Under the pieces are notes generated by a model. That model had not been told where the DNA came from. It was given only the letters and a program-made list of their open reading frames with translations, and made no database searches. Shown one piece after another: positions 1 through 64,000 of a stretch of DNA of 64,000 bases. Source of the DNA: Planctomycetota bacterium (GTDB taxonomy: Bacteria; Planctomycetota; Phycisphaerae; Phycisphaerales; Phycisphaeraceae); NCBI GenBank assembly GCA_016350165.1, contig CP066225.1:4712001-4776000 (forward strand), in the 5' to 3' direction. Position 1 is the stretch's first letter; each line of letters opens with the position of its first letter. The position numbers were made by a program, and so were the translations under genes.

Positions 1-449
1 TCAGGTAGTGTGTCTGTTGGAAGACTACTGAGTTTTTCCAAAAGGCGACTTCGTGACCAGTAAAAATCTACATCATCTTTGAATATGACATAAATAGTAG
101 AGAAGCCGAAATATGAATAGCTGCGAACGCTTTTAACGCCAGGTACGCCTAGGAGTGATACTGCCAAAGGATATGTGATTTGGTCTTCAATATCTTGTGG
201 GCTACGGCCGGGCCAGTCGGTGAAAACAATCTGTTGGTTTTCACCGACGTCAGGTATTGCATCTACAGCTACAGGATCACGTGGTAGATCGCCGATTTTC
301 CAATCGAATGGCGCGACCATAATGCCCCATGTAATCACAAAAATTACCATTAAGAAAACAATTAGTTTTTGTTGAATACAAAAACCAATTATGCGATTTA
401 ATACTGTGTCAGATCGTTCGGCAAGTTGGTCGCTGGATTCGTCCTTCAC
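1..449 (-). CDS. cusA: CusA-like heavy-metal efflux RND transporter, N-terminal part (cut by window edge)
   Basis: This is the inner-membrane proton-driven pump of a tripartite Cu/Ag-type efflux system; only the first ~149 codons are in the window. The translation shows a short cytoplasmic start, TM1 (roughly residues 28-47) and the beginning of the periplasmic porter domain, with DAIPDVGENQQIVFTDWPGR and ITYPLAVSLLGVPGVKSVR, which closely follow the CusA family. The start is GTG at 449, because an AGGAGG lies 7 nt upstream and GTGA overlaps the TGA stop of the preceding cusB by 4 nt, implying translational coupling. It is the third gene of a leftward cusC-cusB-cusA operon. The class-defining TM4 motif lies outside the window, so Cu/Ag specificity is inferred from the operon partners. 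Confidence 0.9.
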   Translation of the reverse strand, partial: MKDESSDQLAERSDTVLNRIIGFCIQQKLIVFLMVIFVITWGIMVAPFDWKIGDLPRDPVAVDAIPDVGENQQIVFTDWPGRSPQDIEDQITYPLAVSLLGVPGVKSVRSYSYFGFSTIYVIFKDDVDFYWSRSRLLEKLSSLPTDTLP

Positions 450-2644
450 TGACCAACCTCCTGTTCTTCTAGATGAATGGATTTGATTTCACCGCATGTG
501 AGCATGGATTCACCAAAATATGGATTGCGTATACCTTTGGATTTTTGTAGCCAATAGGCCCCTTTAAAATCCAATGCCATGGGACAAAATGCAATATAAA
601 GGTTTGAGTTCCTAACTAACTTAGCTGAAGGTTGGATAAGCTCGATTATTTGATCAGAAAATATAGCAAAATGGTCGCGTAAAATTTTGATATCACTAGA
701 TTTAGTCATAGTATTGCTTAATTTATGCATATTTATAAGCGTTTTTTGAAAGTCTTTCAGCGATACTTTGCTATTGCTATCATTCATTTTGCTAAGCTGA
801 ATGCTTGTTATTTGAATTAAGTTAGATAGTTTGTTCTGTGTCGAATTTATATTTTGAATAGCTTGATCGAAATTGTCATCTGCTAAAGCTTTGGTTGTAT
901 TTAGATATGATCCAAGTAACTGTTCCAGTGCATTATTCAATGATTCATTATTTGAAGTAATCTTAATGATCTGTTTTCCGCTGAATGTACTTTCAGATGA
1001 ACTATACTGAATAATATTTACATTTTTATTGCTGTGATGTGGTTTGATATCTTTTTGATTTAGAGTATCTCTGCTATGTGGATCCATGTTCATGTTGCTG
1101 TGATCCATTTGCATATCGCCATGGTTCATTCCTCCATGTCCTGGAAGAGCCCCGCCACCTGTCGGCGACATCATGCTTGGTTTAGCTTGTATTTGTAGCG
1201 CACTGTCGATGCTGAAGTTACCCGATGTGACGACGAGATCGCCTTCTTGGAGTCCGCTTTCAACGATGTATTGTTCATCAGCTCGTGGACCTAAAACAAT
1301 CTCACGACCTTCAAACGTTGGCTTGGTCCTATTTGGAACTTTGATATACACAACAGCACGACGACCTGTAAGTAAAACAGCCGATCTCGGAATTAATAGT
1401 GGTAGCGTATTTTCAAATTCCCGGACACTGACATAGCCAAGGGAGTGAGCTTGTACTAATGGCATGCCACATATGCTGCAATTGCCAGGTTCTTTTGAAA
1501 CCTCTTCAGGATGCATTGGGCAAATATATTTATCAGCCAAATTAGGCTCGATAACACGTCCTATTCCGCTTGTGGTGGCTTTGACAACAGCACTCGCTAA
1601 CATTCCGGGTTTAAGAGTACGATTAGTATTAGGGACATTAACTCTAACTTGTACTGTTCTGCTAGATTCATTTAGTACTGGTGATATAAATGCAATTGTC
1701 CCAGAAAATTCATGGCCTGGTAATGCCTGCACATTAAAGTTAACTTTTTGCCCGTATCGTAACCATGCTAGATCCGATTCGTAGGCTGAGAGATTTAGCC
1801 AAACTTGAGAGAGATCTGCTATCGTGTATATACGTGTCCCAGTTTCAACATAAGAACCTTGATTAGCGTTTTTGTCGACCACTACTCCACTATTTAGTGC
1901 ATGTAATGTAACACGCTCACTTGCTGTACCTCTGTTCTCAATTTGCTTGATTTGGACTGCACTTAACCCCCATAATCTTAACTTATCACGAGCTGCATTT
2001 AGCAATAGTTCATTTGTACGTTTGACCTGAAGATTAGTTGATTTAGGCATATTTTTCTGAATACGTAAAGCTTGAATCAACTCCTCTTGTGCAGTAAAAA
2101 CTTCAGGACTGTAAATTTCAGCAAGATGGTCGCCTTTACGAACGGGTGTTCCGGTGTAGTCAACAAAAAGTCTATCGAGTCGTCCGCCAAACCATGCGGT
2201 GATATACGTTAATCTCGTTTCGTCGTAGTCAATCTTACCTACAATATCAATATTTAATATAGCTGGCGCACGAACAACAGGTGTGACTTCAATATCTAAA
2301 AGAGCGACCGCTTGAGATGATAAGGTTATAAGGCGATCATTATTTGAGCTATAGTTTGATCCACTCTCATTCGACATTTCATTGGCGACAGGTATTAAAG
2401 CCATACCACAGATTGGACATTTTGCGTTTGGATCAGCTAAGCGGACTTGTGGGTGCATAGAACATGTATACATTTGCTGTGTAGGTGCTGTGTTTGCCGG
2501 GGAAGGTGCAGTTTGCATCTCAGTTGAGTTGTTAGATGACGAATCGCGATTAGTGTGGGGATGTATGTCAATAGTTTGCGCAAAAATGCGATGTCCATTT
2601 AAAGATATTATGAAAAGTAATGATAGTGTGAAAATACATCGCAT
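446..2644 (-). CDS. cusB: CusB-like RND periplasmic adaptor with two heavy-metal-binding domains and C-terminal DUF3347
   Basis: This is the membrane-fusion adaptor linking the RND pump to the outer-membrane channel in the periplasm. I prefer the ATG at 2644 because it opens a signal peptide (MRCIFTLSLLFIISLNG, cleavage near IFA-QT) and has GGAG about 9 nt upstream; an in-frame ATG at 2674 would add 10 residues. The order is: a heavy-metal-binding domain (YTCSMHP...CPICGM, about residues 59-87), the adaptor hairpin/lipoyl/barrel core, a second such domain (YICPMHP...CSICGM, about 373-398), a Met/His-rich linker (about 490-525), and a DUF3347-type C-terminus ending in CPMALDFKGAYWL and NPYFGESMLTCGE. 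It follows cusC after 84 nt and overlaps cusA by 4 nt. Two metal-binding modules in one adaptor are less usual than one. Cu/Ag is the likely substrate. Confidence 0.88.
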   Translation of the reverse strand: MRCIFTLSLLFIISLNGHRIFAQTIDIHPHTNRDSSSNNSTEMQTAPSPANTAPTQQMYTCSMHPQVRLADPNAKCPICGMALIPVANEMSNESGSNYSSNNDRLITLSSQAVALLDIEVTPVVRAPAILNIDIVGKIDYDETRLTYITAWFGGRLDRLFVDYTGTPVRKGDHLAEIYSPEVFTAQEELIQALRIQKNMPKSTNLQVKRTNELLLNAARDKLRLWGLSAVQIKQIENRGTASERVTLHALNSGVVVDKNANQGSYVETGTRIYTIADLSQVWLNLSAYESDLAWLRYGQKVNFNVQALPGHEFSGTIAFISPVLNESSRTVQVRVNVPNTNRTLKPGMLASAVVKATTSGIGRVIEPNLADKYICPMHPEEVSKEPGNCSICGMPLVQAHSLGYVSVREFENTLPLLIPRSAVLLTGRRAVVYIKVPNRTKPTFEGREIVLGPRADEQYIVESGLQEGDLVVTSGNFSIDSALQIQAKPSMMSPTGGGALPGHGGMNHGDMQMDHSNMNMDPHSRDTLNQKDIKPHHSNKNVNIIQYSSSESTFSGKQIIKITSNNESLNNALEQLLGSYLNTTKALADDNFDQAIQNINSTQNKLSNLIQITSIQLSKMNDSNSKVSLKDFQKTLINMHKLSNTMTKSSDIKILRDHFAIFSDQIIELIQPSAKLVRNSNLYIAFCPMALDFKGAYWLQKSKGIRNPYFGESMLTCGEIKSIHLEEQEVGQ

Positions 2645-2728
2645 AAACAAAGACTCCAAGAGTACATAACTCATGACGTTGACAGAAATATAAACGCAGC
2701 AATTGTATATTGTGGTTCCATCAATTTT

Positions 2729-4339
2729 TTATTTTAGGTCAGGAGATGATTCTATCTCTTGCCCTTCTTTGTACTCTAATAACTGTTGATCGCTCGGTAT
2801 TTCGCCCATGACTTCATCGCTTATAATACTATCTACATCCTGTAAGCCTCGTTCAGATTTTTTTGCGCGAATATCTCGTCCCACTACTTCACGCAGATCT
2901 GCGAATGCTTGTTCTAATTCTGTTATATTGCGATACTGTAGTAGTTCAAAACGTAGTAATTGCTGCCAATTATCTATAAGTGTGAGAAAATCCAGTTCAC
3001 CGGTTTGATAGCCACTGACAGAGGCATCTACAGTTTGCCTTGCTTGTGGCAATATTTGGTCACGAAATAAAATAACTTCATCGCGTTGTGCTTCTACATT
3101 TGCCAATGCATCAAGAACATCGAAAGCAACAACATTATTTGCATTTCTTAGTGCAGCTAATGATTCATTTACACCATGATAAGCTTCGAACTTTGCGCCC
3201 TGGATACGCTTGGTCCACATCGGTATCGTAAAGCCTAATGTAACCCACCACTGATCCTCGCCACTAATATCTGGGACAGGGCCATTATCTCTGACTGGGC
3301 CGTATACAAATCCAAGTAAAAAGTCAGGATAATTTTCTAAGCGTGCTAGTTTCAGTTGCTCTCTGTAGCGTGCTACCATCGATTTCGCACCTTGAATCGA
3401 TGGGTTGTAAATCTGCGCTTGTTCTAATAGTAAGTTAGGGTTTAACTCGAAATCCCTCATTTTAACATCAGGTGGATCAGGCAGGATTGTATTCGGTTGC
3501 CGATTCATCAACTGGTTGAGCATTGCAGTAGCTGCAATTTTTTGTTCACGGAATCTTACTAATTGCTCGTTAAGAACTCCGATTTCAACACTCGCACGTA
3601 AAACATCTTGAACGCTAGTTTGACCTGCACGAACTCTTGCCTCGGCTATTCTTTGAAATTGATCCAGTAACAGGTAATTAGCGTGGGTGACTTCTATGCC
3701 CCTAATGGCATAATAGAGTCGCCAAAACGCTCTTCTAGTGTCAGCGATTACTTGGAGTCGAACACGTTCTAAATCTGCAGCAGCAACAGCGGCTTCTTTC
3801 TCAATAATCATTCCACGTGCTTTTAGTTTGCCTGGGAATGGAATGGTTTGTGTAATGCCAGATCTAAATTCGACTTGCCCTGCTGCGGTTTGAGGTAAGT
3901 TGCCGAATTCAAAGAATGCTAGTGGGAAATCTAAACTTCGTGCTTGTGGAGCAATTTTACCAATTCGTTCCACTCTTTCGGAAGCAGCTAAGATTGCGGG
4001 GTTTCTTTCTAATGCTGCTTGAACGTACCATTCAACGCCGCGATCAGCGTGTAGTTCTTCATCGTTTACAATATCCAGTTGAAAGCCGGATGTAATATTT
4101 GATAAATAATCGGCAGAAGTGTTAGAGACAGATCCTCGCTCAAGTTGTTGTGTCGTGCGTTCTGTAATACTCTGCTGGAGGTCTCCTTCCCATTCGCTGT
4201 AACGATCCCATTTTCGATTCATTTGGGTGTATGTATTCGCATTCCAGTCACGAAAGGGTTCCGGTCCACAGCCTGAAAACAGGAAAATAGTGCCCGCAAT
4301 AATTGCAATGCTTTGTCTAGATTGTTGTGTGTTGATCAT
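2729..4339 (-). CDS. cusC: CusC-like TolC-family outer-membrane efflux lipoprotein
   Basis: This is the outer-membrane channel of the tripartite efflux pump. The 536-aa protein begins with a lipoprotein signal peptide (lipobox LFSGC, about residues 21-25), followed by two alternating helical OEP repeats typical of TolC/CusC (for example RVRLQVIADTRRAFWRLYYA and, in the second repeat, NVEAQRDEVILFRDQILPQA). The length fits the family with a C-terminal charged extension. It is the first gene of the leftward cusCBA operon, and its start faces the ECF sigma gene across a short divergent control region carrying a perfect inverted repeat. Cu/Ag specificity comes from context only. Confidence 0.88.
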   Translation of the reverse strand: MINTQQSRQSIAIIAGTIFLFSGCGPEPFRDWNANTYTQMNRKWDRYSEWEGDLQQSITERTTQQLERGSVSNTSADYLSNITSGFQLDIVNDEELHADRGVEWYVQAALERNPAILAASERVERIGKIAPQARSLDFPLAFFEFGNLPQTAAGQVEFRSGITQTIPFPGKLKARGMIIEKEAAVAAADLERVRLQVIADTRRAFWRLYYAIRGIEVTHANYLLLDQFQRIAEARVRAGQTSVQDVLRASVEIGVLNEQLVRFREQKIAATAMLNQLMNRQPNTILPDPPDVKMRDFELNPNLLLEQAQIYNPSIQGAKSMVARYREQLKLARLENYPDFLLGFVYGPVRDNGPVPDISGEDQWWVTLGFTIPMWTKRIQGAKFEAYHGVNESLAALRNANNVVAFDVLDALANVEAQRDEVILFRDQILPQARQTVDASVSGYQTGELDFLTLIDNWQQLLRFELLQYRNITELEQAFADLREVVGRDIRAKKSERGLQDVDSIISDEVMGEIPSDQQLLEYKEGQEIESSPDLK

Positions 4340-4402
4340 TCGATGTCCCTATGAATGCCTAGCTCAGCACACAAGTAAACGCAACTAGACCGCCAAATGG
4401 TT

Positions 4403-4444
4403 CAATTAACGTGTGTTTTTGAAAGAAAAATCACACGTTAATTG
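4403..4444. promoter_or_regulatory. 13-bp perfect inverted repeat in the cusC / sigma-factor divergent region
   Basis: CAATTAACGTGTG at 4403-4415 and its exact reverse complement CACACGTTAATTG at 4432-4444 are separated by 16 nt. It sits between two divergently transcribed genes (cusC start 4339, sigma gene start near 4501) and is the only obvious symmetric element there. It could be the operator of a dimeric metal regulator or an RNA hairpin in the sigma mRNA leader. The last base coincides with a possible upstream GTG start of the sigma gene, which argues that the true start is further downstream. Confidence 0.6.
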
Positions 4445-4459
4445 TGAAAAAGCCCTCAT

Positions 4460-4481
4460 CCGATAAAGTCGGTTGTTTTTT
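4460..4481 (+). terminator. Weak terminator-like hairpin in the sigma-gene leader (possible attenuator)
   Basis: A short stem CCGA/TCGG around a 5-nt loop is followed by a run of eight T after TTG. It lies upstream of the preferred start of the sigma gene. If transcription begins in the divergent region, it would sit in the leader. A 4-bp stem is weak, so this is only a possibility. Confidence 0.25.
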
Positions 4482-4500
4482 TTATTTTTCAGTAAAAAGG

Positions 4501-5172
4501 ATGAACCAATTTTGCTCTCTAATGCGTTATATATCTATGTCTAGAAGTCATGATCAAACCTCAGGAACAGATTCGCGATCGATAGGTGAATTTACGGAAA
4601 AAATCAAACCACTTTTGCCGTGTTTGCTTAGAGTCGCTACTTATCTCACAGGTAATCATGCTAAAGCAGAAGATTTAGTTCAGGAGACAGCACTTAAGGC
4701 ACAAATATATTTTACCAAGTATGCACAGGATACAAATTTTAGAGCATGGATCTTTACTATATTGAAAAATACTCATGTAGATTTGTTTAGACGTGAGCGA
4801 AAACACAGTAAGAATATTTCGTTATATGATCGTTATGAGTTTGAATTGCATGCTACACCTAAATCCGAAGCATTCTTTATGCAGGATGGTTCGCCAGAGC
4901 TAATATTGAACCGTTTTGAAGACCAGATGATTATAGATGCTCTTAAACAATTACCTGAAAATATACGACTGACTTTATTGTTAGTTGATGTTGAGCAAAT
5001 TAATCATACTGATACTGCGAATTTATTAGATGTGCCTGTTGGTACAATCAAATCACGTGCACATCGAGGTCGTTCGATGCTCCGTAAAGCTCTTTACCAA
5101 TATGCTCAGGCGAGAAATATAAATATGAGTGATGCCGTTTCAATAACACAAAATCAAGAGGTAGCGTCATGA
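4501..5172 (+). CDS. ECF-type RNA polymerase sigma factor
   Basis: This is a small sigma-70 family factor that would direct RNA polymerase to a limited set of promoters. Region 2 is visible (LLRVATYLTGNHAKAEDLVQ, then NFRAWIFTILKNTHVDLFRR), then a linker and region 4 with a helix-turn-helix (LPENIRLTLLLVDVEQI, then TANLLDVPVGTIKSRAHRGR). The frame is open from a GTG at 4444; ATGs lie at 4501, 4522 and 4537 and none has a well-spaced Shine-Dalgarno. I chose 4501 because the region before it holds an inverted repeat and a hairpin that look untranslated. Its TGA overlaps the next ATG (ATGA), a usual sign of a sigma/anti-sigma pair. Its position between two metal-efflux operons suggests that it controls them, comparable in layout to cnrYXH in Cupriavidus. 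Confidence 0.85.
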   Translation: MNQFCSLMRYISMSRSHDQTSGTDSRSIGEFTEKIKPLLPCLLRVATYLTGNHAKAEDLVQETALKAQIYFTKYAQDTNFRAWIFTILKNTHVDLFRRERKHSKNISLYDRYEFELHATPKSEAFFMQDGSPELILNRFEDQMIIDALKQLPENIRLTLLLVDVEQINHTDTANLLDVPVGTIKSRAHRGRSMLRKALYQYAQARNINMSDAVSITQNQEVAS

Positions 5173-5861
5173 CTCACTACGATACTAACAAAGATGAACG
5201 ATTAGATAAAGCGACTTCTGAACGGCTTCATGCATTGAGATATTTCAATAATACAGCTTCTAATGATAATGATTTTATTAATCGTATTTTGCTTAACTTG
5301 CAGGATGCACCACATCGCAAGATTAAAAAACGATTCAAAATATCAGCTAGATATTTCAGTATTGCAGCATCTATTACGATTGCATCTATGATTATGGTAG
5401 TTGTTATGTTTGGATCGTATTCTAATGATGTAAATGCTGGAATTATTAACTTGCAAGAATTGCATTACAAGTTAGCAGAGAGTAAGAGTGAAGTTTATAA
5501 TATTCAAGATCTAAATAAAGAGTTAAAAAATCAAATAAAAGCAGCATTAACAGAGAGTGTTCCCAGTAAGTATATTGAATCATGCTGTCTGAAGGATGTA
5601 AACGGCATGATGCTAGCATCGGTAAATTATCAAAATAATGGACAAACTATTAGTGTTGTTATTGCGCAAGGTGAAGAATTTGCAATGCCTATGGGGGAAG
5701 TAGAAAAACGAAGTAATGTGACAATGTATAAGCACACATTGCCAAGCAACAAATCGTTGAAGATGGTTATGGTAAAAAGCCAAGATCGTTGGCTGTGTGT
5801 GATGGGGGAAACGGCATACCAGCGTTTGATTGAAACTGCATCATCTTTAGATTTTAAATAA
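5169..5861 (+). CDS. Putative membrane anti-sigma factor with Cys-Cys periplasmic domain
   Basis: This 230-aa single-pass membrane protein overlaps the sigma gene by 4 nt. It has a basic cytoplasmic N-terminus (1-60), one TM helix (about 61-82, IAASITIASMIMVVVMFGS), a predicted coiled coil (about 94-127) and an extracytoplasmic C-terminal domain with adjacent cysteines C139-C140 (IESCCL) and C210. I see no clear zinc-binding anti-sigma (ZAS) HxxxCxxC motif, so the assignment rests on position, overlap and topology. The adjacent cysteines are a plausible metal- or redox-sensing site given the flanking efflux operons. It could also be an unrelated sensor partner. Confidence 0.6.
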   Translation: MTHYDTNKDERLDKATSERLHALRYFNNTASNDNDFINRILLNLQDAPHRKIKKRFKISARYFSIAASITIASMIMVVVMFGSYSNDVNAGIINLQELHYKLAESKSEVYNIQDLNKELKNQIKAALTESVPSKYIESCCLKDVNGMMLASVNYQNNGQTISVVIAQGEEFAMPMGEVEKRSNVTMYKHTLPSNKSLKMVMVKSQDRWLCVMGETAYQRLIETASSLDFK

Positions 5862-6360
5862 GTATATTCTTTATCATACTACATCTTATGCAGATGGTTC
5901 AGTTTTTTATGAATCAGACTAATGCTATATGTTGAGTGAAAATGCAGAAGCTGAATTTGAGGTTGATGAAAAAAACTTAATCCACGTGACATGGCTGAAA
6001 AGTTTCTTAGAGATAATAACCTAGTACCATAATGCTGTTTAAACGATAGTTCAGCAACCTGTAATATTTCCTGCGGGCTATTTTTTAAGATTACCAAACA
6101 AAGTTAAACACTAATTGTGAAAAATGGAGTGCAAAATAAAGTAGAAATGGAAATGTGCTATCTCAAAAGATTAGCCTATCTTTATTTTGGCGAGATTTTA
6201 CTCACTGTACGAAAAATTGTGTATAAACACATTCTTTTTACGTTAGTTTGAGATTTAATGAAGCTTGGATGTGCGAATAACAAGAAGTTTTGTGCTGACT
6301 GATGCTAGGTACTTGCATGAATGACTTTGTTACATCATAATTTGCGTGAATTGATGTAAT
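5862..6360. other. Intergenic region upstream of the czc-like block, with repeated sequence elements
   Basis: No convincing gene is present; a 72-codon minus-strand frame lacks any recognisable feature. TAATTGTGAAAAA at 6112-6124 is an exact 13-nt repeat of 4439-4451 next to the sigma gene. AAAATAAAG (6133-6141) and CTTTATTTT (6180-6188) form a 9-bp inverted repeat. These are candidates for shared control sites of the two efflux blocks. Confidence 0.4.
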
Positions 6361-6834
6361 ATGCCACAATTTACAAAACTGTTGATTCGTCTGGTTATGA
6401 AACATAAAAGATCATACAAACTTATCATATCACTCGTTGTTTTCTCAATTGTAGGAACGCTAATTGGCTCCTCAGGTGGATTGGTTGTCTGCGTTAGTAG
6501 TTTTGGTGAGCAAGCGGTCGAATTTCTACATGATAGCCACGAAATTAATCATCATGATTTTGCATGTCATCAATCGAACGATGAATTGCACAATTGTGAT
6601 TCACACCAGAGCTCAGAATGTGAGGATAATGAGCTTCAGTGGGAATTGATCCATAGAGCTACATCTAAATCATTCCCAACACCTCTCATACATGCTTATA
6701 TTAGTATTGAGAAACCTTTGCAAATCGCTTGCTTATCAGCCATACAACCCAATAAGTATTATTTAGATAATCAAATATCACTAGATATATTTACGTCTCA
6801 CAAATTACTTGCCAGCACCATTCTTCAAACCTAA
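6361..6834 (+). CDS. Small exported His/Cys-rich protein next to czc-like operon
   Basis: This 157-aa protein of unknown function has a hydrophobic N-terminal segment (about 20-45, a signal peptide or anchor; an alternative start is the ATG at 6397, MKHKRSYKL). A region dense in His, Cys, Asp and Glu follows (about 55-95, HEINHHDFACHQ and HNCDSHQSSECEDNE). The spacing of Cys before the HD-rich stretch and a later Cys-Glu-Asp-Asn-Glu-Leu recalls small exported proteins often encoded just upstream of czcCBA-type operons, but the similarity is weak. It precedes czcC by 123 nt. A periplasmic metal-binding or sensing role is inferred from composition and position only. Confidence 0.6.
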   Translation: MPQFTKLLIRLVMKHKRSYKLIISLVVFSIVGTLIGSSGGLVVCVSSFGEQAVEFLHDSHEINHHDFACHQSNDELHNCDSHQSSECEDNELQWELIHRATSKSFPTPLIHAYISIEKPLQIACLSAIQPNKYYLDNQISLDIFTSHKLLASTILQT

Positions 6835-6848
6835 GCATCGTTTAATTT

Positions 6849-6884
6849 CGCACAGATATCTATTAAAACCTTATCCACTGTGCG
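6849..6884. promoter_or_regulatory. 7-bp inverted repeat upstream of czcC
   Basis: CGCACAG (6849-6855) and CTGTGCG (6878-6884) flank 22 nt between the small exported protein and czcC. It is followed only by TTT, so a terminator is unlikely to be strong; an operator is equally possible. Confidence 0.3.
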
Positions 6885-6957
6885 TTTACAGCTACGTATA
6901 TATTTAAGCATTCTTTGAACACACATAACAGACAATATTATTAGTTAGGAGCTTAAG

Positions 6958-8334
6958 ATGCGCCAATGGTGTTATCTTTCCAGCTTAATGCTAACCATAG
7001 CATTGAGTGGCTGTATGACTTCACCCTTAGGCCCAGTGGTGCTAGAGCCGTTACCTCTTGGGCGTGAATTAACAACATTCCAACCATCGCAAATAGGTGG
7101 AAAACGAAACAAAATTATGAAGAAGCGTGAGAATTTCTCGTCGCCTATAGGCTCAATTAAGCTAAAGGACGCAATGTCGGCTGCGCTACTGAACAATCCG
7201 CAACTTGCTGAATTTGCATATGAAATTCGTGCATCTGAAGCGAGGGCAATCCAAGCATCACTTTGGCCAAATCCTGAAATATCTTTAGATATAGATAATA
7301 TTGGTGGCTCAGGTGAATACCAGAATATAGATTCGCTTGAAACAACATTCATATTCTCTCAAACGTTCTTGACCGCAGGCAAGCTACAAAAGGCCGTGAG
7401 CTATGAAAAACTGGGAACAAAAGTTGTAGCATGGGACTATGAAATTCAGAGAGTTGCACTTCTAACGGATATTCGGCAGCAGTTCATTGATGTTATACAT
7501 GCACAACGACAATTGGATTTATTAAACGAATCAAAGAATTTATCGCAAGAGATTTACGATCTCGTCGATCTACGTGCTCGAATGGGTGATATCCCTCCGG
7601 TGGAAGCAACTCGAGCCAAGGTTCCACTTGCACTTGCTGATGTAAATCTAAATCGCGCTAAACACCAATTGGAAGTTCAACGTATTGAGCTCGCAAGTTT
7701 ATGGGGAGATGTAACGGCTGAGTTTGATTTTGCAGAAGGTGTACTTGATGAATTGCATCCTCTACCAGAGCTAGGTCAACTTGTTGCCGTTATCAATCAA
7801 AATCCTTCAATCGCGAAGCAGACAGTTGAAATCGCAAGACAAGATGCTGCTATTAGACTTGAAAAAGCGAAAGCAATATCGAACATAACTGGTTCAATTG
7901 GATACAGATATTTTAATGATGAAAATGACAGTGCTCTAATCATTGGATTATCTCTACCTTTAGCCATTTTCGATCGAAATCAAGGAAGCATAACCGAAGC
8001 ACGCTATAACCGTGCAAAAGCTTTCGAAGCTCAGCATGCTGCAGAGGTTATGGTTTCAGCTGAATTAAGTAAGGCATTTCAACGGTTGGTCCAATCCTAT
8101 AACGCGGCATTGAGTTTGAAGGTACATGTAGTGCCACCTGCACGTGAAGCATATCAAGCAACTCAAGCAGGTTTCGAACAGGGCAATCTACGTTATCTGG
8201 ATGTATTGGACGCAAGGAAAACTTTGGTCGAAAACCAACTGGATTATTTGAATGCACTTGGTGTCTACCACCGAACTGTTGCACAAATCGAAGGACTAAT
8301 TGGACAATCTATTAACTCGATTGAAATTGAGTAG
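6958..8334 (+). CDS. czcC: CzcC-like TolC-family outer-membrane efflux lipoprotein
   Basis: This is the outer-membrane channel subunit of a cation efflux RND system. The 458-aa protein starts with a lipoprotein signal (IALSGC, Cys at about 19) after an AGGAG placed 7 nt before the ATG. Two OEP repeats follow (LKDAMSAALLNNPQLAEFAY near residue 68, and ELGQLVAVINQNPSIAKQTV near 277). The end of the second repeat carries FEQGNLRYLDVLDARKTLVE, a motif usual in CzcC. It is the first gene of a rightward czcC-czcB-czcA operon, with 29 nt to czcB. The metal is not determined from sequence. Confidence 0.88.
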   Translation: MRQWCYLSSLMLTIALSGCMTSPLGPVVLEPLPLGRELTTFQPSQIGGKRNKIMKKRENFSSPIGSIKLKDAMSAALLNNPQLAEFAYEIRASEARAIQASLWPNPEISLDIDNIGGSGEYQNIDSLETTFIFSQTFLTAGKLQKAVSYEKLGTKVVAWDYEIQRVALLTDIRQQFIDVIHAQRQLDLLNESKNLSQEIYDLVDLRARMGDIPPVEATRAKVPLALADVNLNRAKHQLEVQRIELASLWGDVTAEFDFAEGVLDELHPLPELGQLVAVINQNPSIAKQTVEIARQDAAIRLEKAKAISNITGSIGYRYFNDENDSALIIGLSLPLAIFDRNQGSITEARYNRAKAFEAQHAAEVMVSAELSKAFQRLVQSYNAALSLKVHVVPPAREAYQATQAGFEQGNLRYLDVLDARKTLVENQLDYLNALGVYHRTVAQIEGLIGQSINSIEIE

Positions 8335-8363
8335 TGACAAAACTCAAACAATAAATTTTAGAA

Positions 8364-9662
8364 ATGAACAACATGATCATTAATCATATATTTAACAAAA
8401 CACTAGCTTTTTTAAGCTTAATTACAATAATTTTTTCCTCGCAGGCATTAAATGCACAAACGTCTGGCGATGCGCATGCTGGCCACGCACATGAAGTAGA
8501 GCAAGCAACATCAAATATCCAGCAAACGATTGTAGATAATCATACAGACGAAGAAGATCTACAAGCAGTGGACAATCACGATGAGCATGAAGATGAAATG
8601 GGTTTAACTCTCAGTGAAAAGCAGCTTGACGCCTTTGGGATTACGCTGAAACAGACTCGTCTAGGTAATCTGGCGCAAATCATTCGCTTACCCGGAGAAG
8701 TTGTTTTTAATCAAGATAATCTTGCTGAGATTCATCCAGTAGTTCCAGGCATAGCGCAGGCGGTTAACGTTACTGTTGGTGATAAAGTAAAAACGGGCCA
8801 AACATTGGTTGTATTGCAAAGTCGCGAACTTGCAGAAGCACGCAGTCAATATCTTGCCGCTCTTGCACGATTAGATTTACAAAAAGAAACCCTCAAACGA
8901 GATAAGGAATTGCATAAGCAAAACCTCATGGCCGACCGAACGCTTATGGTGAAAAAACAAGCTCTTCGTGAGGCAGAGATTGAACTTCAACTAGCGGACC
9001 AACAGCTGCACGCATATGGCTATACACACAAGCAAATTTTAAAAACAGATAAACTCAATGATAATGAACTAACTCATTATGATTTGCGTTCACCTATTGA
9101 TGGAATCGTTATCCAACGCACGATCACACGTGGGGAAATTTTTGGACCAGATGCGGATGAAGCTCCATTTGTAATCGCAAATACAGAAAGTGTGTGGGTT
9201 GATCTTGTTGTTTATCAAAAAGATTTGCCTCGTATAAAAACAGGCATGACCGTTGATATTGAGTTTGGCCATAATCTACCATCAGCTACAGGCGTAATAT
9301 CTTTCATTAGTCCAGCAATTGATGAGGATACGCGTACCGCAAAAGCACGTGTGATTCTAGATAATAAATCAAATCACTGGCGGCCAGGTCTTTTTGTAAC
9401 AGCTTATATCCATGACGAGGTAACGTCAGGTAATGTGATCGTGCCATTGGCCTCAATTCATGAGATTGGTGATGAATACGTTATTTTTGTAAAGCATGGA
9501 GATGAATTTGAACCAATCCATGTTGAACTTGGAAAGCAAAGCCAGACACACGTTCAGATATTAGCAGGTCTCAAGCCCGGCCAAACATATGTTTCATCCG
9601 GTGCATTTACACTTAAGGCGCAGATGCAAAAGGGCGCTTTCGGTGATGGGCATAACCACTAA
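8364..9662 (+). CDS. czcB: CzcB-like RND periplasmic adaptor with His-rich N-terminus
   Basis: This membrane-fusion protein bridges CzcA and CzcC. The 432-aa sequence begins with a signal peptide ending near LNAQ. A His/Asp/Glu-rich stretch follows (about residues 34-76, DAHAGHAHE, DNHDEHEDEMG) that could bind Zn, Co, Ni or Cd in the periplasm. The adaptor core then shows the lipoyl half-motif VTVGDKVKTGQTLVVLQS, a helical hairpin, DLRSPIDGIVIQRTITRGEI, and the beta-barrel FISPAIDEDTRTAKARV. It lies 29 nt after czcC and 21 nt before czcA. Unlike the CusB in this window, it has no CxMHP...CPxCGM metal-binding domain, which supports a different metal for this pump. Confidence 0.88.
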   Translation: MNNMIINHIFNKTLAFLSLITIIFSSQALNAQTSGDAHAGHAHEVEQATSNIQQTIVDNHTDEEDLQAVDNHDEHEDEMGLTLSEKQLDAFGITLKQTRLGNLAQIIRLPGEVVFNQDNLAEIHPVVPGIAQAVNVTVGDKVKTGQTLVVLQSRELAEARSQYLAALARLDLQKETLKRDKELHKQNLMADRTLMVKKQALREAEIELQLADQQLHAYGYTHKQILKTDKLNDNELTHYDLRSPIDGIVIQRTITRGEIFGPDADEAPFVIANTESVWVDLVVYQKDLPRIKTGMTVDIEFGHNLPSATGVISFISPAIDEDTRTAKARVILDNKSNHWRPGLFVTAYIHDEVTSGNVIVPLASIHEIGDEYVIFVKHGDEFEPIHVELGKQSQTHVQILAGLKPGQTYVSSGAFTLKAQMQKGAFGDGHNH

Positions 9663-9683
9663 AAGCTGAGAAAGGAAAGTGAA

Positions 9684-12600
9684 ATGAACAAAATTATTCA
9701 ATTTGCATTGCATCATCGGCTTTTGATGGTGTTAATGAGTGCTCTTCTAATTATTAGTGGCTATTGGAGCTACACAAAACTGCCCGTAGATGCGTTTCCA
9801 GACGTCTCTCCAAATCTTGTGCAGGTTTTCACTGTAACAGAAGGCCTAGCACCGGAAGAGATTGAGATGTACGTCACGTATCCAGTCGAAGCCGCGATGA
9901 ATGGCCTCCCCGGTGTCGAAAAAGTACGTTCAGTGTCAAACTTCGGTTTATCCGTTGTTAATATCTACTTTGAAGACGGTATGGATATATATTTCACTAG
10001 ACGTTTGGTTGGTGAACGTTTATCCGAAGCTCGCGAGCAAATTCCAGAAGGTTTTGGTGAACCAGAAATGGGGCCGATTTCTACTGGTATGGGACTCGTG
10101 CTCTTTTACTATCTTCACGATACTACCGGCCAATACTCGCTAGAAGATCTAAGATCTATTCAAGATTGGATCATTAAGCGCAAATTACAAACGGTATCAG
10201 GTGTTACAGAAGTTCTTGGCATCGGCGGTTATGAAAAACAATATCAAATCAATATTGCTCCAGATGCATTGCTACGTTACGACTTGACTCTAAACGATAT
10301 TATTGAGCGTATACAATCCAATAATCTTAATGTTGGTGCTCAGTATATTACTCAAAATAGTGAAGAACTTATCGTACGTTCAGTCGGGCTCGCAAGCAGC
10401 GTAAATGATTTGCAGAATATGGTCGTTAAATCGATTGATGGTACAGCCATCTATATTCGTGACGTTGCGATAGTCGAAGAGTCAGGCGCTCTTCGTCGTG
10501 GTCTGCAAACACTCAATGGTGAATCAGAAGTTGTCGCTGGTATGGTCGTAAAACTCTATGGCACAAACGCCTCAAGTGTTATCGAAGCTGTAGAGAATCA
10601 AATCATCGATATTAACAAGAATCTTCCTGATGGTATTGTTATTAAACCTTATTATCAGCAAAAAGAAATTGTAATGGCTTCTGTGCGTACTGTAACAGAA
10701 GCTCTAGTGACAGGTGTCATCCTTGTTACACTTATTCTTCTTGTGTTTATGGGTGGCTTCCGTGCCGCTTTGGTTGTTGCAATCTCAATACCTTTCTCGG
10801 TATTTTTTGCATTTATCGCAATGTACTATTACAACCTCTCTGCTAACCTCATGTCACTTGGCGGCCTTGCGATTGCGATCGGTATGATGGTCGACGGCAC
10901 AATCGTTATTGTTGAGAATGTAGATAGAACATTCAGATATGCGAAGCCAGATCAAACAAAATTACAGCTTGTAATTGAAGCATGTACTGAAGTAGGGCGG
11001 CCGATACTTTTTGCAATCATGATCATAATCATCGTGTTTTTACCACTCTTCACGCTACAAGGTGTCGAAGGAAAAACGTTTAGACCACTTGCATATGCTG
11101 TTGCGTTAGCAATGCTTGGATCATTGATCTTCGCGATCATTATGGCTCCTGTATTATGCTCTCTATTGATGAAGTATAACCCTAATCATCAGAAGAAAAA
11201 CAACGATAAGATTAATGAGCCATTTATCGTGCGTATAATTCACATTGCATATTTACCTATACTTCGTTTCTTTGTGGCTCAACGATGGATTGCTGTACTG
11301 GTAGCAGTAGGATTTCTTTTTGTAGGTGCCGCGATTTTTCCACGCCTTGGCTCAGAGTTTACGCCAAAACTTAAAGAAGGCACGATTGTCGTACGCCTAA
11401 CTATGGCTCCATCTATCTCTATGGAACAGAGTAAACTCAATACAATGATCGTCGAGAAATTGATTCTTGAAGTACCTGAGGTTATAGAAGTTACTTCACG
11501 TGTTGGTAGAGGAGAGGTAGGCGCGCATGCTGATCCAATTAATTCAGCTGAAATGTTTGTTGTTTTAAAAGATAAATCAGAATGGGATGTGCCTGGCAAT
11601 CAGGAGCGTATCGAATCGCTTATTCGTGAAAAGGTCGATAACTTGCCTGGCATACGTGCAGCTCTTACCCAGCCAATTGAAATGACGGTCGATGAACTCC
11701 TTGAAGGCGTACGTGCTGAATTAGCAATTAAATTGTTTGGTGATGACCTTAATATGCTAAAATCAAAGGCGGATGAGATCGCTGCCGTCGTTAATACGGT
11801 TAAGGGTGCTGTTGATATCCAAGTGGATCAGGTGTCTGGGACGCCTCAACTTCTTATCCGTCCTGATAGAGAGGCAGTTGCACGCTATGGTCTCAATATT
11901 GAAGATGTTCAGCGAACAATCAATGTAGCTGTCGGCGGCACAACGGTTGGGCAAGTTTTTGAAGGTGTAAGGAGGTTTGATATATATGTTCGTTATCAAG
12001 CAGATGTGCGTTCAACACCCGAACAGATCAATAATTTGCTAGTCACAACTCCCGATGGTATCAGGATACCATTAAGTGATCTTGCCAGTGTTGAACGTAT
12101 CGTTGGGCCTCGGCAGATTAAACGTGAGAACAATCAACGTTTCATTACGATTCAGTGTAACGTTGTTGATCGTGATATCGTTGGTTTTGTCGAGGAAGCA
12201 CAAAGTATTATTGATGCGAAAATCGATTTGCCAGTTGGTTACTCGACAACATGGGGAGGGCAATTCAGGCTTCAGCAGGAGGCTAACAAACGTCTACGGA
12301 TTGTGATACCTGTTACACTCTTGATTATTGCAATTATGCTGTTCTCATCCTTTGGCCTCATACGAAATGCGCTACTCATTCTATTCAATATCCCACTTGC
12401 TCTAGTTGGCGGTATCGTTGGTCTTTATATAACAGGTCAAAATCTTTCTGTCCCTGCATCTGTCGGATTTATCGCGCTCTTCGGTATTGCTCTAGAAAAC
12501 GGTATGGTACTTGTGACCTGTCTCAATCAGCTCAGAGAGCAGGGCACTGATGTTGATGAAGCTTCAATCAAAGGGGCTTCTATGCGTGTTCGTGCAGTGC

Positions 12601-12821
12601 TTATGACAGCCATTACTACTGCATTGGGTTTAATACCACTACTTATCGCGACGGGTACAGGAAGTGAAGTTCAGAAACCACTTGCTACAGTTGTAATTGC
12701 AGGTCTAGTTACTTCGACGTTCCTAACGTTGCTCGTGATCCCATCACTTTACAAATGGTTCTCACCAAAGAATATTAAGGTAGAAACAAGAAAGAGCTAC
12801 GAATCCATAGTAGCATCGTGA
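9684..12821 (+). CDS. czcA: CzcA-like heavy-metal efflux RND transporter
   Basis: This full-length (1045 aa) RND pump exports cations across the inner membrane using the proton gradient. It has the expected 12-TM/two large periplasmic loop architecture: TM1 at the N-terminus, the KLPVDAFPDVSPN entry typical of HME-RND proteins, TM2-6 around residues 335-490, a second loop, and TM8-12 at the C-terminus. The TM4 proton-relay segment reads AIAIGMMVDGTIVIVEN (about residues 395-412). It has VDG, where Cu/Ag CusA pumps normally have VDA, and AIG where classical CzcA has DFG. The substrate is therefore a divalent cation more likely than Cu/Ag, but unproven. It is the last gene of the operon, followed by a strong terminator. 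Confidence 0.9.
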   Translation: MNKIIQFALHHRLLMVLMSALLIISGYWSYTKLPVDAFPDVSPNLVQVFTVTEGLAPEEIEMYVTYPVEAAMNGLPGVEKVRSVSNFGLSVVNIYFEDGMDIYFTRRLVGERLSEAREQIPEGFGEPEMGPISTGMGLVLFYYLHDTTGQYSLEDLRSIQDWIIKRKLQTVSGVTEVLGIGGYEKQYQINIAPDALLRYDLTLNDIIERIQSNNLNVGAQYITQNSEELIVRSVGLASSVNDLQNMVVKSIDGTAIYIRDVAIVEESGALRRGLQTLNGESEVVAGMVVKLYGTNASSVIEAVENQIIDINKNLPDGIVIKPYYQQKEIVMASVRTVTEALVTGVILVTLILLVFMGGFRAALVVAISIPFSVFFAFIAMYYYNLSANLMSLGGLAIAIGMMVDGTIVIVENVDRTFRYAKPDQTKLQLVIEACTEVGRPILFAIMIIIIVFLPLFTLQGVEGKTFRPLAYAVALAMLGSLIFAIIMAPVLCSLLMKYNPNHQKKNNDKINEPFIVRIIHIAYLPILRFFVAQRWIAVLVAVGFLFVGAAIFPRLGSEFTPKLKEGTIVVRLTMAPSISMEQSKLNTMIVEKLILEVPEVIEVTSRVGRGEVGAHADPINSAEMFVVLKDKSEWDVPGNQERIESLIREKVDNLPGIRAALTQPIEMTVDELLEGVRAELAIKLFGDDLNMLKSKADEIAAVVNTVKGAVDIQVDQVSGTPQLLIRPDREAVARYGLNIEDVQRTINVAVGGTTVGQVFEGVRRFDIYVRYQADVRSTPEQINNLLVTTPDGIRIPLSDLASVERIVGPRQIKRENNQRFITIQCNVVDRDIVGFVEEAQSIIDAKIDLPVGYSTTWGGQFRLQQEANKRLRIVIPVTLLIIAIMLFSSFGLIRNALLILFNIPLALVGGIVGLYITGQNLSVPASVGFIALFGIALENGMVLVTCLNQLREQGTDVDEASIKGASMRVRAVLMTAITTALGLIPLLIATGTGSEVQKPLATVVIAGLVTSTFLTLLVIPSLYKWFSPKNIKVETRKSYESIVAS

Positions 12822-12849
12822 TATTGAGGTATCTATAAAAACACACAGG

Positions 12850-12886
12850 CTGCAGTATCCATTAGCCAAGGTACTGCAGTTTTTTA
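12850..12886 (+). terminator. Intrinsic terminator of the czcCBA operon
   Basis: CTGCAGTA(T)CC pairs with GGTACTGCAG (one bulged base) around a 9-nt loop and is followed by six T. It lies 28 nt after the czcA stop. Confidence 0.85.
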
Positions 12887-13048
12887 TACAAAGGTATATA
12901 CTCTCTCATTATTGTTATAGCGACTATGGTTTTGTTGTAGCCTCGTTCTAGCGCTGGTAAGCGTAACATGATCTTCTACGCTCGTCGCAAGAAGGCCATA
13001 GTGCTGTTTTGAACTGTAAGTCGATGCAGAGAACATAGATATGAAAAA

Positions 13049-13121
13049 AGCCACCCATCGGAATCGAACCGACAACCTGCGGTTTACAAAACCGCTGCTC
13101 TGCCAATTGAGCTAGGGTGGC
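13049..13121 (-). tRNA. tRNA-Thr(TGT)
   Basis: A complete cloverleaf reads on the minus strand: acceptor GCCACCC/GGGTGGC, D-arm GCTC/GAGC, anticodon stem GCGGT/ACCGC with loop TTTGTAA (anticodon TGT), and a TTCGATT T-loop. CCA is not encoded; a T-run follows directly and may terminate transcription. It lies about 110 nt from the left att copy of the tandem elements and was probably the direct neighbour of tRNA-Thr(CGT) before integration. Confidence 0.95.
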
Positions 13122-13230
13122 ACCGAGGCGTTAATGCCTTGGGGTCAATATATTAGCGAAAAATAATCACTTGGCAAGTGCCCCATTATCTTTGGGGATT
13201 GTTCAAGCAACCAATCTTTATCTGCGCACG

Positions 13231-13277
13231 AAAAAAGCCACCCATCGGATTCGAACCGACGACCTATGCTTTACGAA
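13231..13277. repeat. att copy 1: 3' half of tRNA-Thr(CGT), left end of element A
   Basis: This copy matches the 3' half of tRNA-Thr(CGT) at 35,801 from the acceptor end through the T-arm into the anticodon loop (41 nt of tRNA plus three flanking A). Identity stops at TTACGAA. The 5' half of a tRNA is absent, so it is a displaced att remnant and not a gene. Confidence 0.9.
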
Positions 13278-13347
13278 CCCAATTGGCGAAAAGGCCGAAA
13301 ATCGCCACAAGTCATTGTAAACCAAAACATTATAGTAAATATTAACG

Positions 13348-14463
13348 TTAAGGTCTAAGGCCTGCTTGCGCCGTGCTTACGTTGAGCTCTGAACGAGGTG
13401 TTTTACTAGACTTCAATGTTCCGCTAAAAGTCAGCGGTGTAAAGCCGAAGTGGTCGCTGATGTTTCCGTGGCGTATATACAGCTTTCCAGTATTAAGTGT
13501 GGGATTGAAATCGTAAACGCGATACATTGCATAATTCGCGCTTTCTCTTTCAGAGAATGCTTGCTCATTGATCGTGATATAGATATCAGCGTGCGGGCCG
13601 CCTTTGGTCGTTTTGACTTCGATGTAAAGTGGGTCGCCATTCTCCTTGTACGAATGAATGTCAAAACCTGTACCGTCTCCTTCGAGCATAGATGTGTGTG
13701 TGATCTTTTGAGCTAGTTCAGGTTGTCCCGCTTTTGTAAGGCGATCTCGCTCGTATTCGAGAACTAATTTTTCCCCTTGCAAGCCAATTATCCTGTTCGC
13801 CTTATTTCGAGCATCGTAGTCAATTTTGACAGCACGATTGACGGTATTACTGTTTTGGGAGGTATGCCCCTGAGGACGAGGTGATATATCCTCTAATACA
13901 AGTATATTTTGAACAGTGGAGGATTGAGGGGGCAGGTTATTATCATTTAGATCAGGATGATTGGGGAAAGGCTCGATGGCCGCTAATACTTCCTTAGGCG
14001 GATTGAAATTTAGGATTTGCCATTGAAAAGAAACAGGATTCGTCTTTGTAGGTTTGTGGTTAATGTAAGCCAGCTTGCCCATGTAAAAAAAACGTTGCTT
14101 AATGCTCTTCTTGTAACTTTCCTCATAATTTTGGCATAAGAATAAATGGATATTATTTTTGTGGTGATCGTGGCCGATGAAATCCTTGATGTAAGGGCTA
14201 GTGAAATCATGTCGGTCTTGGGAATCCCATGTCAATACGCCATCCGGCTTAAGACTATTAATGTATCTTTCGGATTCTAATGAAGTCATAAATACATAAT
14301 CGCCTTTTGCGCGTGAGGGTTTAGCAATGCCCGACATAGCCCATGGTCCCCCTTTAGAGGGCTCTTCGTTCGGTTTGAAAATGCGTTGGATATCGTCACG
14401 TGTATACGTTTCATATCGCTTTAATGGTTTGATTTTATGCTCAGGTGTCATGCTTAATACCAC
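13348..14463 (-). CDS. DUF3427-like / DUF3883 nuclease-like protein in the retron operon
   Basis: The 371-aa protein has two parts. Residues about 15-155 resemble the DUF3427 domain seen at the C-terminus of some defence helicases (YTRDDIQRIF, GVLTWDSQDRHDFTSP, NIHLFLC, FFYMGKLAY). Residues about 215-340 match DUF3883, with the PD-(D/E)xK-like signature GDGTGFD268 ... LYIE282VK284TT. This suggests a DNA- or nucleotide-cleaving effector or a modified-DNA binder. The start is GTG at 14463 or ATG at 14451; neither has a strong Shine-Dalgarno. It is the last gene of the leftward operon ncRNA, RT-TIR, 104-aa protein, this protein. A helicase-free DUF3427-DUF3883 pairing next to a retron is not an arrangement I know as described. 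Confidence 0.7.
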   Translation of the reverse strand: MVLSMTPEHKIKPLKRYETYTRDDIQRIFKPNEEPSKGGPWAMSGIAKPSRAKGDYVFMTSLESERYINSLKPDGVLTWDSQDRHDFTSPYIKDFIGHDHHKNNIHLFLCQNYEESYKKSIKQRFFYMGKLAYINHKPTKTNPVSFQWQILNFNPPKEVLAAIEPFPNHPDLNDNNLPPQSSTVQNILVLEDISPRPQGHTSQNSNTVNRAVKIDYDARNKANRIIGLQGEKLVLEYERDRLTKAGQPELAQKITHTSMLEGDGTGFDIHSYKENGDPLYIEVKTTKGGPHADIYITINEQAFSERESANYAMYRVYDFNPTLNTGKLYIRHGNISDHFGFTPLTFSGTLKSSKTPRSELNVSTAQAGLRP

Positions 14464-14552
14464 TTCGTGAGAATCAAATTTACCTCCTTGTCGCTAAACA
14501 GGGAGGTATATATATCGTTATATTGTTATTTCAATTGCGCCGACAATTTTGT

Positions 14553-14867
14553 CTATTTTTTTGATGTATTTTTAATAGTTTGAGATAAATTATCCAATTT
14601 TTCAGTTTGTTCAATGCCACATTTCTCGATTATATTCTTCATGTTCTCAGTTACATGTACAATTTGATCGATTGACATTCTCGTGTCGCTCAGTTCCGAT
14701 GAGTTCGAGTGGATTGCTGATTGAATATTGTCAAGTTTGTTTGCCAGCTCCTTAAGTGTGGCAATAAGCAGAACATCCTTAGGTTCACATGCAATGTTGT
14801 GTGGTACGCCTTCGTGTTCGATTTGCGCTCGGATAATTCCATGATCATTGATGATTTTTACTTCCAT
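14553..14867 (-). CDS. Small coiled-coil protein between RT-TIR and the nuclease-like gene
   Basis: This 104-aa protein of unknown function has an N-terminal beta-like part (MEVKIINDHGIIRAQIEHEG) followed by a long heptad-like helix (about residues 33-100, with LKELANKLDNIQSAI and VTENMKNIIEKCGIEQTEKL). GAAAGGG lies 6 nt before the ATG, supporting real translation. It is 46 nt after the RT-TIR gene and 89 nt before the nuclease-like gene, all on one strand, so it probably acts in the same system as a scaffold, inhibitor or assembly factor. This is inference from position. Confidence 0.6.
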   Translation of the reverse strand: MEVKIINDHGIIRAQIEHEGVPHNIACEPKDVLLIATLKELANKLDNIQSAIHSNSSELSDTRMSIDQIVHVTENMKNIIEKCGIEQTEKLDNLSQTIKNTSKK

Positions 14868-14913
14868 GTTTGCCCTTTCGTTAGCAATGTCTAAACAGTC
14901 TGTCGGTTATGAA

Positions 14914-16500
14914 TTATGAGATGACCGTTCCAATAGAGTCTGCAATTTCTTGAGCTGCGGCATCGGGGTCGCCTTCCCATTTATGATATCGTTTGTCGCT
15001 GAGTAGAGGCCATTTGTCTAATATTGTCTGTATTTCATATTTATTCCCAGCCATGATTGGAATAATTTTACCATTGCCATCAGATGCAATGTGCCTTGCA
15101 AGGACTGCTTGTAACTCATGTTTAGGCCACGATTTTTCTACTGAATGTGAAGAGAGAATCGCAATGATATGTTTTGATTGGCCTAGAGCATGATTGATTT
15201 TTTCAATGAATGAGTCCCCTATTTTGATGTACTTTTCATCAATGAAAACATTCAGGCCGATCTTTGTGAGATGCTCATGTAACGGAGTTGCAATCTCGTT
15301 CTTATCTTCACTGGCATGGATAATGAAAAGGTCAAATTTCTGTCTCATCTTTACGGCTTCCTTAATAAATGTAGGTGGTTCGGGATCAATTTTTGACATT
15401 GATAGGCAGAAATCTAAATAACACACGTCAGTTTTCCCACGAACCATTCTTAGAAATGAAAGTTTACCGTAGAGAACATTAAGGAAGTATTCCGCATGGT
15501 TGTTAACTTCACAGTTTTTGTAGGGTGCGCGATATTTCTCAATATACTCAATGCCAGCCAGCTCCGGTCCAAATTTTCGGATCGCATGGATCATTGCTCG
15601 TATTTGGCGAATAAATTTGCGATTGACATTTGTGAACTCATTGACAGTAAGTCCAGTGACTTCCTGTCTCTGACGTTTTGAAAAGAGCCGATTCTTATTT
15701 GTGTTTATCGTGAATCCAGATTTTGTAATTGCGTGCACGAGTAAAGGGCCAAGCGTGATGTTCTCAGGTTCTAAGCCAGATTTATATTGGCCTTCCTTGT
15801 GTTGTTCTTGATCATCTCCTGAGTATTTATCCAAGATTGCAATATGTTTGGGAAATGTACAATATCTGTATGAAAATGTGATATCGTCAGCGTATCGGCT
15901 GTACTTCAAATTGTATTTATTGGCTATGTTGATTAGCTTTCGATCTAGTTTGAAAGCGATCATATTGGAGATGACAGGTGATGTGCATGCCCCTTGTGGA
16001 AGTACGCCATCTTTAGTCACAAGGTGGGCGAGGGTAGTCGATGCATTTTCACCTGCCCCGAAGCTCATGAATAATCCCCGAACACGTCCGAAATGGATGG
16101 ACGTGTAAAAGTCTTCGAGATCAATATTTAAAACCCACCTAGACTGTTTTTTGTGTATGTTGGCGCCGCCGACCACTGATCTTTTATTTACAAAGCCGAA
16201 AACGCAATCTTTGGGTTGATATACGGCGTCTAGGATTGTTTTAAATTTCTGCTGAAGAATGGAAATATTTTTTGGAGGCGCAGAAATCTGGCGTGGTTTG
16301 CCATTTTTTTTGGGTATTTCAAAATCTTTATAACCTGAGTGCCCTGGGTACTTATAAAGCCATCTTTTTAAATGGCCAGGGTGAACTTCGAGCAATTCAG
16401 CCACATCACCAAATGTATGGGCGGCTTTGAATAGCTTGACCGAATCTTCAGTTGGCCGCACTAATTCTGTTGTTGGCTTAGCTATTTTCGGATATCGCAT
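14914..16500 (-). CDS. Retron reverse transcriptase fused to a C-terminal TIR domain
   Basis: The 528-aa fusion has an RT at about residues 60-320 with motif A NIDLEDFYTSI (D127), QG motif GVLPQGACTSP (169-170), catalytic YADD (203-206), and the retron hallmarks AxxH (113-116, in place of NAxxH) and VTG (281-283). A TIR domain follows at about 388-525 with FDLFIIHASEDK, VFIDEKYIKIGDSF and SWPKHELQAVL, where E462 is the expected catalytic glutamate for NAD cleavage. In known retron defence systems the RT and its msDNA guard a toxic effector; here the effector is fused. The ATG at 16500 lies 3 nt after the ncRNA a2 arm, whose AGGGG can serve as the Shine-Dalgarno. The first ~60 residues include an HTH-like segment. 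RT-TIR fusions are known among retron systems. Confidence 0.92.
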   Translation of the reverse strand: MRYPKIAKPTTELVRPTEDSVKLFKAAHTFGDVAELLEVHPGHLKRWLYKYPGHSGYKDFEIPKKNGKPRQISAPPKNISILQQKFKTILDAVYQPKDCVFGFVNKRSVVGGANIHKKQSRWVLNIDLEDFYTSIHFGRVRGLFMSFGAGENASTTLAHLVTKDGVLPQGACTSPVISNMIAFKLDRKLINIANKYNLKYSRYADDITFSYRYCTFPKHIAILDKYSGDDQEQHKEGQYKSGLEPENITLGPLLVHAITKSGFTINTNKNRLFSKRQRQEVTGLTVNEFTNVNRKFIRQIRAMIHAIRKFGPELAGIEYIEKYRAPYKNCEVNNHAEYFLNVLYGKLSFLRMVRGKTDVCYLDFCLSMSKIDPEPPTFIKEAVKMRQKFDLFIIHASEDKNEIATPLHEHLTKIGLNVFIDEKYIKIGDSFIEKINHALGQSKHIIAILSSHSVEKSWPKHELQAVLARHIASDGNGKIIPIMAGNKYEIQTILDKWPLLSDKRYHKWEGDPDAAAQEIADSIGTVIS

Positions 16501-16503
16501 AAA

Positions 16504-16651
16504 AAGCCCCTAGATCATCTTTCCTTTTGCCAACGACGCAACGACACAACATAATGACGTAGCGAATATTGATGATCGTCGTAACGCATATAGAAGAACA
16601 TTACAATGGGTAGCCGCGGGATCGACGGCCATACTGAAGATCTAGGGGCTT
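16504..16651 (-). ncRNA. Retron msr-msd ncRNA candidate
   Basis: On the RT strand, AAGCCCCTAGATC (16651-16639) and its exact complement GATCTAGGGGCTT (16516-16504) form 13-bp outer arms equivalent to retron a1/a2, directly upstream of the RT start. Between them lie a short stem GGCCG/CGGCT (one G-U) early, as in msr, and a long imperfect hairpin later, as in msd, with CGTTACGAC (16586-16578) pairing CGTTGCG-type GTCGTTGCG (16545-16537) at 8 of 9 positions. The length (148 nt) and position are typical for retrons. The branching guanosine cannot be fixed from sequence. Confidence 0.8.
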
Positions 16652-16737
16652 ATAATCATAGTACTGAGAGAAAATGTTTACGCAAGTGAATTGTGTGTAC
16701 TTGTGTAGGTGTTAAAGTGGTAGTAATTTAAGATTCT

Positions 16738-17625
16738 ATGAGTGAACTGAGTAAACTATATAGATCGTTAGATAACTGCGTGCTTGCGCATGGTTCACAA
16801 ACTTTAGAGATACAGTTTTGGGAGGTAGGTAATCTAAGATATTTTGGGAGAGAGTTGGGGACGTTTTTTGAATCACATTCAAGAAGTTATGGTACGCTTG
16901 AAACTAATTGTGATGGACGATACGTTCTGTATGAAGCTGTCGACCTGAGTTATGATCGGGGTGATGAATATATTGCAGATGATCTGACGGAGTTTGCTCG
17001 TGATGCAGGGCGATGTTTGCCAAAAAAACGTATTAAATGGCTTGGTATAGATGAGGATTGCAGTCCTTCACTCTGTTGGTGGGCATGGGTATTAGAACAA
17101 GTAAAGAATCAAACGCTTCCGCGTCTTGTGCAGACGATCAATCATAATGCTGGAACTTATAGCGTGCGAAATACGTGCAAATATACTGTTTTAAAGCAGC
17201 CTTTTTTAGCTTCGAAATTGGCAATTGAGAGCATTGGGTTTGATACATTGATCTGTGAACATGCAGAGGAACAAAGATGCAAGAATATTAGTCAGGGAAT
17301 GAAGTATTCGAATCCTCAGGAACGTAAGCAGGCTGCGTGGGATTTATTGAGTGCGGATCCTACTTTAACTGTTAGGCAGTTAGCAGACCTATTGGGCTGC
17401 TCTATGGGTACAGTAGCTAAACTACCAGCATGGAAAGCAAAAATGGAGCGCGAAAAGGAATATCGAAAGAAGCCTAGACTAGTACAGGGAGGCGATATGT
17501 TGGGTATGCAGGGGCAGTCAACGGGTAGTCAGCTCGAAAAACTGATTCAATCCCAAAAAATGGATTATGAAGCAAGCCCATTAGATGATCTGGGTAAGAG
17601 TCCTAGAGCGTATCCAAATGATTGA
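16738..17625 (+). CDS. Element A protein with C-terminal HTH, function unknown
   Basis: I do not recognise the family of this 295-aa protein. The N-terminal ~170 residues contain no motif I can name. About residues 195-245 contain a helix-turn-helix (NPQERKQAAWDLLSADP, then TVRQLADLLGCSMGTVAKLP) and a basic stretch (KMEREKEYRKKPR), so DNA binding is likely. It diverges from the retron ncRNA across 86 nt and is followed by a clear terminator. A replication initiator or regulator of the element is possible, and the divergent layout also allows control of the retron. Confidence 0.65.
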   Translation: MSELSKLYRSLDNCVLAHGSQTLEIQFWEVGNLRYFGRELGTFFESHSRSYGTLETNCDGRYVLYEAVDLSYDRGDEYIADDLTEFARDAGRCLPKKRIKWLGIDEDCSPSLCWWAWVLEQVKNQTLPRLVQTINHNAGTYSVRNTCKYTVLKQPFLASKLAIESIGFDTLICEHAEEQRCKNISQGMKYSNPQERKQAAWDLLSADPTLTVRQLADLLGCSMGTVAKLPAWKAKMEREKEYRKKPRLVQGGDMLGMQGQSTGSQLEKLIQSQKMDYEASPLDDLGKSPRAYPND

Positions 17626-17644
17626 ACAAGTCGAGCGTTCAGGC

Positions 17645-17722
17645 TGAACAAGTATCTGTTCAACTAATTAAAAACCATGATAGCAGCCCGTAAGGGCTGT
17701 TTTTTATATGTTCAACTGAACA
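17645..17722. promoter_or_regulatory. TGAACA/TGTTCA operator-like repeats
   Basis: Two symmetric sites flank a terminator in the gap before the excisionase-like gene: TGAACA-6 nt-TGTTCA at 17645-17662, and TGTTCA-AC-TGAACA at 17709-17722. They would suit a dimeric repressor controlling the rightward genes of element A. Confidence 0.45.
17684..17706 (+). terminator. Intrinsic terminator after the HTH protein
   Basis: A perfect stem CAGCCC/GGGCTG with loop GTAA is followed by a run of T. Confidence 0.85.
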
Positions 17723-17777
17723 GTCGCCTATTGGTGTGAGGAAATGATTCCTTGCCTAACCAAGTAGGTGACTGTTT

Positions 17778-18074
17778 ATGAATCAGGGAAGTTTGACGAA
17801 ATGTAACGGCCAAAGTGGAGGTGGGGAGAGAAGGGGAGTTGGGAAGATATTGCTTAGTGATGGGCTAGCTGCTGAGTATTTGGATTCAAGTCGATCCCAT
17901 TTTCGGAACTTGTGCCGATTGGGACAGTGTCCTGAGCCAATAAAGCTAGGGCGTTCATCGAAGTGGAGACGTGATGAGCTTGCTGATTGGGTAGAGGCTG
18001 GATGTCCACCAGTTCACAAATGGGATTGGGCGAAATATACGGCTCGCAAAACGAAAAAGGGGGTGAGGAAATGA
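17778..18074 (+). CDS. Excisionase-like (AlpA/MerR-type) HTH protein
   Basis: This 98-aa DNA-binding protein has a winged-helix core typical of AlpA/Xis recombination directionality factors: LLSDGLAAEYLDSSRSHFRN, LGQCPEPIKLGRSSKWRRDE, LADWVEAGCP. It probably bends DNA at the att sites and favours excision, or acts as a regulator. Its TGA overlaps the ATG of the primase-helicase (ATGA), indicating one transcription unit. A polar and Gly-rich 20-residue N-terminus precedes the fold. Confidence 0.8.
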   Translation: MNQGSLTKCNGQSGGGERRGVGKILLSDGLAAEYLDSSRSHFRNLCRLGQCPEPIKLGRSSKWRRDELADWVEAGCPPVHKWDWAKYTARKTKKGVRK

Positions 18075-20497
18075 GCGATACGCAGCGATCTATTAAAACT
18101 GTGTTGGGTCGGCTAGATGGCGTGAAGCAAGTAGGTAAGGGCTGGGTGGCGTGTTGTCCCGCACATGATGATGTAAAGCCAAGCCTCAGTATCAATCAAG
18201 GGGATGATGGGCGTATGTTGCTCTACTGTCATGCAGGATGTACAGCAGGGGATATTTGTGATTCGATTGGTTTGGAATTAAGTGATTTATTTGACAATGA
18301 AAATATAAATAATTCTGTGAAAATAAAACCAGTCGAAAATAAACCCAAAGTATGGGATTCGCCAGAACAATTTATTTCTGTATTCAAAAATACATTAAAT
18401 TCGAATTCAATAAATCAGTGGAAATATGAAAATAAATTCGGAAATGAAATATTAAGAATAATTCGATTTAATATTCAGGGTGGCAAAACATTTAGGCCAA
18501 TATTTCCTATTTATAAATTAAATAATAAAGAAAATAATAACAATTTTAATATTTCGAATTTAATTCAAAAACATGGTAATACTGAAGGGAATAATAGGCT
18601 AGATGTTAATTTAATTAATTCAGAAAATAATATTCAGGAAATTAAATGCGAAATAATTGGTTGGCAAATAGGTGATCCTCAAGGATTATTGCCGCTTTAT
18701 AAATTACCGGAAATTAAACATAAAAATCGAATTTATTTATTCGAGGGCGAGAAGGCAGCAGATGCCGCAAGAGAAATAGGATTAAGTGCAACAACATCAG
18801 CACATGGGGCGAAATCAGCCAACAAAACAGATTGGGAGCCATTATCGGATAAAGAAATAATTATTTTTCCAGATAATGATGATGCTGGTAGAAAATACGC
18901 ACATGATGTCATGGAATTACTGGGTGAATTAAAAGATATTCCAAAAATTAAAATCGTAGAAATTCCAGACATGCCAGAGAAATCGGATATTTACGATTTT
19001 ATTGAGCTGTGCCGAGTTGGTGAGGTTAGTGATGAGAATATTAAGCAGGCAATTGAAAATCTTGCGTCCGAAGCAAAATGGTGTGAAATTGAAGCCAAGC
19101 AAGATACATCGGGTGACGGTATTGCATTTAAGCCTATGCCATTGGATGTGTTGCCCAGTGTTTTGGGTGATTTTATTCAATGTGCAAGCGATGCGATTGG
19201 CTGCGATCCCGCTTATATAGGTGTGCCGATGCTTAGTTCGTTAGCGTCGAGTATTGGTACAAAGATGCGGCTGGAATTGAAACAGGGCTGGACGGAGCCG
19301 GCAATTCTATGGTCGGCAGTGGTTGGGCATTCTGGTACGCAGAAATCGCCAGCACTTGAGCTAGCTGTATTGCCCGTGCGTAGGCGTGAGCAAGAAGCGA
19401 TGCAAGTGTACCTTGCGGAATGCGATAGTTACGAGCAGGCGAAGTTGTGCTATGAGCGTGATCTTGCAGTATGGAAGCGAAGCAAAGATGGAGGCGATCC
19501 ACCAGCTAAGCCGGAAGAGCCAATCGCGGAGCGTTTTATTTGTGGCGATGTCACAGTTGAATCATTAGCCCCCTTACTTCAAAACAACCCGCAAGGGATG
19601 CTTGTGATGCGAGATGAGCTATCTGGTTGGATTGGTTCGTTTGATCGTTACTCATCGGGCAAAGGGGCGGATGCTTCACAGTGGCTCGAAATGTATGGCG
19701 GTCGCTCGTTTACGATTGACCGTAAGACAGGCACGCCGAAAACGATCTTTGTGAAACATGCCGCCGCATCAGTAACTGGCGGGATACAGCCGGAAACATT
19801 GCGTGATTCATTGGGTGAGTCGTTGATTCATAACGGTATGGTTGCTCGTTTATTCTTTACGATGCCGCCTACAAGGGAGCGTGCGTGGTCGGATCGTTGC
19901 GTGACGGATGAAATGAAAGCGAACGTGCAGTGTTTGTTTAATTTGCTCTATAACTTACCGCATGAAGTCGGCATAGATGGTGAATTGCAGGCGGGTATTG
20001 TACGCATGACGGATGAAGCGAAGTGTGCATGGGGTGAGTTCTTTAATGAGCATCAAAAGGAACGGCGAGGTTTGCCTTCGGCGTTAGCGGCTGCATGGTC
20101 AAAACTAGAAGGTGGTACAGCACGGCTAGCGCTGGTGATTCACTTAGCACGCTGGGCGGCAGGTGAGATTACAGCGGATGCGATGTATGAATTAGATGAA
20201 CGGAGCATGAATGCTGCGATCAAACTATCACGCTGGTTTATGAATGAAGCGAAGCGTGTTTATGCTCTGCTAACAACTAAGAAAATGAGCAGTAAACAGC
20301 AAAGCCGTATCGAGCTAGTGCGTAGTAAGGGCGGAAAGGTCACTGTAAGAGAGTGGCAGCGGTCAAGATCAATCAAAACATCAGCAGCGGCAAGGGCTGA
20401 GCTTGATGAAATGGTGAGTGCTGGTGATGGCCAGTGGGTTGATGTCAATTCAGGATCGAAAGGCGGCGCTAGAACACGTAAATTCGTGCTTAATTAG
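18071..20497 (+). CDS. Element primase-helicase: CHC2 zinc finger, TOPRIM and DUF3987
   Basis: This ~808-aa replication protein starts at the ATG at 18071 because it overlaps the previous stop and has GTGAGGAA upstream; the frame is open further up to 17987 without support. An N-terminal CHC2-type zinc ribbon (CCPAHDDVKPSLS ... LLYCHAGC, about 27-58), a TOPRIM domain (LFEGEKAADAA, E225; FPDNDDAGRKYA, D268) and a DUF3987 helicase-like region (about 355-700, with GHSGTQKSPALELAV as a degenerate P-loop) are visible. Such proteins prime and unwind the origins of satellites and plasmids. The stretch 18,290-18,760, between zinc finger and TOPRIM, is much richer in A/T and Asn codons than the rest. 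A repeat cluster follows the stop. Confidence 0.85.
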   Translation: MSDTQRSIKTVLGRLDGVKQVGKGWVACCPAHDDVKPSLSINQGDDGRMLLYCHAGCTAGDICDSIGLELSDLFDNENINNSVKIKPVENKPKVWDSPEQFISVFKNTLNSNSINQWKYENKFGNEILRIIRFNIQGGKTFRPIFPIYKLNNKENNNNFNISNLIQKHGNTEGNNRLDVNLINSENNIQEIKCEIIGWQIGDPQGLLPLYKLPEIKHKNRIYLFEGEKAADAAREIGLSATTSAHGAKSANKTDWEPLSDKEIIIFPDNDDAGRKYAHDVMELLGELKDIPKIKIVEIPDMPEKSDIYDFIELCRVGEVSDENIKQAIENLASEAKWCEIEAKQDTSGDGIAFKPMPLDVLPSVLGDFIQCASDAIGCDPAYIGVPMLSSLASSIGTKMRLELKQGWTEPAILWSAVVGHSGTQKSPALELAVLPVRRREQEAMQVYLAECDSYEQAKLCYERDLAVWKRSKDGGDPPAKPEEPIAERFICGDVTVESLAPLLQNNPQGMLVMRDELSGWIGSFDRYSSGKGADASQWLEMYGGRSFTIDRKTGTPKTIFVKHAAASVTGGIQPETLRDSLGESLIHNGMVARLFFTMPPTRERAWSDRCVTDEMKANVQCLFNLLYNLPHEVGIDGELQAGIVRMTDEAKCAWGEFFNEHQKERRGLPSALAAAWSKLEGGTARLALVIHLARWAAGEITADAMYELDERSMNAAIKLSRWFMNEAKRVYALLTTKKMSSKQQSRIELVRSKGGKVTVREWQRSRSIKTSAAARAELDEMVSAGDGQWVDVNSGSKGGARTRKFVLN

Positions 20498-20499
20498 GT

Positions 20500-20559
20500 C
20501 TGACATACTGACACCTGACACAATTAGTCAGAGCAAGTGTCAGTTTCTGTCAGTGTCAG
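20500..20559. repeat. CTGACA / TGTCAG iteron-like cluster, candidate replication origin of element A
   Basis: Three direct CTGACA copies (20500, 20508, 20515) are followed by three inverted TGTCAG copies (20538, 20548, 20554) within 60 nt right after the primase-helicase gene. Satellites and plasmids often place initiator-binding iterons beside the primase gene. An operator for the following small gene is the alternative. Confidence 0.5.
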
Positions 20560-20633
20560 TGAAGAATTACATTTAAAACAGTATCGATGAACTGATATCA
20601 TGGTTTATTGATAAGTAATATGAAAGGAAGAAT

Positions 20634-20873
20634 ATGAATTGTAAGCAGCTAGGAATGAAACTTGCAGAGTTAGGTATACGCGCGGATGCATATTCATTGG
20701 GTAGTGAGAGTAATGAATCGCTCTGTATTGTGCGTAGCTACGATGAAGATATGTGGGAGGTATTTTACTCTGAAAGAGGAAATAAAAGCCTGTTAAAAGT
20801 TTTTTCTAAAGAAAGCGATGCGTGTCAACACCTCTTAAATATGGCTTTGGCATGTAAAAGCATGAGACTTTAG
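20634..20873 (+). CDS. Small hypothetical protein of element A
   Basis: This is a 79-aa protein of no recognised family, with a small alpha/beta pattern (GIRADAYSLGSESNESLCIV, then MWEVFYSERGNKSLLKVF) and GAAAGGAAG just before the ATG. It lies between the iteron cluster and the integrase. Its fold pattern recalls small immunity-type proteins but I cannot assign it. Confidence 0.55.
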   Translation: MNCKQLGMKLAELGIRADAYSLGSESNESLCIVRSYDEDMWEVFYSERGNKSLLKVFSKESDACQHLLNMALACKSMRL

Positions 20874-20912
20874 TTGTACTATTGTTTCATTTTTGGGTGA
20901 AAGGATTCAGCG

Positions 20913-22469
20913 ATGAGAGTATTTATTCCGGAGTATCGGGATCGTAAAACGGGTGAGCAGAAGCCAAGCTCAAAATATCACATCAGCTTCAAAGATCATC
21001 ATGGAGTGATGCGGCGGGTGGTGGCATATCCGACTTCAGTTGGTGCAGCACGTTCACAAGCACTAGGTGCAAAGATTGAATCGCTAGTAAGCAGTCGTGG
21101 AACAAATGAAGCTTTGACGCTAGATATGCAGCGGTGGATTGAAACGATGCATCCCGACTTACTCAAGAAGTTAGCAGGTTGGGATATCGTTGATAGCCGT
21201 AAGATGGCAGCATTGAAGCCAGCGGAAGAGCATGTTGACGATTGGCAGATTGGGCTTGAAGCCAAGGGCAATACAAAGCATCGCGTAGATGTAGCAGTTT
21301 CACGGGCTAGGCTAATACTTGAAGAAATGTGCATCGATTACTTGACGGATATTCAGGCAAGTGATGTGCAGCGGTTCATGAACGATCAGCGTAAAGCAGG
21401 TAAAGCACCTCGTACAATCAACGGCTACCTGCAAGCGTTCAAGCAGTTCTGCAAGTGGGCAGTGCAGGAAGGGCGGCTATCACAGTCACCTGTCGAGCAT
21501 GTACAAGCATTGTATCTTAATGGCGATATACGCAGGAAACGCAGTGTTTTTAGCATTGATGAGCTTAATCAACTTATCGAGCATACCGCGCAATCTGAGG
21601 ATCGTTACAAGATTAGAGGTTTTGAGCGTGCGATGCTTTATCGTTTCGCAGTTGAGACGGGCTATCGTGCGAATGAAATTCGAGCGTTAAAAGTTCGCGA
21701 CTTTGAATTGTGCGAAGATATGCCTGTTGTGAAGCTAGCAGGTAAGCACACAAAGAACGGTGATGATGCTCTGTTACCTTTGCGTGCTGATACAGCTGAG
21801 TGCTTAGCTGAGCTATTTGAGGGCAAGTCACCCAGTGAAGCAGCCTTCAATCTCCCAAGTAAGTACAACATGGCCAAGATGCTTCGAGCTGATGCGGAAG
21901 CAGCAGGGCTTGAGACGGAAGGCGAGGATGGCAGCCGTGTAGACTTCCATTCACTGCGTCACCAGTCAGCCACGTTGCACAGTATGTCGGGAACGAATCT
22001 CAAGGTAGCTCAAAAGCTCATGCGACACAGCGATCCGAAGCTAACGATGGGCGTGTATACGCACACCAATCAGCAGGCGATGCGTGAAGCAGTCGAGAGT
22101 TTGCCAATCATGGAGATGGCAGGTTCGAGAGTGTATGCAGGTGAAGAAAATTGCGGGAACGGGTTGGGTGATGATTCATCCGATCCTGCTTTCATCTTCG
22201 ATCCAGAGGAAAATGCTTGCGCCGTGCTTGCGCGAGAGCATGGAAAAACACGGACAAACACGGACAAAGTCCTAACAAACGAAAATGTAAATATTGACTG
22301 TGAGATTGACGCTAAAGATATGGATTATAAGGAGTTAGCGTCTGAAATAGTAGGTAAGATTAAAAGCCACCCATCGGATTCGAACCGACGACCTATGCTT
22401 TACGAAAGCAATTTTTCATCTTTCCACAATCTGCGAATATGGCCTAAAAATGGCTTTTGGCGTCGCTAA
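20913..22469 (+). CDS. Tyrosine integrase of element A, with tRNA-derived C-terminal tail
   Basis: This 518-aa site-specific recombinase has a SAM-like core-binding domain (about 105-190) and a catalytic domain with R252 (GYRANEIRAL), H346-x-x-R349 (HSLRHQS), H372 and nucleophile Y382 (MGVYTHTN). It would integrate element A at tRNA-Thr(CGT). Residues about 484-499 (SHPSDSNRRPMLYES) are the translation of att copy 2, and the last ~19 residues are read from element B DNA. The original tail was therefore probably replaced when element B integrated. The catalytic domain ends well before this point, so activity need not be affected. Confidence 0.9.
   Translation: MRVFIPEYRDRKTGEQKPSSKYHISFKDHHGVMRRVVAYPTSVGAARSQALGAKIESLVSSRGTNEALTLDMQRWIETMHPDLLKKLAGWDIVDSRKMAALKPAEEHVDDWQIGLEAKGNTKHRVDVAVSRARLILEEMCIDYLTDIQASDVQRFMNDQRKAGKAPRTINGYLQAFKQFCKWAVQEGRLSQSPVEHVQALYLNGDIRRKRSVFSIDELNQLIEHTAQSEDRYKIRGFERAMLYRFAVETGYRANEIRALKVRDFELCEDMPVVKLAGKHTKNGDDALLPLRADTAECLAELFEGKSPSEAAFNLPSKYNMAKMLRADAEAAGLETEGEDGSRVDFHSLRHQSATLHSMSGTNLKVAQKLMRHSDPKLTMGVYTHTNQQAMREAVESLPIMEMAGSRVYAGEENCGNGLGDDSSDPAFIFDPEENACAVLAREHGKTRTNTDKVLTNENVNIDCEIDAKDMDYKELASEIVGKIKSHPSDSNRRPMLYESNFSSFHNLRIWPKNGFWRR
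22362..22410. repeat. att copy 2: junction of elements A and B
   Basis: This copy matches tRNA-Thr(CGT) from its 3' end into the 5' arm of the anticodon stem (identity through TACGAAAGCA), 4 nt further than copy 1. It lies inside the 3' end of the element A integrase gene. It serves as right end of A and left end of B. Confidence 0.9.
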
Positions 22470-22499
22470 ATCCTTTGTTTTAGAGGTATTAGGGGCTTG

Positions 22500-22578
22500 A
22501 TACCGCATCAACACCGCATCAATACCGCATTGACAAATTGCCCCACTTTATGCCCCAACTGCCCCAATTTTAGCCCCA
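22500..22578. repeat. Tandem 11-bp repeats and TGCCCCA repeats next to att copy 2
   Basis: Three head-to-tail 11-bp units of consensus AYACCGCATCA occupy 22500-22532. Copies of (T/A)GCCCCA follow at 22539, 22551, 22560 and 22572. TTGCCCC is repeated at the other end of element B (35711 and 35722) and TGGGGCA inverted at 33574 and 33586. Helical-turn spacing next to both att copies fits integrase arm-type or excisionase binding sites. Confidence 0.5.
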
Positions 22579-22689
22579 CTTTTTAGGTTGCAGTTTTCGG
22601 CACGCGAGTTACCATCTCGATCGCTGTTGGATTTATTACTTAACGCGACAAACGGCAGACAATTACCCATTCGCCAACAGTAAATTTGC

Positions 22690-23155
22690 TTGCCCATATG
22701 AACGATGATTTAAAGCCCTGTATCCCGTATATGGGGGCGGGCGAAAGCCAAGCCCGATTGAACTGTAACGTTGCAGCAAGCAGAACGTAACAATGTAATA
22801 CCTAAGCCCATGCTGAGGCATGGCGAAAAAGCGTGGATATCCGGTCGCGAAAAGAAATAGCTGGATAGCCCTTGGTACTTGGGCACTCGATCACTTATAC
22901 AACTGCAACGTTTAAGTGATTCGTGGAGTTAGTGTGTTTTGGTGACGACGCACTGGCACACTAACGTTGAAGCGACTGGCAGGGGTTAATCATTCTACGA
23001 TGCCAGCACCCAATTATGTAGAACGGATGAACGCGATAGCCGAAAGCTATACGAGAAACATCTGACCGGCTCCACTAGGGGTCGGTCTGCCCGCTTTGCC
23101 TCTTGCTTCCGAGAAACAGGGAATGATCGGCGTGTAAGGTATACTTGTTTTTTTT
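22690..23155 (+). ncRNA. Candidate large structured RNA of unknown family
   Basis: A gene-free stretch contains many successive hairpins. They include CCCATAT/ATATGGG (22692 with 22728), GGC-GAAA-GCC inside GGGC/GCCC (GNRA tetraloop, near 22740), CCATGC/GCATGG, ATCACTTA/TAAGTGAT, a perfect GTTAGTGTG/CACACTAAC (22928 with 22957), CTGGCA/TGCCAG, ATAGC/GCTAT, and a 10-bp GACCGGCTCC/GGGGTCGGTC stem whose G-U pairs only work as + strand RNA. A run of eight T at about 23147-23154 could end it. Two variants of the element B palindrome lie inside it. I could not match it to tmRNA, RNase P, or group I or II introns by eye. Confidence 0.5.
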
Positions 23156-23735
23156 AAACCCCCGAGCAATATTTCGCTAGTATCTAAATGGCTGCAACGT
23201 TGCAGGGATTTATTGGTAATAGTCATGTACTCCTTACTCTGTTGATATAAAAATCTTTAATCCATGGCTCCTTTCTGTGCTAAATGATTGATGTTGGTGG
23301 AATTTTAGGTTCTGTTTGACTGCTCGCCTACTTTGGATTTTGGTTGCAATTTCGGCTTTCGTCATACCAGTCTAGCGGCATAAACACGACGATCGCAAAA
23401 TAGATCTAAGCGGTTTTAAGGCGATTTCGGAAACATAAAACACAACCTAATATTACTGGCCTGAAAGTATCAGGTATATAGCGTATCGATTGACTGATGT
23501 GTAAATGATTCAGCTATATCAACTGATTTCATGTGCTCATTCTTGAATATGCAGTTAGGATTTAATTGGAGTTTTTGCATGGATATGCTGTCTTGAATTC
23601 TGATGATGGTCATGTACTTACGCCATCTGTCTCCTAAGTCAATGTGCCTTATCATTGACTTTGCCCCGCAATATAGTTCAAATGTTTCTTACACTATTGC
23701 ATTTGCTAAAACGTTTCATGACGAGGGGCAATATT
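23156..23735. other. Gene-free leader region before the SNF2 helicase
   Basis: No supported gene is present. One exact CTGCAACGTTGCAG is at 23192-23205. The helicase frame is open back to 23655 but without start support. The promoter of the three-gene cassette should lie here; I see no clear -35/-10 pair. Confidence 0.4.
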
Positions 23736-26642
23736 ATGTCGGCACCAACAGAAGCTATCGGCTTAAAGCAAATTACGAATTATCAAGCCTGCTACTATGC
23801 GCATGAATTGACCCGCATGGGTACTTTAGGTGAACTGGATAGACTTAGCGCAACTCTTTTTGATTCAAAGGTAGATCTTAATCCACACCAAGTAGATGCT
23901 GCTTTATTTGCATTATCTAATCCGCTGCAAAAAGGGGTCATACTTGCGGATGAAGTTGGATTGGGGAAAACAATCGAGGCAGGATTAGTTCTTTGTCAAA
24001 AGTGGGCGGAACGTAAAAGAAAACTTTGTGTGATTGCACCCGCGCATATTCGAAAGCAGTGGCAAGCGGAATTACTTGAAAAATTCAATTTACCGTCCAT
24101 CGTTATGGATCGAAAAGTTTGGAATTCTCTACGCAAAGAAGGATATCTAAATCCATTCGATTGTGGCAAAATCGTGGTGATATCTTACCCATTTGCCGCA
24201 CGAATGAAGGATGAATTAAGAGCGATTCCTTTCGATTTAGTGGTACTTGACGAAGCGCATAAATTACGTAATGCATATCAGCCAAGCAGGACATCGGGGC
24301 AAGCAATTCGTTGGGCATTTGAATTAAGAGAAAAATTGTTATTAAGTGCGACTCCTTTGCAGAATAGTTTGATGGAATTGTATGGTTTGGGTTGGGTAAT
24401 AGATGACCATGTTTTTGGTGATAGAAGCTCGTTTCAAACTCGGTATACACGTGCCGGCGGAGATCTTCTTGGGCTTAGAAAGCGAATGCAGCAGTTTTGC
24501 AAAAGAACATTAAGGCAAGACTGTGCCTATGTTAATTACACGAAACGTCAAGCGCTTACCCACCCGTTTAACCAAACTATAGAAGAGAAGAAATTATATG
24601 ATGATGTAACATCGTTTATGTTACGTGAAGATAGTTACGCATTCCCTCAACGGCAGCGTCAACTTATAGAGATGATTTTATTCAAAAGCCTTGCATCTTC
24701 ACCAATGGCTTTAGCCAGTACACTCAGACGGATGAGGCAAAGATTAATTGATATACGCGATCATCTGAATCAAAAAGAAGATGCCTACATTGATCAATTG
24801 CTAGAAGATGATGATGTGGATCTCGAAAACCTTGGTGAGTATCTAGATGAATTTGATAGTCAACAAAATACTCATGCAAAGGTGGTTGATGGAACGTTAT
24901 TGGCTGATGAATTAGCTGATCTTGAATCGTTAATTGAAAGAGCCGATCAGATTACTTGTGATAGCAAAGCAAAGGCATTGCTTGGAGCGTTGAAGACAGG
25001 GTTTTCTAGGCTTGGGCAACTCGGAGCGGCTAAGAAAGTATTGATTTTTACTGAAAGTCTGAAAACGCAAGCATTTCTTGCTGATTATCTTGAAGCCAAC
25101 GGCTACGCAGGAAAGGTCGTTACGTTTAGTGGTAGGAATGCGCACCCAAGAGCCAAAGACGCCTACGAGCGTTTTGTGTCAAAGCACGCCGGTACGGATA
25201 AATTAACCGGATCGAAAGCTATAGACATACGTTCAGCTTTAATTGAAGCGTTTCGTGATACAGGTGAAATTATGCTAGCCACGGAAGCTGCTGCAGAGGG
25301 TGTCAATCTACAATTTTGTTCGTTTGTCATCAACTACGATTTGCCATGGAATCCTCAACGCGTCGAGCAACGAATTGGTCGATGCCATCGCTACGGTCAG
25401 AAATATGATGTTGTTGTTTTAAACTTCCTGTCACGCGGCAACCTTGCAGATCAACGCGTTCAAGATCTTTTGCAGCAAAAATTTAGCTTGTTTGATGGCT
25501 TATTTGGTGCAAGTGATGACGTACTTGGAGCAATTGAGGGAGGTATAGATTTTGAAAAACGCGTTCTTGAGATTATGAAGAATTGTCGTAAGGATGATGA
25601 GATTGAATTAGCCTTCAATAAACTTCAAGAAGACTTGGAAACCGTAATTTCTGGCAAGATGGATAAAGCCCGTCAGCAATTGCTTGAGCATTTTGATACA
25701 GATGTTCATGAACGATTGAAGGTAGATAGCGAAAATGCTCAGATTGCATTAGATCGAGTAGGTCGGCGATTCTGGGAACTAGCCAAATGGGGGCTCGCAG
25801 ATCAGGCACGGTTTAACCATGAAACGTTTCATCTTTACCTGCCAGTGTCTCCTGCTAACGGAATTCCAGATGGCAGCTACCGTCTCATATCAGCCGCACG
25901 AAGTGAAGATGATTACGCTGAAACAGAAGCTCATCTATTGCGTCTCTCATGCCCATTAGGCCAGTGGGTACTTGGTAACGCCAAAGAACAAGTTTTGCCT
26001 GCTGCAACGTTGCAGTTCGACCTCACCAATCATGACCGTAAGGTGAGTATGCTTGAGTCTTATATGGAGCAGTCAGGTTGGATGCGTGTTGAAAAATTGA
26101 CATTGGACAGCGACACGCGCGAAGAATACCTATTACTTACTGCAATGACAGATCGCGGCGACAACCTCGATCAAGAGCAAATTCAGCACCTGCTCGATAT
26201 CTCAGCCAAGCAATCCGGCCAATGTGAACCTGCTAAGGAAACGCTTGAACGCCTTGATGCCGATGCGGGCAGGCTACGAAGCGCCACCATTTCCAAGGCC
26301 ACACAGGCCGGTAACGGTCGATTTAAGCAAGCCATTAAGCAGATGGATCAGTGGGCAGATGATAAAGTGGAAGCCGCTGAAGTTGCTCTTAGTACGATCA
26401 AATTGGACTTACGAGCAGTTAGACGCCGTCTTGATCTTGCTGAAACAGCCCAAGCACAGGGAGATGCACTGAAACTTGTTCACAGTCTTGAGAAAAAGCA
26501 GAAGCAAGCCCGCCAAAAAATGTATGATATTGAGGATGAAGTGGAGGAGCAGCGCGAGCAGCTCATCCAGCAGTTGCGTAAACGTTGCGAGCAGCACCAG
26601 ACGCAGCAAGAATTATTTACTATTCGATTTGAAATTGTTTGA
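23736..26642 (+). CDS. SNF2-family DEAD/DEAH helicase of the element B cassette
   Basis: This ~968-aa ATP-dependent translocase starts at the ATG at 23736, because GAGGGG lies 7 nt upstream; the frame is open further to 23655. The SNF2 motifs are clear: motif I ILADEVGLGKTIEAGL (P-loop about 75-79), II LDEAHKLRN (172-175), III LLLSATPLQN, V LATEAAAEGVNLQ and VI QRIGRCHRYGQ. A long, partly coiled C-terminal region follows. It most resembles the HepA/DrmD-like SNF2 proteins that accompany methyltransferases in defence islands. It is 11 nt upstream of the methyltransferase gene. It carries one palindrome copy in its coding sequence (26002), read as AATLQ. Confidence 0.85.
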   Translation: MSAPTEAIGLKQITNYQACYYAHELTRMGTLGELDRLSATLFDSKVDLNPHQVDAALFALSNPLQKGVILADEVGLGKTIEAGLVLCQKWAERKRKLCVIAPAHIRKQWQAELLEKFNLPSIVMDRKVWNSLRKEGYLNPFDCGKIVVISYPFAARMKDELRAIPFDLVVLDEAHKLRNAYQPSRTSGQAIRWAFELREKLLLSATPLQNSLMELYGLGWVIDDHVFGDRSSFQTRYTRAGGDLLGLRKRMQQFCKRTLRQDCAYVNYTKRQALTHPFNQTIEEKKLYDDVTSFMLREDSYAFPQRQRQLIEMILFKSLASSPMALASTLRRMRQRLIDIRDHLNQKEDAYIDQLLEDDDVDLENLGEYLDEFDSQQNTHAKVVDGTLLADELADLESLIERADQITCDSKAKALLGALKTGFSRLGQLGAAKKVLIFTESLKTQAFLADYLEANGYAGKVVTFSGRNAHPRAKDAYERFVSKHAGTDKLTGSKAIDIRSALIEAFRDTGEIMLATEAAAEGVNLQFCSFVINYDLPWNPQRVEQRIGRCHRYGQKYDVVVLNFLSRGNLADQRVQDLLQQKFSLFDGLFGASDDVLGAIEGGIDFEKRVLEIMKNCRKDDEIELAFNKLQEDLETVISGKMDKARQQLLEHFDTDVHERLKVDSENAQIALDRVGRRFWELAKWGLADQARFNHETFHLYLPVSPANGIPDGSYRLISAARSEDDYAETEAHLLRLSCPLGQWVLGNAKEQVLPAATLQFDLTNHDRKVSMLESYMEQSGWMRVEKLTLDSDTREEYLLLTAMTDRGDNLDQEQIQHLLDISAKQSGQCEPAKETLERLDADAGRLRSATISKATQAGNGRFKQAIKQMDQWADDKVEAAEVALSTIKLDLRAVRRRLDLAETAQAQGDALKLVHSLEKKQKQARQKMYDIEDEVEEQREQLIQQLRKRCEQHQTQQELFTIRFEIV

Positions 26643-26653
26643 GCAATTAAGCC

Positions 26654-29600
26654 ATGACAGCACTAGATACCCCCGCAGCACCCACTGTTAGTGATATCAA
26701 ATTCAATGCCCTCAAATCAAAATTCCGGGAGCTATTCGAATTAGATAAATCTGACCTCGATTTTGGCATCTACCGCATCATGGCTGCTAAAAACGATGAA
26801 GTCACCGAATTTCTCGATAAGCAGCTCAAAGACGTTGTGCAGCAGATCCTTGCTGATCATGGCGCCGATGCTGCTGATAAATTGCAAGCTCAGATCGACG
26901 AAGCCCGTAAAGCCGCTTCAGCCGCCGGCTTCAACCCAGATGAATCTCCCAAAGTCATCGAGCTTGAAGCCCTTAAATCCTCAGCAGGTGGCAAAGGCGC
27001 AGCCGAGCTCGAAGCTGACATCTACAACCACCTCTTCTCATTCTTCTCGCGTTATTACGACGAAGGCGACTTCATCTCCAAACGTCGCTACAAGGGCGAT
27101 ACTTACGCCATCCCCTATTCAGGCGAAGAAGTCACCCTACATTGGGCAAACAAAGATCAGTACTACATCAAATCCGGTGAATGGCACAAAGACTATTGTT
27201 TCAAAGTTGCAGGCAACAAAACGGTTCACTTCAAACTCGTTGATGCCACACAGGAAACCAATAACAACAAGGAGAGCGACAATGAAAAACGTCGTTACAT
27301 CCTTGATACAACCAACCCCGTAGAAGTCGTCGGCAACAAACTGATCTTGCACTTCCAATTCCGTGCTCCAACAGAAGACGAAAAGAAAACCGTCAAAGAA
27401 TCCGAAGCAACCCGCACCTTCGGCGGTGATTTCGACAAAAACAAATCAAAAGCGAACCCAGCTCAGAAAAAAGCCGGCGATGAACGCGAGCAATTCTGTG
27501 CCGATGCTGAGAAACGAGCTTTCCAAGCCATGCCTGCAGACTGGGTGAAACTGCTCGCCAAAGTCGATGATAGCTCCAAAACCGATAGCAAGCCCGAACG
27601 TACACTCCTCGGCAAGCAGCTTGATCATTACACCGCCAAAAACTCATTCGATTACTTTATCCATAAAGACCTCTCAGGCTTCCTCACGCGTGAACTCGAT
27701 TTCTATATCAAGAGCGAAGTTGTCCGCCTAGATGATCTTGAACACCTTGAGCCAACTCACCTTCAACGTGTGCAAGGCAAGGTTAAAGCCATTCGCAACG
27801 TTGCAGCCCGAATCATTGAATTCCTCGGCTCACTCGAAAACTTCCAGAAAAAACTATGGCTTAAAAAGAAATTCGTACTCAATACGAATTGGCTTGTCAC
27901 CATCGACCGTCTAAGCGATGAATTGCGTACTGAAGTTGCAGATAACAAAGATCAATGGCAGGCGTGGGAGGATCTTGGTTTCAAACCACAAGAAGTCAAG
28001 CAAGATGTAGGGTTGTATCAAGATGCAGCTTGGGGTAGCCGGGAATACATCGATGCAAATGATAAGTTAGTCGTCGATACGCGGTTTTTTGACGGCTTGT
28101 TTAAGACCAAGCTACTTGCGAGTGAAGAGGTGTTGGCGGGTAATGTAACGTTAGATGACGCGACCAGTGGGGTATTGATTAACTCAGAGAACTTTCAGGC
28201 ATTGAATTTACTGCAGGATCGGTATAAAGAGCAGGTTAAATGTGTTTATATTGACCCTCCATATAATACTGACGCATCGGCAATTATCTATAAAAATGAA
28301 TATAAGAATTCCTCATGGATAAGTCTTATTGAAGATCGACTTTTTCTTGCACAGCCATTATTGGAAGATAGTGGAATTCTGTCCTTTGCAATTGATGATG
28401 AAGAAGTAGCCGAAGCAAGAGCTTTGCTGAAAACGATATTCGCAAAAGAAATTGGAATTGCGGTCGTCCGATCCAACCCACAGAGCCGAAAAACGAAGGG
28501 TAAGTTTTCACCAGTTCATGAATACGCATTGTTTTATGGTAATTCTAGTGGGGCCATTCCAGGCAGTTTGGACGTTTCCGAAAAAAAAGCAGCGAGATAC
28601 CCACATACCGATGAGAATGGTAGATATGCATGGATGAATTTTATTCGAACAGGCAATAATGATAAGAGAAGTGATCGACCCAAATTATTTTACCCTATTT
28701 GGGTAGACCAAAATGATAAAATTAGAATACCTCAGATGCATTGGGACTTACAAAGAAATGAATATGTAATAGATGAGAAAACTCGTGAATTTGAGGAAAT
28801 CGTTTATCCAATATCAGATAATAATGGCAATCTAATTGAGAAAAATTGGCATCGTGGGCATATTCGAGTTGAAAGTGATCCAAGTGAATATCGTGTAAGA
28901 CGAAATGCAAATGGGAAAATATCCATTGACTTCAAAACACGTATGGATGCTGCAGCTATGCCAACGACGTGGTGGGATAACAATGATTACGCCTCTGCGA
29001 ATTACGGTGCTTCGGAATTAAAAGATTTGTTTGGAGAGAAACCATTTGATTTTCCCAAAGCTCAAAAACTGGTGCAAGACTGTATTCAGGCTTCATTGAA
29101 ATCGAGCGGTCCAGCTTGTTTGATGGATTTTTTTGCAGGATCAGCGACGACAGGGCATGCCGCGATAAACTTAAACCGAGATCGTAACAACGAGGATATC
29201 AAATTTGTCTTAGTTGAAATGGGAACGTATTTTAGCTCAGTGGTTAAACCACGTATCACTAAGGTGCTGTACTCTACTGAATGGAAAAATGGCAAAGCGG
29301 TTAAGCACGGCGAAGGCACATCAGCTCTCGTCAAATATTTCAGTCTTGAATCTTATGACGATGCGATGACCAACTTGCCAACACCAACCGACGGCATCTT
29401 TAATCAAGCCGATACAAAAACAAAAGAAGCACTAATTACCTACGCGCTCGATATCGAACTCGGTCCGCATATGCTCAACCTCAAGGCGTTCGAAAATCCT
29501 TGGGATTACAAGATCAAAGCCCAGCTCGCCGGCAGCGATGAAATCAAAGAGGAATCCGTCGATCTAATTGAAACGTTTAATTATCTGCTCGGCTTAAAAG

Positions 29601-30004
29601 TTCACGCCTACGGTCCTATCGAAAGCTACGCTGCTGAGTTTGAAAAGACCGATCATCCAGACGATAAAGGCAAACTAAAAGTCGCCAAACGCCTCAAGAA
29701 AGCACAGGATGGCCCATACATCTTCCAGCGTATCGAAGGTGAACTACTCGACGGCACAAAGGTACTCGTTGTATGGCGTAAGCTGACCGGCGATGCTGAA
29801 AAAGACGCAGCAGTTCTCGATCAGTGGATGGATAAGCACAGCGAAAAAACTTCTGACAGAAGCCCATACCGCGAATTCAAATACACCTACCTTAACGGTC
29901 CTGTCACACTCCCGCAGCCAACACAAGATATTCGCTCAGTCTACCCCATCGAAGAAACCTTCAAGGATCGCATGTTCGCAGGCACGGAGGGGCAAAATGG
30001 CTAA
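26654..30004 (+). CDS. Large site-specific DNA methyltransferase (beta-class adenine, type III Mod-like)
   Basis: This 1116-aa protein would methylate DNA (N6-adenine most likely) and mark self in the cassette. The catalytic motif IV YIDPPYNTD is at about residues 532-540 and the AdoMet motif I MDFFAGSATTGHAA at about 824-837; the order IV before I is that of beta-class enzymes such as type III Mod. A ~500-residue N-terminal extension opens with LDFGIYRIMAAKNDEVTEFL, which is typical of the large methyltransferases paired with SNF2 and Res-like helicases. A C-terminal ~200-residue domain may help target recognition. The gene starts 11 nt after the helicase stop and overlaps the next gene by 8 nt, so all three form one operon. 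Confidence 0.88.
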   Translation: MTALDTPAAPTVSDIKFNALKSKFRELFELDKSDLDFGIYRIMAAKNDEVTEFLDKQLKDVVQQILADHGADAADKLQAQIDEARKAASAAGFNPDESPKVIELEALKSSAGGKGAAELEADIYNHLFSFFSRYYDEGDFISKRRYKGDTYAIPYSGEEVTLHWANKDQYYIKSGEWHKDYCFKVAGNKTVHFKLVDATQETNNNKESDNEKRRYILDTTNPVEVVGNKLILHFQFRAPTEDEKKTVKESEATRTFGGDFDKNKSKANPAQKKAGDEREQFCADAEKRAFQAMPADWVKLLAKVDDSSKTDSKPERTLLGKQLDHYTAKNSFDYFIHKDLSGFLTRELDFYIKSEVVRLDDLEHLEPTHLQRVQGKVKAIRNVAARIIEFLGSLENFQKKLWLKKKFVLNTNWLVTIDRLSDELRTEVADNKDQWQAWEDLGFKPQEVKQDVGLYQDAAWGSREYIDANDKLVVDTRFFDGLFKTKLLASEEVLAGNVTLDDATSGVLINSENFQALNLLQDRYKEQVKCVYIDPPYNTDASAIIYKNEYKNSSWISLIEDRLFLAQPLLEDSGILSFAIDDEEVAEARALLKTIFAKEIGIAVVRSNPQSRKTKGKFSPVHEYALFYGNSSGAIPGSLDVSEKKAARYPHTDENGRYAWMNFIRTGNNDKRSDRPKLFYPIWVDQNDKIRIPQMHWDLQRNEYVIDEKTREFEEIVYPISDNNGNLIEKNWHRGHIRVESDPSEYRVRRNANGKISIDFKTRMDAAAMPTTWWDNNDYASANYGASELKDLFGEKPFDFPKAQKLVQDCIQASLKSSGPACLMDFFAGSATTGHAAINLNRDRNNEDIKFVLVEMGTYFSSVVKPRITKVLYSTEWKNGKAVKHGEGTSALVKYFSLESYDDAMTNLPTPTDGIFNQADTKTKEALITYALDIELGPHMLNLKAFENPWDYKIKAQLAGSDEIKEESVDLIETFNYLLGLKVHAYGPIESYAAEFEKTDHPDDKGKLKVAKRLKKAQDGPYIFQRIEGELLDGTKVLVVWRKLTGDAEKDAAVLDQWMDKHSEKTSDRSPYREFKYTYLNGPVTLPQPTQDIRSVYPIEETFKDRMFAGTEGQNG

Positions 30005-33000
30005 GGAAAAAGCAACCAAGAAGAAGGCTGTAAAGAAAACCAGTAGGAAGAAACAGAAACCAGACTTTCACAAACAAACCGTTCTTTTCCAATGGGCATT
30101 GGCAAAGTTTGGCGTTAAAGATCTTGACGACTTCAAGCAACGTTTCCTGATCACCCCCGATACACCCGAGGGGATGAATCTACAGACCGGCAATCATCAT
30201 TTTTATGAAGCCATAGCAAACGCGCTGCCAACAGTTGCCGATGATAATGTCCTGCAAGTTGATCGCCTCACTGAATACGAACAGAATATTCAGCAGCACA
30301 CCGCCAAGATGAACGAAGCACGTGCTCATCATGGTCAGCCGATGATCACATGGAAGTATCACCAATACTTATCGCTGCTTTTTACTGAAATGTATCTTGA
30401 TGCATTTTTTGATGATACTGCAGTTTTGCGTGATCAGATCAATGGGCAGATCAAAACGCACAATCAAAACAATCACAGTGTCGATGAAGTTATACCCTTT
30501 CACGAAGCTGAAGAACCCAAAGATCAACTTGCCCGTTTAGCATTCTGGTGTGCGACCGGTAGCGGAAAAACGCTTTTGATGCACATACACATTATGCAGT
30601 TTAGGTACTATCACAGGCTTGCATACAAAGGCGGTCAATGGCCTAAATTAGATCAAATTATTTTAGTGACCCCTAATGATGGTTTGACTAAGCAGCACGC
30701 TCAGGAGTTTGAATACTCAGGTTTTGATGTAGCTACAATTGACGACCGTGGAGAAGCCGGCGCTCTATGGGCCTCACACGCTAAACGCGATATCTTAATT
30801 CTCGATATTCACAAGTTCCGTGAAGAGCAAGGTAAAACAACCGTTGCGACCGAAGGCTTTGAAGGCTGTAACCTTGTACTTGTAGATGAGGGGCATAGAG
30901 GGGCAGGGCGAGGCGAAGAAGGTAAATGGTTATTCCGACGCGATCAACTCGCAAAAAATGGATTCTGTATTGAGTACTCAGCTACTTTCAAAGAGGCCGT
31001 ACAAAGTGACGAGGTGATGCGCAACCGCTATGCAAAATGCATCTTGTTCGATTATGCCTACCGTAGCTTCTACCGTGATGGATATGGGAAAGATTTTTCA
31101 ATCCTGAATCTGGAAGACGACAACAAAAAACAACGCTACCTTACTGTTGCAACGTTGCTTTTTTATGAACAGATGAAAGTTTGGGCGGATAGCGGCCAAA
31201 AAATCAAGCCATTCTTGCTCGACAAGCCTTTGTGGGTATTCGTAGGACACACGGTTAGTGGCGGTGCATATGTTTCCGACGTTACAGAAGTATTACTGTT
31301 CTACAAGGAATTTCTTGCCAATCCACAAGACACAAAAGAAATGATTGCTGACCTATTGAAGCAAGGCTACATGGACAGCAAAGGCCGAGACTTACTCGGC
31401 ACACGTTTAAAGCATTTAAAGCGGTCAGGCGATCAAGATAAAATTGCTATAGATATCTACAACGAAATTTTGCGAGATGTTTTTCATGCTCCGGACGGAG
31501 GCAACCTTTGCGTGCAGCTTATCAAAGCCGCGGAAGGTGAACTTGCAATTAAGGTTGGAGAAAACGAGCCGTTTGGTGTTGTTAACGTCGGCGATCCAGA
31601 AGGCGTAGCGAAGCAATGCGAAAAACACGGAATACTACGTCTAGAAGATGATTTGTACCGAGATTCATTATTTCATGGCATTAACAATGACGATAGCCCT
31701 ATCAACTTGCTTGTTGGTTCACGTAAATTTACCGAAGGTTGGAACTCTTGGCGTGTATCCTCTATTGGCTTAATGCATATGGGGCAGAATGAGGGTACAC
31801 AGATTATTCAGCTATTTGGCCGTGGCGTTCGATTACGTGGATATAAAATGTGTTTGCGTCGTTCAAGTGTGCTGCCGAAAAAACCGAAAACGCCAAACAA
31901 CATACGACAGATTGAAACGTTGCAGGTATTCGGCGTTAAAGCCAATTACATGAAAAAATTCCGCGATTGGATTTACGAAGAGATTCCTGAAGCTCAAGAA
32001 CGTGAGTATTGGCATTTACCTGTCGTCAAAAAACTTCCAGATACGAAGCTGAGAACACTTGCGATTAAAGATACGATTGACGGCGTGAAAGTGGAACGCG
32101 GTCAAGCGTTCAGAAAATTAGGTCCTATTGTTCGTGTACGTTTGCCCGGAGCATGTGTCGAAGACGCTTGGCTGCGAGATAACCCAGCACGTTTGAATTG
32201 GCTGCCACGTATTCACGGCATACAAGGCCATGATAAAAAAATCAGCCAAGGCATTGGCTCAGTAAACCAAATGCCCAAGCAATACTTTCAATCAATCCAT
32301 AGGCTCTTGTTAGATTATGATGAGTTGCTTTTTGGATTAGAGCAATTCAAGGCAACGAGAAGCCTTGATCGGTTGCATGCGACAAAAGATGATCTCGTTT
32401 CATTGTTTGAGTCAACTACATGGTATGTTTTGTATGCCGCGGAAGATGATATGAGTCCACGTAAGATCGAAAATCGATCACAGTGGCAACGCATGGCTCA
32501 GCAGTTGCTTAATAACTATGCCGAAAGGTTGTATCGTTTTGAAAAGGGATGCTGGGAAGCACCGTATATTGAAGTTGTAGAATTGTCAGAAGATGACCCC
32601 AATATAATCTCTGGTTACGATCTTGAGGCAACTTCTTTAGATCCTGATGAAGCGAATGAACTTGGTGCTCAAATTAAAGATTTAGAAAGATTGTTGGGAG
32701 AAGATAGCCAATCAGCCTTGAAGAATTGGATGTGTGGCATCGGTGGTAAGTGGGGGCAAGCTCACTTTAACAATCACCTTTATCAGCCACTGCTTTACAA
32801 AGGCAAGCAATCTAAAATTCATATTTCTCCAATTGCTTTAGATGAGAATGAAAAAGAGTTTGTAGCCGATTTGGCAAAATGGTGTGATTCAAATGCAGAG
32901 CATGAAGTGTTTTTGTTGAGAAACCAAGCGGTTACAGGCTTGGGATTCTTTCAAGCCTCAAACTTTTACCCAGATTTCTTGTTGTGGATTAACGTATCAA

Positions 33001-33311
33001 ACGTGCAGCATCTAGTGTTTGTTGATCCGAAAGGTTTGCATCATATCAGTGTGAATGACCCGAAAGTTTTGTTTGCAACCCAGCAAATACCTGAACTGCA
33101 ATCCACTATCAGTAAACAAAATAAAAACCTACACCTTCATGCATTTTTGGTTACTCATACTGATCAGAATATAATTAAGTGGTCGATGGACTCGCAAAAA
33201 TTAACCAAAATGCAGATGCAAGAGTTAAATGTACTCTTCCAGAATGAAGACAAAGATATTTATATACAGCAATTGATGAGCAAAGTGATGCAGGTAGCTT
33301 GTAGTAACTAA
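29997..33311 (+). CDS. Type III Res-like DEAD/DEAH helicase with C-terminal PD-(D/E)xK-like nuclease
   Basis: The ~1104-aa protein starts at the ATG at 29997, with GGAGGGG 4-5 nt upstream, overlapping the methyltransferase stop by 8 nt. An upstream open frame to 29793 is only the shadow of that overlap. A Lys-rich tail (MAKEKATKKKAVKKTSRKK) is followed by P-loop ATGSGKT (186-192), DEGH (297-300), and GSRKFTEGWNSWRVSSIG then IIQLFGRGVRLRG as motifs V-VI. The C-terminus has FYPDFLLWI (D993) and VFVDPKGL (D1010-x-K1012), a nuclease-like core with Asp where Glu is usual. It would translocate on and cut unmodified DNA with the methyltransferase as its self marker. Confidence 0.85.
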   Translation: MAKEKATKKKAVKKTSRKKQKPDFHKQTVLFQWALAKFGVKDLDDFKQRFLITPDTPEGMNLQTGNHHFYEAIANALPTVADDNVLQVDRLTEYEQNIQQHTAKMNEARAHHGQPMITWKYHQYLSLLFTEMYLDAFFDDTAVLRDQINGQIKTHNQNNHSVDEVIPFHEAEEPKDQLARLAFWCATGSGKTLLMHIHIMQFRYYHRLAYKGGQWPKLDQIILVTPNDGLTKQHAQEFEYSGFDVATIDDRGEAGALWASHAKRDILILDIHKFREEQGKTTVATEGFEGCNLVLVDEGHRGAGRGEEGKWLFRRDQLAKNGFCIEYSATFKEAVQSDEVMRNRYAKCILFDYAYRSFYRDGYGKDFSILNLEDDNKKQRYLTVATLLFYEQMKVWADSGQKIKPFLLDKPLWVFVGHTVSGGAYVSDVTEVLLFYKEFLANPQDTKEMIADLLKQGYMDSKGRDLLGTRLKHLKRSGDQDKIAIDIYNEILRDVFHAPDGGNLCVQLIKAAEGELAIKVGENEPFGVVNVGDPEGVAKQCEKHGILRLEDDLYRDSLFHGINNDDSPINLLVGSRKFTEGWNSWRVSSIGLMHMGQNEGTQIIQLFGRGVRLRGYKMCLRRSSVLPKKPKTPNNIRQIETLQVFGVKANYMKKFRDWIYEEIPEAQEREYWHLPVVKKLPDTKLRTLAIKDTIDGVKVERGQAFRKLGPIVRVRLPGACVEDAWLRDNPARLNWLPRIHGIQGHDKKISQGIGSVNQMPKQYFQSIHRLLLDYDELLFGLEQFKATRSLDRLHATKDDLVSLFESTTWYVLYAAEDDMSPRKIENRSQWQRMAQQLLNNYAERLYRFEKGCWEAPYIEVVELSEDDPNIISGYDLEATSLDPDEANELGAQIKDLERLLGEDSQSALKNWMCGIGGKWGQAHFNNHLYQPLLYKGKQSKIHISPIALDENEKEFVADLAKWCDSNAEHEVFLLRNQAVTGLGFFQASNFYPDFLLWINVSNVQHLVFVDPKGLHHISVNDPKVLFATQQIPELQSTISKQNKNLHLHAFLVTHTDQNIIKWSMDSQKLTKMQMQELNVLFQNEDKDIYIQQLMSKVMQVACSN

Positions 33312-33333
33312 TAGGAATGCTACTTTTTTTATG

Positions 33334-34448
33334 CTGCAACGTTGCAGCTCAAGCCCGATTAAAATGCCATGCGTATTCACAAGCGGGTATATACTAGAAC
33401 GCACGAACGAGAACTCCCCCCGTGGGGGTTCTTTTCTTAATACGCGCACTTATAGCATTGAAGCGTGCCGTTTAAATCAATGGTATAAGGCAAATATATA
33501 CCTGTGGTCAGTACGACCAATGCCCTAGCAAATCATCATCGAACCGTTGATATATAAGCACTTAGATATAAGTTGGGGCAGTATTTGGGGCAGTTTGTAG
33601 CTGCAACGTTGCAGTTAAAGCAAGAGGTGGTTACTAGCCTGCAACGTTGCAGGTCGGTATTGCTAACAAATATCTATTATATCCAACGGTGATTCATTCA
33701 CGTTTTGTCGCCTGTCCTGCAACGTTGCAGCTACTGACTAGGAAGTGAGAACAGTGAGATTGTTTAAGATGACCCATCAAAACTAGAACGTCATACACAA
33801 ACTCACCGCCCGGCCTACTTTTTTTCTTTCTACTTCAACACCGACGCTGTTATATCGAAAGTTTTATGGATGCCCTGCAACGTAGCAGAGGAAAGTTTGA
33901 TTGCAAAATCAACGCTTTAATTGGAGGGGGGCTAGGGCTAGGGCAAGGGCGGAGAAAGAACAAGCAGAAGGTCAGAAGGTATAAGTTAAAACTACTTCCA
34001 TGCTTCAAAAACAAAAATTACAGCAACGCTGAAGAGCCAGCAAAAGTTATGCTCTGCAACGTTGCAGGAAATATCTCACTGTACCAGACTAAAAAAATTC
34101 TTTTAAGAATAGCAAGTTAGCTTTCATTACGATTGTCACATTATAAAATCACACCCGAAGATTTTATGTTATATGCGATCACGGAGGCATATCATGGCTG
34201 ATGATTTTCATACTTTTCAGACACGGGCGTATCTGAATTGCCAAAGCAAATTGGATATTCTCGCAAAGAGACTTAATGCAAATTCAGAAAGCGAGATTGA
34301 AGCTGATGAAGTTCTTTGTTGGGCATTGGATCAAGCATTAAAAATGACAGATCCGTTTCCTAGGAATCATGCTTGTGCTGATTTGGATAATGAGCAACTC
34401 ATGGATGAATTTGAAGTGCTCGAATGTAATCTCGCTGCAACGTTGCAG
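33334..34448. repeat. Cluster of CTGCAACGTTGCAG palindromes
   Basis: Exact 14-bp palindromes occur at 33334, 33601, 33639, 33717, 34054 and 34435, and a one-mismatch copy at 33875. Two further exact copies are at 23192 and 26002, a one-mismatch copy at 22763, and shorter cores elsewhere in element B. The 33,312-34,193 stretch has no supported gene; it holds these sites, a terminator and the TGGGGCA repeats. Binding sites for an element-encoded dimeric protein, or a partition or origin region, are possible. Confidence 0.85.
33410..33438 (+). terminator. Intrinsic terminator after the helicase-methyltransferase-nuclease operon
   Basis: A stem of CCCCC/GGGGG extended by GAA/TTC (two bulged bases), with loop CGT, is followed by TTCTTTTCTT. 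It lies about 100 nt after the Res-like gene. Confidence 0.7.
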
Positions 34449-34559
34449 GTTGTGAATGAACATGGGGTCGATGAGGCTAGACGCGAAGTGACAGGTATTC
34501 AGGCTGAGCTCGATCAACTCAAAGCAGAAGCAAAGGACAGGGGGCTGCAAGTTGACTGA
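34194..34559 (+). CDS. Small helical protein preceding the element B integrase
   Basis: This 121-aa protein is of unknown function. GGAGG lies 6 nt before the ATG at 34194, a good start. It is acidic and largely helical, with a C-terminal coiled-coil-like end (DEARREVTGIQAELDQLKAE). The integrase TTG start lies inside its 3' end (8-nt overlap), so the two are co-translated. It could be a recombination directionality factor or a regulator, but no HTH is obvious. It contains one exact palindrome copy at 34435, encoding AATLQ. Confidence 0.6.
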   Translation: MADDFHTFQTRAYLNCQSKLDILAKRLNANSESEIEADEVLCWALDQALKMTDPFPRNHACADLDNEQLMDEFEVLECNLAATLQVVNEHGVDEARREVTGIQAELDQLKAEAKDRGLQVD

Positions 34560-35694
34560 GATTAAGTTAGGTAAAAATGGCGATTATTGGCAAGCTGTTT
34601 GGTACGACTCAAAAAACAAACGAAAGAGAAAGAACATTGGTAGAGTTGGAAAGCTAACCAAGACTCAGGCCAAAGCTAAAATCGTAAGGATGCAGAAAAA
34701 ATTTGCGATCACGCCGGCGATAGCTGATGCTGGCAAAGCCCCAACTCTTAAGGCATGGGAAGAACGCTATTTTAGTATTCGTACAGACTTGGCGGAAAGT
34801 ACTCGCAAAATTCAGAAGATTGTCTTCAAACAACTGATGGATGAGTTTGGCGAAGATACCCGTATGGATCGTGTATCAGCCGATGCCGCGATGGAATGGG
34901 TCGCAAATATTGAAGGCTCTGAGAATTGGAGAAGAAACGTTGCAGCTAAGTGTAAGACTTTTTGGGTTTGGGCGATAAAGGCCAAACGCGTCTTCGACAG
35001 TCCGTTTGAAGCCGTCTCAACGTCTCCTGTGGAGATCGAAGCTGATTGGTACTTTGTTACTGATCAAGACATGGAAAGGATGCTGGGTGCTTGTACGACG
35101 GATCGCTGGAGATGCTACATAGCATTGTGTCGTTGGGCAGGGTTACGTAGTGAAGAGGCTCGAACAGTCACTTGGAGAGACGTCGATTGGGATGCTCATA
35201 CTATCATGGTCGCCCCTAAAGACGGGAAAGTGACAACAAAGAAAAGGCGACGAGTTGTGCCTGTCGTACCCAAGCTCTACGAAATGCTTCTCAGTTGTTT
35301 TGAACGTTCAGATGGCTCTGCACGTATAGTCGATCTAGGAGACAATAACCATAACAGGGATATGAAGGCTCTTATCAAGCGAGCCGGCGTGAAATCATAC
35401 AACAAACCATTTCATACATTGCGTAAGAACTGCGAATCTGAGTGGCTAGAGAGATACCCGACAATGGACGTATGCCAATGGATGGGGCATGCTCCAGCAG
35501 TCGCTATGAAGCACTACAAGAAATCTACAGCTCAACTCATGCAGCAAGTGACGGAGCAGGTCGATAGTCGAGAAGCGGAGGCTATGGAATTGGCTCGGCT
35601 TATGCTTGAGTTTGATAATGAAACGATGCAGGAAGCGAAAGAATTTATCCACAGATTGGCCGAAATTATTGAAGAGAAAAAGGCAGGCTCCTGA
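34552..35694 (+). CDS. Tyrosine integrase of element B
   Basis: This 380-aa tyrosine recombinase starts with TTG at 34552, after GGGG, overlapping the previous gene. The catalytic residues are R199 (WAGLRSEEAR), H288-x-x-R291 (FHTLRKN), H313 (WMGHAPA) and Y322 (MKHYKKS). An N-terminal arm-binding-like region is rich in Lys and Arg (WYDSKNKRKRKNIGRVGKL), followed by a SAM-like domain. It ends about 100 nt from the tRNA-Thr(CGT) att site, the normal place for the enzyme that integrated there. It is only distantly similar to the element A integrase, so the two elements used one site independently. Confidence 0.9.
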   Translation: MTEIKLGKNGDYWQAVWYDSKNKRKRKNIGRVGKLTKTQAKAKIVRMQKKFAITPAIADAGKAPTLKAWEERYFSIRTDLAESTRKIQKIVFKQLMDEFGEDTRMDRVSADAAMEWVANIEGSENWRRNVAAKCKTFWVWAIKAKRVFDSPFEAVSTSPVEIEADWYFVTDQDMERMLGACTTDRWRCYIALCRWAGLRSEEARTVTWRDVDWDAHTIMVAPKDGKVTTKKRRRVVPVVPKLYEMLLSCFERSDGSARIVDLGDNNHNRDMKALIKRAGVKSYNKPFHTLRKNCESEWLERYPTMDVCQWMGHAPAVAMKHYKKSTAQLMQQVTEQVDSREAEAMELARLMLEFDNETMQEAKEFIHRLAEIIEEKKAGS

Positions 35695-35748
35695 TTTTTT
35701 TTGGACTCAATTGCCCCGAAATTGCCCCACTTTGGTGTTTGAATTAAT

Positions 35749-35787
35749 AAAGGGTTAGAGCGTGAGGCTCTAACCCTTTTGTTTTTA
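35749..35787. terminator. Strong hairpin terminator after the integrase
   Basis: AAAGGGTTAGAGC pairs perfectly with GCTCTAACCCTTT (13 bp) around loop GTGAG, followed by TTGTTTTT. The A-run on the left side means it could also work leftward after the tRNA. Confidence 0.85.
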
Positions 35788-35797
35788 GTGTTTTATG

Positions 35798-35845
35798 AAA
35801 GCCACCCATCGGATTCGAACCGACGACCTATGCTTTACGAAAGCA
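35798..35845. repeat. att copy 3: right end of element B inside tRNA-Thr(CGT)
   Basis: The part of the intact tRNA gene that is repeated at copies 1 and 2. The crossover probably lies in the anticodon loop, where the stem arms TGCT and AGCA give local symmetry. Confidence 0.88.
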
Positions 35846-35872
35846 TTGCTCTACCAGCTGAGCTAGGGTGGC
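35800..35872 (-). tRNA. tRNA-Thr(CGT), integration target
   Basis: A complete cloverleaf lies on the minus strand: acceptor GCCACCC/GGGTGGC, D-arm GCTC/GAGC, anticodon stem ATGCT/AGCAT with loop TTCGTAA (anticodon CGT), and a TTCGAAT T-loop. CCA is not encoded. Its 3' half is carried by element B, so the gene stays intact after integration. Confidence 0.95.
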
Positions 35873-36472
35873 AACCGCTGTCTAATTCAGAGTTTATGTA
35901 AAAAACTCGAATTCTGGCAATGAACAATCACTCATCACCAGAGCAGCAAGAATCGATTTTACGCAAGATACTTACGCTTGCAAATCATCTTCTAATCCAC
36001 AGAGCCTTTATAACCCACTCTAAACTACCACAACCACAGGGTTCACAGATTTGTAGCCAAGTTTATCTTGTACTCTTTTCTCATAATATTATAGATTTTG
36101 CCAAATTATCTTCAGATAGCTCCTCCAGTTCACCCTGTCCTTTGCCCCAATCTTTTCGCTATGCACGCAAACAATAACCACCTACACAAAAAAGATACAC
36201 TTGACTTAAATATTCACGCCGATTCTTCATGACTGAAACAATTAACATCAACTCACCTAGCCAATCTGTAATTCGAAACCATCTCCCCGTTCATTGCTAC
36301 TCAAAACCCTCATCAAACAACTTAAAAAGCAGTGCTTTACCTCATCTAGCCGATAAATATGCCAGTTCATCCACCCACTTATGCAATCCGCCGCATGTGA
36401 CTACAATAGGTGCGACTAATAGCCACACGATTGTGCTGGATCTGATGACTGCCGACTTTGAAAGGACTTTTC
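35873..36472. other. Gene-free region between tRNA-Thr(CGT) and the M16 peptidase gene
   Basis: Short frames at 35920-36177 and 36229-36501 have no start signals or recognisable features and are pyrimidine-biased on the + strand. AAAGGA just before 36473 is the ribosome-binding site of the next gene. I see no other element. Confidence 0.5.
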
Positions 36473-39361
36473 ATGCTCATCGCTCAGATCAAAAACTATA
36501 AAACACTCTTGCTGACGCTTTTGTGCACCCTCATCATTACTGGTTGCACCGGCAGTGGCGACGTCGTTGATTCGCCAAATAAGTCAGCTGATCAAAAACA
36601 ACAATCGCAAAATACTATGACCAAATTCGAAAAAGAAAATGGGGTGCGTATACTACAAAGCCGTGAGGATCGTACCGTCATCGAACTGCCTAACCGTATG
36701 ATAGTCATCGCACAGCAAGTTCCCACCGCTCCCGTTATCTCTGTTCAGACATGGATCAAAACAGGATCAGTTTATGAACAGGAACACGTTGGTGCAGGCC
36801 TTTCTCACTTCCTCGAACACCTCCTCTCAGGCGGCACAACCTCAACACGCCCCGAATCGGAATCCTCTGCAATACTAGGCTCAATGGGCGCACAAACCAA
36901 CGCTGCCACTAGCCTCGACACTGTCCGCTACTACATCAATACAACCAATCAGCACACCGAGACCGCCATCGATCTTATGTCCGATTGGATGCAGAACAGC
37001 TCTATTACAGATGAAGAATACGCACGCGAACGTGATGTCATTCAGCGTGAGTTCGACATGGGCAAAGGTGAGCCAGGCCGCATCATGTGGAAGCTCTCAC
37101 AAAAAGCCCGTTACGAAAATCATCCAGCCAAGCATCCAACCATCGGCTACATTGATGAATTCCTCAACATCTCACGCGACGAGATCTATGACTTCTACAA
37201 ACGCATGTACGTGCCAAACAACATGGTCTTCGTCGTTGTTGGCGATATCGATAAAGACAAAGTCGTCGAGCAAGTCACCAAGCTTTGGAAAGAGCAGCCA
37301 ACAGGCGAACTTCCCAAAATTAAATTCCCAGTCGAGCAACCTATTAAAGGCCAGAAGACTGTTAAAGGTGCAGCTGACATTCAACGTACGCAAATCCGAC
37401 TCATTTGGCCCGGCACGCAACTCTCTGAACCCGGCGACTACGAGCTTGACCTACTTGCAAAAATCTTAGGGCAGGGCGAATCATCACGACTCATCCAAAC
37501 TATCCGTGATCAAGATCAGCTCGTCACAAGCATCAGTTCCTACAACGCGTCCTTCCCTTGGGGCAAGGGCTTCTTCGGCGTCGATGCTGAAATCGCAAGT
37601 GATCAAATCACGATAGACGAAGTTAAACAAGCAATTCTCGATCAGGTCACACTCCTGCGCGATCAGGACGTAACCGATGAAGAACTTGCACGCTCAAAAC
37701 GCCTTGTTTTGTCAGGTGTTTTGCAATCCAATCAAACCGCACAAGGTATTGCTTCAACACTCGCAAGCGACACTATCGGCTCTGGTGATCCTGATTACCT
37801 CCCTAAATATGCACAGAAAATTCAGTCACTCACAAAAGAGCAAATCAAACAGGCAGCTGGTAAATTCCTTCAGGATGATCGCATCATTGTCGTCATTCTC
37901 GAACCACAAAAGGGTGAAGCTCCAAACGATCTTGCACGCGATGAAGTTGAAATCGGCGAACTCGAAGGCCTCGAATTTGAGAACGTTGATCTCGATAATC
38001 GTAGAGTGATTGCTGAGATGACAGCAAACTTTGCTCAATCATCCAACGACGTAAATCCAATCGTTGTTGATCAACCCATACACTACGTACTCGATAACGG
38101 CCTCCGTCTTATCGTGCAGCGTTCAACCGTCGTACCTGCCGTCTCCATGAACATGTACTGGAAAGGTGGCCTCCTCGCTGAAAAACAAGGTGAGGAAGGG
38201 ATCGCAAACGCAACTGCAATGATGCTCACGCGTGGCACAGACAAGATGTCATCACTTGAAATCTCAAGAACAATCGAAAATCTCGGTGCAGGAATCGGTG
38301 CAGCTTCAGGCCGCAATACAACCTACGTCACTAGCTCCGCACTCAAAGAAGACTGGAAACAGGTGATGGGCATCCTCGCTGATGTCGTCAATAATCCAAC
38401 CTTCCCCGAAGAAGAATGGCTCAAACTTCAGCCACGTCTCATCGCTGGTATCGACCGTGAACAAAACTCATGGTCAGGAGAACTCCGCGAACGTTTCCGT
38501 AAAACATACTTCGGCGACTACCCATGGGCTTACTCAACTCTCGGCCGTAAAGACGTTGTCGAACAAGCCAATGCCGATGCTCTTAAGCAATATCACAAGA
38601 ATCACCTCGGCGCATCCGACACCGTCATCGCAGTTGTCGGCGACGTCAATCCTGAAGAAATCAAAGCAGAAGTTGAACGTCTCTTTGGCAACATGGCAAA
38701 TGACCCCGTCGTTGCATTCGATCCCAAGACGCCGCAAACACCGCAAGCTGAAGTCAAACAGTTCATCACACAGAAACCAATTGCCGCTGTTCAAATCGGC
38801 TTCGGTCCCGGTATCCGTCGTGACAACCCAGACTACGCAGCACTCCAAGTTCTCAGCACCGTCATGAGCGATTTTCCATCCGGTTGGCTCGAACAACAGC
38901 TACGCGGGGAAGGTCCTGGCCTCGTATACGCCGTTGGGGCAGGTAACGTTACAGGCCTCGTTCCTGGCTACATGACTGTTCTCTTTAACACCTCAGCTCA
39001 GCAAGCACCTGAAGCAATCACTCGCACAATGTCCGTGATTGACAGGGCAAAAGTAGGCGATTTTCCACAGGCAGACATTGACCGCGCGATACAAAAAGTG
39101 CTCACCAACGAGTTCTTCGCCAAGCAAAGCAACAGCTCGCTTGCAACTGAAGCCGCCCTCGATGATCTTTACGGCGTCAACGATCCCGGTGCTAAACGCT
39201 TCATGCAGGACGTCACCAACATGACAGCTGAACAGCTCCGCGAAGTCGCCAACAAGTATCTCAACAACCCAGTTGTCGTTGTCATCACCGACACCGAGAT
39301 CCCTCAAGTCCTCCTCGATAAAGCTGCTGGTAAAGATGTAGAGCAACAAGCGAAACAATAA
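36473..39361 (+). CDS. M16 family zinc peptidase, exported lipoprotein with two M16 units
   Basis: This 962-aa insulinase/processing-peptidase-type protein starts at the ATG at 36473, after AAAGGA; a TTG at 36458 is in frame but unsupported. A lipoprotein signal ends at IITGC. The first M16 domain has the inverted zinc motif H112-F-L-E115-H116 with downstream ERDVIQREFDM supplying the third ligand. The second unit (from about residue 530, VLDNGLRLIVQRSTVVPAVS) lacks HxxEH, as is usual for the structural half. An inner pair of M16_C domains completes the clamshell. It probably degrades peptides in the periplasm. It is a single gene with its own terminator. Confidence 0.9.
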   Translation: MLIAQIKNYKTLLLTLLCTLIITGCTGSGDVVDSPNKSADQKQQSQNTMTKFEKENGVRILQSREDRTVIELPNRMIVIAQQVPTAPVISVQTWIKTGSVYEQEHVGAGLSHFLEHLLSGGTTSTRPESESSAILGSMGAQTNAATSLDTVRYYINTTNQHTETAIDLMSDWMQNSSITDEEYARERDVIQREFDMGKGEPGRIMWKLSQKARYENHPAKHPTIGYIDEFLNISRDEIYDFYKRMYVPNNMVFVVVGDIDKDKVVEQVTKLWKEQPTGELPKIKFPVEQPIKGQKTVKGAADIQRTQIRLIWPGTQLSEPGDYELDLLAKILGQGESSRLIQTIRDQDQLVTSISSYNASFPWGKGFFGVDAEIASDQITIDEVKQAILDQVTLLRDQDVTDEELARSKRLVLSGVLQSNQTAQGIASTLASDTIGSGDPDYLPKYAQKIQSLTKEQIKQAAGKFLQDDRIIVVILEPQKGEAPNDLARDEVEIGELEGLEFENVDLDNRRVIAEMTANFAQSSNDVNPIVVDQPIHYVLDNGLRLIVQRSTVVPAVSMNMYWKGGLLAEKQGEEGIANATAMMLTRGTDKMSSLEISRTIENLGAGIGAASGRNTTYVTSSALKEDWKQVMGILADVVNNPTFPEEEWLKLQPRLIAGIDREQNSWSGELRERFRKTYFGDYPWAYSTLGRKDVVEQANADALKQYHKNHLGASDTVIAVVGDVNPEEIKAEVERLFGNMANDPVVAFDPKTPQTPQAEVKQFITQKPIAAVQIGFGPGIRRDNPDYAALQVLSTVMSDFPSGWLEQQLRGEGPGLVYAVGAGNVTGLVPGYMTVLFNTSAQQAPEAITRTMSVIDRAKVGDFPQADIDRAIQKVLTNEFFAKQSNSSLATEAALDDLYGVNDPGAKRFMQDVTNMTAEQLREVANKYLNNPVVVVITDTEIPQVLLDKAAGKDVEQQAKQ

Positions 39362-39406
39362 CAACTAACAGAATCTCACGATCATAATTGAGATAAAAAT
39401 AAATTA

Positions 39407-39441
39407 CGCTGACAGGCAGAATTGTTTGTCAGCGTTTTTAT
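39407..39441 (+). terminator. Intrinsic terminator of the M16 peptidase gene
   Basis: CGCTGACA/TGTCAGCG, 8 bp with a 12-nt loop, followed by TTTTTATTT. Confidence 0.85.
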
Positions 39442-39792
39442 TTGTGCGCGCATTCGCACGTTTTGATTGAAAGATATACATATTATTCAACCAAACCTGC
39501 AACTGATCCTGCAACCAATCTGCACACGATTACTACATACACGATCCCGCAACACGACTTCACAACACCACCGCCACCTCATAACGCCACCTTATTCCAA
39601 CTGACACCACCTTGGCCACCCAACTTCAACCTGAAGCCCTTTTGCGTGTTTGTGCGCGCGTTTTGCTTCAAACACGCGCACACGCTCTGAAAACTACTCT
39701 CCAAAACGAGTCGTTAAGCGCGTTAACTTTGATCATTTTGATCCATTTCGAATGCGTTTTTACTCAAAACAACTCGTTTCTTACAAAACATG
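39442..39792. other. Gene-free region between convergent genes
   Basis: This C/A- and T-rich stretch has only short frames of biased composition. A small GTGCG/CGCAC hairpin is at the left edge. Nothing else is recognised. Confidence 0.4.
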
Positions 39793-39820
39793 AAAAAAGC
39801 ACGCTCTTTGGAGCGTGCTT
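39793..39820 (-). terminator. Intrinsic terminator of pgi
   Basis: A perfect 10-bp stem AAGCACGCTC/GAGCGTGCTT with loop TTTG; on the minus strand it is followed by a T-run. It lies 164 nt after the pgi stop. Confidence 0.8.
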
Positions 39821-39983
39821 CGTAACTTCTTATTGATTCGCGGTTTGTCAGTATGTGCTTCAAAACGTGTGAAAATCAGGCATTTTCTGCTTTCATTTCG
39901 TGCACACAAAACCGACGTTTAGCAGCGACTCAGTTGCAACTTAAACGTTAACTAAGCTGCAAATTAGATCTGTTTCAGATCAC

Positions 39984-41594
39984 TTAGAGTGCACTGTATT
40001 GGCTGCGTGCCTTCTTCACCAAACGCTTGTTCGAAGCAAGGTGTTCAATGATATGGAAGATTGTTTCAACATCATCTTCCTTACCCATACCAGCAGCCAA
40101 TTCATCAATGTTAAATGTATTACCTGCATTAGCTTGTAAGTAATCAACGATCGCGTTCTGCAATTCAAGAACAGTCGCAGCCGCCTTCTTACCCGCTTCA
40201 ACGCCCGGTTGGTGATATGCATTAATATTCGTCAGCGTGCCGTAGTAGCCCACTGCGCGTTCATACAATGCAATAATCGCACCCAACGTCTTCGCATCCA
40301 TCTTGTCGCACGTGATGGTCATTGATTCACGACCTTCTTCGTACAATGCTGTTCGTGTGCCTTGCCAGAAACCGTTGAGGAAATCGCCTGCTGTGACATT
40401 TGATTCCACATCAACTTCCGGATCGCGGCCTGGGCGTGCTGTATCTTGCAAAACCACTATAAATGTAGCAAAAAAGTTGTTTACGCCTTCACGGAGTTGT
40501 TGTACGAATGCGTGCTGGTCAGTTGAACCTTTGTTGCCATAGACAGCGATGCCTTGATTGACGACGTTGCCTTCAACATCAAACTTCTTGCCAAGTGATT
40601 CCATGACAAGCTGTTGTAAATAACGTGAAAGCAGCAACAAACGATCTTTATAAGGCAAAACGACCATGTCTTTTTCGCCCTTGCCACCTGTTGCGGAGTA
40701 CCACATCAGTGCAAGTTTAGCTGCTGGGTTTTTCTTCGCATCTTTAATACGTGTGATTTCATCCATCTTTGCAGCGCCATCGAGAAGTGCTCGCATGTCA
40801 ATGCCTTGCAACGCACACGGTACGAGACCAACTGTTGCCATGACAGATGTGCGGCCACCAACCCAGTCCCACATTGGGAAACGCTTGATCCAGCTTTCGC
40901 TGACAGCGATTTTGTCGAGGTGCGAATCTTTACCAGTGATCGCGACTGCTTGCTTTGCGAAACTAAGGCCTGCACGTTCGAATGCGGCCATGGTTTCAAG
41001 CATGCCATTACGTGGTTCAGGTGTGCCACCAGATTTTGAGATGACGAGTACGAGTGTGGATTTCAGGCGGACGCCGAGTGATTTGATGACTCGGTGGATA
41101 CCGTCAACATCGGTGTTGTCGATGAAGTGAAGTTTGAGTTTATCGCGATGTGTGCCGAGTGCGTCGGAAATTAGTTGTGGGCCGAGCGCGGAGCCGCCGA
41201 TACCGATGGAGAGTACGTCGGTGTACTTCGGTGCGGTGGGTGGCACGATTTCTTTTTTGTGTACTTTTGAAACGAAACCCATGACGTCTTCGAGTGTGTC
41301 TTTGATTTCGCTTTGAATTTCAGGTGTAGGGGCGACGTCTGCGTTACGTAGCCAGTAGTGGCCGACCATGCGGTTTTCATCGGGGTTAGCGATGTCGCCG
41401 GATTCGAGTGCATCCATTGCGGTGAATGCTTTTTCGATTTCAGGCTGCATTGAACGGAAGAAACTGTCTTCAAAGTTCATGCGAGAGATATCGAGGGTGA
41501 TGCCGAGGCCTTGGCATTTGGTGAGGTGCTTTTTGTAACGCTTCCAGAGTGCGCTAGATTCCACTGAATGTCTCCCAATATGTTTTATTGTCAC
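39984..41594 (-). CDS. pgi: Glucose-6-phosphate isomerase
   Basis: This 536-aa cytosolic enzyme interconverts glucose-6-phosphate and fructose-6-phosphate in glycolysis and gluconeogenesis. It has two SIS-type sugar-isomerase domains. Signatures are [14 protein letters not shown] (about 129-142), [18 protein letters not shown] (about 180-197), [20 protein letters not shown] with the catalytic Glu region, and a C-terminal [15 protein letters not shown] carrying the usual His and Lys. The length is normal. It stands alone on the minus strand with a terminator downstream. Confidence 0.93.
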
Positions 41595-41947
41595 TGTTTG
41601 AACGATGCCTTTTGTTCCCTAATCCCACACAGAGTAGGGGTGAATTTGGCATTGGCTGAATGCTCGGGGAGGAGGGTTTCAGCCATGATCTCAGTGCTGA
41701 CCATGGGGTCAGATGTCTATGAATTTTTGATAATGTGAAACGACTGAATCACAGAAGCCTTTGCGGGCGTATGTGAGGTTATAGGCCTCATCAGGCTCGA
41801 TTTGGCACTGGAAACAGTGTATTCATCGGTAGAGTTGAAGTCAGATGTGTGAGTTTGTCAATTTTGGGGCAAAAAAGTGGTATTTTGGGGAGGAATGCGC
41901 GCAAAAAGAGTGGTTAATGTGAGGTTATTGGATGAAAGAGGGGTTAT
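41595..41947. other. Upstream region of pgi, no gene
   Basis: About 350 nt between pgi and the lipoprotein gene. No frame with a start signal or recognisable motif is present. The pgi promoter must lie here; I cannot place it. Confidence 0.4.
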
Positions 41948-42415
41948 TTACCAGAAAATGCCGGGTTCGTCGCGAACTGGTGGGGTGTTGAGGCGGTATT
42001 TAAGTTGTGTTTTTGGGTCGTAGAGTTCGGTGAGTACAACGGGGAAGCCTTTTTCAGGGCGTAGGAAAGTGCCGAGTGGGAAGGGGATTTCGAACTCGTT
42101 GATGGCTTCACTGAGAGGGATGAGGTTGTCGGAGCCGATGTCGATCTTGTCGATGCGGTAGACGTACTGTTGGTTGATCCAAACTTCAATATCTGTATAT
42201 TCCCAAGGCGTTCTGTTGACCAGACGGAGGTTTTCGCCTTGCCTTGCGGCGACGATATCGACGTCAGGAGCGGCTTTAGCTGATTTTGGGTATGGGATGG
42301 ATGCGAGCTCGTAGCGGTATTCGGGTGTGGTTGCAGCGGTACCTCGGCAACCTGTGAGGGCGCTAAGAGCGGTGAGTGATGCGGCGATTGTCATGGTCAA
42401 AAGCGGTCTGTTCAT
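41948..42415 (-). CDS. Small lipoprotein of unknown function
   Basis: This ~155-aa exported lipoprotein starts at the ATG at 42415, because MNRPLLTMTIAASLTALSAL-TGC forms a clean lipoprotein signal; the frame is open 13 codons further up. The mature part is probably beta-rich (NLRLVNRTPWEYTDIEVWIN, YRIDKIDIGSDNLIPLSEAI) and ends in LKYRLNTPPVRDEPGIFW. No family is recognised. It is divergent from the dihydrouridine synthase gene. Confidence 0.7.
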   Translation of the reverse strand: MNRPLLTMTIAASLTALSALTGCRGTAATTPEYRYELASIPYPKSAKAAPDVDIVAARQGENLRLVNRTPWEYTDIEVWINQQYVYRIDKIDIGSDNLIPLSEAINEFEIPFPLGTFLRPEKGFPVVLTELYDPKTQLKYRLNTPPVRDEPGIFW

Positions 42416-42634
42416 GCTGTTATAATGACTTAATGTGGTCGGAAGATCAAACATGAATTTTGAATGCGTCTAGCGAATGATTTTCTCGTTGACCAGTGGG
42501 TCGTTTCGTTAAGACGCCAATTACACTGGTTTGCTGCTGATACCTGTACTTTCAAGTGCTGCATGGCTTATGAGTGAACCTATATTAATTTACACAGGAG
42601 CGTTCATCAGGGGAGAAATGAACGAAGTTCGAAT

Positions 42635-43771
42635 ATGTCACAGCAAGTGGATGAAAGAGAATTGAAGTTGCCTGAGAGTGGTCCTTTGTCATGGGTGAAG
42701 GATGCGCCTTTTTATCAGGCAGGGCTTGCTGGGTATTCGGATTATGCGATGCGTATGGTGGCACGGAAGCATGGGTGTCCGTACTGCATTACCGAAGCGA
42801 TGTTGGACCATTTCCTGATTAATGGCGGGAAGGGATTGGAAGCGGCGGAGCTGCGTGAAGATGATCACCCGATTTGTGGGCAGTTGATGGGGTCACATGC
42901 GGATGAGATTGCAGCAGGGGCGAAGATTCTGGATGAGCTTGGGTATGATGTGATTGATGTGAATATCGCGTGCCCTCAGAAGAAGATTAAACGTAAGAGT
43001 CGAGGGGGGCACTTATTGTCGGTGCCTGATGAAGCGATTGAGATTTTGAAGGCGGTTGCAGATGCTGTGGGTGGGAAGCGCCCTTTGACGGTGAAAATGA
43101 GAAGAGCATTTGATGATTCTAATCAAGCATTAGATGGGTTTCATCAGATTTTTCAAGCTGCAATTGAGCTTGGGTATAGTGGCGTGACGGTGCATGGGCG
43201 AACGGTTGAGCAGAAATATATTGGTCCATCACAATGGGAATCATTGAGGAAGATTACGGATCAATACGGCAATGAGCATGTGCGTTTTGCTGATACTAAA
43301 GATCAGAAATTTATCATTGGCGGATCGGGTGATATCTGGCAGGCTCAGGATATCGTGAACATGATTGAGCAAACGGGGGTTGATGTTGTATCGGTAGCAA
43401 GAGGGTGTATTGGAAATCCTTGGATTTTTGAGCAAGCGGTTGCTTTGATGAAGGGGGATGAGGAAAGAGCGGTACGGCCTCCGACAGTATTTGAGCAGAA
43501 ACAGGTTTTGCTGGAACATTTTGAACTGTCGATGAAGTTGTATGGCGATAAACATGCGGCAAGAATGATGCGTAAGTTTGGTATCAGGTTCTCGCGTCAT
43601 CATGTACAAAGAGATGCGATTAAGGCTGCGTTTATTAAGGTGCAGGGGTTGGAGCAGTGGCAGGCTGTGTTGGATGAATTTTATGGCGTAGATGGTGAGG
43701 GTGTGTCACCAGAAGAAGCATTGCCAGAGGAAGCGGTGACGAAAACGTCGGAAGAAACGTGTGAAATCTAA
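42635..43771 (+). CDS. tRNA-dihydrouridine synthase (Dus family)
   Basis: This FMN-dependent enzyme reduces uridines in the tRNA D-loop. The 378-aa TIM-barrel protein shows LAGYSDYAMRMVARKHGCPY, the catalytic cysteine motif DVNIACPQKKIKRKSRGG (C113), LTVKMRRAF, GVTVHGRTVEQKYIGPSQW and the FMN-phosphate site IIGGSGDIW plus VSVARGCIGNPWIFEQ. The order and length fit DusB-like bacterial enzymes, with a C-terminal helical tRNA-binding part. The acidic tail (about 350-378) is extra. It is monocistronic. Confidence 0.9.
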   Translation: MSQQVDERELKLPESGPLSWVKDAPFYQAGLAGYSDYAMRMVARKHGCPYCITEAMLDHFLINGGKGLEAAELREDDHPICGQLMGSHADEIAAGAKILDELGYDVIDVNIACPQKKIKRKSRGGHLLSVPDEAIEILKAVADAVGGKRPLTVKMRRAFDDSNQALDGFHQIFQAAIELGYSGVTVHGRTVEQKYIGPSQWESLRKITDQYGNEHVRFADTKDQKFIIGGSGDIWQAQDIVNMIEQTGVDVVSVARGCIGNPWIFEQAVALMKGDEERAVRPPTVFEQKQVLLEHFELSMKLYGDKHAARMMRKFGIRFSRHHVQRDAIKAAFIKVQGLEQWQAVLDEFYGVDGEGVSPEEALPEEAVTKTSEETCEI

Positions 43772-44207
43772 TCGCCTAATGGATGGTTAGTTTGTTTGGA
43801 TATCTAATAGATAGATAGGCGATGGCGAACGGTTAGTCAGATGGCGTTGGGGTGAGATATTGAGTTAGTGTGGATGTGGGGGGTATGAAGAAATTATAGA
43901 ATTTAAGGCTAATTGTTATAGGTAGCGTGGTCAGTTTGCGCTACAATTTACTGTGCGTGTGATGATATAAAAAGTCGGGTGCATCTTTAATAGTGATGTT
44001 GTAGTGGGGTTTTAATAGATGAAATTGGATGGATGATGTGATAATTGCGGATTGAGTTTAACTGTGTGGTTGGGTCGTGCGATGTTATAGAAGGTGGTAG
44101 GCGAAGTGTGAATGTTCCGATAACGTAAGTGGGTGGCTGCTTTTATTTGCCAGATCACTTAGAATGAAGCGTTCCCGAAAGCTTCCAGATGGCGAAAGGT
44201 TCAGAAC
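43772..44207. other. Gene-free region upstream of the phosphoesterase gene
   Basis: No supported frame is present. ATCGCCTA (43771-43778) and TAGGCGAT (43816-43823) form an 8-bp inverted repeat just after the Dus stop without a T-run. GAAAGG before the GTG at 44208 is the ribosome-binding site of the next gene. Confidence 0.4.
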
Positions 44208-45152
44208 GTGCGAATCGCATTAATTGGTGACATTCATTTATATAATTTACAGCTTCGTCCACGTCAGTGGTTTAGTCGAAGGGTGATGGGTCATACTAAC
44301 TTACTGTTGAATAGACGGTTCCGATTTAATCATGCGTTGCTTGATCCGTTGATGGCAAGGATCAGGGAGATTAAGCCTGATATTGTTTTGTGTTCGGGTG
44401 ATGTGACGACGACATCGTTGGAGAGTGAGTTTGGTGATATTGCGAAGTATTTGAAGCCGTTGTCTGAGGAGATAACGACGGTAGTGGTGCCGGGGAATCA
44501 TGACCGGTATACGTTTAGATCGCAGCGTAAGAGACGGATGGAGAATCTTCTTGAAGGTGTGATGCCTGACTCGTTTCCGTATTACAGAAGGCTGACGGAT
44601 CATTGGCATTTGCTTGGTTTGGATTCAGCGATACCGCAGATTTTGATGTCACGTGGTGCGTTAAGAAAAAGGCAACTGTCTGCTTTTGAAATGCAGTTGG
44701 GGCAGATGTCGCAGGAAGATGCGATCGTGTTGTTGTGTCACTATCCAGCGGCTTCACCTCCGGGTGTGCCTAGCAGTTGGGCGCACAATTTGGCGGAGGC
44801 ACATGATCTAAGGAAGTTGTTAGAGGCGAGTCCTGCGAGGGTTTTGTATATGCATGGTCATATTCATCAGCCTTGGTATTGGGAGGCGAGTATACCGAGA
44901 CAGGACACGCATAAGGATCGTGATAGGCGAGGGGAGTTGGCATATTTGAATGCTGGTTCGCCTTGCATGACAAGTAATAAATATCCGTTGGGTCAAGGTT
45001 TTTGGCAGGTAGATTTGCCAGACGATCCTGGAGCGGCAGTGAGCTTGGAGCATAATGTTCCTTATACCAATGCGAAGGTTGGTAATGGTCGCGGCGGCGA
45101 GGATGCAACGGTGATACAGGATATTTACTGGAAGAATCAAACGGTTTTGTAA
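44208..45152 (+). CDS. Calcineurin-like metallophosphoesterase
   Basis: This 314-aa protein starts at GTG (44208), with GAAAGG 8 nt upstream. The five metal-binding motifs are present in order: GDIH (D8, H10), CSGDVT (D65), GNHDRY (N97, H98), CHYP and HGHIH. It hydrolyses a phosphoester with two metal ions; the substrate (cyclic nucleotide, phosphoprotein or lipid intermediate) cannot be told. No signal peptide is seen, so it is cytosolic. It lies 109 nt upstream of glmS, but co-transcription is uncertain. Confidence 0.88.
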   Translation: MRIALIGDIHLYNLQLRPRQWFSRRVMGHTNLLLNRRFRFNHALLDPLMARIREIKPDIVLCSGDVTTTSLESEFGDIAKYLKPLSEEITTVVVPGNHDRYTFRSQRKRRMENLLEGVMPDSFPYYRRLTDHWHLLGLDSAIPQILMSRGALRKRQLSAFEMQLGQMSQEDAIVLLCHYPAASPPGVPSSWAHNLAEAHDLRKLLEASPARVLYMHGHIHQPWYWEASIPRQDTHKDRDRRGELAYLNAGSPCMTSNKYPLGQGFWQVDLPDDPGAAVSLEHNVPYTNAKVGNGRGGEDATVIQDIYWKNQTVL

Positions 45153-45261
45153 TGAATTAATAATAAACGACTGAAAAAGACCTGCTAATGTGTGAATAGA
45201 TTGGGTAATCAAGCAGGTTAATAAAGTTGATCGCGAGGAATCGCAAGGAGAATGGACAGGA

Positions 45262-47154
45262 ATGTGTGGGATCGTAGCATACGTCGGGAACAGGGCTGTT
45301 GCGCCGCTGTTGATTGAGGGTTTGAAACGGCTTGAATATCGAGGTTACGACTCGGCTGGTATAGCTGTGCGTACTGATACGGGTGAAGTATCGGTGAAAC
45401 GCAGTGTCGGGCGCGTGAGTAATCTTGAAGCTTTGATTGAAGAAGACCAGGCTGGTGTGCAGGGGTGTTTAGGTATTGCGCATACACGTTGGGCGACGCA
45501 TGGTGAGCCAAGTGTAGATAATGCGCACCCTCATGTTGGTAAGACAAAAGATGGTCATACAGTTGCGCTGGTTCATAATGGCATTATTGAGAACTATTCA
45601 GCGCTTAGAAAATATCTTGAGGGTAAAGGACACAAGTTTTACTCGCAGACTGATACTGAAGTTTTAGCGAAGCTTATTGCTGAGCTTTATGATGGTGATC
45701 TGGAAACGGCTGTGCAGAAGGCTTTACAAGAGGTGAGTGGCGCGTATGCGATTGCAGTGATGGTGGATAGTTGGCCACATACGCTTGTGTGTGCGAGAAA
45801 AGGATCGCCTTTAATCGTAGGTGTTGCTGACCATGCATATGTTGTGGCATCGGATGCATCAGCGATTATTTCGCATACGACGCAGGTATTTGCACTGGAT
45901 GATTATCAGGTAGTGAAGTTGTGTGCTGGTCCTGAAGATAAGGTTGATGGAACGGGCGAGCCTTGGTCGGTTGATTTAAGGACGACGACGATTGATAACG
46001 TGCCTGTGGATCATGAGATCACTGAGCTTGAGATGGATCTTGAGCAAATTGAATTAGGCGGCTATTCGCACTATATGCTCAAGGAGATTATGGAACAGCC
46101 TGAAGCGGTGCGTGACTGTTTGCGCGGCCGCGTTGATTTGCGTGATGGTGCGATTGTGTTGGGTGGGATTCAGGAATTTAAACGTCAGATGGTACGCGGC
46201 AAACGGTTTATTCTGACTGGTCAGGGTACTGCATATCATGCGGGGTTGATCGGTGAGTATTTGTTTGAAGATTTGGCACGTGTGCCTGCAAGATGTGAGT
46301 ATGCGTCTGAGTTTCGGTATCGCAATCCGATTATTGAAGATGACACGATTGTCGTTGCGGTGAGTCAGTCGGGTGAAACGGCGGATACATTGGCGGCACT
46401 TGCTGAGGCGCGTGAACGTGGTGCGATGTCGATTGGCGTGGTGAACGCGGTAGGTTCAACGATTAGCCGCGAGACGGATGCTGGCGTGTATTTGCGTGTT
46501 GGGCCTGAGATTGGTGTTGCATCGACGAAAGCGTTTGTTGGGCAGGTATTGGTGTTGACGTTGTTGTCGCTTTACTTAGGTAAACGAAAGCACATGTCGA
46601 ATGAGCGCGTTGATATGTATTTGAAGCATATCAGTCAGATACCGGAGCAGATTGAGAAGGTGCTTAAGCAGACGGATCATATTCGTGAATGTGTGAAGCA
46701 AGTTGCGAATCGTGAGAATTGGTTGTTCCTTGGTCGTGGGTATAACTATCCGGTCGCGATTGAGGGTGCGCTGAAGCTGAAAGAGATTTCGTATATTCAT
46801 GCAGAGGGGATGCCTGCGGCTGAGATGAAGCATGGGCCGATTGCGTTGATTGATGAGGGGATGCCTGTGGTGTTTGTGGCGACACGCGGCACGCAGTATG
46901 AGAAAGTGATCTCGAATATTGAAGAAGTCAGAGCACGTGGCGGCAAGATTATTGCTGTGGCGACTGAAGGAGATACAAATATTCGGCAGTACGCTTCTGA
47001 GGATTGTATTTTCTATGTGCCTGACACATTGGAGGCGTTGCAGCCGCTGCTGACGTCGGTGCCGCTGCAGCTTTTGGCGTATCATGCAGCGGTTGAGCGC
47101 GGTCATGATGTGGACAAGCCACGTAATTTGGCAAAAAGTGTGACTGTGGAATAA
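45262..47154 (+). CDS. glmS: Glutamine--fructose-6-phosphate aminotransferase (isomerizing)
   Basis: This enzyme makes glucosamine-6-phosphate from fructose-6-phosphate and glutamine, the first step to UDP-GlcNAc. The 630-aa protein begins MCGIVAYVGNRAVAPLLIEG with the N-terminal nucleophile Cys2, and continues through a class II glutamine amidotransferase domain (HTRWATHGEPS, HNGIIENY) and two SIS domains (VAVSQSGETADTLAAL, PEIGVASTKAFVGQ, ISYIHAEGMPAAEMKHGPIA). It ends KPRNLAKSVTVE, the usual C-terminus. No glmS-ribozyme-like sequence is evident upstream. A strong terminator follows. Confidence 0.95.
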   Translation: MCGIVAYVGNRAVAPLLIEGLKRLEYRGYDSAGIAVRTDTGEVSVKRSVGRVSNLEALIEEDQAGVQGCLGIAHTRWATHGEPSVDNAHPHVGKTKDGHTVALVHNGIIENYSALRKYLEGKGHKFYSQTDTEVLAKLIAELYDGDLETAVQKALQEVSGAYAIAVMVDSWPHTLVCARKGSPLIVGVADHAYVVASDASAIISHTTQVFALDDYQVVKLCAGPEDKVDGTGEPWSVDLRTTTIDNVPVDHEITELEMDLEQIELGGYSHYMLKEIMEQPEAVRDCLRGRVDLRDGAIVLGGIQEFKRQMVRGKRFILTGQGTAYHAGLIGEYLFEDLARVPARCEYASEFRYRNPIIEDDTIVVAVSQSGETADTLAALAEARERGAMSIGVVNAVGSTISRETDAGVYLRVGPEIGVASTKAFVGQVLVLTLLSLYLGKRKHMSNERVDMYLKHISQIPEQIEKVLKQTDHIRECVKQVANRENWLFLGRGYNYPVAIEGALKLKEISYIHAEGMPAAEMKHGPIALIDEGMPVVFVATRGTQYEKVISNIEEVRARGGKIIAVATEGDTNIRQYASEDCIFYVPDTLEALQPLLTSVPLQLLAYHAAVERGHDVDKPRNLAKSVTVE

Positions 47155-47185
47155 GGCAGGCACATGTAAATTATGAGGAATTTAT

Positions 47186-47217
47186 TGCCCGGTAGTGAAA
47201 GCTACCGGGCATTTTTA
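47186..47217 (+). terminator. Intrinsic terminator of glmS
   Basis: A perfect 10-bp stem TGCCCGGTAG/CTACCGGGCA with a 6-nt loop and a following T-run. Confidence 0.9.
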
Positions 47218-47351
47218 ATGATTTGTGGTTGGAAATTAAGCGGAAAGGGGAGATCCACAATTATTTGATGCTGGCTCAAAAGAGCGGTCTGAATTACAAT
47301 CTTGGTAGTTTAGGTAATCAAAATACTGATGCGGATGATGAGGTAATCAGG

Positions 47352-48200
47352 ATGAATAACAATTTTTGCAAGCTAGTGCTTCTCGCAGCGATCAGCTCTG
47401 TGTTTACTGGCTGCACCGCATATATCAACATTCCGGAGGAAAAGGGGAGCATTGCTTCGAGCAACCCTAATTCTGGGACGGTGAATAAGGTTGTTGTGTC
47501 GGCTATGAATGCTTTGATGACACAGCAGGGGACAACTGAGCAGCCGGTGGAGTTGATTTTGCCAGACGGAGTCAACGGTAAAGCTGCTTGGGCGATTCAG
47601 GACAAGCTGGGCAAGTATGTTTTCTGTCGTAAGGCAGAGAAGATTGTGCTTAAGCGTGCTGAGGATGTGAACCCTGAATTGGATTATGTGCTGATCGATG
47701 AGCAAGAGATGCCTGAAGAGGCCGCTGAGATCAGTGAAGTTGAGGGTGAAGGTCACGACGAAACTTCAGCTCATGCGGAGGGCGGAGAGTCTGAGCATGC
47801 AGATCATGATGATGACAGCATTGTGGTGAAGGCTGAGGAAAGTGAAGTCGAAGTTGTTTCCAACGAAGAAGCTGAAGCGATGCTCGATGAAGAGCTTGCT
47901 ATGGTTGAAGTGGAAGCGGCTGAGGAAGTGATGAAACCTGAGTTTGTTCGCGTGCTGTTGACGCAGGTGGATGCGCCAGATGCTGAGTATCAGTATGACG
48001 TGAAGGGTATTCGCGTTCGTGGTGTGAAGGCTGAGGTTGATGTATACAAGATGACTCACTTTACTCTTGACCAGTTCTACTCGATCAAGCTGAATTATGA
48101 AGCTTTTGTTGGGTGGCGTGTGAAGCGGATTGATTCGCTGGGCGTGCTGCGTGATAAGGTACTGGACGGTGAAGCATTGCCAGTTCAGGAAGCTCCGTAA
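47352..48200 (+). CDS. Acidic lipoprotein of unknown function
   Basis: This ~282-aa lipoprotein starts at the ATG at 47352, where MNNNFCKLVLLAAISSVFTGC forms the signal and GAGGT lies 7 nt upstream; the frame is open 43 codons further without support. The mature protein has a first domain (about 45-125), an acidic Glu/His-rich linker (about 128-185, EEAAEISEVEGEGHDETSAH) and a C-terminal beta-rich part (VRVLLTQVDAPDAEYQYDVK, FTLDQFYSIKLNYEAFVGW). No family is recognised. It has a terminator of its own. Confidence 0.7.
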   Translation: MNNNFCKLVLLAAISSVFTGCTAYINIPEEKGSIASSNPNSGTVNKVVVSAMNALMTQQGTTEQPVELILPDGVNGKAAWAIQDKLGKYVFCRKAEKIVLKRAEDVNPELDYVLIDEQEMPEEAAEISEVEGEGHDETSAHAEGGESEHADHDDDSIVVKAEESEVEVVSNEEAEAMLDEELAMVEVEAAEEVMKPEFVRVLLTQVDAPDAEYQYDVKGIRVRGVKAEVDVYKMTHFTLDQFYSIKLNYEAFVGWRVKRIDSLGVLRDKVLDGEALPVQEAP

Positions 48201-48230
48201 GCTGAGTGAGAATGAAATTTTGAATGAAAG

Positions 48231-48263
48231 AAAGGCTGGCAGAAGAATCTGGCAGCCTTTTCG
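48231..48263 (+). terminator. Intrinsic terminator after the acidic lipoprotein gene
   Basis: AAAGGCTG-g-CAG pairs with CTG-g-CAGCCTTT around a 6-nt loop, ending in TTTT. Confidence 0.8.
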
Positions 48264-48372
48264 AATAACATATTAAGATATCTTGTATGTGCTATTTCAG
48301 AATGTCACAGGATTAATAGCAGCATTGGTTTTGGGCGGGGCAATGTGAGGGGGCTTACATGGAGGTCATACG

Positions 48373-49029
48373 ATGACACGTAAGGACAAGATTTTTGGTT
48401 CGTTGGCAGTTTCGCTAGCGCTAGTTATTGGCTCGATCGCTTTGCCTGTTGGTGCACAGCAAAACAATGGTGCGTCTGCTCCTGCAAACAATAATGCGGC
48501 TGAAGCTCAACCGAATGTAACGGTAGCACCTGCAAATGATGAAAATGCAGAAGCATCAGATGTGCCCGCTTCGGATGAAGTGATGCGTGAGTTGCTTCTT
48601 AAGCGTAAGAAGCCACCGGTGATCGCGCCGACACGTCGTCCGGATGTTGCTCCGCCGAAGAATGAAATTCCAGCCATGCCTGCTGCGACAGTAAATATAG
48701 ATCCGACAGTTTTGGGTGTTGCGCCGGGTGATGAATTGCCTGAGCTATTGCCTGATGGTCAGATTGTTGTGAATCGTCGCGGCCGCTTGAAGAGAACACC
48801 TGAAGGCTTCCAGATTTTTGTGTTTGAAGCTGATGATGATACAAAGCCTGAACGCCCGCTGATTATGCAGCCTTGCAAGAAGCTTGAGAGTATGGAAACG
48901 ATCGTGCAGGAGTTGGGTGATCGCGTAATCTTTACAGTATCGGGACAGGTCCAGTTATATCGCAATAACAATTACCTGCTGCCAACGATGGTGAAGGTTG
49001 ATTACGAGCGTGATAACCTGAGTAACTAA
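48373..49029 (+). CDS. Exported protein of unknown function
   Basis: This 218-aa protein has a signal peptide (LAVSLALVIGSIALPVGAQ), an Ala/Asn/Pro-rich low-complexity segment (about 30-100) and a C-terminal domain (about 130-215) with RGRLKRTPEGFQIFVFEADD, LIMQPCKKLESMETIV, VIFTVSGQVQLYRNNNYLLP. The end pattern (G-x-V-x-x-Y-x-x-x-N-Y-L-L) looks like a small beta-barrel domain of planctomycete exported proteins, but no function is known to me. It lies 39 nt upstream of the FmdB-type gene. Confidence 0.7.
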   Translation: MTRKDKIFGSLAVSLALVIGSIALPVGAQQNNGASAPANNNAAEAQPNVTVAPANDENAEASDVPASDEVMRELLLKRKKPPVIAPTRRPDVAPPKNEIPAMPAATVNIDPTVLGVAPGDELPELLPDGQIVVNRRGRLKRTPEGFQIFVFEADDDTKPERPLIMQPCKKLESMETIVQELGDRVIFTVSGQVQLYRNNNYLLPTMVKVDYERDNLSN

Positions 49030-49067
49030 CTGGCAATTAGGGTGGAGGGGTTGTTGGGAGATGAATG

Positions 49068-49286
49068 ATGCCGTTCTATGAGTATGAGTGTGCTGACTGT
49101 GAAGAAGTGACGGAAGCATTGCGGCGCATGGTAGATGCGGATAACGCGCCTGAGTGTGAGCATTGCGGATCGAAGAAAACGACACGTAAGGTTAGCATTT
49201 TTAATGCATCAAGTGATTCGGGTTCAATGCCTGAGATGCCAAGCGGCGGTGGATGTTGTGGCGGAGGTTGTGGTTGCAGCCATTAA
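49068..49286 (+). CDS. FmdB-family zinc-ribbon protein with Cys/Gly-rich tail
   Basis: This 72-aa protein starts MPFYEYECADC, with a CxxC...CEHCG zinc ribbon (C8, C11, C31, C34) typical of the FmdB/putative regulatory protein family. The tail PSGGGCCGGGCGCSH adds four cysteines and a His. Family members are thought to be regulators, but the role is not established. The preceding ATG at 49065 is equally possible; GGGAG lies upstream of both. Confidence 0.85.
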   Translation: MPFYEYECADCEEVTEALRRMVDADNAPECEHCGSKKTTRKVSIFNASSDSGSMPEMPSGGGCCGGGCGCSH

Positions 49287-49330
49287 TGAGTTGAATCAGA
49301 CAGTAAAACGAGTCGATATATAAGTAAATA

Positions 49331-49364
49331 AAAAACGCAGGTGCATGAAGCATCTGCGTTTTTG
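49331..49364. terminator. Bidirectional terminator between the FmdB-type gene and pntB
   Basis: AAAACGCAG-g-TGC pairs with GCA-t-CTGCGTTTT around a 5-nt loop, with A- and T-runs at both ends, serving two convergent genes. Confidence 0.85.
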
Positions 49365-49386
49365 TTTGTGTAATGAGTTGTGTGGC

Positions 49387-50901
49387 TTAGTCTGCAAGTA
49401 ACTCTTCGGTGAGTGCGGTGACGACTGCCTTTGCGTCGCCGAAGATCATGCCTGTGTTTTCCATGAAGTAGAGTTCGTTCTGGATACCAGCGAAGCCCGG
49501 ATTCATGGAACGCTTGATGACGAAGACGGTACGAGCTTTGTCGACGTCGAGGATTGGCATGCCGTAGATTGGTGATGCGGTGTCATGACGTGCAGCTGGG
49601 TTGGTGACGTCGTTCGCACCGATGACCAGAGCAACGTCGGTCTGCTCGAATTCAGCGTTAGCTTGATCGAGGTCAGCAAGTTGCTCGTATGGTACGCCTG
49701 CTTCAGCGAGAAGCACGTTCATGTGGCCAGGCATACGACCCGCGACTGGGTGGATCGCATACTTAACGGTGATGTTGCGACGTGTGAGCTCTTCCGCAAA
49801 TTCTTTGACTGCGTGCTGAGCTTGAGCGACCGCCATACCGTAACCGGGGACGATGACGACTTGGCTTGCTGCGTCGAGGACGATGCCTGCATCTTCAGGG
49901 CTGAACTCGCGAGCTTCACCTTGTGGGCCTGCACCGCCGCCCTTGGCTGGGCCGCCACCGACGCCGCCGAAGAGGACGTTCATGAGTGAACGGTTCATGG
50001 CTTTACACATGATGTTGGTGAGGATGATGCCCGAAGCACCAACGAGTGAGCCAGTGATGATGAGTACAGAGTTGCTGAGTACGAAGCCAGCCATTGCTGC
50101 TGCGATACCGGAGTAACTGTTTAAGAGTGATACAACGACGGGCATGTCAGCGCCACCGATACCGATGACGAGCATAACGCCAAGGATGAGTGCTGCTGCA
50201 GAGATGATGACGAGCGTCCACCATGCGGTCGGGTCGATTGGTAATACGAAGGCAAGAGCTAGTGAGCCGAGCAGGAGCAAGGCGATGAGTGCTTTTTGAC
50301 CCGTGAACTGTACAGGCTTATCAGGAATGATCTTGAGCCCTTGCAGTTTGGCGAAAGCGATGAGTGAGCCAGTGAATGTGACGCCGCCGATGAGTGTCGC
50401 CAAACCAATTGCGAGCATTGAATCCCATGTTGGGAGGTGGTAAACCGTGTCACCTAAGGCTGTGTTTGTAGCTTTGCCTGCTTCGACTGCTTTTTCAATG
50501 TCGGGGAGCTTGATGATGTAATCCGCACAAGCGACGAGTAGCGAAGCAATGCCGCCAAAGCCGTTGAGTAGGGCGACCATCTGAGGCATGCCGGTCATGG
50601 GGACTTTGACTGCAAGCACGAGACCGATGACGGAACCGATGAGCAATGCGACGCCGATCCATACGAAGCTGATGAAGAAGTTTCCGCCCATTGCTTCGTG
50701 ATTAACTTGGAAGAGCGTGACCACAGCGGCAAGGAGCATACCTATGGCGGAGATCATGTTACCTTTGGATGCAGTTTTAACACTGGTGAGAAGTTTGAGG
50801 CCGTAGATGAAGAGAATTGCTGCGAGTAGGTAGAGTAGGTTCACGACATCGTCAGCGCCAATGACAGCGAGAGTCGAGAATGCTTTGAAGCTGGTTATCA
50901 T
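49387..50901 (-). CDS. pntB: NAD(P) transhydrogenase subunit beta
   Basis: This is the membrane and NADP(H)-binding subunit of the proton-translocating transhydrogenase. The 504-aa protein has about eight or nine TM helices in the first ~290 residues. The C-terminal dIII domain has VVIVPGYGMAVAQAQHAVKE, HPVAGRMPGHMNVLLAEAGV, VALVIGANDVTNPAARHD and ELYFMENTGMIFGDAK. It converts NADH to NADPH using the proton gradient. It overlaps the upstream alpha-2 gene by 4 nt (ATGA) in a leftward three-gene operon. Confidence 0.95.
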   Translation of the reverse strand: MITSFKAFSTLAVIGADDVVNLLYLLAAILFIYGLKLLTSVKTASKGNMISAIGMLLAAVVTLFQVNHEAMGGNFFISFVWIGVALLIGSVIGLVLAVKVPMTGMPQMVALLNGFGGIASLLVACADYIIKLPDIEKAVEAGKATNTALGDTVYHLPTWDSMLAIGLATLIGGVTFTGSLIAFAKLQGLKIIPDKPVQFTGQKALIALLLLGSLALAFVLPIDPTAWWTLVIISAAALILGVMLVIGIGGADMPVVVSLLNSYSGIAAAMAGFVLSNSVLIITGSLVGASGIILTNIMCKAMNRSLMNVLFGGVGGGPAKGGGAGPQGEAREFSPEDAGIVLDAASQVVIVPGYGMAVAQAQHAVKEFAEELTRRNITVKYAIHPVAGRMPGHMNVLLAEAGVPYEQLADLDQANAEFEQTDVALVIGANDVTNPAARHDTASPIYGMPILDVDKARTVFVIKRSMNPGFAGIQNELYFMENTGMIFGDAKAVVTALTEELLAD

Positions 50902-51233
50902 TTGCCACCTCCTTCTTTCTTGCTAAACATCTTGAGCATGCGAGCGGTGACGGTGTATCCGCCAACGACGTTGATCGTGGCGAAGATGACAGCGAGTGTG
51001 CCGAGGATGACACCGAACTGTCCGAAGTTGTCACTGAATGAACAGAGCAGGGCACCGACAATGGTGATGCCTGAGATGGCGTTTGAACCACTCATCAGCG
51101 GTGTATGCAAAGTACTGGGTACTTTGGTGATGATCTCGAAACCGACAAAGATGGCCAGCACAAAGATGATGATGCTGACGACGAACGGGTCCATGACAGT
51201 GGCCTGTCCGATATTATTTAATATTGTGGGCAT
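50898..51233 (-). CDS. pntAB: NAD(P) transhydrogenase subunit alpha, part 2 (membrane part)
   Basis: This 111-aa membrane subunit has three to four TM helices (FVVSIIIFVLAIFVGFEIIT, HTPLMSGSNAISGITIVGAL, LGTLAVIFATINVVGGYTVT), corresponding to the C-terminal membrane part of a fused PntA. The split form is found in many bacteria. It lies between pntAA (60 nt upstream) and pntB (4-nt overlap). Confidence 0.93.
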   Translation of the reverse strand: MPTILNNIGQATVMDPFVVSIIIFVLAIFVGFEIITKVPSTLHTPLMSGSNAISGITIVGALLCSFSDNFGQFGVILGTLAVIFATINVVGGYTVTARMLKMFSKKEGGGK

Positions 51234-51293
51234 TGATTTAACCCTTATTTACAAGTGTTATTTCGATCGGAAGAATGATTACACAAAGTCGGA

Positions 51294-52436
51294 TCAGTTG
51301 ACTGCTCCAGCAACGATGTCGTTAACGATGCTGCCTTCGTGAGTAATCATTGTGCCTTGGATCAAATCGTCTTCCATGTTCAACTTCAGTTCGCCTTCTT
51401 CGATGAAGAGCTTGCAGAAGGAGAGCATGTTGTTTGCGTAGACCTGAGAGGCGTTGCTTGGGAGCATGCCTGCGAGGTTTTCGTAACCGATGATTTTTGC
51501 GCCGTTATCAGTTGTGATTGTTTCACCCGGTTTGGTTGATTCACAGTTGCCACGGCCATACTTGATGTTTGCTGCGAGGTCGATGAGGACTGAACCGCCC
51601 TTCATCTGACTTGCAACGTCAGCAGGAATCAGCATCGGTGGTGCTTTACCAAAGACAGCTGCAGTGGCGATGACGATGTCGGCACCAACAACGTGCTTGG
51701 CCATGAGATCGGCTTGCTGCTTGCGTTCTTCATCGGACTGCTCTTTTGCGTAGCCGCCGGTTGAAGCGTCGTCTTGTGCAGCCGTTGGAAGCTCAACAAA
51801 GCGAGCACCAAGCGACATGATTTGCTCTTTGGTTGCAGCACGAACATCAAATGCTTCGACTGTCGCCCCCAAACGCTTGGCTGTGGCAATTGCCTGAAGA
51901 CCTGCAACACCAGCGCCGATCACAAAGACCTTGGCTGGGGCAATGGTGCCTGCCGCGGTGATCATCATTGGGAACATCTTGCCGCAACCATCAGCACCCA
52001 GCAGGACTGCTTTGTAGCCTGCAAGGTTGGCTTGACTGGAGAGGACGTCCATGGACTGAGCACGGCTGGTACGTGGCAAAAACTCCATCGAGAATGATGT
52101 CACTTTTTGCGAAACCATTTTCTTGACCAGATCGGTTTGTTCAGTTGGCTGAAGCATGCCGATCAGTACAGCACCTTCTTTCATTTTGCCAACTTCATCA
52201 ACCGTTGGAGGCTGTAGTGTGATGATTGCATCGCACGTGCTCCACATTGCATCGGTATCAGTAGCGATTTCAGCGCCAGCATTTTTAAATGCTTCGTCAT
52301 TATGAAAAGCTGTTGCACCCATCTCTGACTCAACAACAACTTCACAACCAAGACCAACGAACTTTTTCACGATACTCGGGATGAGTGGAGTACGCGTTTC
52401 ATTGTCTCTTACCTGTTTAGGTACGCCGACCTTCAT
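51294..52436 (-). CDS. pntAA: NAD(P) transhydrogenase subunit alpha, part 1 (NAD-binding)
   Basis: This 380-aa soluble dI subunit binds NAD(H) and is related to alanine dehydrogenase. It opens MKVGVPKQVRDNETRTPLIP. The Rossmann motif VIGAGVAGLQAIATAKRLGA (about 172-191) and the mobile-loop region IGYENLAGMLPSNASQVYAN are visible. It is the first gene of the pnt operon. A symmetric 8-bp repeat (52465-52492) lies 29 nt before its ATG and may be its operator. Confidence 0.94.
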   Translation of the reverse strand: MKVGVPKQVRDNETRTPLIPSIVKKFVGLGCEVVVESEMGATAFHNDEAFKNAGAEIATDTDAMWSTCDAIITLQPPTVDEVGKMKEGAVLIGMLQPTEQTDLVKKMVSQKVTSFSMEFLPRTSRAQSMDVLSSQANLAGYKAVLLGADGCGKMFPMMITAAGTIAPAKVFVIGAGVAGLQAIATAKRLGATVEAFDVRAATKEQIMSLGARFVELPTAAQDDASTGGYAKEQSDEERKQQADLMAKHVVGADIVIATAAVFGKAPPMLIPADVASQMKGGSVLIDLAANIKYGRGNCESTKPGETITTDNGAKIIGYENLAGMLPSNASQVYANNMLSFCKLFIEEGELKLNMEDDLIQGTMITHEGSIVNDIVAGAVN

Positions 52437-52464
52437 ATTGGCAGCCTCCTAATTTCTTAATTGA

Positions 52465-52492
52465 TGTGATCAAATATACATTTATGATCACA
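52465..52492. promoter_or_regulatory. Operator-like inverted repeat upstream of pntAA
   Basis: TGTGATCA (52465-52472) and TGATCACA (52485-52492) are perfect inverted half-sites with a 12-nt A/T-rich spacer, 29 nt from the pntAA start. The half-sites look CRP/FNR-like, but the spacing is wider than the standard 6 nt between half-sites. Confidence 0.5.
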
Positions 52493-53476
52493 AGGTTATT
52501 TGTTCTACTTTACATAATCATTCACGTGTTGACTCGTTTGGCGAAGACGGGTGGAGCGTAGAACTCATTGTTGCTCGCATACTCCTTGGGTGACAATGAT
52601 AATTATGTAATTTACGTCAAAAGCTTATGGTTCTTTTAACCTTTGCTAAGGTACGTGTTCACATTTACTTGCTTCACTTTATAGCAAATATAACTATCAT
52701 ACATATATCGGCCAAATAACTAGATATGTCCATCTTTTTGCTAGTAGTGCTACTTATGCAAACAAATGTACCAATATGCTAACTGATATAAAAATGGTGC
52801 GGGGATAGTGATCAATCAATATGCCGTGGCGCTGCAGCGAAAGCAAATAAAAGTACAAAAATGCAAACAAAAATGGTTTACGTATTTAGTAATTGATGTA
52901 ATGGCGTAGTGCCGTAACGTCAGACGTTCTATCGGCATGCATAAGATAACTCGGCTTTGTGTGTCAAATCGATTATGAGTGTTTTTCCACAATCGTCTCA
53001 TTGGAAGTGCAGTTCGAATTTCGTTTTTTTGGTAGAGGCTTGTATTTCTTTTACACTCATTTTGAGTGTTATCTGTATGGGCTACCTCAGATGTCTTGCC
53101 AGAACTTTCTATAACCCATTATTGCGAAGTAATTTATAGTTTGGTTGGTATTGGGTTGGTGCGTGTTGCGACTAGCTTGGTTTCAAGAGTTTTCAATTCT
53201 GTTGATGTGCTTGCTGTTTAGCGCAAATGTTTTGTCGCGATGCGGCTTCTCAATCGGATTTTGGTCCAGCGTTTAAGGCGTCAGATCCCATACTCGCAGT
53301 CAATCGTTGGTCATCAAGTAGCGGTTCTGGTTTGCCTAATACAAAAAAGATTGACTGACACTAACTCTCGTGTAAATTCTGCTTTCAGCAGTGCCAATCA
53401 ATCTCTTCAGATTATATTTGTATGTTTATCGGGATAGACGTTTACTGAAGGGTCATATTCACTGGATTTTCAATCA
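52493..53476. other. Gene-free region between pnt operon and GH4 gene
   Basis: About 1 kb without a supported gene; the short frames lack start signals. ACACTCA-TTT-TGAGTGT at 53053-53069 is a perfect 17-bp palindrome, a possible operator. Nothing else is recognised. Confidence 0.4.
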
Positions 53477-55018
53477 TTACTTATAGTCACCGACATATTC
53501 ATTTTCGACTTCAAACATTTCTTCAGCCATTTGGCGGATTTCACGTGGGCTGCAAACAGCTTGGCATAATGGGTCCATCATCAATGCGTGGATTGCTGCT
53601 TCTTTGTCTTTCTTAACGATCGCATTAGCAGCCAGATCAAACATCGCCATATTACTTGCGCAAATATGAGCCATTTGTGAAGGTAATTCGCCATAACGAA
53701 TCGGCTGGATGCCGTTTCGATCGACATAACATGCGACTTCAACGCAACCGTCGCCAGGCAAGTTTGTAATTAACTTACCAACTTCACCTTTGGCTGATGT
53801 GCTATTTATCACATTGCCATGGAAACGATAGGGTGCATCTTTTTCGATGGATTCAATGATAAACGATCCGTATTCCCATGACCGCTCCAGCTCGAAAGGC
53901 TCTTCGCCACTGACAAGGCGTTCACGTTTTGCATCGGCTTCCTTCTTCCAACGTGGCCAATTGCTCGCATAGAAGCGGCTGCCACCCTCATAGCCTATAC
54001 GTAAGAGCTTCCGACCTTCTTCATTCTTACGATAGTAAGGCAAATACTCGCTAAGGTGGCCGGAGCTTTCAGTGATAAATGCGCCAAATTGAACGCACAT
54101 ATCCTTACGGATCAAATCAGTTTGTTTGTAATCAACGTCAACGGTGTTGCCGTGTGAATCATCTGTTGCATCAATATGGACAAGGCCTTGTTCAGCTTCC
54201 TCTATTCCGAAATTAATCTCTTCATTAAACTTATCAAATAAATAAGACTCGTAGAGACATTCGCCTTTATGCTCAAGCTTTGTGAACCATGCTAAGTGAT
54301 TAATGCCAGCACATTCCCATTCAAGCTCTGAGTATGGAACATCTGCATAGTCTGCTAAAAGGTGACTTGTGCCCTGAACTGAGTGGCACAAACCTACAAC
54401 TGGTATTTCAGGCACTGCACGATGAGCAGCGAGAACCATCATGTTCATAGGATTCGTATAGTTGAGCATGACAGCCTTCGGGCACATTTCTCGCATATCA
54501 CGAAGAATGTCTAGAAAGACTGGTACTGTACGTAAGCCTTTAAATAAACCGCCAGGCCCAATCGTATCACCAATACATTGATCTATACCGTATTTGAGTG
54601 GAATGTCGTTATCCCATTCGACACAATCTTCGCCGGAAACTTCTACGCAGCATACAACATAATGTGTACCTGCTAATACTTTTTCCCGTTCTGTCGTAGC
54701 GGTAACTGACCACTTTTCAGTTAATCCCATTTCTGAAATTAACCGGATGATTACTTGACGCATTGCATTAAGTCGTGATTCGTTAATATCTACAAGCCGA
54801 AGTTCTCCTCCTTTATTACCAGGAATTAATAGAATATCTTTGCAAAGTGTAGGACAAAAGTTTGATCCAGCACCAAGAAAAACCACATTAACTGGTCGCA
54901 AAATTTCGCCGGGCAAACCATTCTGTGAATCTGCGACTTTTGTGTGTGCTGCGTGCCCTTCCAGCAATTCTTTCTGTTCTGTTTTATTCTCAGATACTTC
55001 GACTGTTATGCTAGTCAT
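53477..55018 (-). CDS. Glycoside hydrolase family 4 (alpha-galactosidase/alpha-glucosidase-like)
   Basis: This NAD+- and Mn2+-dependent intracellular glycosidase of ~513 aa starts at the ATG at 55018, with TAGGAG 11 nt upstream; the frame also permits 55045. After a ~40-residue N-terminal extension come the NAD-binding VVFLGAGSNFCPTLCKDILL, YVVCCVEVSGEDCVEW, NYTNPMNMMVLAAHRA, the metal-ligand motif VVGLCHSVQGTSHLL (Cys-His) and AGINHLAWFTKLEHKG. The CHSVQ form points to the alpha-galactosidase/alpha-glucosidase/glucuronidase branches, not phospho-glycosidases (which have CN). It is divergent from the GH29 gene and likely acts on imported oligosaccharides. Confidence 0.88.
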   Translation of the reverse strand: MTSITVEVSENKTEQKELLEGHAAHTKVADSQNGLPGEILRPVNVVFLGAGSNFCPTLCKDILLIPGNKGGELRLVDINESRLNAMRQVIIRLISEMGLTEKWSVTATTEREKVLAGTHYVVCCVEVSGEDCVEWDNDIPLKYGIDQCIGDTIGPGGLFKGLRTVPVFLDILRDMREMCPKAVMLNYTNPMNMMVLAAHRAVPEIPVVGLCHSVQGTSHLLADYADVPYSELEWECAGINHLAWFTKLEHKGECLYESYLFDKFNEEINFGIEEAEQGLVHIDATDDSHGNTVDVDYKQTDLIRKDMCVQFGAFITESSGHLSEYLPYYRKNEEGRKLLRIGYEGGSRFYASNWPRWKKEADAKRERLVSGEEPFELERSWEYGSFIIESIEKDAPYRFHGNVINSTSAKGEVGKLITNLPGDGCVEVACYVDRNGIQPIRYGELPSQMAHICASNMAMFDLAANAIVKKDKEAAIHALMMDPLCQAVCSPREIRQMAEEMFEVENEYVGDYK

Positions 55019-56078
55019 AACTAATTTAACTCCTAATAGCCTCATTTATGTATGGACATGTGCAACATGATAATCATTCGAAATTTCACTTAAACAGATA
55101 TATTGTGACCATTAACGCCTAAAGCGTGATTTAGCTCTCTCTTGCAATTCGAATTTTAGTATTGTGGGTGATTTCGATTTATATATCAGCTACAAGTTGC
55201 TTTTGGAGAAAAATGGATGCATATATCAATGGGATCGTGTACGTTGTTTCCGAAGCATAAGCGTAAATTGGTTTCCTGAACTGCGGATGAATCAACAAGA
55301 TCAAGCGAAATCATGTTTTTGATGGTTAAGTTTGGTCTTCATTTAACCCAGAAATATCATTATTGAGAGAGACGACATGAAAACCTTGTCTTATCTTCGC
55401 CTATTCAAAAAGACGAGAAGCTAAATGATTGGTTATACGATTTTGTTAGCGTGTTTTTATGTGTGGGATGGGGTTTTAGATACATTGTTTATTAATGAGA
55501 TGATATGTGAATACTTATTGGTTGGCATGAATGCAATATATACACCAGCATATGTCTAATACGTATTTGTAGGAGATAGTTTGGTTGTGCGTTAAATATT
55601 GATATTGGGTAGGCGTAATGTTGACTGTAAAAGATGGGTTAGTGTGGCGGTTAGCATAATAGTGTAATGGATTTGAAGTTTACAATGGATAAGAAATGGT
55701 GGTGATGGCGAGTAGTCCTTTATATACCAAGTATATCTTGTGTCGTATGTTAGATTGACTGGGTACTAGCATTTGCAGGTGGTATTGCTATGAATTGAAC
55801 AAACAAGAATTATCTTATTCTTATGCAAATTGCCTGTAATAAGTGTATTTCTATATCAACTATACTTACATTAATAAATATCACCATATGAGGGTGTTTG
55901 ATCACTTTATTTAGCTTTAACTCTATTTTTAAATAGATACAATTTGTGAAAATGTCACACAATCAGTGGAAATGGTTGTTTTGTTTGGGGTGCTATCAAT
56001 ACTGCCAACGAGGCTGGATTTCGTTTGATCCTGCTCAGGTAGTGAGCACGTTTGTTGTAATTTGAAAGCGTTGTTTGT
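55019..56078. other. Divergent control region between GH4 and GH29 genes
   Basis: About 1 kb without a supported gene, A/T-rich. ATATAC-CAA-GTATAT (55722-55736) is a short perfect palindrome. The promoters of the two divergent glycosidase genes must lie here. I see no convincing small gene. Confidence 0.4.
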
Positions 56079-57455
56079 ATGAGTTTGAAAACGAAGTGGT
56101 TTGAAGATGCGCGGTTTGGGATCTTTGTTCATTGGGGGTTGTACAGTATTCCAGCTGGGGTATGGAATGGCCAAAAGATGGGTCGTAATTGGTATTCAGA
56201 GTGGATACGAATGCAGCACGATTGGCCAAATCCAGAAGGTATTCCAAAAGAAGAATATGACACGTTGCTAGGACAGTTTAATCCTGAAAAGTTTGATGCG
56301 GATTCTTGGATTGCGCAGTTCAAGGAAGCTGGTGCGAAATATTTCTTGATTACAGCAAAGCATCATGATGGTTTTGCACTTTGGCCAAGTAAAGTTTCGA
56401 AATACAACGTTGTTGAAGCAACACCGTTTAAGCGTGATGTATTAGGTGAGTTAAAACAAGCGTGTGATAAACACGGACTTGAATTAGGTTTTTATTATTC
56501 CCATTGGCAGGATTGGGAACATCCAGGAGGGGCATTGCCGCCATGGCCTAGCCGTGAAAATCCACATGATCCTGTAAAGATTCAGCCTTCGCAAGAAGCG
56601 TTTGATGTATATTGGCAAGAGAAGTGTTTGCCTCAAGTTCGTGAGTTGATTGAGGATTATGATGCGAAGTTTTTCTGGTTTGATAGTTGGGCAGATAAGC
56701 CAGAGCTATTGTTAACTGAAAAACGCATCAATCAGTTGATTGAAGTTGTGAGGTCTGCAAGCGATCAATGTTTGATAAATAGCCGAATTGGTACGACATG
56801 GTGTCACTCAAAAGGCGATACTGTTGTTGATTACTTATCAATGGGTGACAATGAATTCCCAGATCGTAAGATTGCTCGTCCGTGGGAGACATCGGGAACA
56901 TTTAATCATTCATGGGCCTGCCATAAGTTAGATTTTAATTGGAAATCTTCTGAACAACTTCTCAAGCATTTGGTAGATAATATTTCACGTGGCGGTAATT
57001 TCCAGTTGAATGTAGGACCAGAAGCCGACGGAACTTTTGGTTTGCCGATGGTAAGACGTTTGAAAGAGATTGGCGGATGGTTGGCCGCAAACGGTGAAGC
57101 TGTCTATCAAACATCTCCGGTTAATTTGGAAGAGCCTGAATGGGGACGTATTGTTAAACGTGATCTTGTGAGCGGTGAAACACGCTTGTATGTACATGTT
57201 TACGATTGGCAATCAGATGATGTTGTTTCAATGATTAATGGCCTGCATAACGAGCCACTTACGGCTTGTGTTTTAGAAACTGGTCAGCCAGTTGATGTTG
57301 TTAAATGCGATGAAGGTTTAGGATTGGTATTGCCAAATGAATGTACCGACGAACGCATTACTGTCGTTGCGATAGATGTGAAGGGTGAAGTTGCAGGTTA
57401 TCAGGCAAAGGATTCAGATGAACTGAATCAGCCACATTCAAATTTTGCTTTTTAA
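56079..57455 (+). CDS. GH29 alpha-L-fucosidase
   Basis: This 458-aa retaining fucosidase has a GH29 TIM barrel with FGIFVHWGLYSIPAGVW (H18), ITAKHHDGFALW (H95, H96) and FFWFDSW, where D202 is the expected nucleophile. The C-terminal beta-sandwich (about 350-440) is short. No signal peptide is present, so it is probably cytoplasmic and works on imported fucose-containing oligosaccharides, in contrast to the exported sulfatases beside it. It starts 45-50 nt upstream of the first sulfatase, likely the same operon. Confidence 0.92.
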   Translation: MSLKTKWFEDARFGIFVHWGLYSIPAGVWNGQKMGRNWYSEWIRMQHDWPNPEGIPKEEYDTLLGQFNPEKFDADSWIAQFKEAGAKYFLITAKHHDGFALWPSKVSKYNVVEATPFKRDVLGELKQACDKHGLELGFYYSHWQDWEHPGGALPPWPSRENPHDPVKIQPSQEAFDVYWQEKCLPQVRELIEDYDAKFFWFDSWADKPELLLTEKRINQLIEVVRSASDQCLINSRIGTTWCHSKGDTVVDYLSMGDNEFPDRKIARPWETSGTFNHSWACHKLDFNWKSSEQLLKHLVDNISRGGNFQLNVGPEADGTFGLPMVRRLKEIGGWLAANGEAVYQTSPVNLEEPEWGRIVKRDLVSGETRLYVHVYDWQSDDVVSMINGLHNEPLTACVLETGQPVDVVKCDEGLGLVLPNECTDERITVVAIDVKGEVAGYQAKDSDELNQPHSNFAF

Positions 57456-57505
57456 GATTCCAGTTTGATTTATACACGTAATTGTTGAGTGATTAAGGAT
57501 TGATT

Positions 57506-59017
57506 ATGAAATATAGTGCATTATTAGGTGCTGGATTAGTCGCTTCAAGTATGGTGATGCCTAAGGTTGTAGCGAGTGAAGTGGAACGACCTAACATCTT
57601 ATTGATTATTGCAGATGATTGGTCAGATGGGCATGCTAGTTATTTTGGTACAAAATGGCTCAATACTCCAAATATTGATCGTGTGGCACGTGAAGGTGTT
57701 AGTTTTACCAACACGTTTACGAGTAATCCTAAAAGTGCTCCATGCCGTGCGAGTTTGCTTACTGGAAGATATTCATGGCAGCTTGAAGAGGGTGCCAATC
57801 ACAACGGTGATTTCCCCGGCAAGTTTGTTGTGTATCCGACGTTGCTCGAAAAGTCAGGTTATAAAATTGGTTTGACACAAAAAGGGTGGGGGCCAGGCAA
57901 TTGGAAAACAAGTGGCTTGTCGCACAATCCAGCAGGGCCGCAGTTTGGAAAGTATAAAACTACGCCTCCTGCAAGTGGAATGAGTAATAATGATTATGCG
58001 CGAAACTTCCAAGATTTCTTAGATAAAACGGAAGATGGAAAGCCGTGGTGTTTCTGGATGGGGATCACGGAGCCTCATAGACCATATGAAGCTGACTCAG
58101 GCGTGAAGAGTGGAAAAAAAACAAGTGATGTAGATCTTCCTGAATTTTATCCAGATTCAGATGTTATTCGAAAAGATATTCTCGATTATGCATTGGAAGT
58201 AGAGTGGTTTGATGAGCATATTGGGCGCTCGTTGAAGTTACTTGAAGAAAGTGGTCAATTAGACAACACAGTGGTTATAGTGACATCTGATCATGGAATG
58301 CCTTTCCCCAGAATCAAAGGGCAGGTTTATGAAGAAGGCTACAGTATTCCATTGTTTATTCGCTGGGGTAATAAAATAAAGCCTGGTCGTGTTGTTGATG
58401 ATTTTATTAATGTAAGTGATTTTGCACCGACATTTTTGCAATTAGCAAATCTGCCTATTCATAAACAAATGACAGGGCAAAGTTTTCTGAAGCAATTGCT
58501 GTCGAGTCAATCCGGTCAGATAGATACAGAACGAAACTTTACGCTTGTTGGTAAAGAGCGTCATGATATTGGTCGGCCTCATGACTGGGGATATCCTGCT
58601 CGTGCAATAAGAACAGAAGAGTTTCTATATGTGAAAAATTATCATCCGGAACGCTGGCCAGTAGGTAATCCAGAGACTGGTTACCCAAATTGTGATGGTG
58701 GTCCAACAAAACAATTAATTACAAAAATGGACAAGAATAGTAAATACTATCAATGGTCATTTGGCAAACGTCCACAGGAAGAGCTTTACAACGTTGTCAC
58801 TGATCGAGATTGTGTCATCAATCTAGCGGATGATCCAAATTTTGAAATGGCTAAAAAGTCTCTTAAACAGAAACTTCAAAATGAGCTCATCAAGCAAGAA
58901 GATCCAAGATCTCTAGGAAATGGCAAAATCTTCGACACTTATCTCTATTCACCAAAGCTACGCGGTTTTTATGAAAAATGGCAAGAGAAGCAACGAAAGA
59001 AAAAAGCTAAGAAATAA
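57506..59017 (+). CDS. Exported sulfatase, Ser-type (S1 family)
   Basis: This ~503-aa type I sulfatase starts at the ATG at 57506, with AAGGA before it; a TTG at 57500 is in frame. A signal peptide (LLGAGLVASSMVMPKVVAS) is followed by the metal site NILLIIADDWSDGH and the formylglycine signature S77-A-P-C-R-A-S-L-L-T-G. The modified residue is Ser, so maturation would need the radical-SAM enzyme anSME, which is not in the window. VTSDHGMPF provides further metal ligands. It probably removes sulfate from a fucose- or galactose-containing glycan in the periplasm. Confidence 0.92.
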   Translation: MKYSALLGAGLVASSMVMPKVVASEVERPNILLIIADDWSDGHASYFGTKWLNTPNIDRVAREGVSFTNTFTSNPKSAPCRASLLTGRYSWQLEEGANHNGDFPGKFVVYPTLLEKSGYKIGLTQKGWGPGNWKTSGLSHNPAGPQFGKYKTTPPASGMSNNDYARNFQDFLDKTEDGKPWCFWMGITEPHRPYEADSGVKSGKKTSDVDLPEFYPDSDVIRKDILDYALEVEWFDEHIGRSLKLLEESGQLDNTVVIVTSDHGMPFPRIKGQVYEEGYSIPLFIRWGNKIKPGRVVDDFINVSDFAPTFLQLANLPIHKQMTGQSFLKQLLSSQSGQIDTERNFTLVGKERHDIGRPHDWGYPARAIRTEEFLYVKNYHPERWPVGNPETGYPNCDGGPTKQLITKMDKNSKYYQWSFGKRPQEELYNVVTDRDCVINLADDPNFEMAKKSLKQKLQNELIKQEDPRSLGNGKIFDTYLYSPKLRGFYEKWQEKQRKKKAKK

Positions 59018-59066
59018 TCGCACTAGTTTTATGATCAATTGACATAATTATTGAGGTAAAGTTTTG

Positions 59067-61016
59067 ATGAAGATTAGAAGTTGTATATTGTTTTTACTCA
59101 TAGCGTTGTTCACGACTACTAATACATGGGCTGCTCGATATAGTGTTCAATCGCCAAATGAAAATTTGATAGTAAGTATTTCAATTGAAGATAATTCAGT
59201 TAGCTATCAGTTGCGTAGTAAAGGTCGTGTTTTAATTGATCGTTCATCTATTTCATTAGATGGACAACAATTAACATATTCAAATCGCGTTATAACTCGA
59301 AAAAGTAATAAAATCTGGAAGCAGGTTTATGGTCAGCAATCTGAATTCCGGGATCATTACAATGAGAACGTTTGGAGTGTTCGCCACAACCGTACTGGTG
59401 CAAAAGGGCAGTTTATTGTTCGTGTGTATGATAGGGGGATGGCGTTTCGCTTTGAATTTGCTAACAACCTGAAACTAAAAAATCAGAAGTTTTCGTTTGT
59501 AAATGAGTATAAGTTAGATAACGATTCGGTGTTGTATTATCCCGATGGTGAATTCGAGCCTATCGGGCCAGTTAAAATTAATGAATATCGAGGAGTGACT
59601 AGGAATTACAAAATACCTATGGTTGTAGAATTGGATTCTAGTACTTTTTTATGTTTAACAGAATCCGATTTATTTACTGCCGCAAAAACTAGCCATGCAC
59701 AAGTCGTTAAAATACAAAATACAGACCGATCGAGTAGGTTGATTGGGAAATCAAATTACAGAATTGAAAAAACAAGTTTAACCACAGCATGGCGGGTTAT
59801 TGAAGTTGCTGAAAGTATGGGTGACTTTGTTGTTTCAGATATGACTATGAATTTAGCGAAACCTTGTGCCTTACGTGATTCTTCATGGATTAAGCCAGGT
59901 TTTTCATTATGGGAATTACGATTAAGAGGGGCGAGGTATGGTAAATTTTTGTATGAGCTGAATGATCGATCAATTAAACGTCTAATCGATTTTAATCATG
60001 CAAATGGATTAGAATATGTCATGATAGATGGTGGATGGTACTACGTAGATGATAATCAGATTAATCCACGTATTTCTAAATTAGATGTAAGGAAATTAAT
60101 TGAATATGGAAGAAAAAAAGGTGTAGGGGTTTGGCTATATTATGATGAGCATTATTCTAAGAAAGAAAATTCGAACAAGCGTGGTAATAAATCTATTGGA
60201 ACCCGTCCAGTTTTAACTGTTGATCAAGCCTTACGAGAGATTTCAGAATTGGGTGCTGTAGGCGTTAAATTTGGGTTCAGGGGATTTGATCCTAATTTTA
60301 TTCAGAAAACAGTAGAAACAGCAGCAAAATATAGATTATTAATTAATTTTCATGATTATCCACCTCCAATGTCAGGTATTCAACGAACATATCCAAACGT
60401 TATTACAACAGAATATTGCCATGCTCAAGCGGATAGAAGAACAACCTTTGGTCCTACAGAGTTCATCAAAACAGCTCAAATAAATCTTATTGCGGGTCCT
60501 ATAGATCAAAATAATGGCTTCTTCACTTTTAAAGATCTTAAGAAGCGTTATTTAGGTTTTCAGAATGGAATTGTTGAATCAACTGTAGTTGGAGAATGTG
60601 CGCGTGTTTTGATTACATCATGGGGTGGATTTCAATTGTTACCAGATACACCAGAGGAATACCGTGGGAAAAAGGATTTATTCCAATTCATTAGGATAAT
60701 GCCACGTACTTGGGATGAAAGTAAATGCTTGAACAGTGTATATGGCGAGACAATTACGATTGCACGACGTAGTGGAACTGATTGGTTTATTGGTAGTGCT
60801 ACAAATGAATCAGCTAGGCAAATAACTATTGATTTGAATTTTTTGAAAGAAGGCAAATACGAAGTTATAGCCTATGCGGATTCAAGAAAAGCGCATTATA
60901 TTGAGATGCCAGAAACATATGAAATTAAGAAGTTGAATGTTACAAATAAAGATAAAGTGACAATCAGCATGGCACAGGGTGGTGGACACTGCATGTGGAT
61001 CAAACCAACGAAATAG
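59067..61016 (+). CDS. GH97 family glycoside hydrolase, exported, lacking the retaining nucleophile
   Basis: This ~649-aa protein starts at the ATG at 59067, with GAGGT 9 nt upstream. It has a signal peptide (LFLLIALFTTTNTWA), the N-terminal GH97 beta-sandwich (YSVQSPNENLIVSISIED; FIVRVYDRGMAFRFEF), the TIM barrel (EYVMIDGGWYYVDD; YYDEHY) and a C-terminal domain. Retaining GH97 enzymes have Asp in KxDF; here the sequence is GVKFGFRGFD, with Gly at that place (about residue 403), as in the inverting SusB-like subgroup. The Glu region reads NVITTEYCHAQ, and a usual second Glu of that loop is missing. Activity on alpha-glucosides or alpha-galactosides is uncertain. It lies between two sulfatases. 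Confidence 0.85.
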   Translation: MKIRSCILFLLIALFTTTNTWAARYSVQSPNENLIVSISIEDNSVSYQLRSKGRVLIDRSSISLDGQQLTYSNRVITRKSNKIWKQVYGQQSEFRDHYNENVWSVRHNRTGAKGQFIVRVYDRGMAFRFEFANNLKLKNQKFSFVNEYKLDNDSVLYYPDGEFEPIGPVKINEYRGVTRNYKIPMVVELDSSTFLCLTESDLFTAAKTSHAQVVKIQNTDRSSRLIGKSNYRIEKTSLTTAWRVIEVAESMGDFVVSDMTMNLAKPCALRDSSWIKPGFSLWELRLRGARYGKFLYELNDRSIKRLIDFNHANGLEYVMIDGGWYYVDDNQINPRISKLDVRKLIEYGRKKGVGVWLYYDEHYSKKENSNKRGNKSIGTRPVLTVDQALREISELGAVGVKFGFRGFDPNFIQKTVETAAKYRLLINFHDYPPPMSGIQRTYPNVITTEYCHAQADRRTTFGPTEFIKTAQINLIAGPIDQNNGFFTFKDLKKRYLGFQNGIVESTVVGECARVLITSWGGFQLLPDTPEEYRGKKDLFQFIRIMPRTWDESKCLNSVYGETITIARRSGTDWFIGSATNESARQITIDLNFLKEGKYEVIAYADSRKAHYIEMPETYEIKKLNVTNKDKVTISMAQGGGHCMWIKPTK

Positions 61017-61042
61017 CAAAGTTTATTTTGGGATATATCAAT

Positions 61043-62467
61043 ATGTTTGGAATGCAATGGACAAAGACAATTTCTAAACCGCTTCTGTGCGGCGCGTATG
61101 CATGTACTTCTTTAGCAGGTAATCAATGCTATGCGGAATCAAAAGTAGAATCACCCAATATTATTTTTATTCTTGCAGATGATATGGGGTATGGGGACAT
61201 CAGCGCACTAGGGCAAACGAATTTTACAACCCCTAATCTTGATCAGATGATTAAGGATGGTATGTCGTTTACGCAGGCATATACAGGTAGCACCGTCAGT
61301 GCACCTTCTAGGGCATGTTTATTAACGGGTCAGCACACTGGACATGTTTTTCAAAGGCACAATGCACAAATACAGTTTCGACCAGATCCGATGGATATCA
61401 CCATTGCAACATTACTTCAAGGAGCTGATTATAAGACTGCGATGATTGGGAAATCAGGATTATCTTGTGCTAGTAGTGATGGAGACTTGCCAAATCAAAA
61501 AGGTTTTGATCATTTTTATGGTTTTGTACATCATGGCAATGCACATCGCCAATACCCCCAAAAATTATGGCGTAATGGTGAGCAAGTTACACTTGAAGGC
61601 AATTATGGGAAAACAGGAAAGCAGTACACTGGCAACTTGTTTGTAAATGATTCTTTGGAGTGGATTGAGCAAAACAAGGATAATCGATTTTTTCTACATC
61701 TATCCTTAACTTTACCACATGCGGATCATACTGTACCTGAGGAATATAGATCTGAGTTTATAGGTAAATTTAAAGAAACTCCATATCCAGAAGGGCGGCA
61801 CTATATTGAGCAGCAATATCCTAAAGCAACTTATGCTGGCATGATAAAATTCATCGATTCCAGTGTTGGTAGAATTGAACAAAAACTAAAGCAACTTGGT
61901 ATTGAAGAAAATACCCTTGTGATTTTTGCTTCTGATAATGGCGCACTGCAAGGGGAAGGTGGTTATCACTATAAAGATTTAAATTCAAGTGGAATATTAA
62001 GAGGAGGGAAGAGAGATTTGTACGAAGGGGGCATCCGAACTCCATTTATTGTCAAATGGCCTGGAGTAGTTAAATCAGGATCAACAAGCGAGCATATTAC
62101 AGCTTTTTGGGATTTTCTACCTACAGCCTGTGAGCTAGCAAACATTGGTATTCCTGATTGGACTGATGGCATTTCGATAGTGCCAACTTTATTGAATCAA
62201 GAAAAACAGCAGAAGCAACATCAATACCTATATTGGGAATTCCATGAACAGGGTGGAAAGCAGGCTATCCGGTACGGACGTTGGAAAGGTGTACGCTTGA
62301 ATGTAAAAAAAGATCGTTATAGTAAAATCGAGCTATATGATCTTGTCAAAGATCCAAAAGAAGAAAATGATATATCAGACCAAAATTCGGATGTTGTAGT
62401 ACAAATTTCGAAGCTATTGGAAGAAGCTCATGAACCTTCGGAGAGATTTCAGTTGTTTAGCAAATAA
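61043..62467 (+). CDS. Exported sulfatase, Ser-type (arylsulfatase-like S1 family)
   Basis: This ~474-aa type I sulfatase has the best start for a signal peptide at the ATG at 61043 (MFGMQWTKTISKPLL); ATG at 60995 would overlap the GH97 gene. Motifs are NIIFILADDMGYGDIS, the formylglycine site S86-A-P-S-R-A-C-L-L-T-G-Q (Ser-type), LHLSLTLPHADH and IFASDNGALQGEGGYH. The last part, LYDLVKDPKEENDIS, is the usual family C-terminus. It ends the likely GH29-sulfatase-GH97-sulfatase operon, followed 150 nt later by a sugar-binding protein gene. Confidence 0.92.
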   Translation: MFGMQWTKTISKPLLCGAYACTSLAGNQCYAESKVESPNIIFILADDMGYGDISALGQTNFTTPNLDQMIKDGMSFTQAYTGSTVSAPSRACLLTGQHTGHVFQRHNAQIQFRPDPMDITIATLLQGADYKTAMIGKSGLSCASSDGDLPNQKGFDHFYGFVHHGNAHRQYPQKLWRNGEQVTLEGNYGKTGKQYTGNLFVNDSLEWIEQNKDNRFFLHLSLTLPHADHTVPEEYRSEFIGKFKETPYPEGRHYIEQQYPKATYAGMIKFIDSSVGRIEQKLKQLGIEENTLVIFASDNGALQGEGGYHYKDLNSSGILRGGKRDLYEGGIRTPFIVKWPGVVKSGSTSEHITAFWDFLPTACELANIGIPDWTDGISIVPTLLNQEKQQKQHQYLYWEFHEQGGKQAIRYGRWKGVRLNVKKDRYSKIELYDLVKDPKEENDISDQNSDVVVQISKLLEEAHEPSERFQLFSK

Positions 62468-62617
62468 GGTAGCGATAGTTGTTACTAAATTGTTTTACAT
62501 GAATTAATGAAAACCAATAGTATTACTGTGAAGTGTAATGATGATTCTTCTTTATAGAGCAAAATAAACAGTTTGAGGTTTTAGTTTTCTATAAAGACTT
62601 TATAGAACGAAAAATAT

Positions 62618-64000
62618 ATGAAGTATATATTTCTATCGATATTTTTAGTGTTGTTATTAGCGACGTTTGCATTGTTGAGTAGCTATCCGGAGAACAACAC
62701 AACAACACCGACGTTGTATTGGGTGACAGATGCAAATCCAGCCCGTAAGGATCAGGTGGAGGGTTTTCAAGAGTGGTTGGTTAAACATAATCATGTCAAC
62801 GATGATAACGAGCCAGCGGTGCAGCTGAAGCTTGATACCGCGAACCGCTCAGATGACAAGATTATCATCCAGGGTGTCTCGGGTATCGGAGGGGATATTT
62901 TAGATACCTATGGCGGTACAGGTATTCGATTCTTAGGAAAGATTGGCATGCTTGATGATGTGACTGAGCATGCCAAGGCGAATGGGTATGATGTTAGCCA
63001 AACCTATGCACCGATGAAAGAGGAGCTGATGGTTAATGGGAAGCAGTACGGATTCCCATGTAATGTAGGTGCTCAGATATTCTGGGTGAACAAGGATATC
63101 CTTGAAGAACACAACCAGCCAATACCTTCACTTAACTGGACGGTCGAAGAATTCGAGAAGTTGGGCAAGGCTTACATTAAGAGCGCCAATAAACCCGGTG
63201 AGCGTCAAAAAAACTTCTATATGGATCGTATCGATCTGATTCTGATTTACAGAAGTATGGGTTTTTCGAGTTTTAATGAGACCTTAACGGCCACGCAATA
63301 CAACGACGAGCGTTTTATAAAATCACTACGTTTATTGCACAAATGGACGTATGAAGACCGGATCCTGCCCAGTGCTTCGGACATTGCATCCTTCAATTCG
63401 CAGCAAGGTTATGGCGGAGCCAATTTGCAATTATTCTATCGTGGTAATTATGCCATGATACAAACCGGGCGTTATGCACTGATTCAGCTAAGAAAGTTTG
63501 GCGCGATGAATTTGGCGGCAGTGCGTCCACCTTACCTTGATTATCCCAATACGGTAGTTGGAACACGATCGGCTGTTGTTTATGTTGCAGGTAAGCATAA
63601 AGAATATGCAAAACTCTTTCTCGCATATCTTGCAAGCGAAGATTACAACATGCGTATTGTTAAAACAGCTGACGCATTGCCTCCGAATCCCGAATACACA
63701 AAAGTAGAAGAGTTCCTGAAACCCAAGGATTATCCTAACGAATGGGGTTGCCACGAAGTCTTTTCAGATGCCGCTAATGAGATTGGTATCGGTTATGTCT
63801 ACAGCCCGTATGTTCTTCGGCAGCAGATGAATCGTTACGAAGGCGATGCGATTAATGCGGTCATGTCCAATCGTATGAGCGCTGAAAAGGCAGCATCGCA
63901 ATTGCAGCAGCAAGTGATGGCTGATATCAAGCATAACGTTAATCTGAAAAAATATGCATTACCTGAGTTGGTAGAGCAATATCACAAGGACGTTGAATTG
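62618..64000 (+). CDS. Extracellular solute-binding protein (ABC sugar transporter), C-terminus beyond window
   Basis: An open frame of 461 codons runs off the right edge without a stop. It begins with an N-terminal signal/anchor (IFLSIFLVLLLATFALLSS), then TLYWVTDANPARKDQVEGFQ, a family 1 substrate-binding-protein opening, and the body features LDTYGGTGIRFLGKIGMLDD, LMVNGKQYGFPCNVGAQIFW, LNWTVEEFEKLGKAYIKSAN and YNRGNYAMIQTGRYAL-like YRGNYAMIQTGRYAL. It would deliver oligosaccharides to an ABC importer whose permease genes should follow outside the window. It fits the cytoplasmic fucosidase and GH4 enzymes nearby. Confidence 0.88.
   Translation, partial: MKYIFLSIFLVLLLATFALLSSYPENNTTTPTLYWVTDANPARKDQVEGFQEWLVKHNHVNDDNEPAVQLKLDTANRSDDKIIIQGVSGIGGDILDTYGGTGIRFLGKIGMLDDVTEHAKANGYDVSQTYAPMKEELMVNGKQYGFPCNVGAQIFWVNKDILEEHNQPIPSLNWTVEEFEKLGKAYIKSANKPGERQKNFYMDRIDLILIYRSMGFSSFNETLTATQYNDERFIKSLRLLHKWTYEDRILPSASDIASFNSQQGYGGANLQLFYRGNYAMIQTGRYALIQLRKFGAMNLAAVRPPYLDYPNTVVGTRSAVVYVAGKHKEYAKLFLAYLASEDYNMRIVKTADALPPNPEYTKVEEFLKPKDYPNEWGCHEVFSDAANEIGIGYVYSPYVLRQQMNRYEGDAINAVMSNRMSAEKAASQLQQQVMADIKHNVNLKKYALPELVEQYHKDVEL

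Follow-up and report, generated by a model that had tools for sequence, protein, structure and literature searches.

A dispersed palindrome concentrated in two genomic islands of a Planctomycetota bacterium as a putative protein-binding site

Element B and its palindromes

The stretch of DNA analyzed here (64,000 nucleotides, hereafter "the window") covers positions 4712001-4776000 of the single contig that constitutes this 5.23-Mb genome. It holds two elements in tandem at the same tRNA-Thr site. Element A extends from 13234, where a 44-bp copy of the repeat forms its boundary, to 22363, and its integrase gene runs into the tRNA repeat. The neighboring element B lies between two 48-bp repeats that match each other exactly (Table 1). 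Apart from a helicase-methyltransferase-nuclease cassette, its only evident genes are those for an integrase and for an orphan protein of 128 aa, which had no relative among 300 other genomes of the order. The helicase homologs begin about 38 codons into the annotated frame, and the true start is probably later than the TTG codon at 23655. In element A, a reverse transcriptase with a TIR-type partner domain (14914-16500, minus strand; best PADLOC match RT-TIR_XII) adjoins a PDC-S36-like protein (13348-14463). At the gathering score, Rfam recovered only tRNA and tmRNA in the window and three island stretches, and a permissive scan of element B yielded tRNA and one sub-threshold match.

Table 1 Features of element B (window positions)
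Feature	Position	Strand	Context
Element B left end	22363..22410		48-bp direct repeat of tRNA-Thr 3' part, within 3' end of element A integrase gene
Palindrome, 1 mismatch, CTGTAACGTTGCAG	22763..22776		Intergenic
Palindrome, 2 mismatches, CTGCAACGTTTAAG	22903..22916		Intergenic
Exact palindrome	23192..23205		Upstream of helicase gene
SNF2/DrmD-like helicase	23655..26642	+	ORF opens at TTG
Sister palindrome ATGAAACGTTTCAT	25819..25832		In helicase gene (HETFH); gap-free in 4 homologs
Exact palindrome	26002..26015		In helicase gene (AATLQ)
Type III-like DNA methyltransferase	26654..30004	+	Pfam/PADLOC scans
2-mismatch copy, 10-bp core intact	27793..27806		In methyltransferase gene (RNVAA)
Type III-like Res helicase/nuclease	29793..33311	+	Start overlaps methyltransferase ORF
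10-bp core GCAACGTTGC	31149..31158		In Res gene (VATLL)
2-mismatch copy, hybrid half-sites, TGAAACGTTGCA	31912..31925		In Res gene (IETLQ)
Exact palindrome	33334..33347		Directly after Res stop codon
Exact palindrome	33601..33614		Intergenic
Exact palindrome	33639..33652		Intergenic
Exact palindrome	33717..33730		Intergenic
1-mismatch copy	33875..33888		Intergenic, or in 84-aa ORF without family match
Exact palindrome	34054..34067		Intergenic, or in 84-aa ORF that may hold the 33875 copy
128-aa protein	34173..34559	+	No Pfam or PADLOC match
Exact palindrome	34435..34448		In 128-aa gene (AATLQ)
Tyrosine integrase of element B	34552..35694	+	
Element B right end	35798..35845		Same 48-bp repeat, overlaps tRNA-Thr(CGT) 35800-35872

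The perfect 14-bp palindrome CTGCAACGTTGCAG occurs in eight exact copies in the window, every one of them in element B. Two further places carry one mismatch and four carry two (those in Table 1 and 25436), giving 14 places, all within 22763-34448, against 0.26 expected (at most 2 in any of 100 shuffles). Our recount thus bore out the initial annotation, which had held that the recurrence is not due to chance, and reproduced all its coordinates for the exact and one-mismatch copies and for the shorter cores (10-mers GCAACGTTGC at 27795 and 31149). The sister palindrome ATGAAACGTTTCAT at 25819 is a member of the same set. Copies are spread across the whole of element B, in genes and between them, and are densest beside the integrase. 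The central hexamer AACGTT occurs 23 times in 22400-35900 (13.5 kb) versus 19 times in the remaining 50.5 kb of the window; element A has only two (13344 and 14091).

Distribution across the genome and its relatives

The exact 14-mer was found at ten places in the genome, eight in element B and two (497251 and 500245) in another island, hereafter island 2, and nowhere else. The earlier description of the motif as specific to element B therefore holds within the window but not for the genome. The broader palindrome TGMAACGTTKCA occurs at 40 places (1 for the reversed control). Element B accounts for 10 of them, island 2 for 22 and a region of giant ORFs for 7, which leaves 1 elsewhere. The 35 places of the 10-mer GCAACGTTGC (8 for the reversed control) are divided among element B (10), island 2 (13), the 996-1070 kb stretch (8) and the rest of the genome (4). 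A genome-wide count, which the initial annotation had suggested, thus did not reveal a host site equally frequent across the chromosome: the two islands together hold 32 of the 40 copies of TGMAACGTTKCA, and with the giant-ORF region 39 of 40. We conclude that the palindromes are real, non-random and concentrated in two islands of this genome.

Island 2 (497-537 kb), which has a tyrosine integrase of its own, begins at a tRNA-Leu gene; its far end, at 537352, is marked by a 23-bp repeat of that tRNA. Thirteen of its 22 copies of TGMAACGTTKCA lie near the two ends (10 at 497.2-501.1 kb and 3 at 537.0-537.2 kb), and the other nine lie in an autotransporter region. A non-coding zone of this island (57-883 of the extracted locus L017) contains long inverted repeats that are CAGAG-rich, 34 nt long and 97% complementary.

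These nine copies and the seven at 996-1070 kb make up 16 giant-ORF copies. In the ORFs checked, 10 of the 16 encode ATLQ and one encodes ATFQ; that check also showed the peptide written with other codons in 3 of 13 cases. All 16 are probably coding repeats, and we left them out of the support for a binding-site reading. A tRNA-Ile gene and an integrase that shares 53% identity with the island 2 enzyme lie near the giant ORFs at 985-1085 kb (up to 3453 aa), and this run is possibly a third island.

HIP1 is a short palindrome that is dense both inside and outside coding sequence and frequent across whole genomes, whereas the palindrome described here gathers in mobile elements and is rare in the chromosome. 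An excerpt of a study of HIP1 (PMC4390886) gives it as the highly iterated palindrome of cyanobacteria. With 39 of 40 copies of TGMAACGTTKCA in two islands and one giant-ORF region, we rejected a HIP1-like genome-wide palindrome for this genome.

Both islands could nonetheless have come from a donor organism with such a genome-wide palindrome and have no role for it here, as the presence of copies inside and outside genes and their rarity in the recipient chromosome would suggest. If a donor carried about one copy per kb, many stretches with paired copies would be expected from it, yet a search of the species-genome collection for copies 5-35 bp apart returned 48 stretches, with at most two per genome. 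Moreover, none of 50 other genomes of the family has more than five copies of TGMAACGTTKCA. These counts, which leave room for unsampled donors and lower densities, make a donor signature quite unlikely. Across the order, TGCAACGTTGCA is found in 34 of 301 genomes: 28 copies in our genome, four in the next and one or two in the others. The genome with four (G016, same family) carries each at the center of a longer palindrome; three of the four are intergenic and one falls inside an ORF. On its contig C103, the copies at 17945, 27059, 38179 and 48078 (loci L351 and L352) stand about 10 kb apart, with partly similar flanks.

Origin of the copies

We shuffled synonymous codons 500 times in five element B genes and pooled the counts. 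AACGTT occurs 14 times in these genes (shuffles: mean 5.6, maximum 13), palindromes of at least 8 bp nine times (mean 1.27, maximum 5) and palindromes of at least 10 bp six times (mean 0.55, maximum 3). Low P values also came from some control gene sets outside the islands: P = 0.012 for AACGTT between 5 and 12.8 kb of the window, and P = 0.002 for palindromes of 10 bp between 56 and 62 kb. P values of single genes are therefore not a safe guide; the strength lies in the pooled counts, which show an enrichment beyond codon usage.

We compared the in-gene sites with homologs from Klebsiella, Aeromonas and Blastomonas, and for the helicase also from a Salmonella plasmid (helicases 46-49% identical). 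Over the displayed codons, 8 of 11 AACGTT sites align without gaps, including both palindromes of at least 12 bp; of the remaining three, two fall at small gaps and one in an N-terminal extension that the homologs lack. The homologs themselves have little AACGTT: none in four of four helicase genes, 1, 1 and 0 in the methyltransferase genes and 0, 0 and 0 in the Res genes. Both in-gene palindromes of the helicase are gap-free in four homologs and therefore originated by substitution. These alignments show that, wherever a site allowed the test, the copies were made by substitution and not by insertion.

The flanks of most copies are unrelated. When element B was aligned locally to island 2 and to its own sequence, a few similarities beyond the motif emerged, the best of them 24 of 26 bases between 29566-29591 and 499868-499843 of island 2 (E = 9e-4), 24 of 27 between 22760-22786 and 26018-25992 within element B (E = 0.004), and a 28-nt hairpin-like stretch of the CCATGCTGAGGCATGG type, near palindrome copies in both islands (22805-22832 versus 501067-501094, 86%). 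The initial annotation had considered mobile palindromic repeats, copied around the element in the manner of REP or MITE sequences. Identical 14-mers at many places, a few of them with shared flanks (as in the 24/27 match above), are what such copying would leave behind, but the lack of common flanks around most copies and the gap-free alignment of 8 of the 11 in-gene sites led us to reject this candidate, which we regard as largely refuted.

Association with the cassette and the integrases

Copies lie within and around the cassette, and they had been proposed as a self-recognition mark for its helicase, methyltransferase and nuclease. A search with the helicase gave matches in 41 other genomes of 397. 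None of the loci around 13 of its best matches (58-67% identical) contains TGMAACGTTKCA; these loci, chosen by helicase match with a full cassette not presumed in each, have 19 AACGTT in 247.6 kb. Between the ORFs of element B and those of island 2, only the integrases are similar (28% identity), apart from one chance-level hit. Since the 13 helicase loci lack the 12-mer and island 2 carries it without a relative of the cassette, the palindrome is not a mark of the cassette's own, and we consider that proposal highly improbable.

The same two observations weigh on a related explanation, in which AACGTT or GCAACGTTGC is the target of a methyltransferase and the palindromes mark or regulate the islands, much as HIP1 is linked to orphan methyltransferases. 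In keeping with this, the palindromes are symmetric, occur in genes and between them, and are accompanied by an enrichment of AACGTT in element B, which does encode a methyltransferase. That enzyme, however, is type III-like, and type III-like methyltransferases read short asymmetric sites; a target of 12-14 bp would also be unusually long. Methylation of this kind is therefore unlikely.

In both islands the copies crowd most closely toward the integrase end and recur near the opposite one, as might be expected of arm-type sites bound by the integrase or by its directionality factor. Such recombination or excision sites are nevertheless very unlikely here: the copies are many and scattered, also in the cassette genes, and none of 58 loci around relatives of both integrases in other genomes carries the palindrome (best-scoring relatives only; loci of 2.4-4.2 kb, some overlapping). 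On the basis of these short loci, we also rejected the motif as a property of the integrase families. A partition or origin array (parS, iterons), another of the initial proposals, was abandoned, as no ParAB or replication protein is present among the six element B proteins scanned.

Phages that carry the 12-bp core

Viral contigs were scanned with pair patterns, a 16-mer and a 14-mer. The exact 14-mer gave no usable lead, as 92 of 92 loci hold just one exact copy. Among the matches listed, however, TTGCAACGTTGCAA reaches about one copy per kb in at least eight contigs of one phage clade and in the contig of one unrelated phage, whereas most other viral contigs found have one to three copies. 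Membership of the eight contigs in the clade was established by protein similarity (IMGVR 3300046539_000052, 3300048606_000067, 3300012923_000166, 3300021413_000005, 3300049985_000018, 3300037463_000015, 3300022745_000783, with a portal identity of 51-52%, and 3300020020_000634, with a portal identity of 50-52% and 10 copies in 9.3 kb). Measured against the portal protein of one member, those of two others show 60 and 63% identity. The unrelated phage (L325) is a 26-kb contig that shares its sample of origin with one clade member and encodes a polymerase, a primase and a UDG; it has 10 copies in the 12.8 kb analyzed and no protein relative in the clade contigs.

Four long clade members contain 15, 15, 13 and 15 copies of TGMAACGTTKCA. 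We compared six positions, picked because palindromes stood at corresponding places, in these four phages. At five of them the 12-mer lies at the same junction or codon run in all four, with different flanks; at the sixth this is so in three of four, and L345 has the 12-mer inside the next gene. The set of sister sites is thus conserved in the clade at the positions compared, while the flanks have diverged. The phage 14-mers favor gene junctions: 33 of the 56 stand no more than 40 bp from the end of an ORF, versus 8.0 expected, and 16 lie deep inside ORFs. Copies are also spaced more evenly than random in each of the four phages (P = 0.028, 0.016, 0.008 and 0.0002; in L349 the first copy, alone in the left 5 kb, was omitted), a result that is not independent of the junction preference because genes themselves are evenly spaced.

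A preference for junctions would also suit palindromes that act in transcripts as RNA hairpins, in termination, processing or translation control. In the phages it is mainly the center of near-matches that varies, with 10 of 18 mismatches in the 4 central of 14 positions, the would-be loop, and seven of eight folded stretches beat their shuffles (z from -2.2 to -4.1), as any palindrome would. In element B and island 2, by contrast, near-matches keep the center and vary in the arms, the reverse of what a hairpin predicts; copies occur within genes as well, and no U-run comes after the intergenic copies that were inspected. Hairpins are distinctly unlikely as the explanation.

This difference in near-match pattern argues against one common reader for islands and phages. 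The outer base differs as well (C/G in element B versus T/A in the phages), so the shared 12-bp core may be a coincidence. With 2.9 million contigs searched, one 12-bp core may find such a match, although no other 12-mer palindrome reached four copies in 205 viral loci.

The terminase and portal proteins of the phages had no match in INPHARED, and the major capsid protein matched 10 records at 22-26% identity; the L325 primase matched 52, at about 25% identity among the matches listed, mostly Microbacterium and Bacillus phages. The portal protein had no match in 301 genomes of the order, in a search run without a positive control, and a comparison of phage ORFs with the window and island 2 gave one weak match, to the element A primase. 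Pfam recognized no regulator and no methyltransferase among ten proteins of one clade phage and ten of L325. Two other viral contigs show local clusters: three tandem copies of TGCAACGTTGCA with 22-bp spacing, as in operator arrays (L085, 1303-1358), and four copies of GTTGCAACGTTGCAAC confined to the leading 1.4 kb of a GC-rich contig (L262, 124-1394).

Search for the reader protein

The initial annotation had offered, among other options, binding sites for a dimer encoded by the element. We favor its binding-site part, but "element-encoded" is unsupported: Pfam and PADLOC recognized no regulator-type protein or repressor among six element B proteins, and the protein similarity between the islands is limited to their integrases, save for the chance-level hit.

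The core has features of LacI/GalR-family operators. TGAAACGTTTCA fits TGAAWCGWTTCA, the Cra-type consensus of such operators, and TGMAACGTTKCA has the central CG and the fitting arms of that consensus. Among the 48 genome loci with paired TGCAACGTTGCA, a LacI-type HTH gene adjoins the pair in six, which are all six Kribbella loci (the scan used a strict expression over 2-8 kb per locus, so the other 42 are not thereby LacI-free). Because all six Kribbella pairs adjoin such a gene, a LacI-type protein plausibly reads this core elsewhere. Our genome has 15 LacI-family genes, none of them in the islands, and TGNAACGTTNCA was found near none of the 15 (801-901 bp around each). The helix expression matched six of the 15, and none of the six equals the Kribbella helix. 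The only chromosomal TGAAACGTTTCA outside element B, island 2 and the giant-ORF region (3541889) is not near a LacI gene. LacI operators number a few per promoter, whereas the palindromes reach about one per kb, occur in genes too and have no LacI gene beside them in either island; a distant LacI gene may act in trans.

KorB, Noc, SlmA and MatP sites are dispersed operators of plasmids or chromosomes. They resemble our set in being palindromes of 12-14 bp scattered through one replicon or domain, but their sequences differ and no such protein was recognized in element B. Mycobacteriophage stoperators, given as the Cluster A repressor sites in an excerpt of a published study (PMC9283540), are similar in that many copies of one short protein-binding site are spread over a mobile genome. 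Stoperators are asymmetric, however, whereas the exact sites here (CTGCAACGTTGCAG) are perfect palindromes, occur also in genes and come with no repressor that we could find. Literature searches by sequence returned nothing on TGCAACGTTGCA, nor on TGAAACGTTTCA as a palindrome; among the matches listed, those for GTTGCAAC with phage and for dispersed palindromic repeats in phages included no title about this motif.

Discussion

We interpret the palindromes as dispersed, individually arisen putative binding sites for a sequence-specific, probably dimeric DNA-binding protein, a reading to which we assign a probability of roughly 45%. The protein would bind the core TG-M-AACGTT-K-CA and may act across the element, through silencing, a roadblock, gene regulation or DNA organization, in the manner of stoperators or KorB-type operators. 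It is probably encoded outside element B.

A broader proposal is that several unrelated mobile elements (the two chromosomal islands, the phage clade of about 17 kb and the second, unrelated phage, with up to about one tag per kb) share a palindromic tag read by a widespread host factor. Such a factor would, for instance, protect, silence or package the tagged DNA, with the islands mimicking the phage tag or having it in common with the phages. We consider this an unlikely, if broader, possibility.

A dispersed palindrome that gathers in mobile DNA and keeps corresponding positions in diverged phages would imply a protein that reads it. Knowing what this reader is would reveal an element-wide control system of a new kind, or else a tag that lets cells or phages distinguish mobile DNA.
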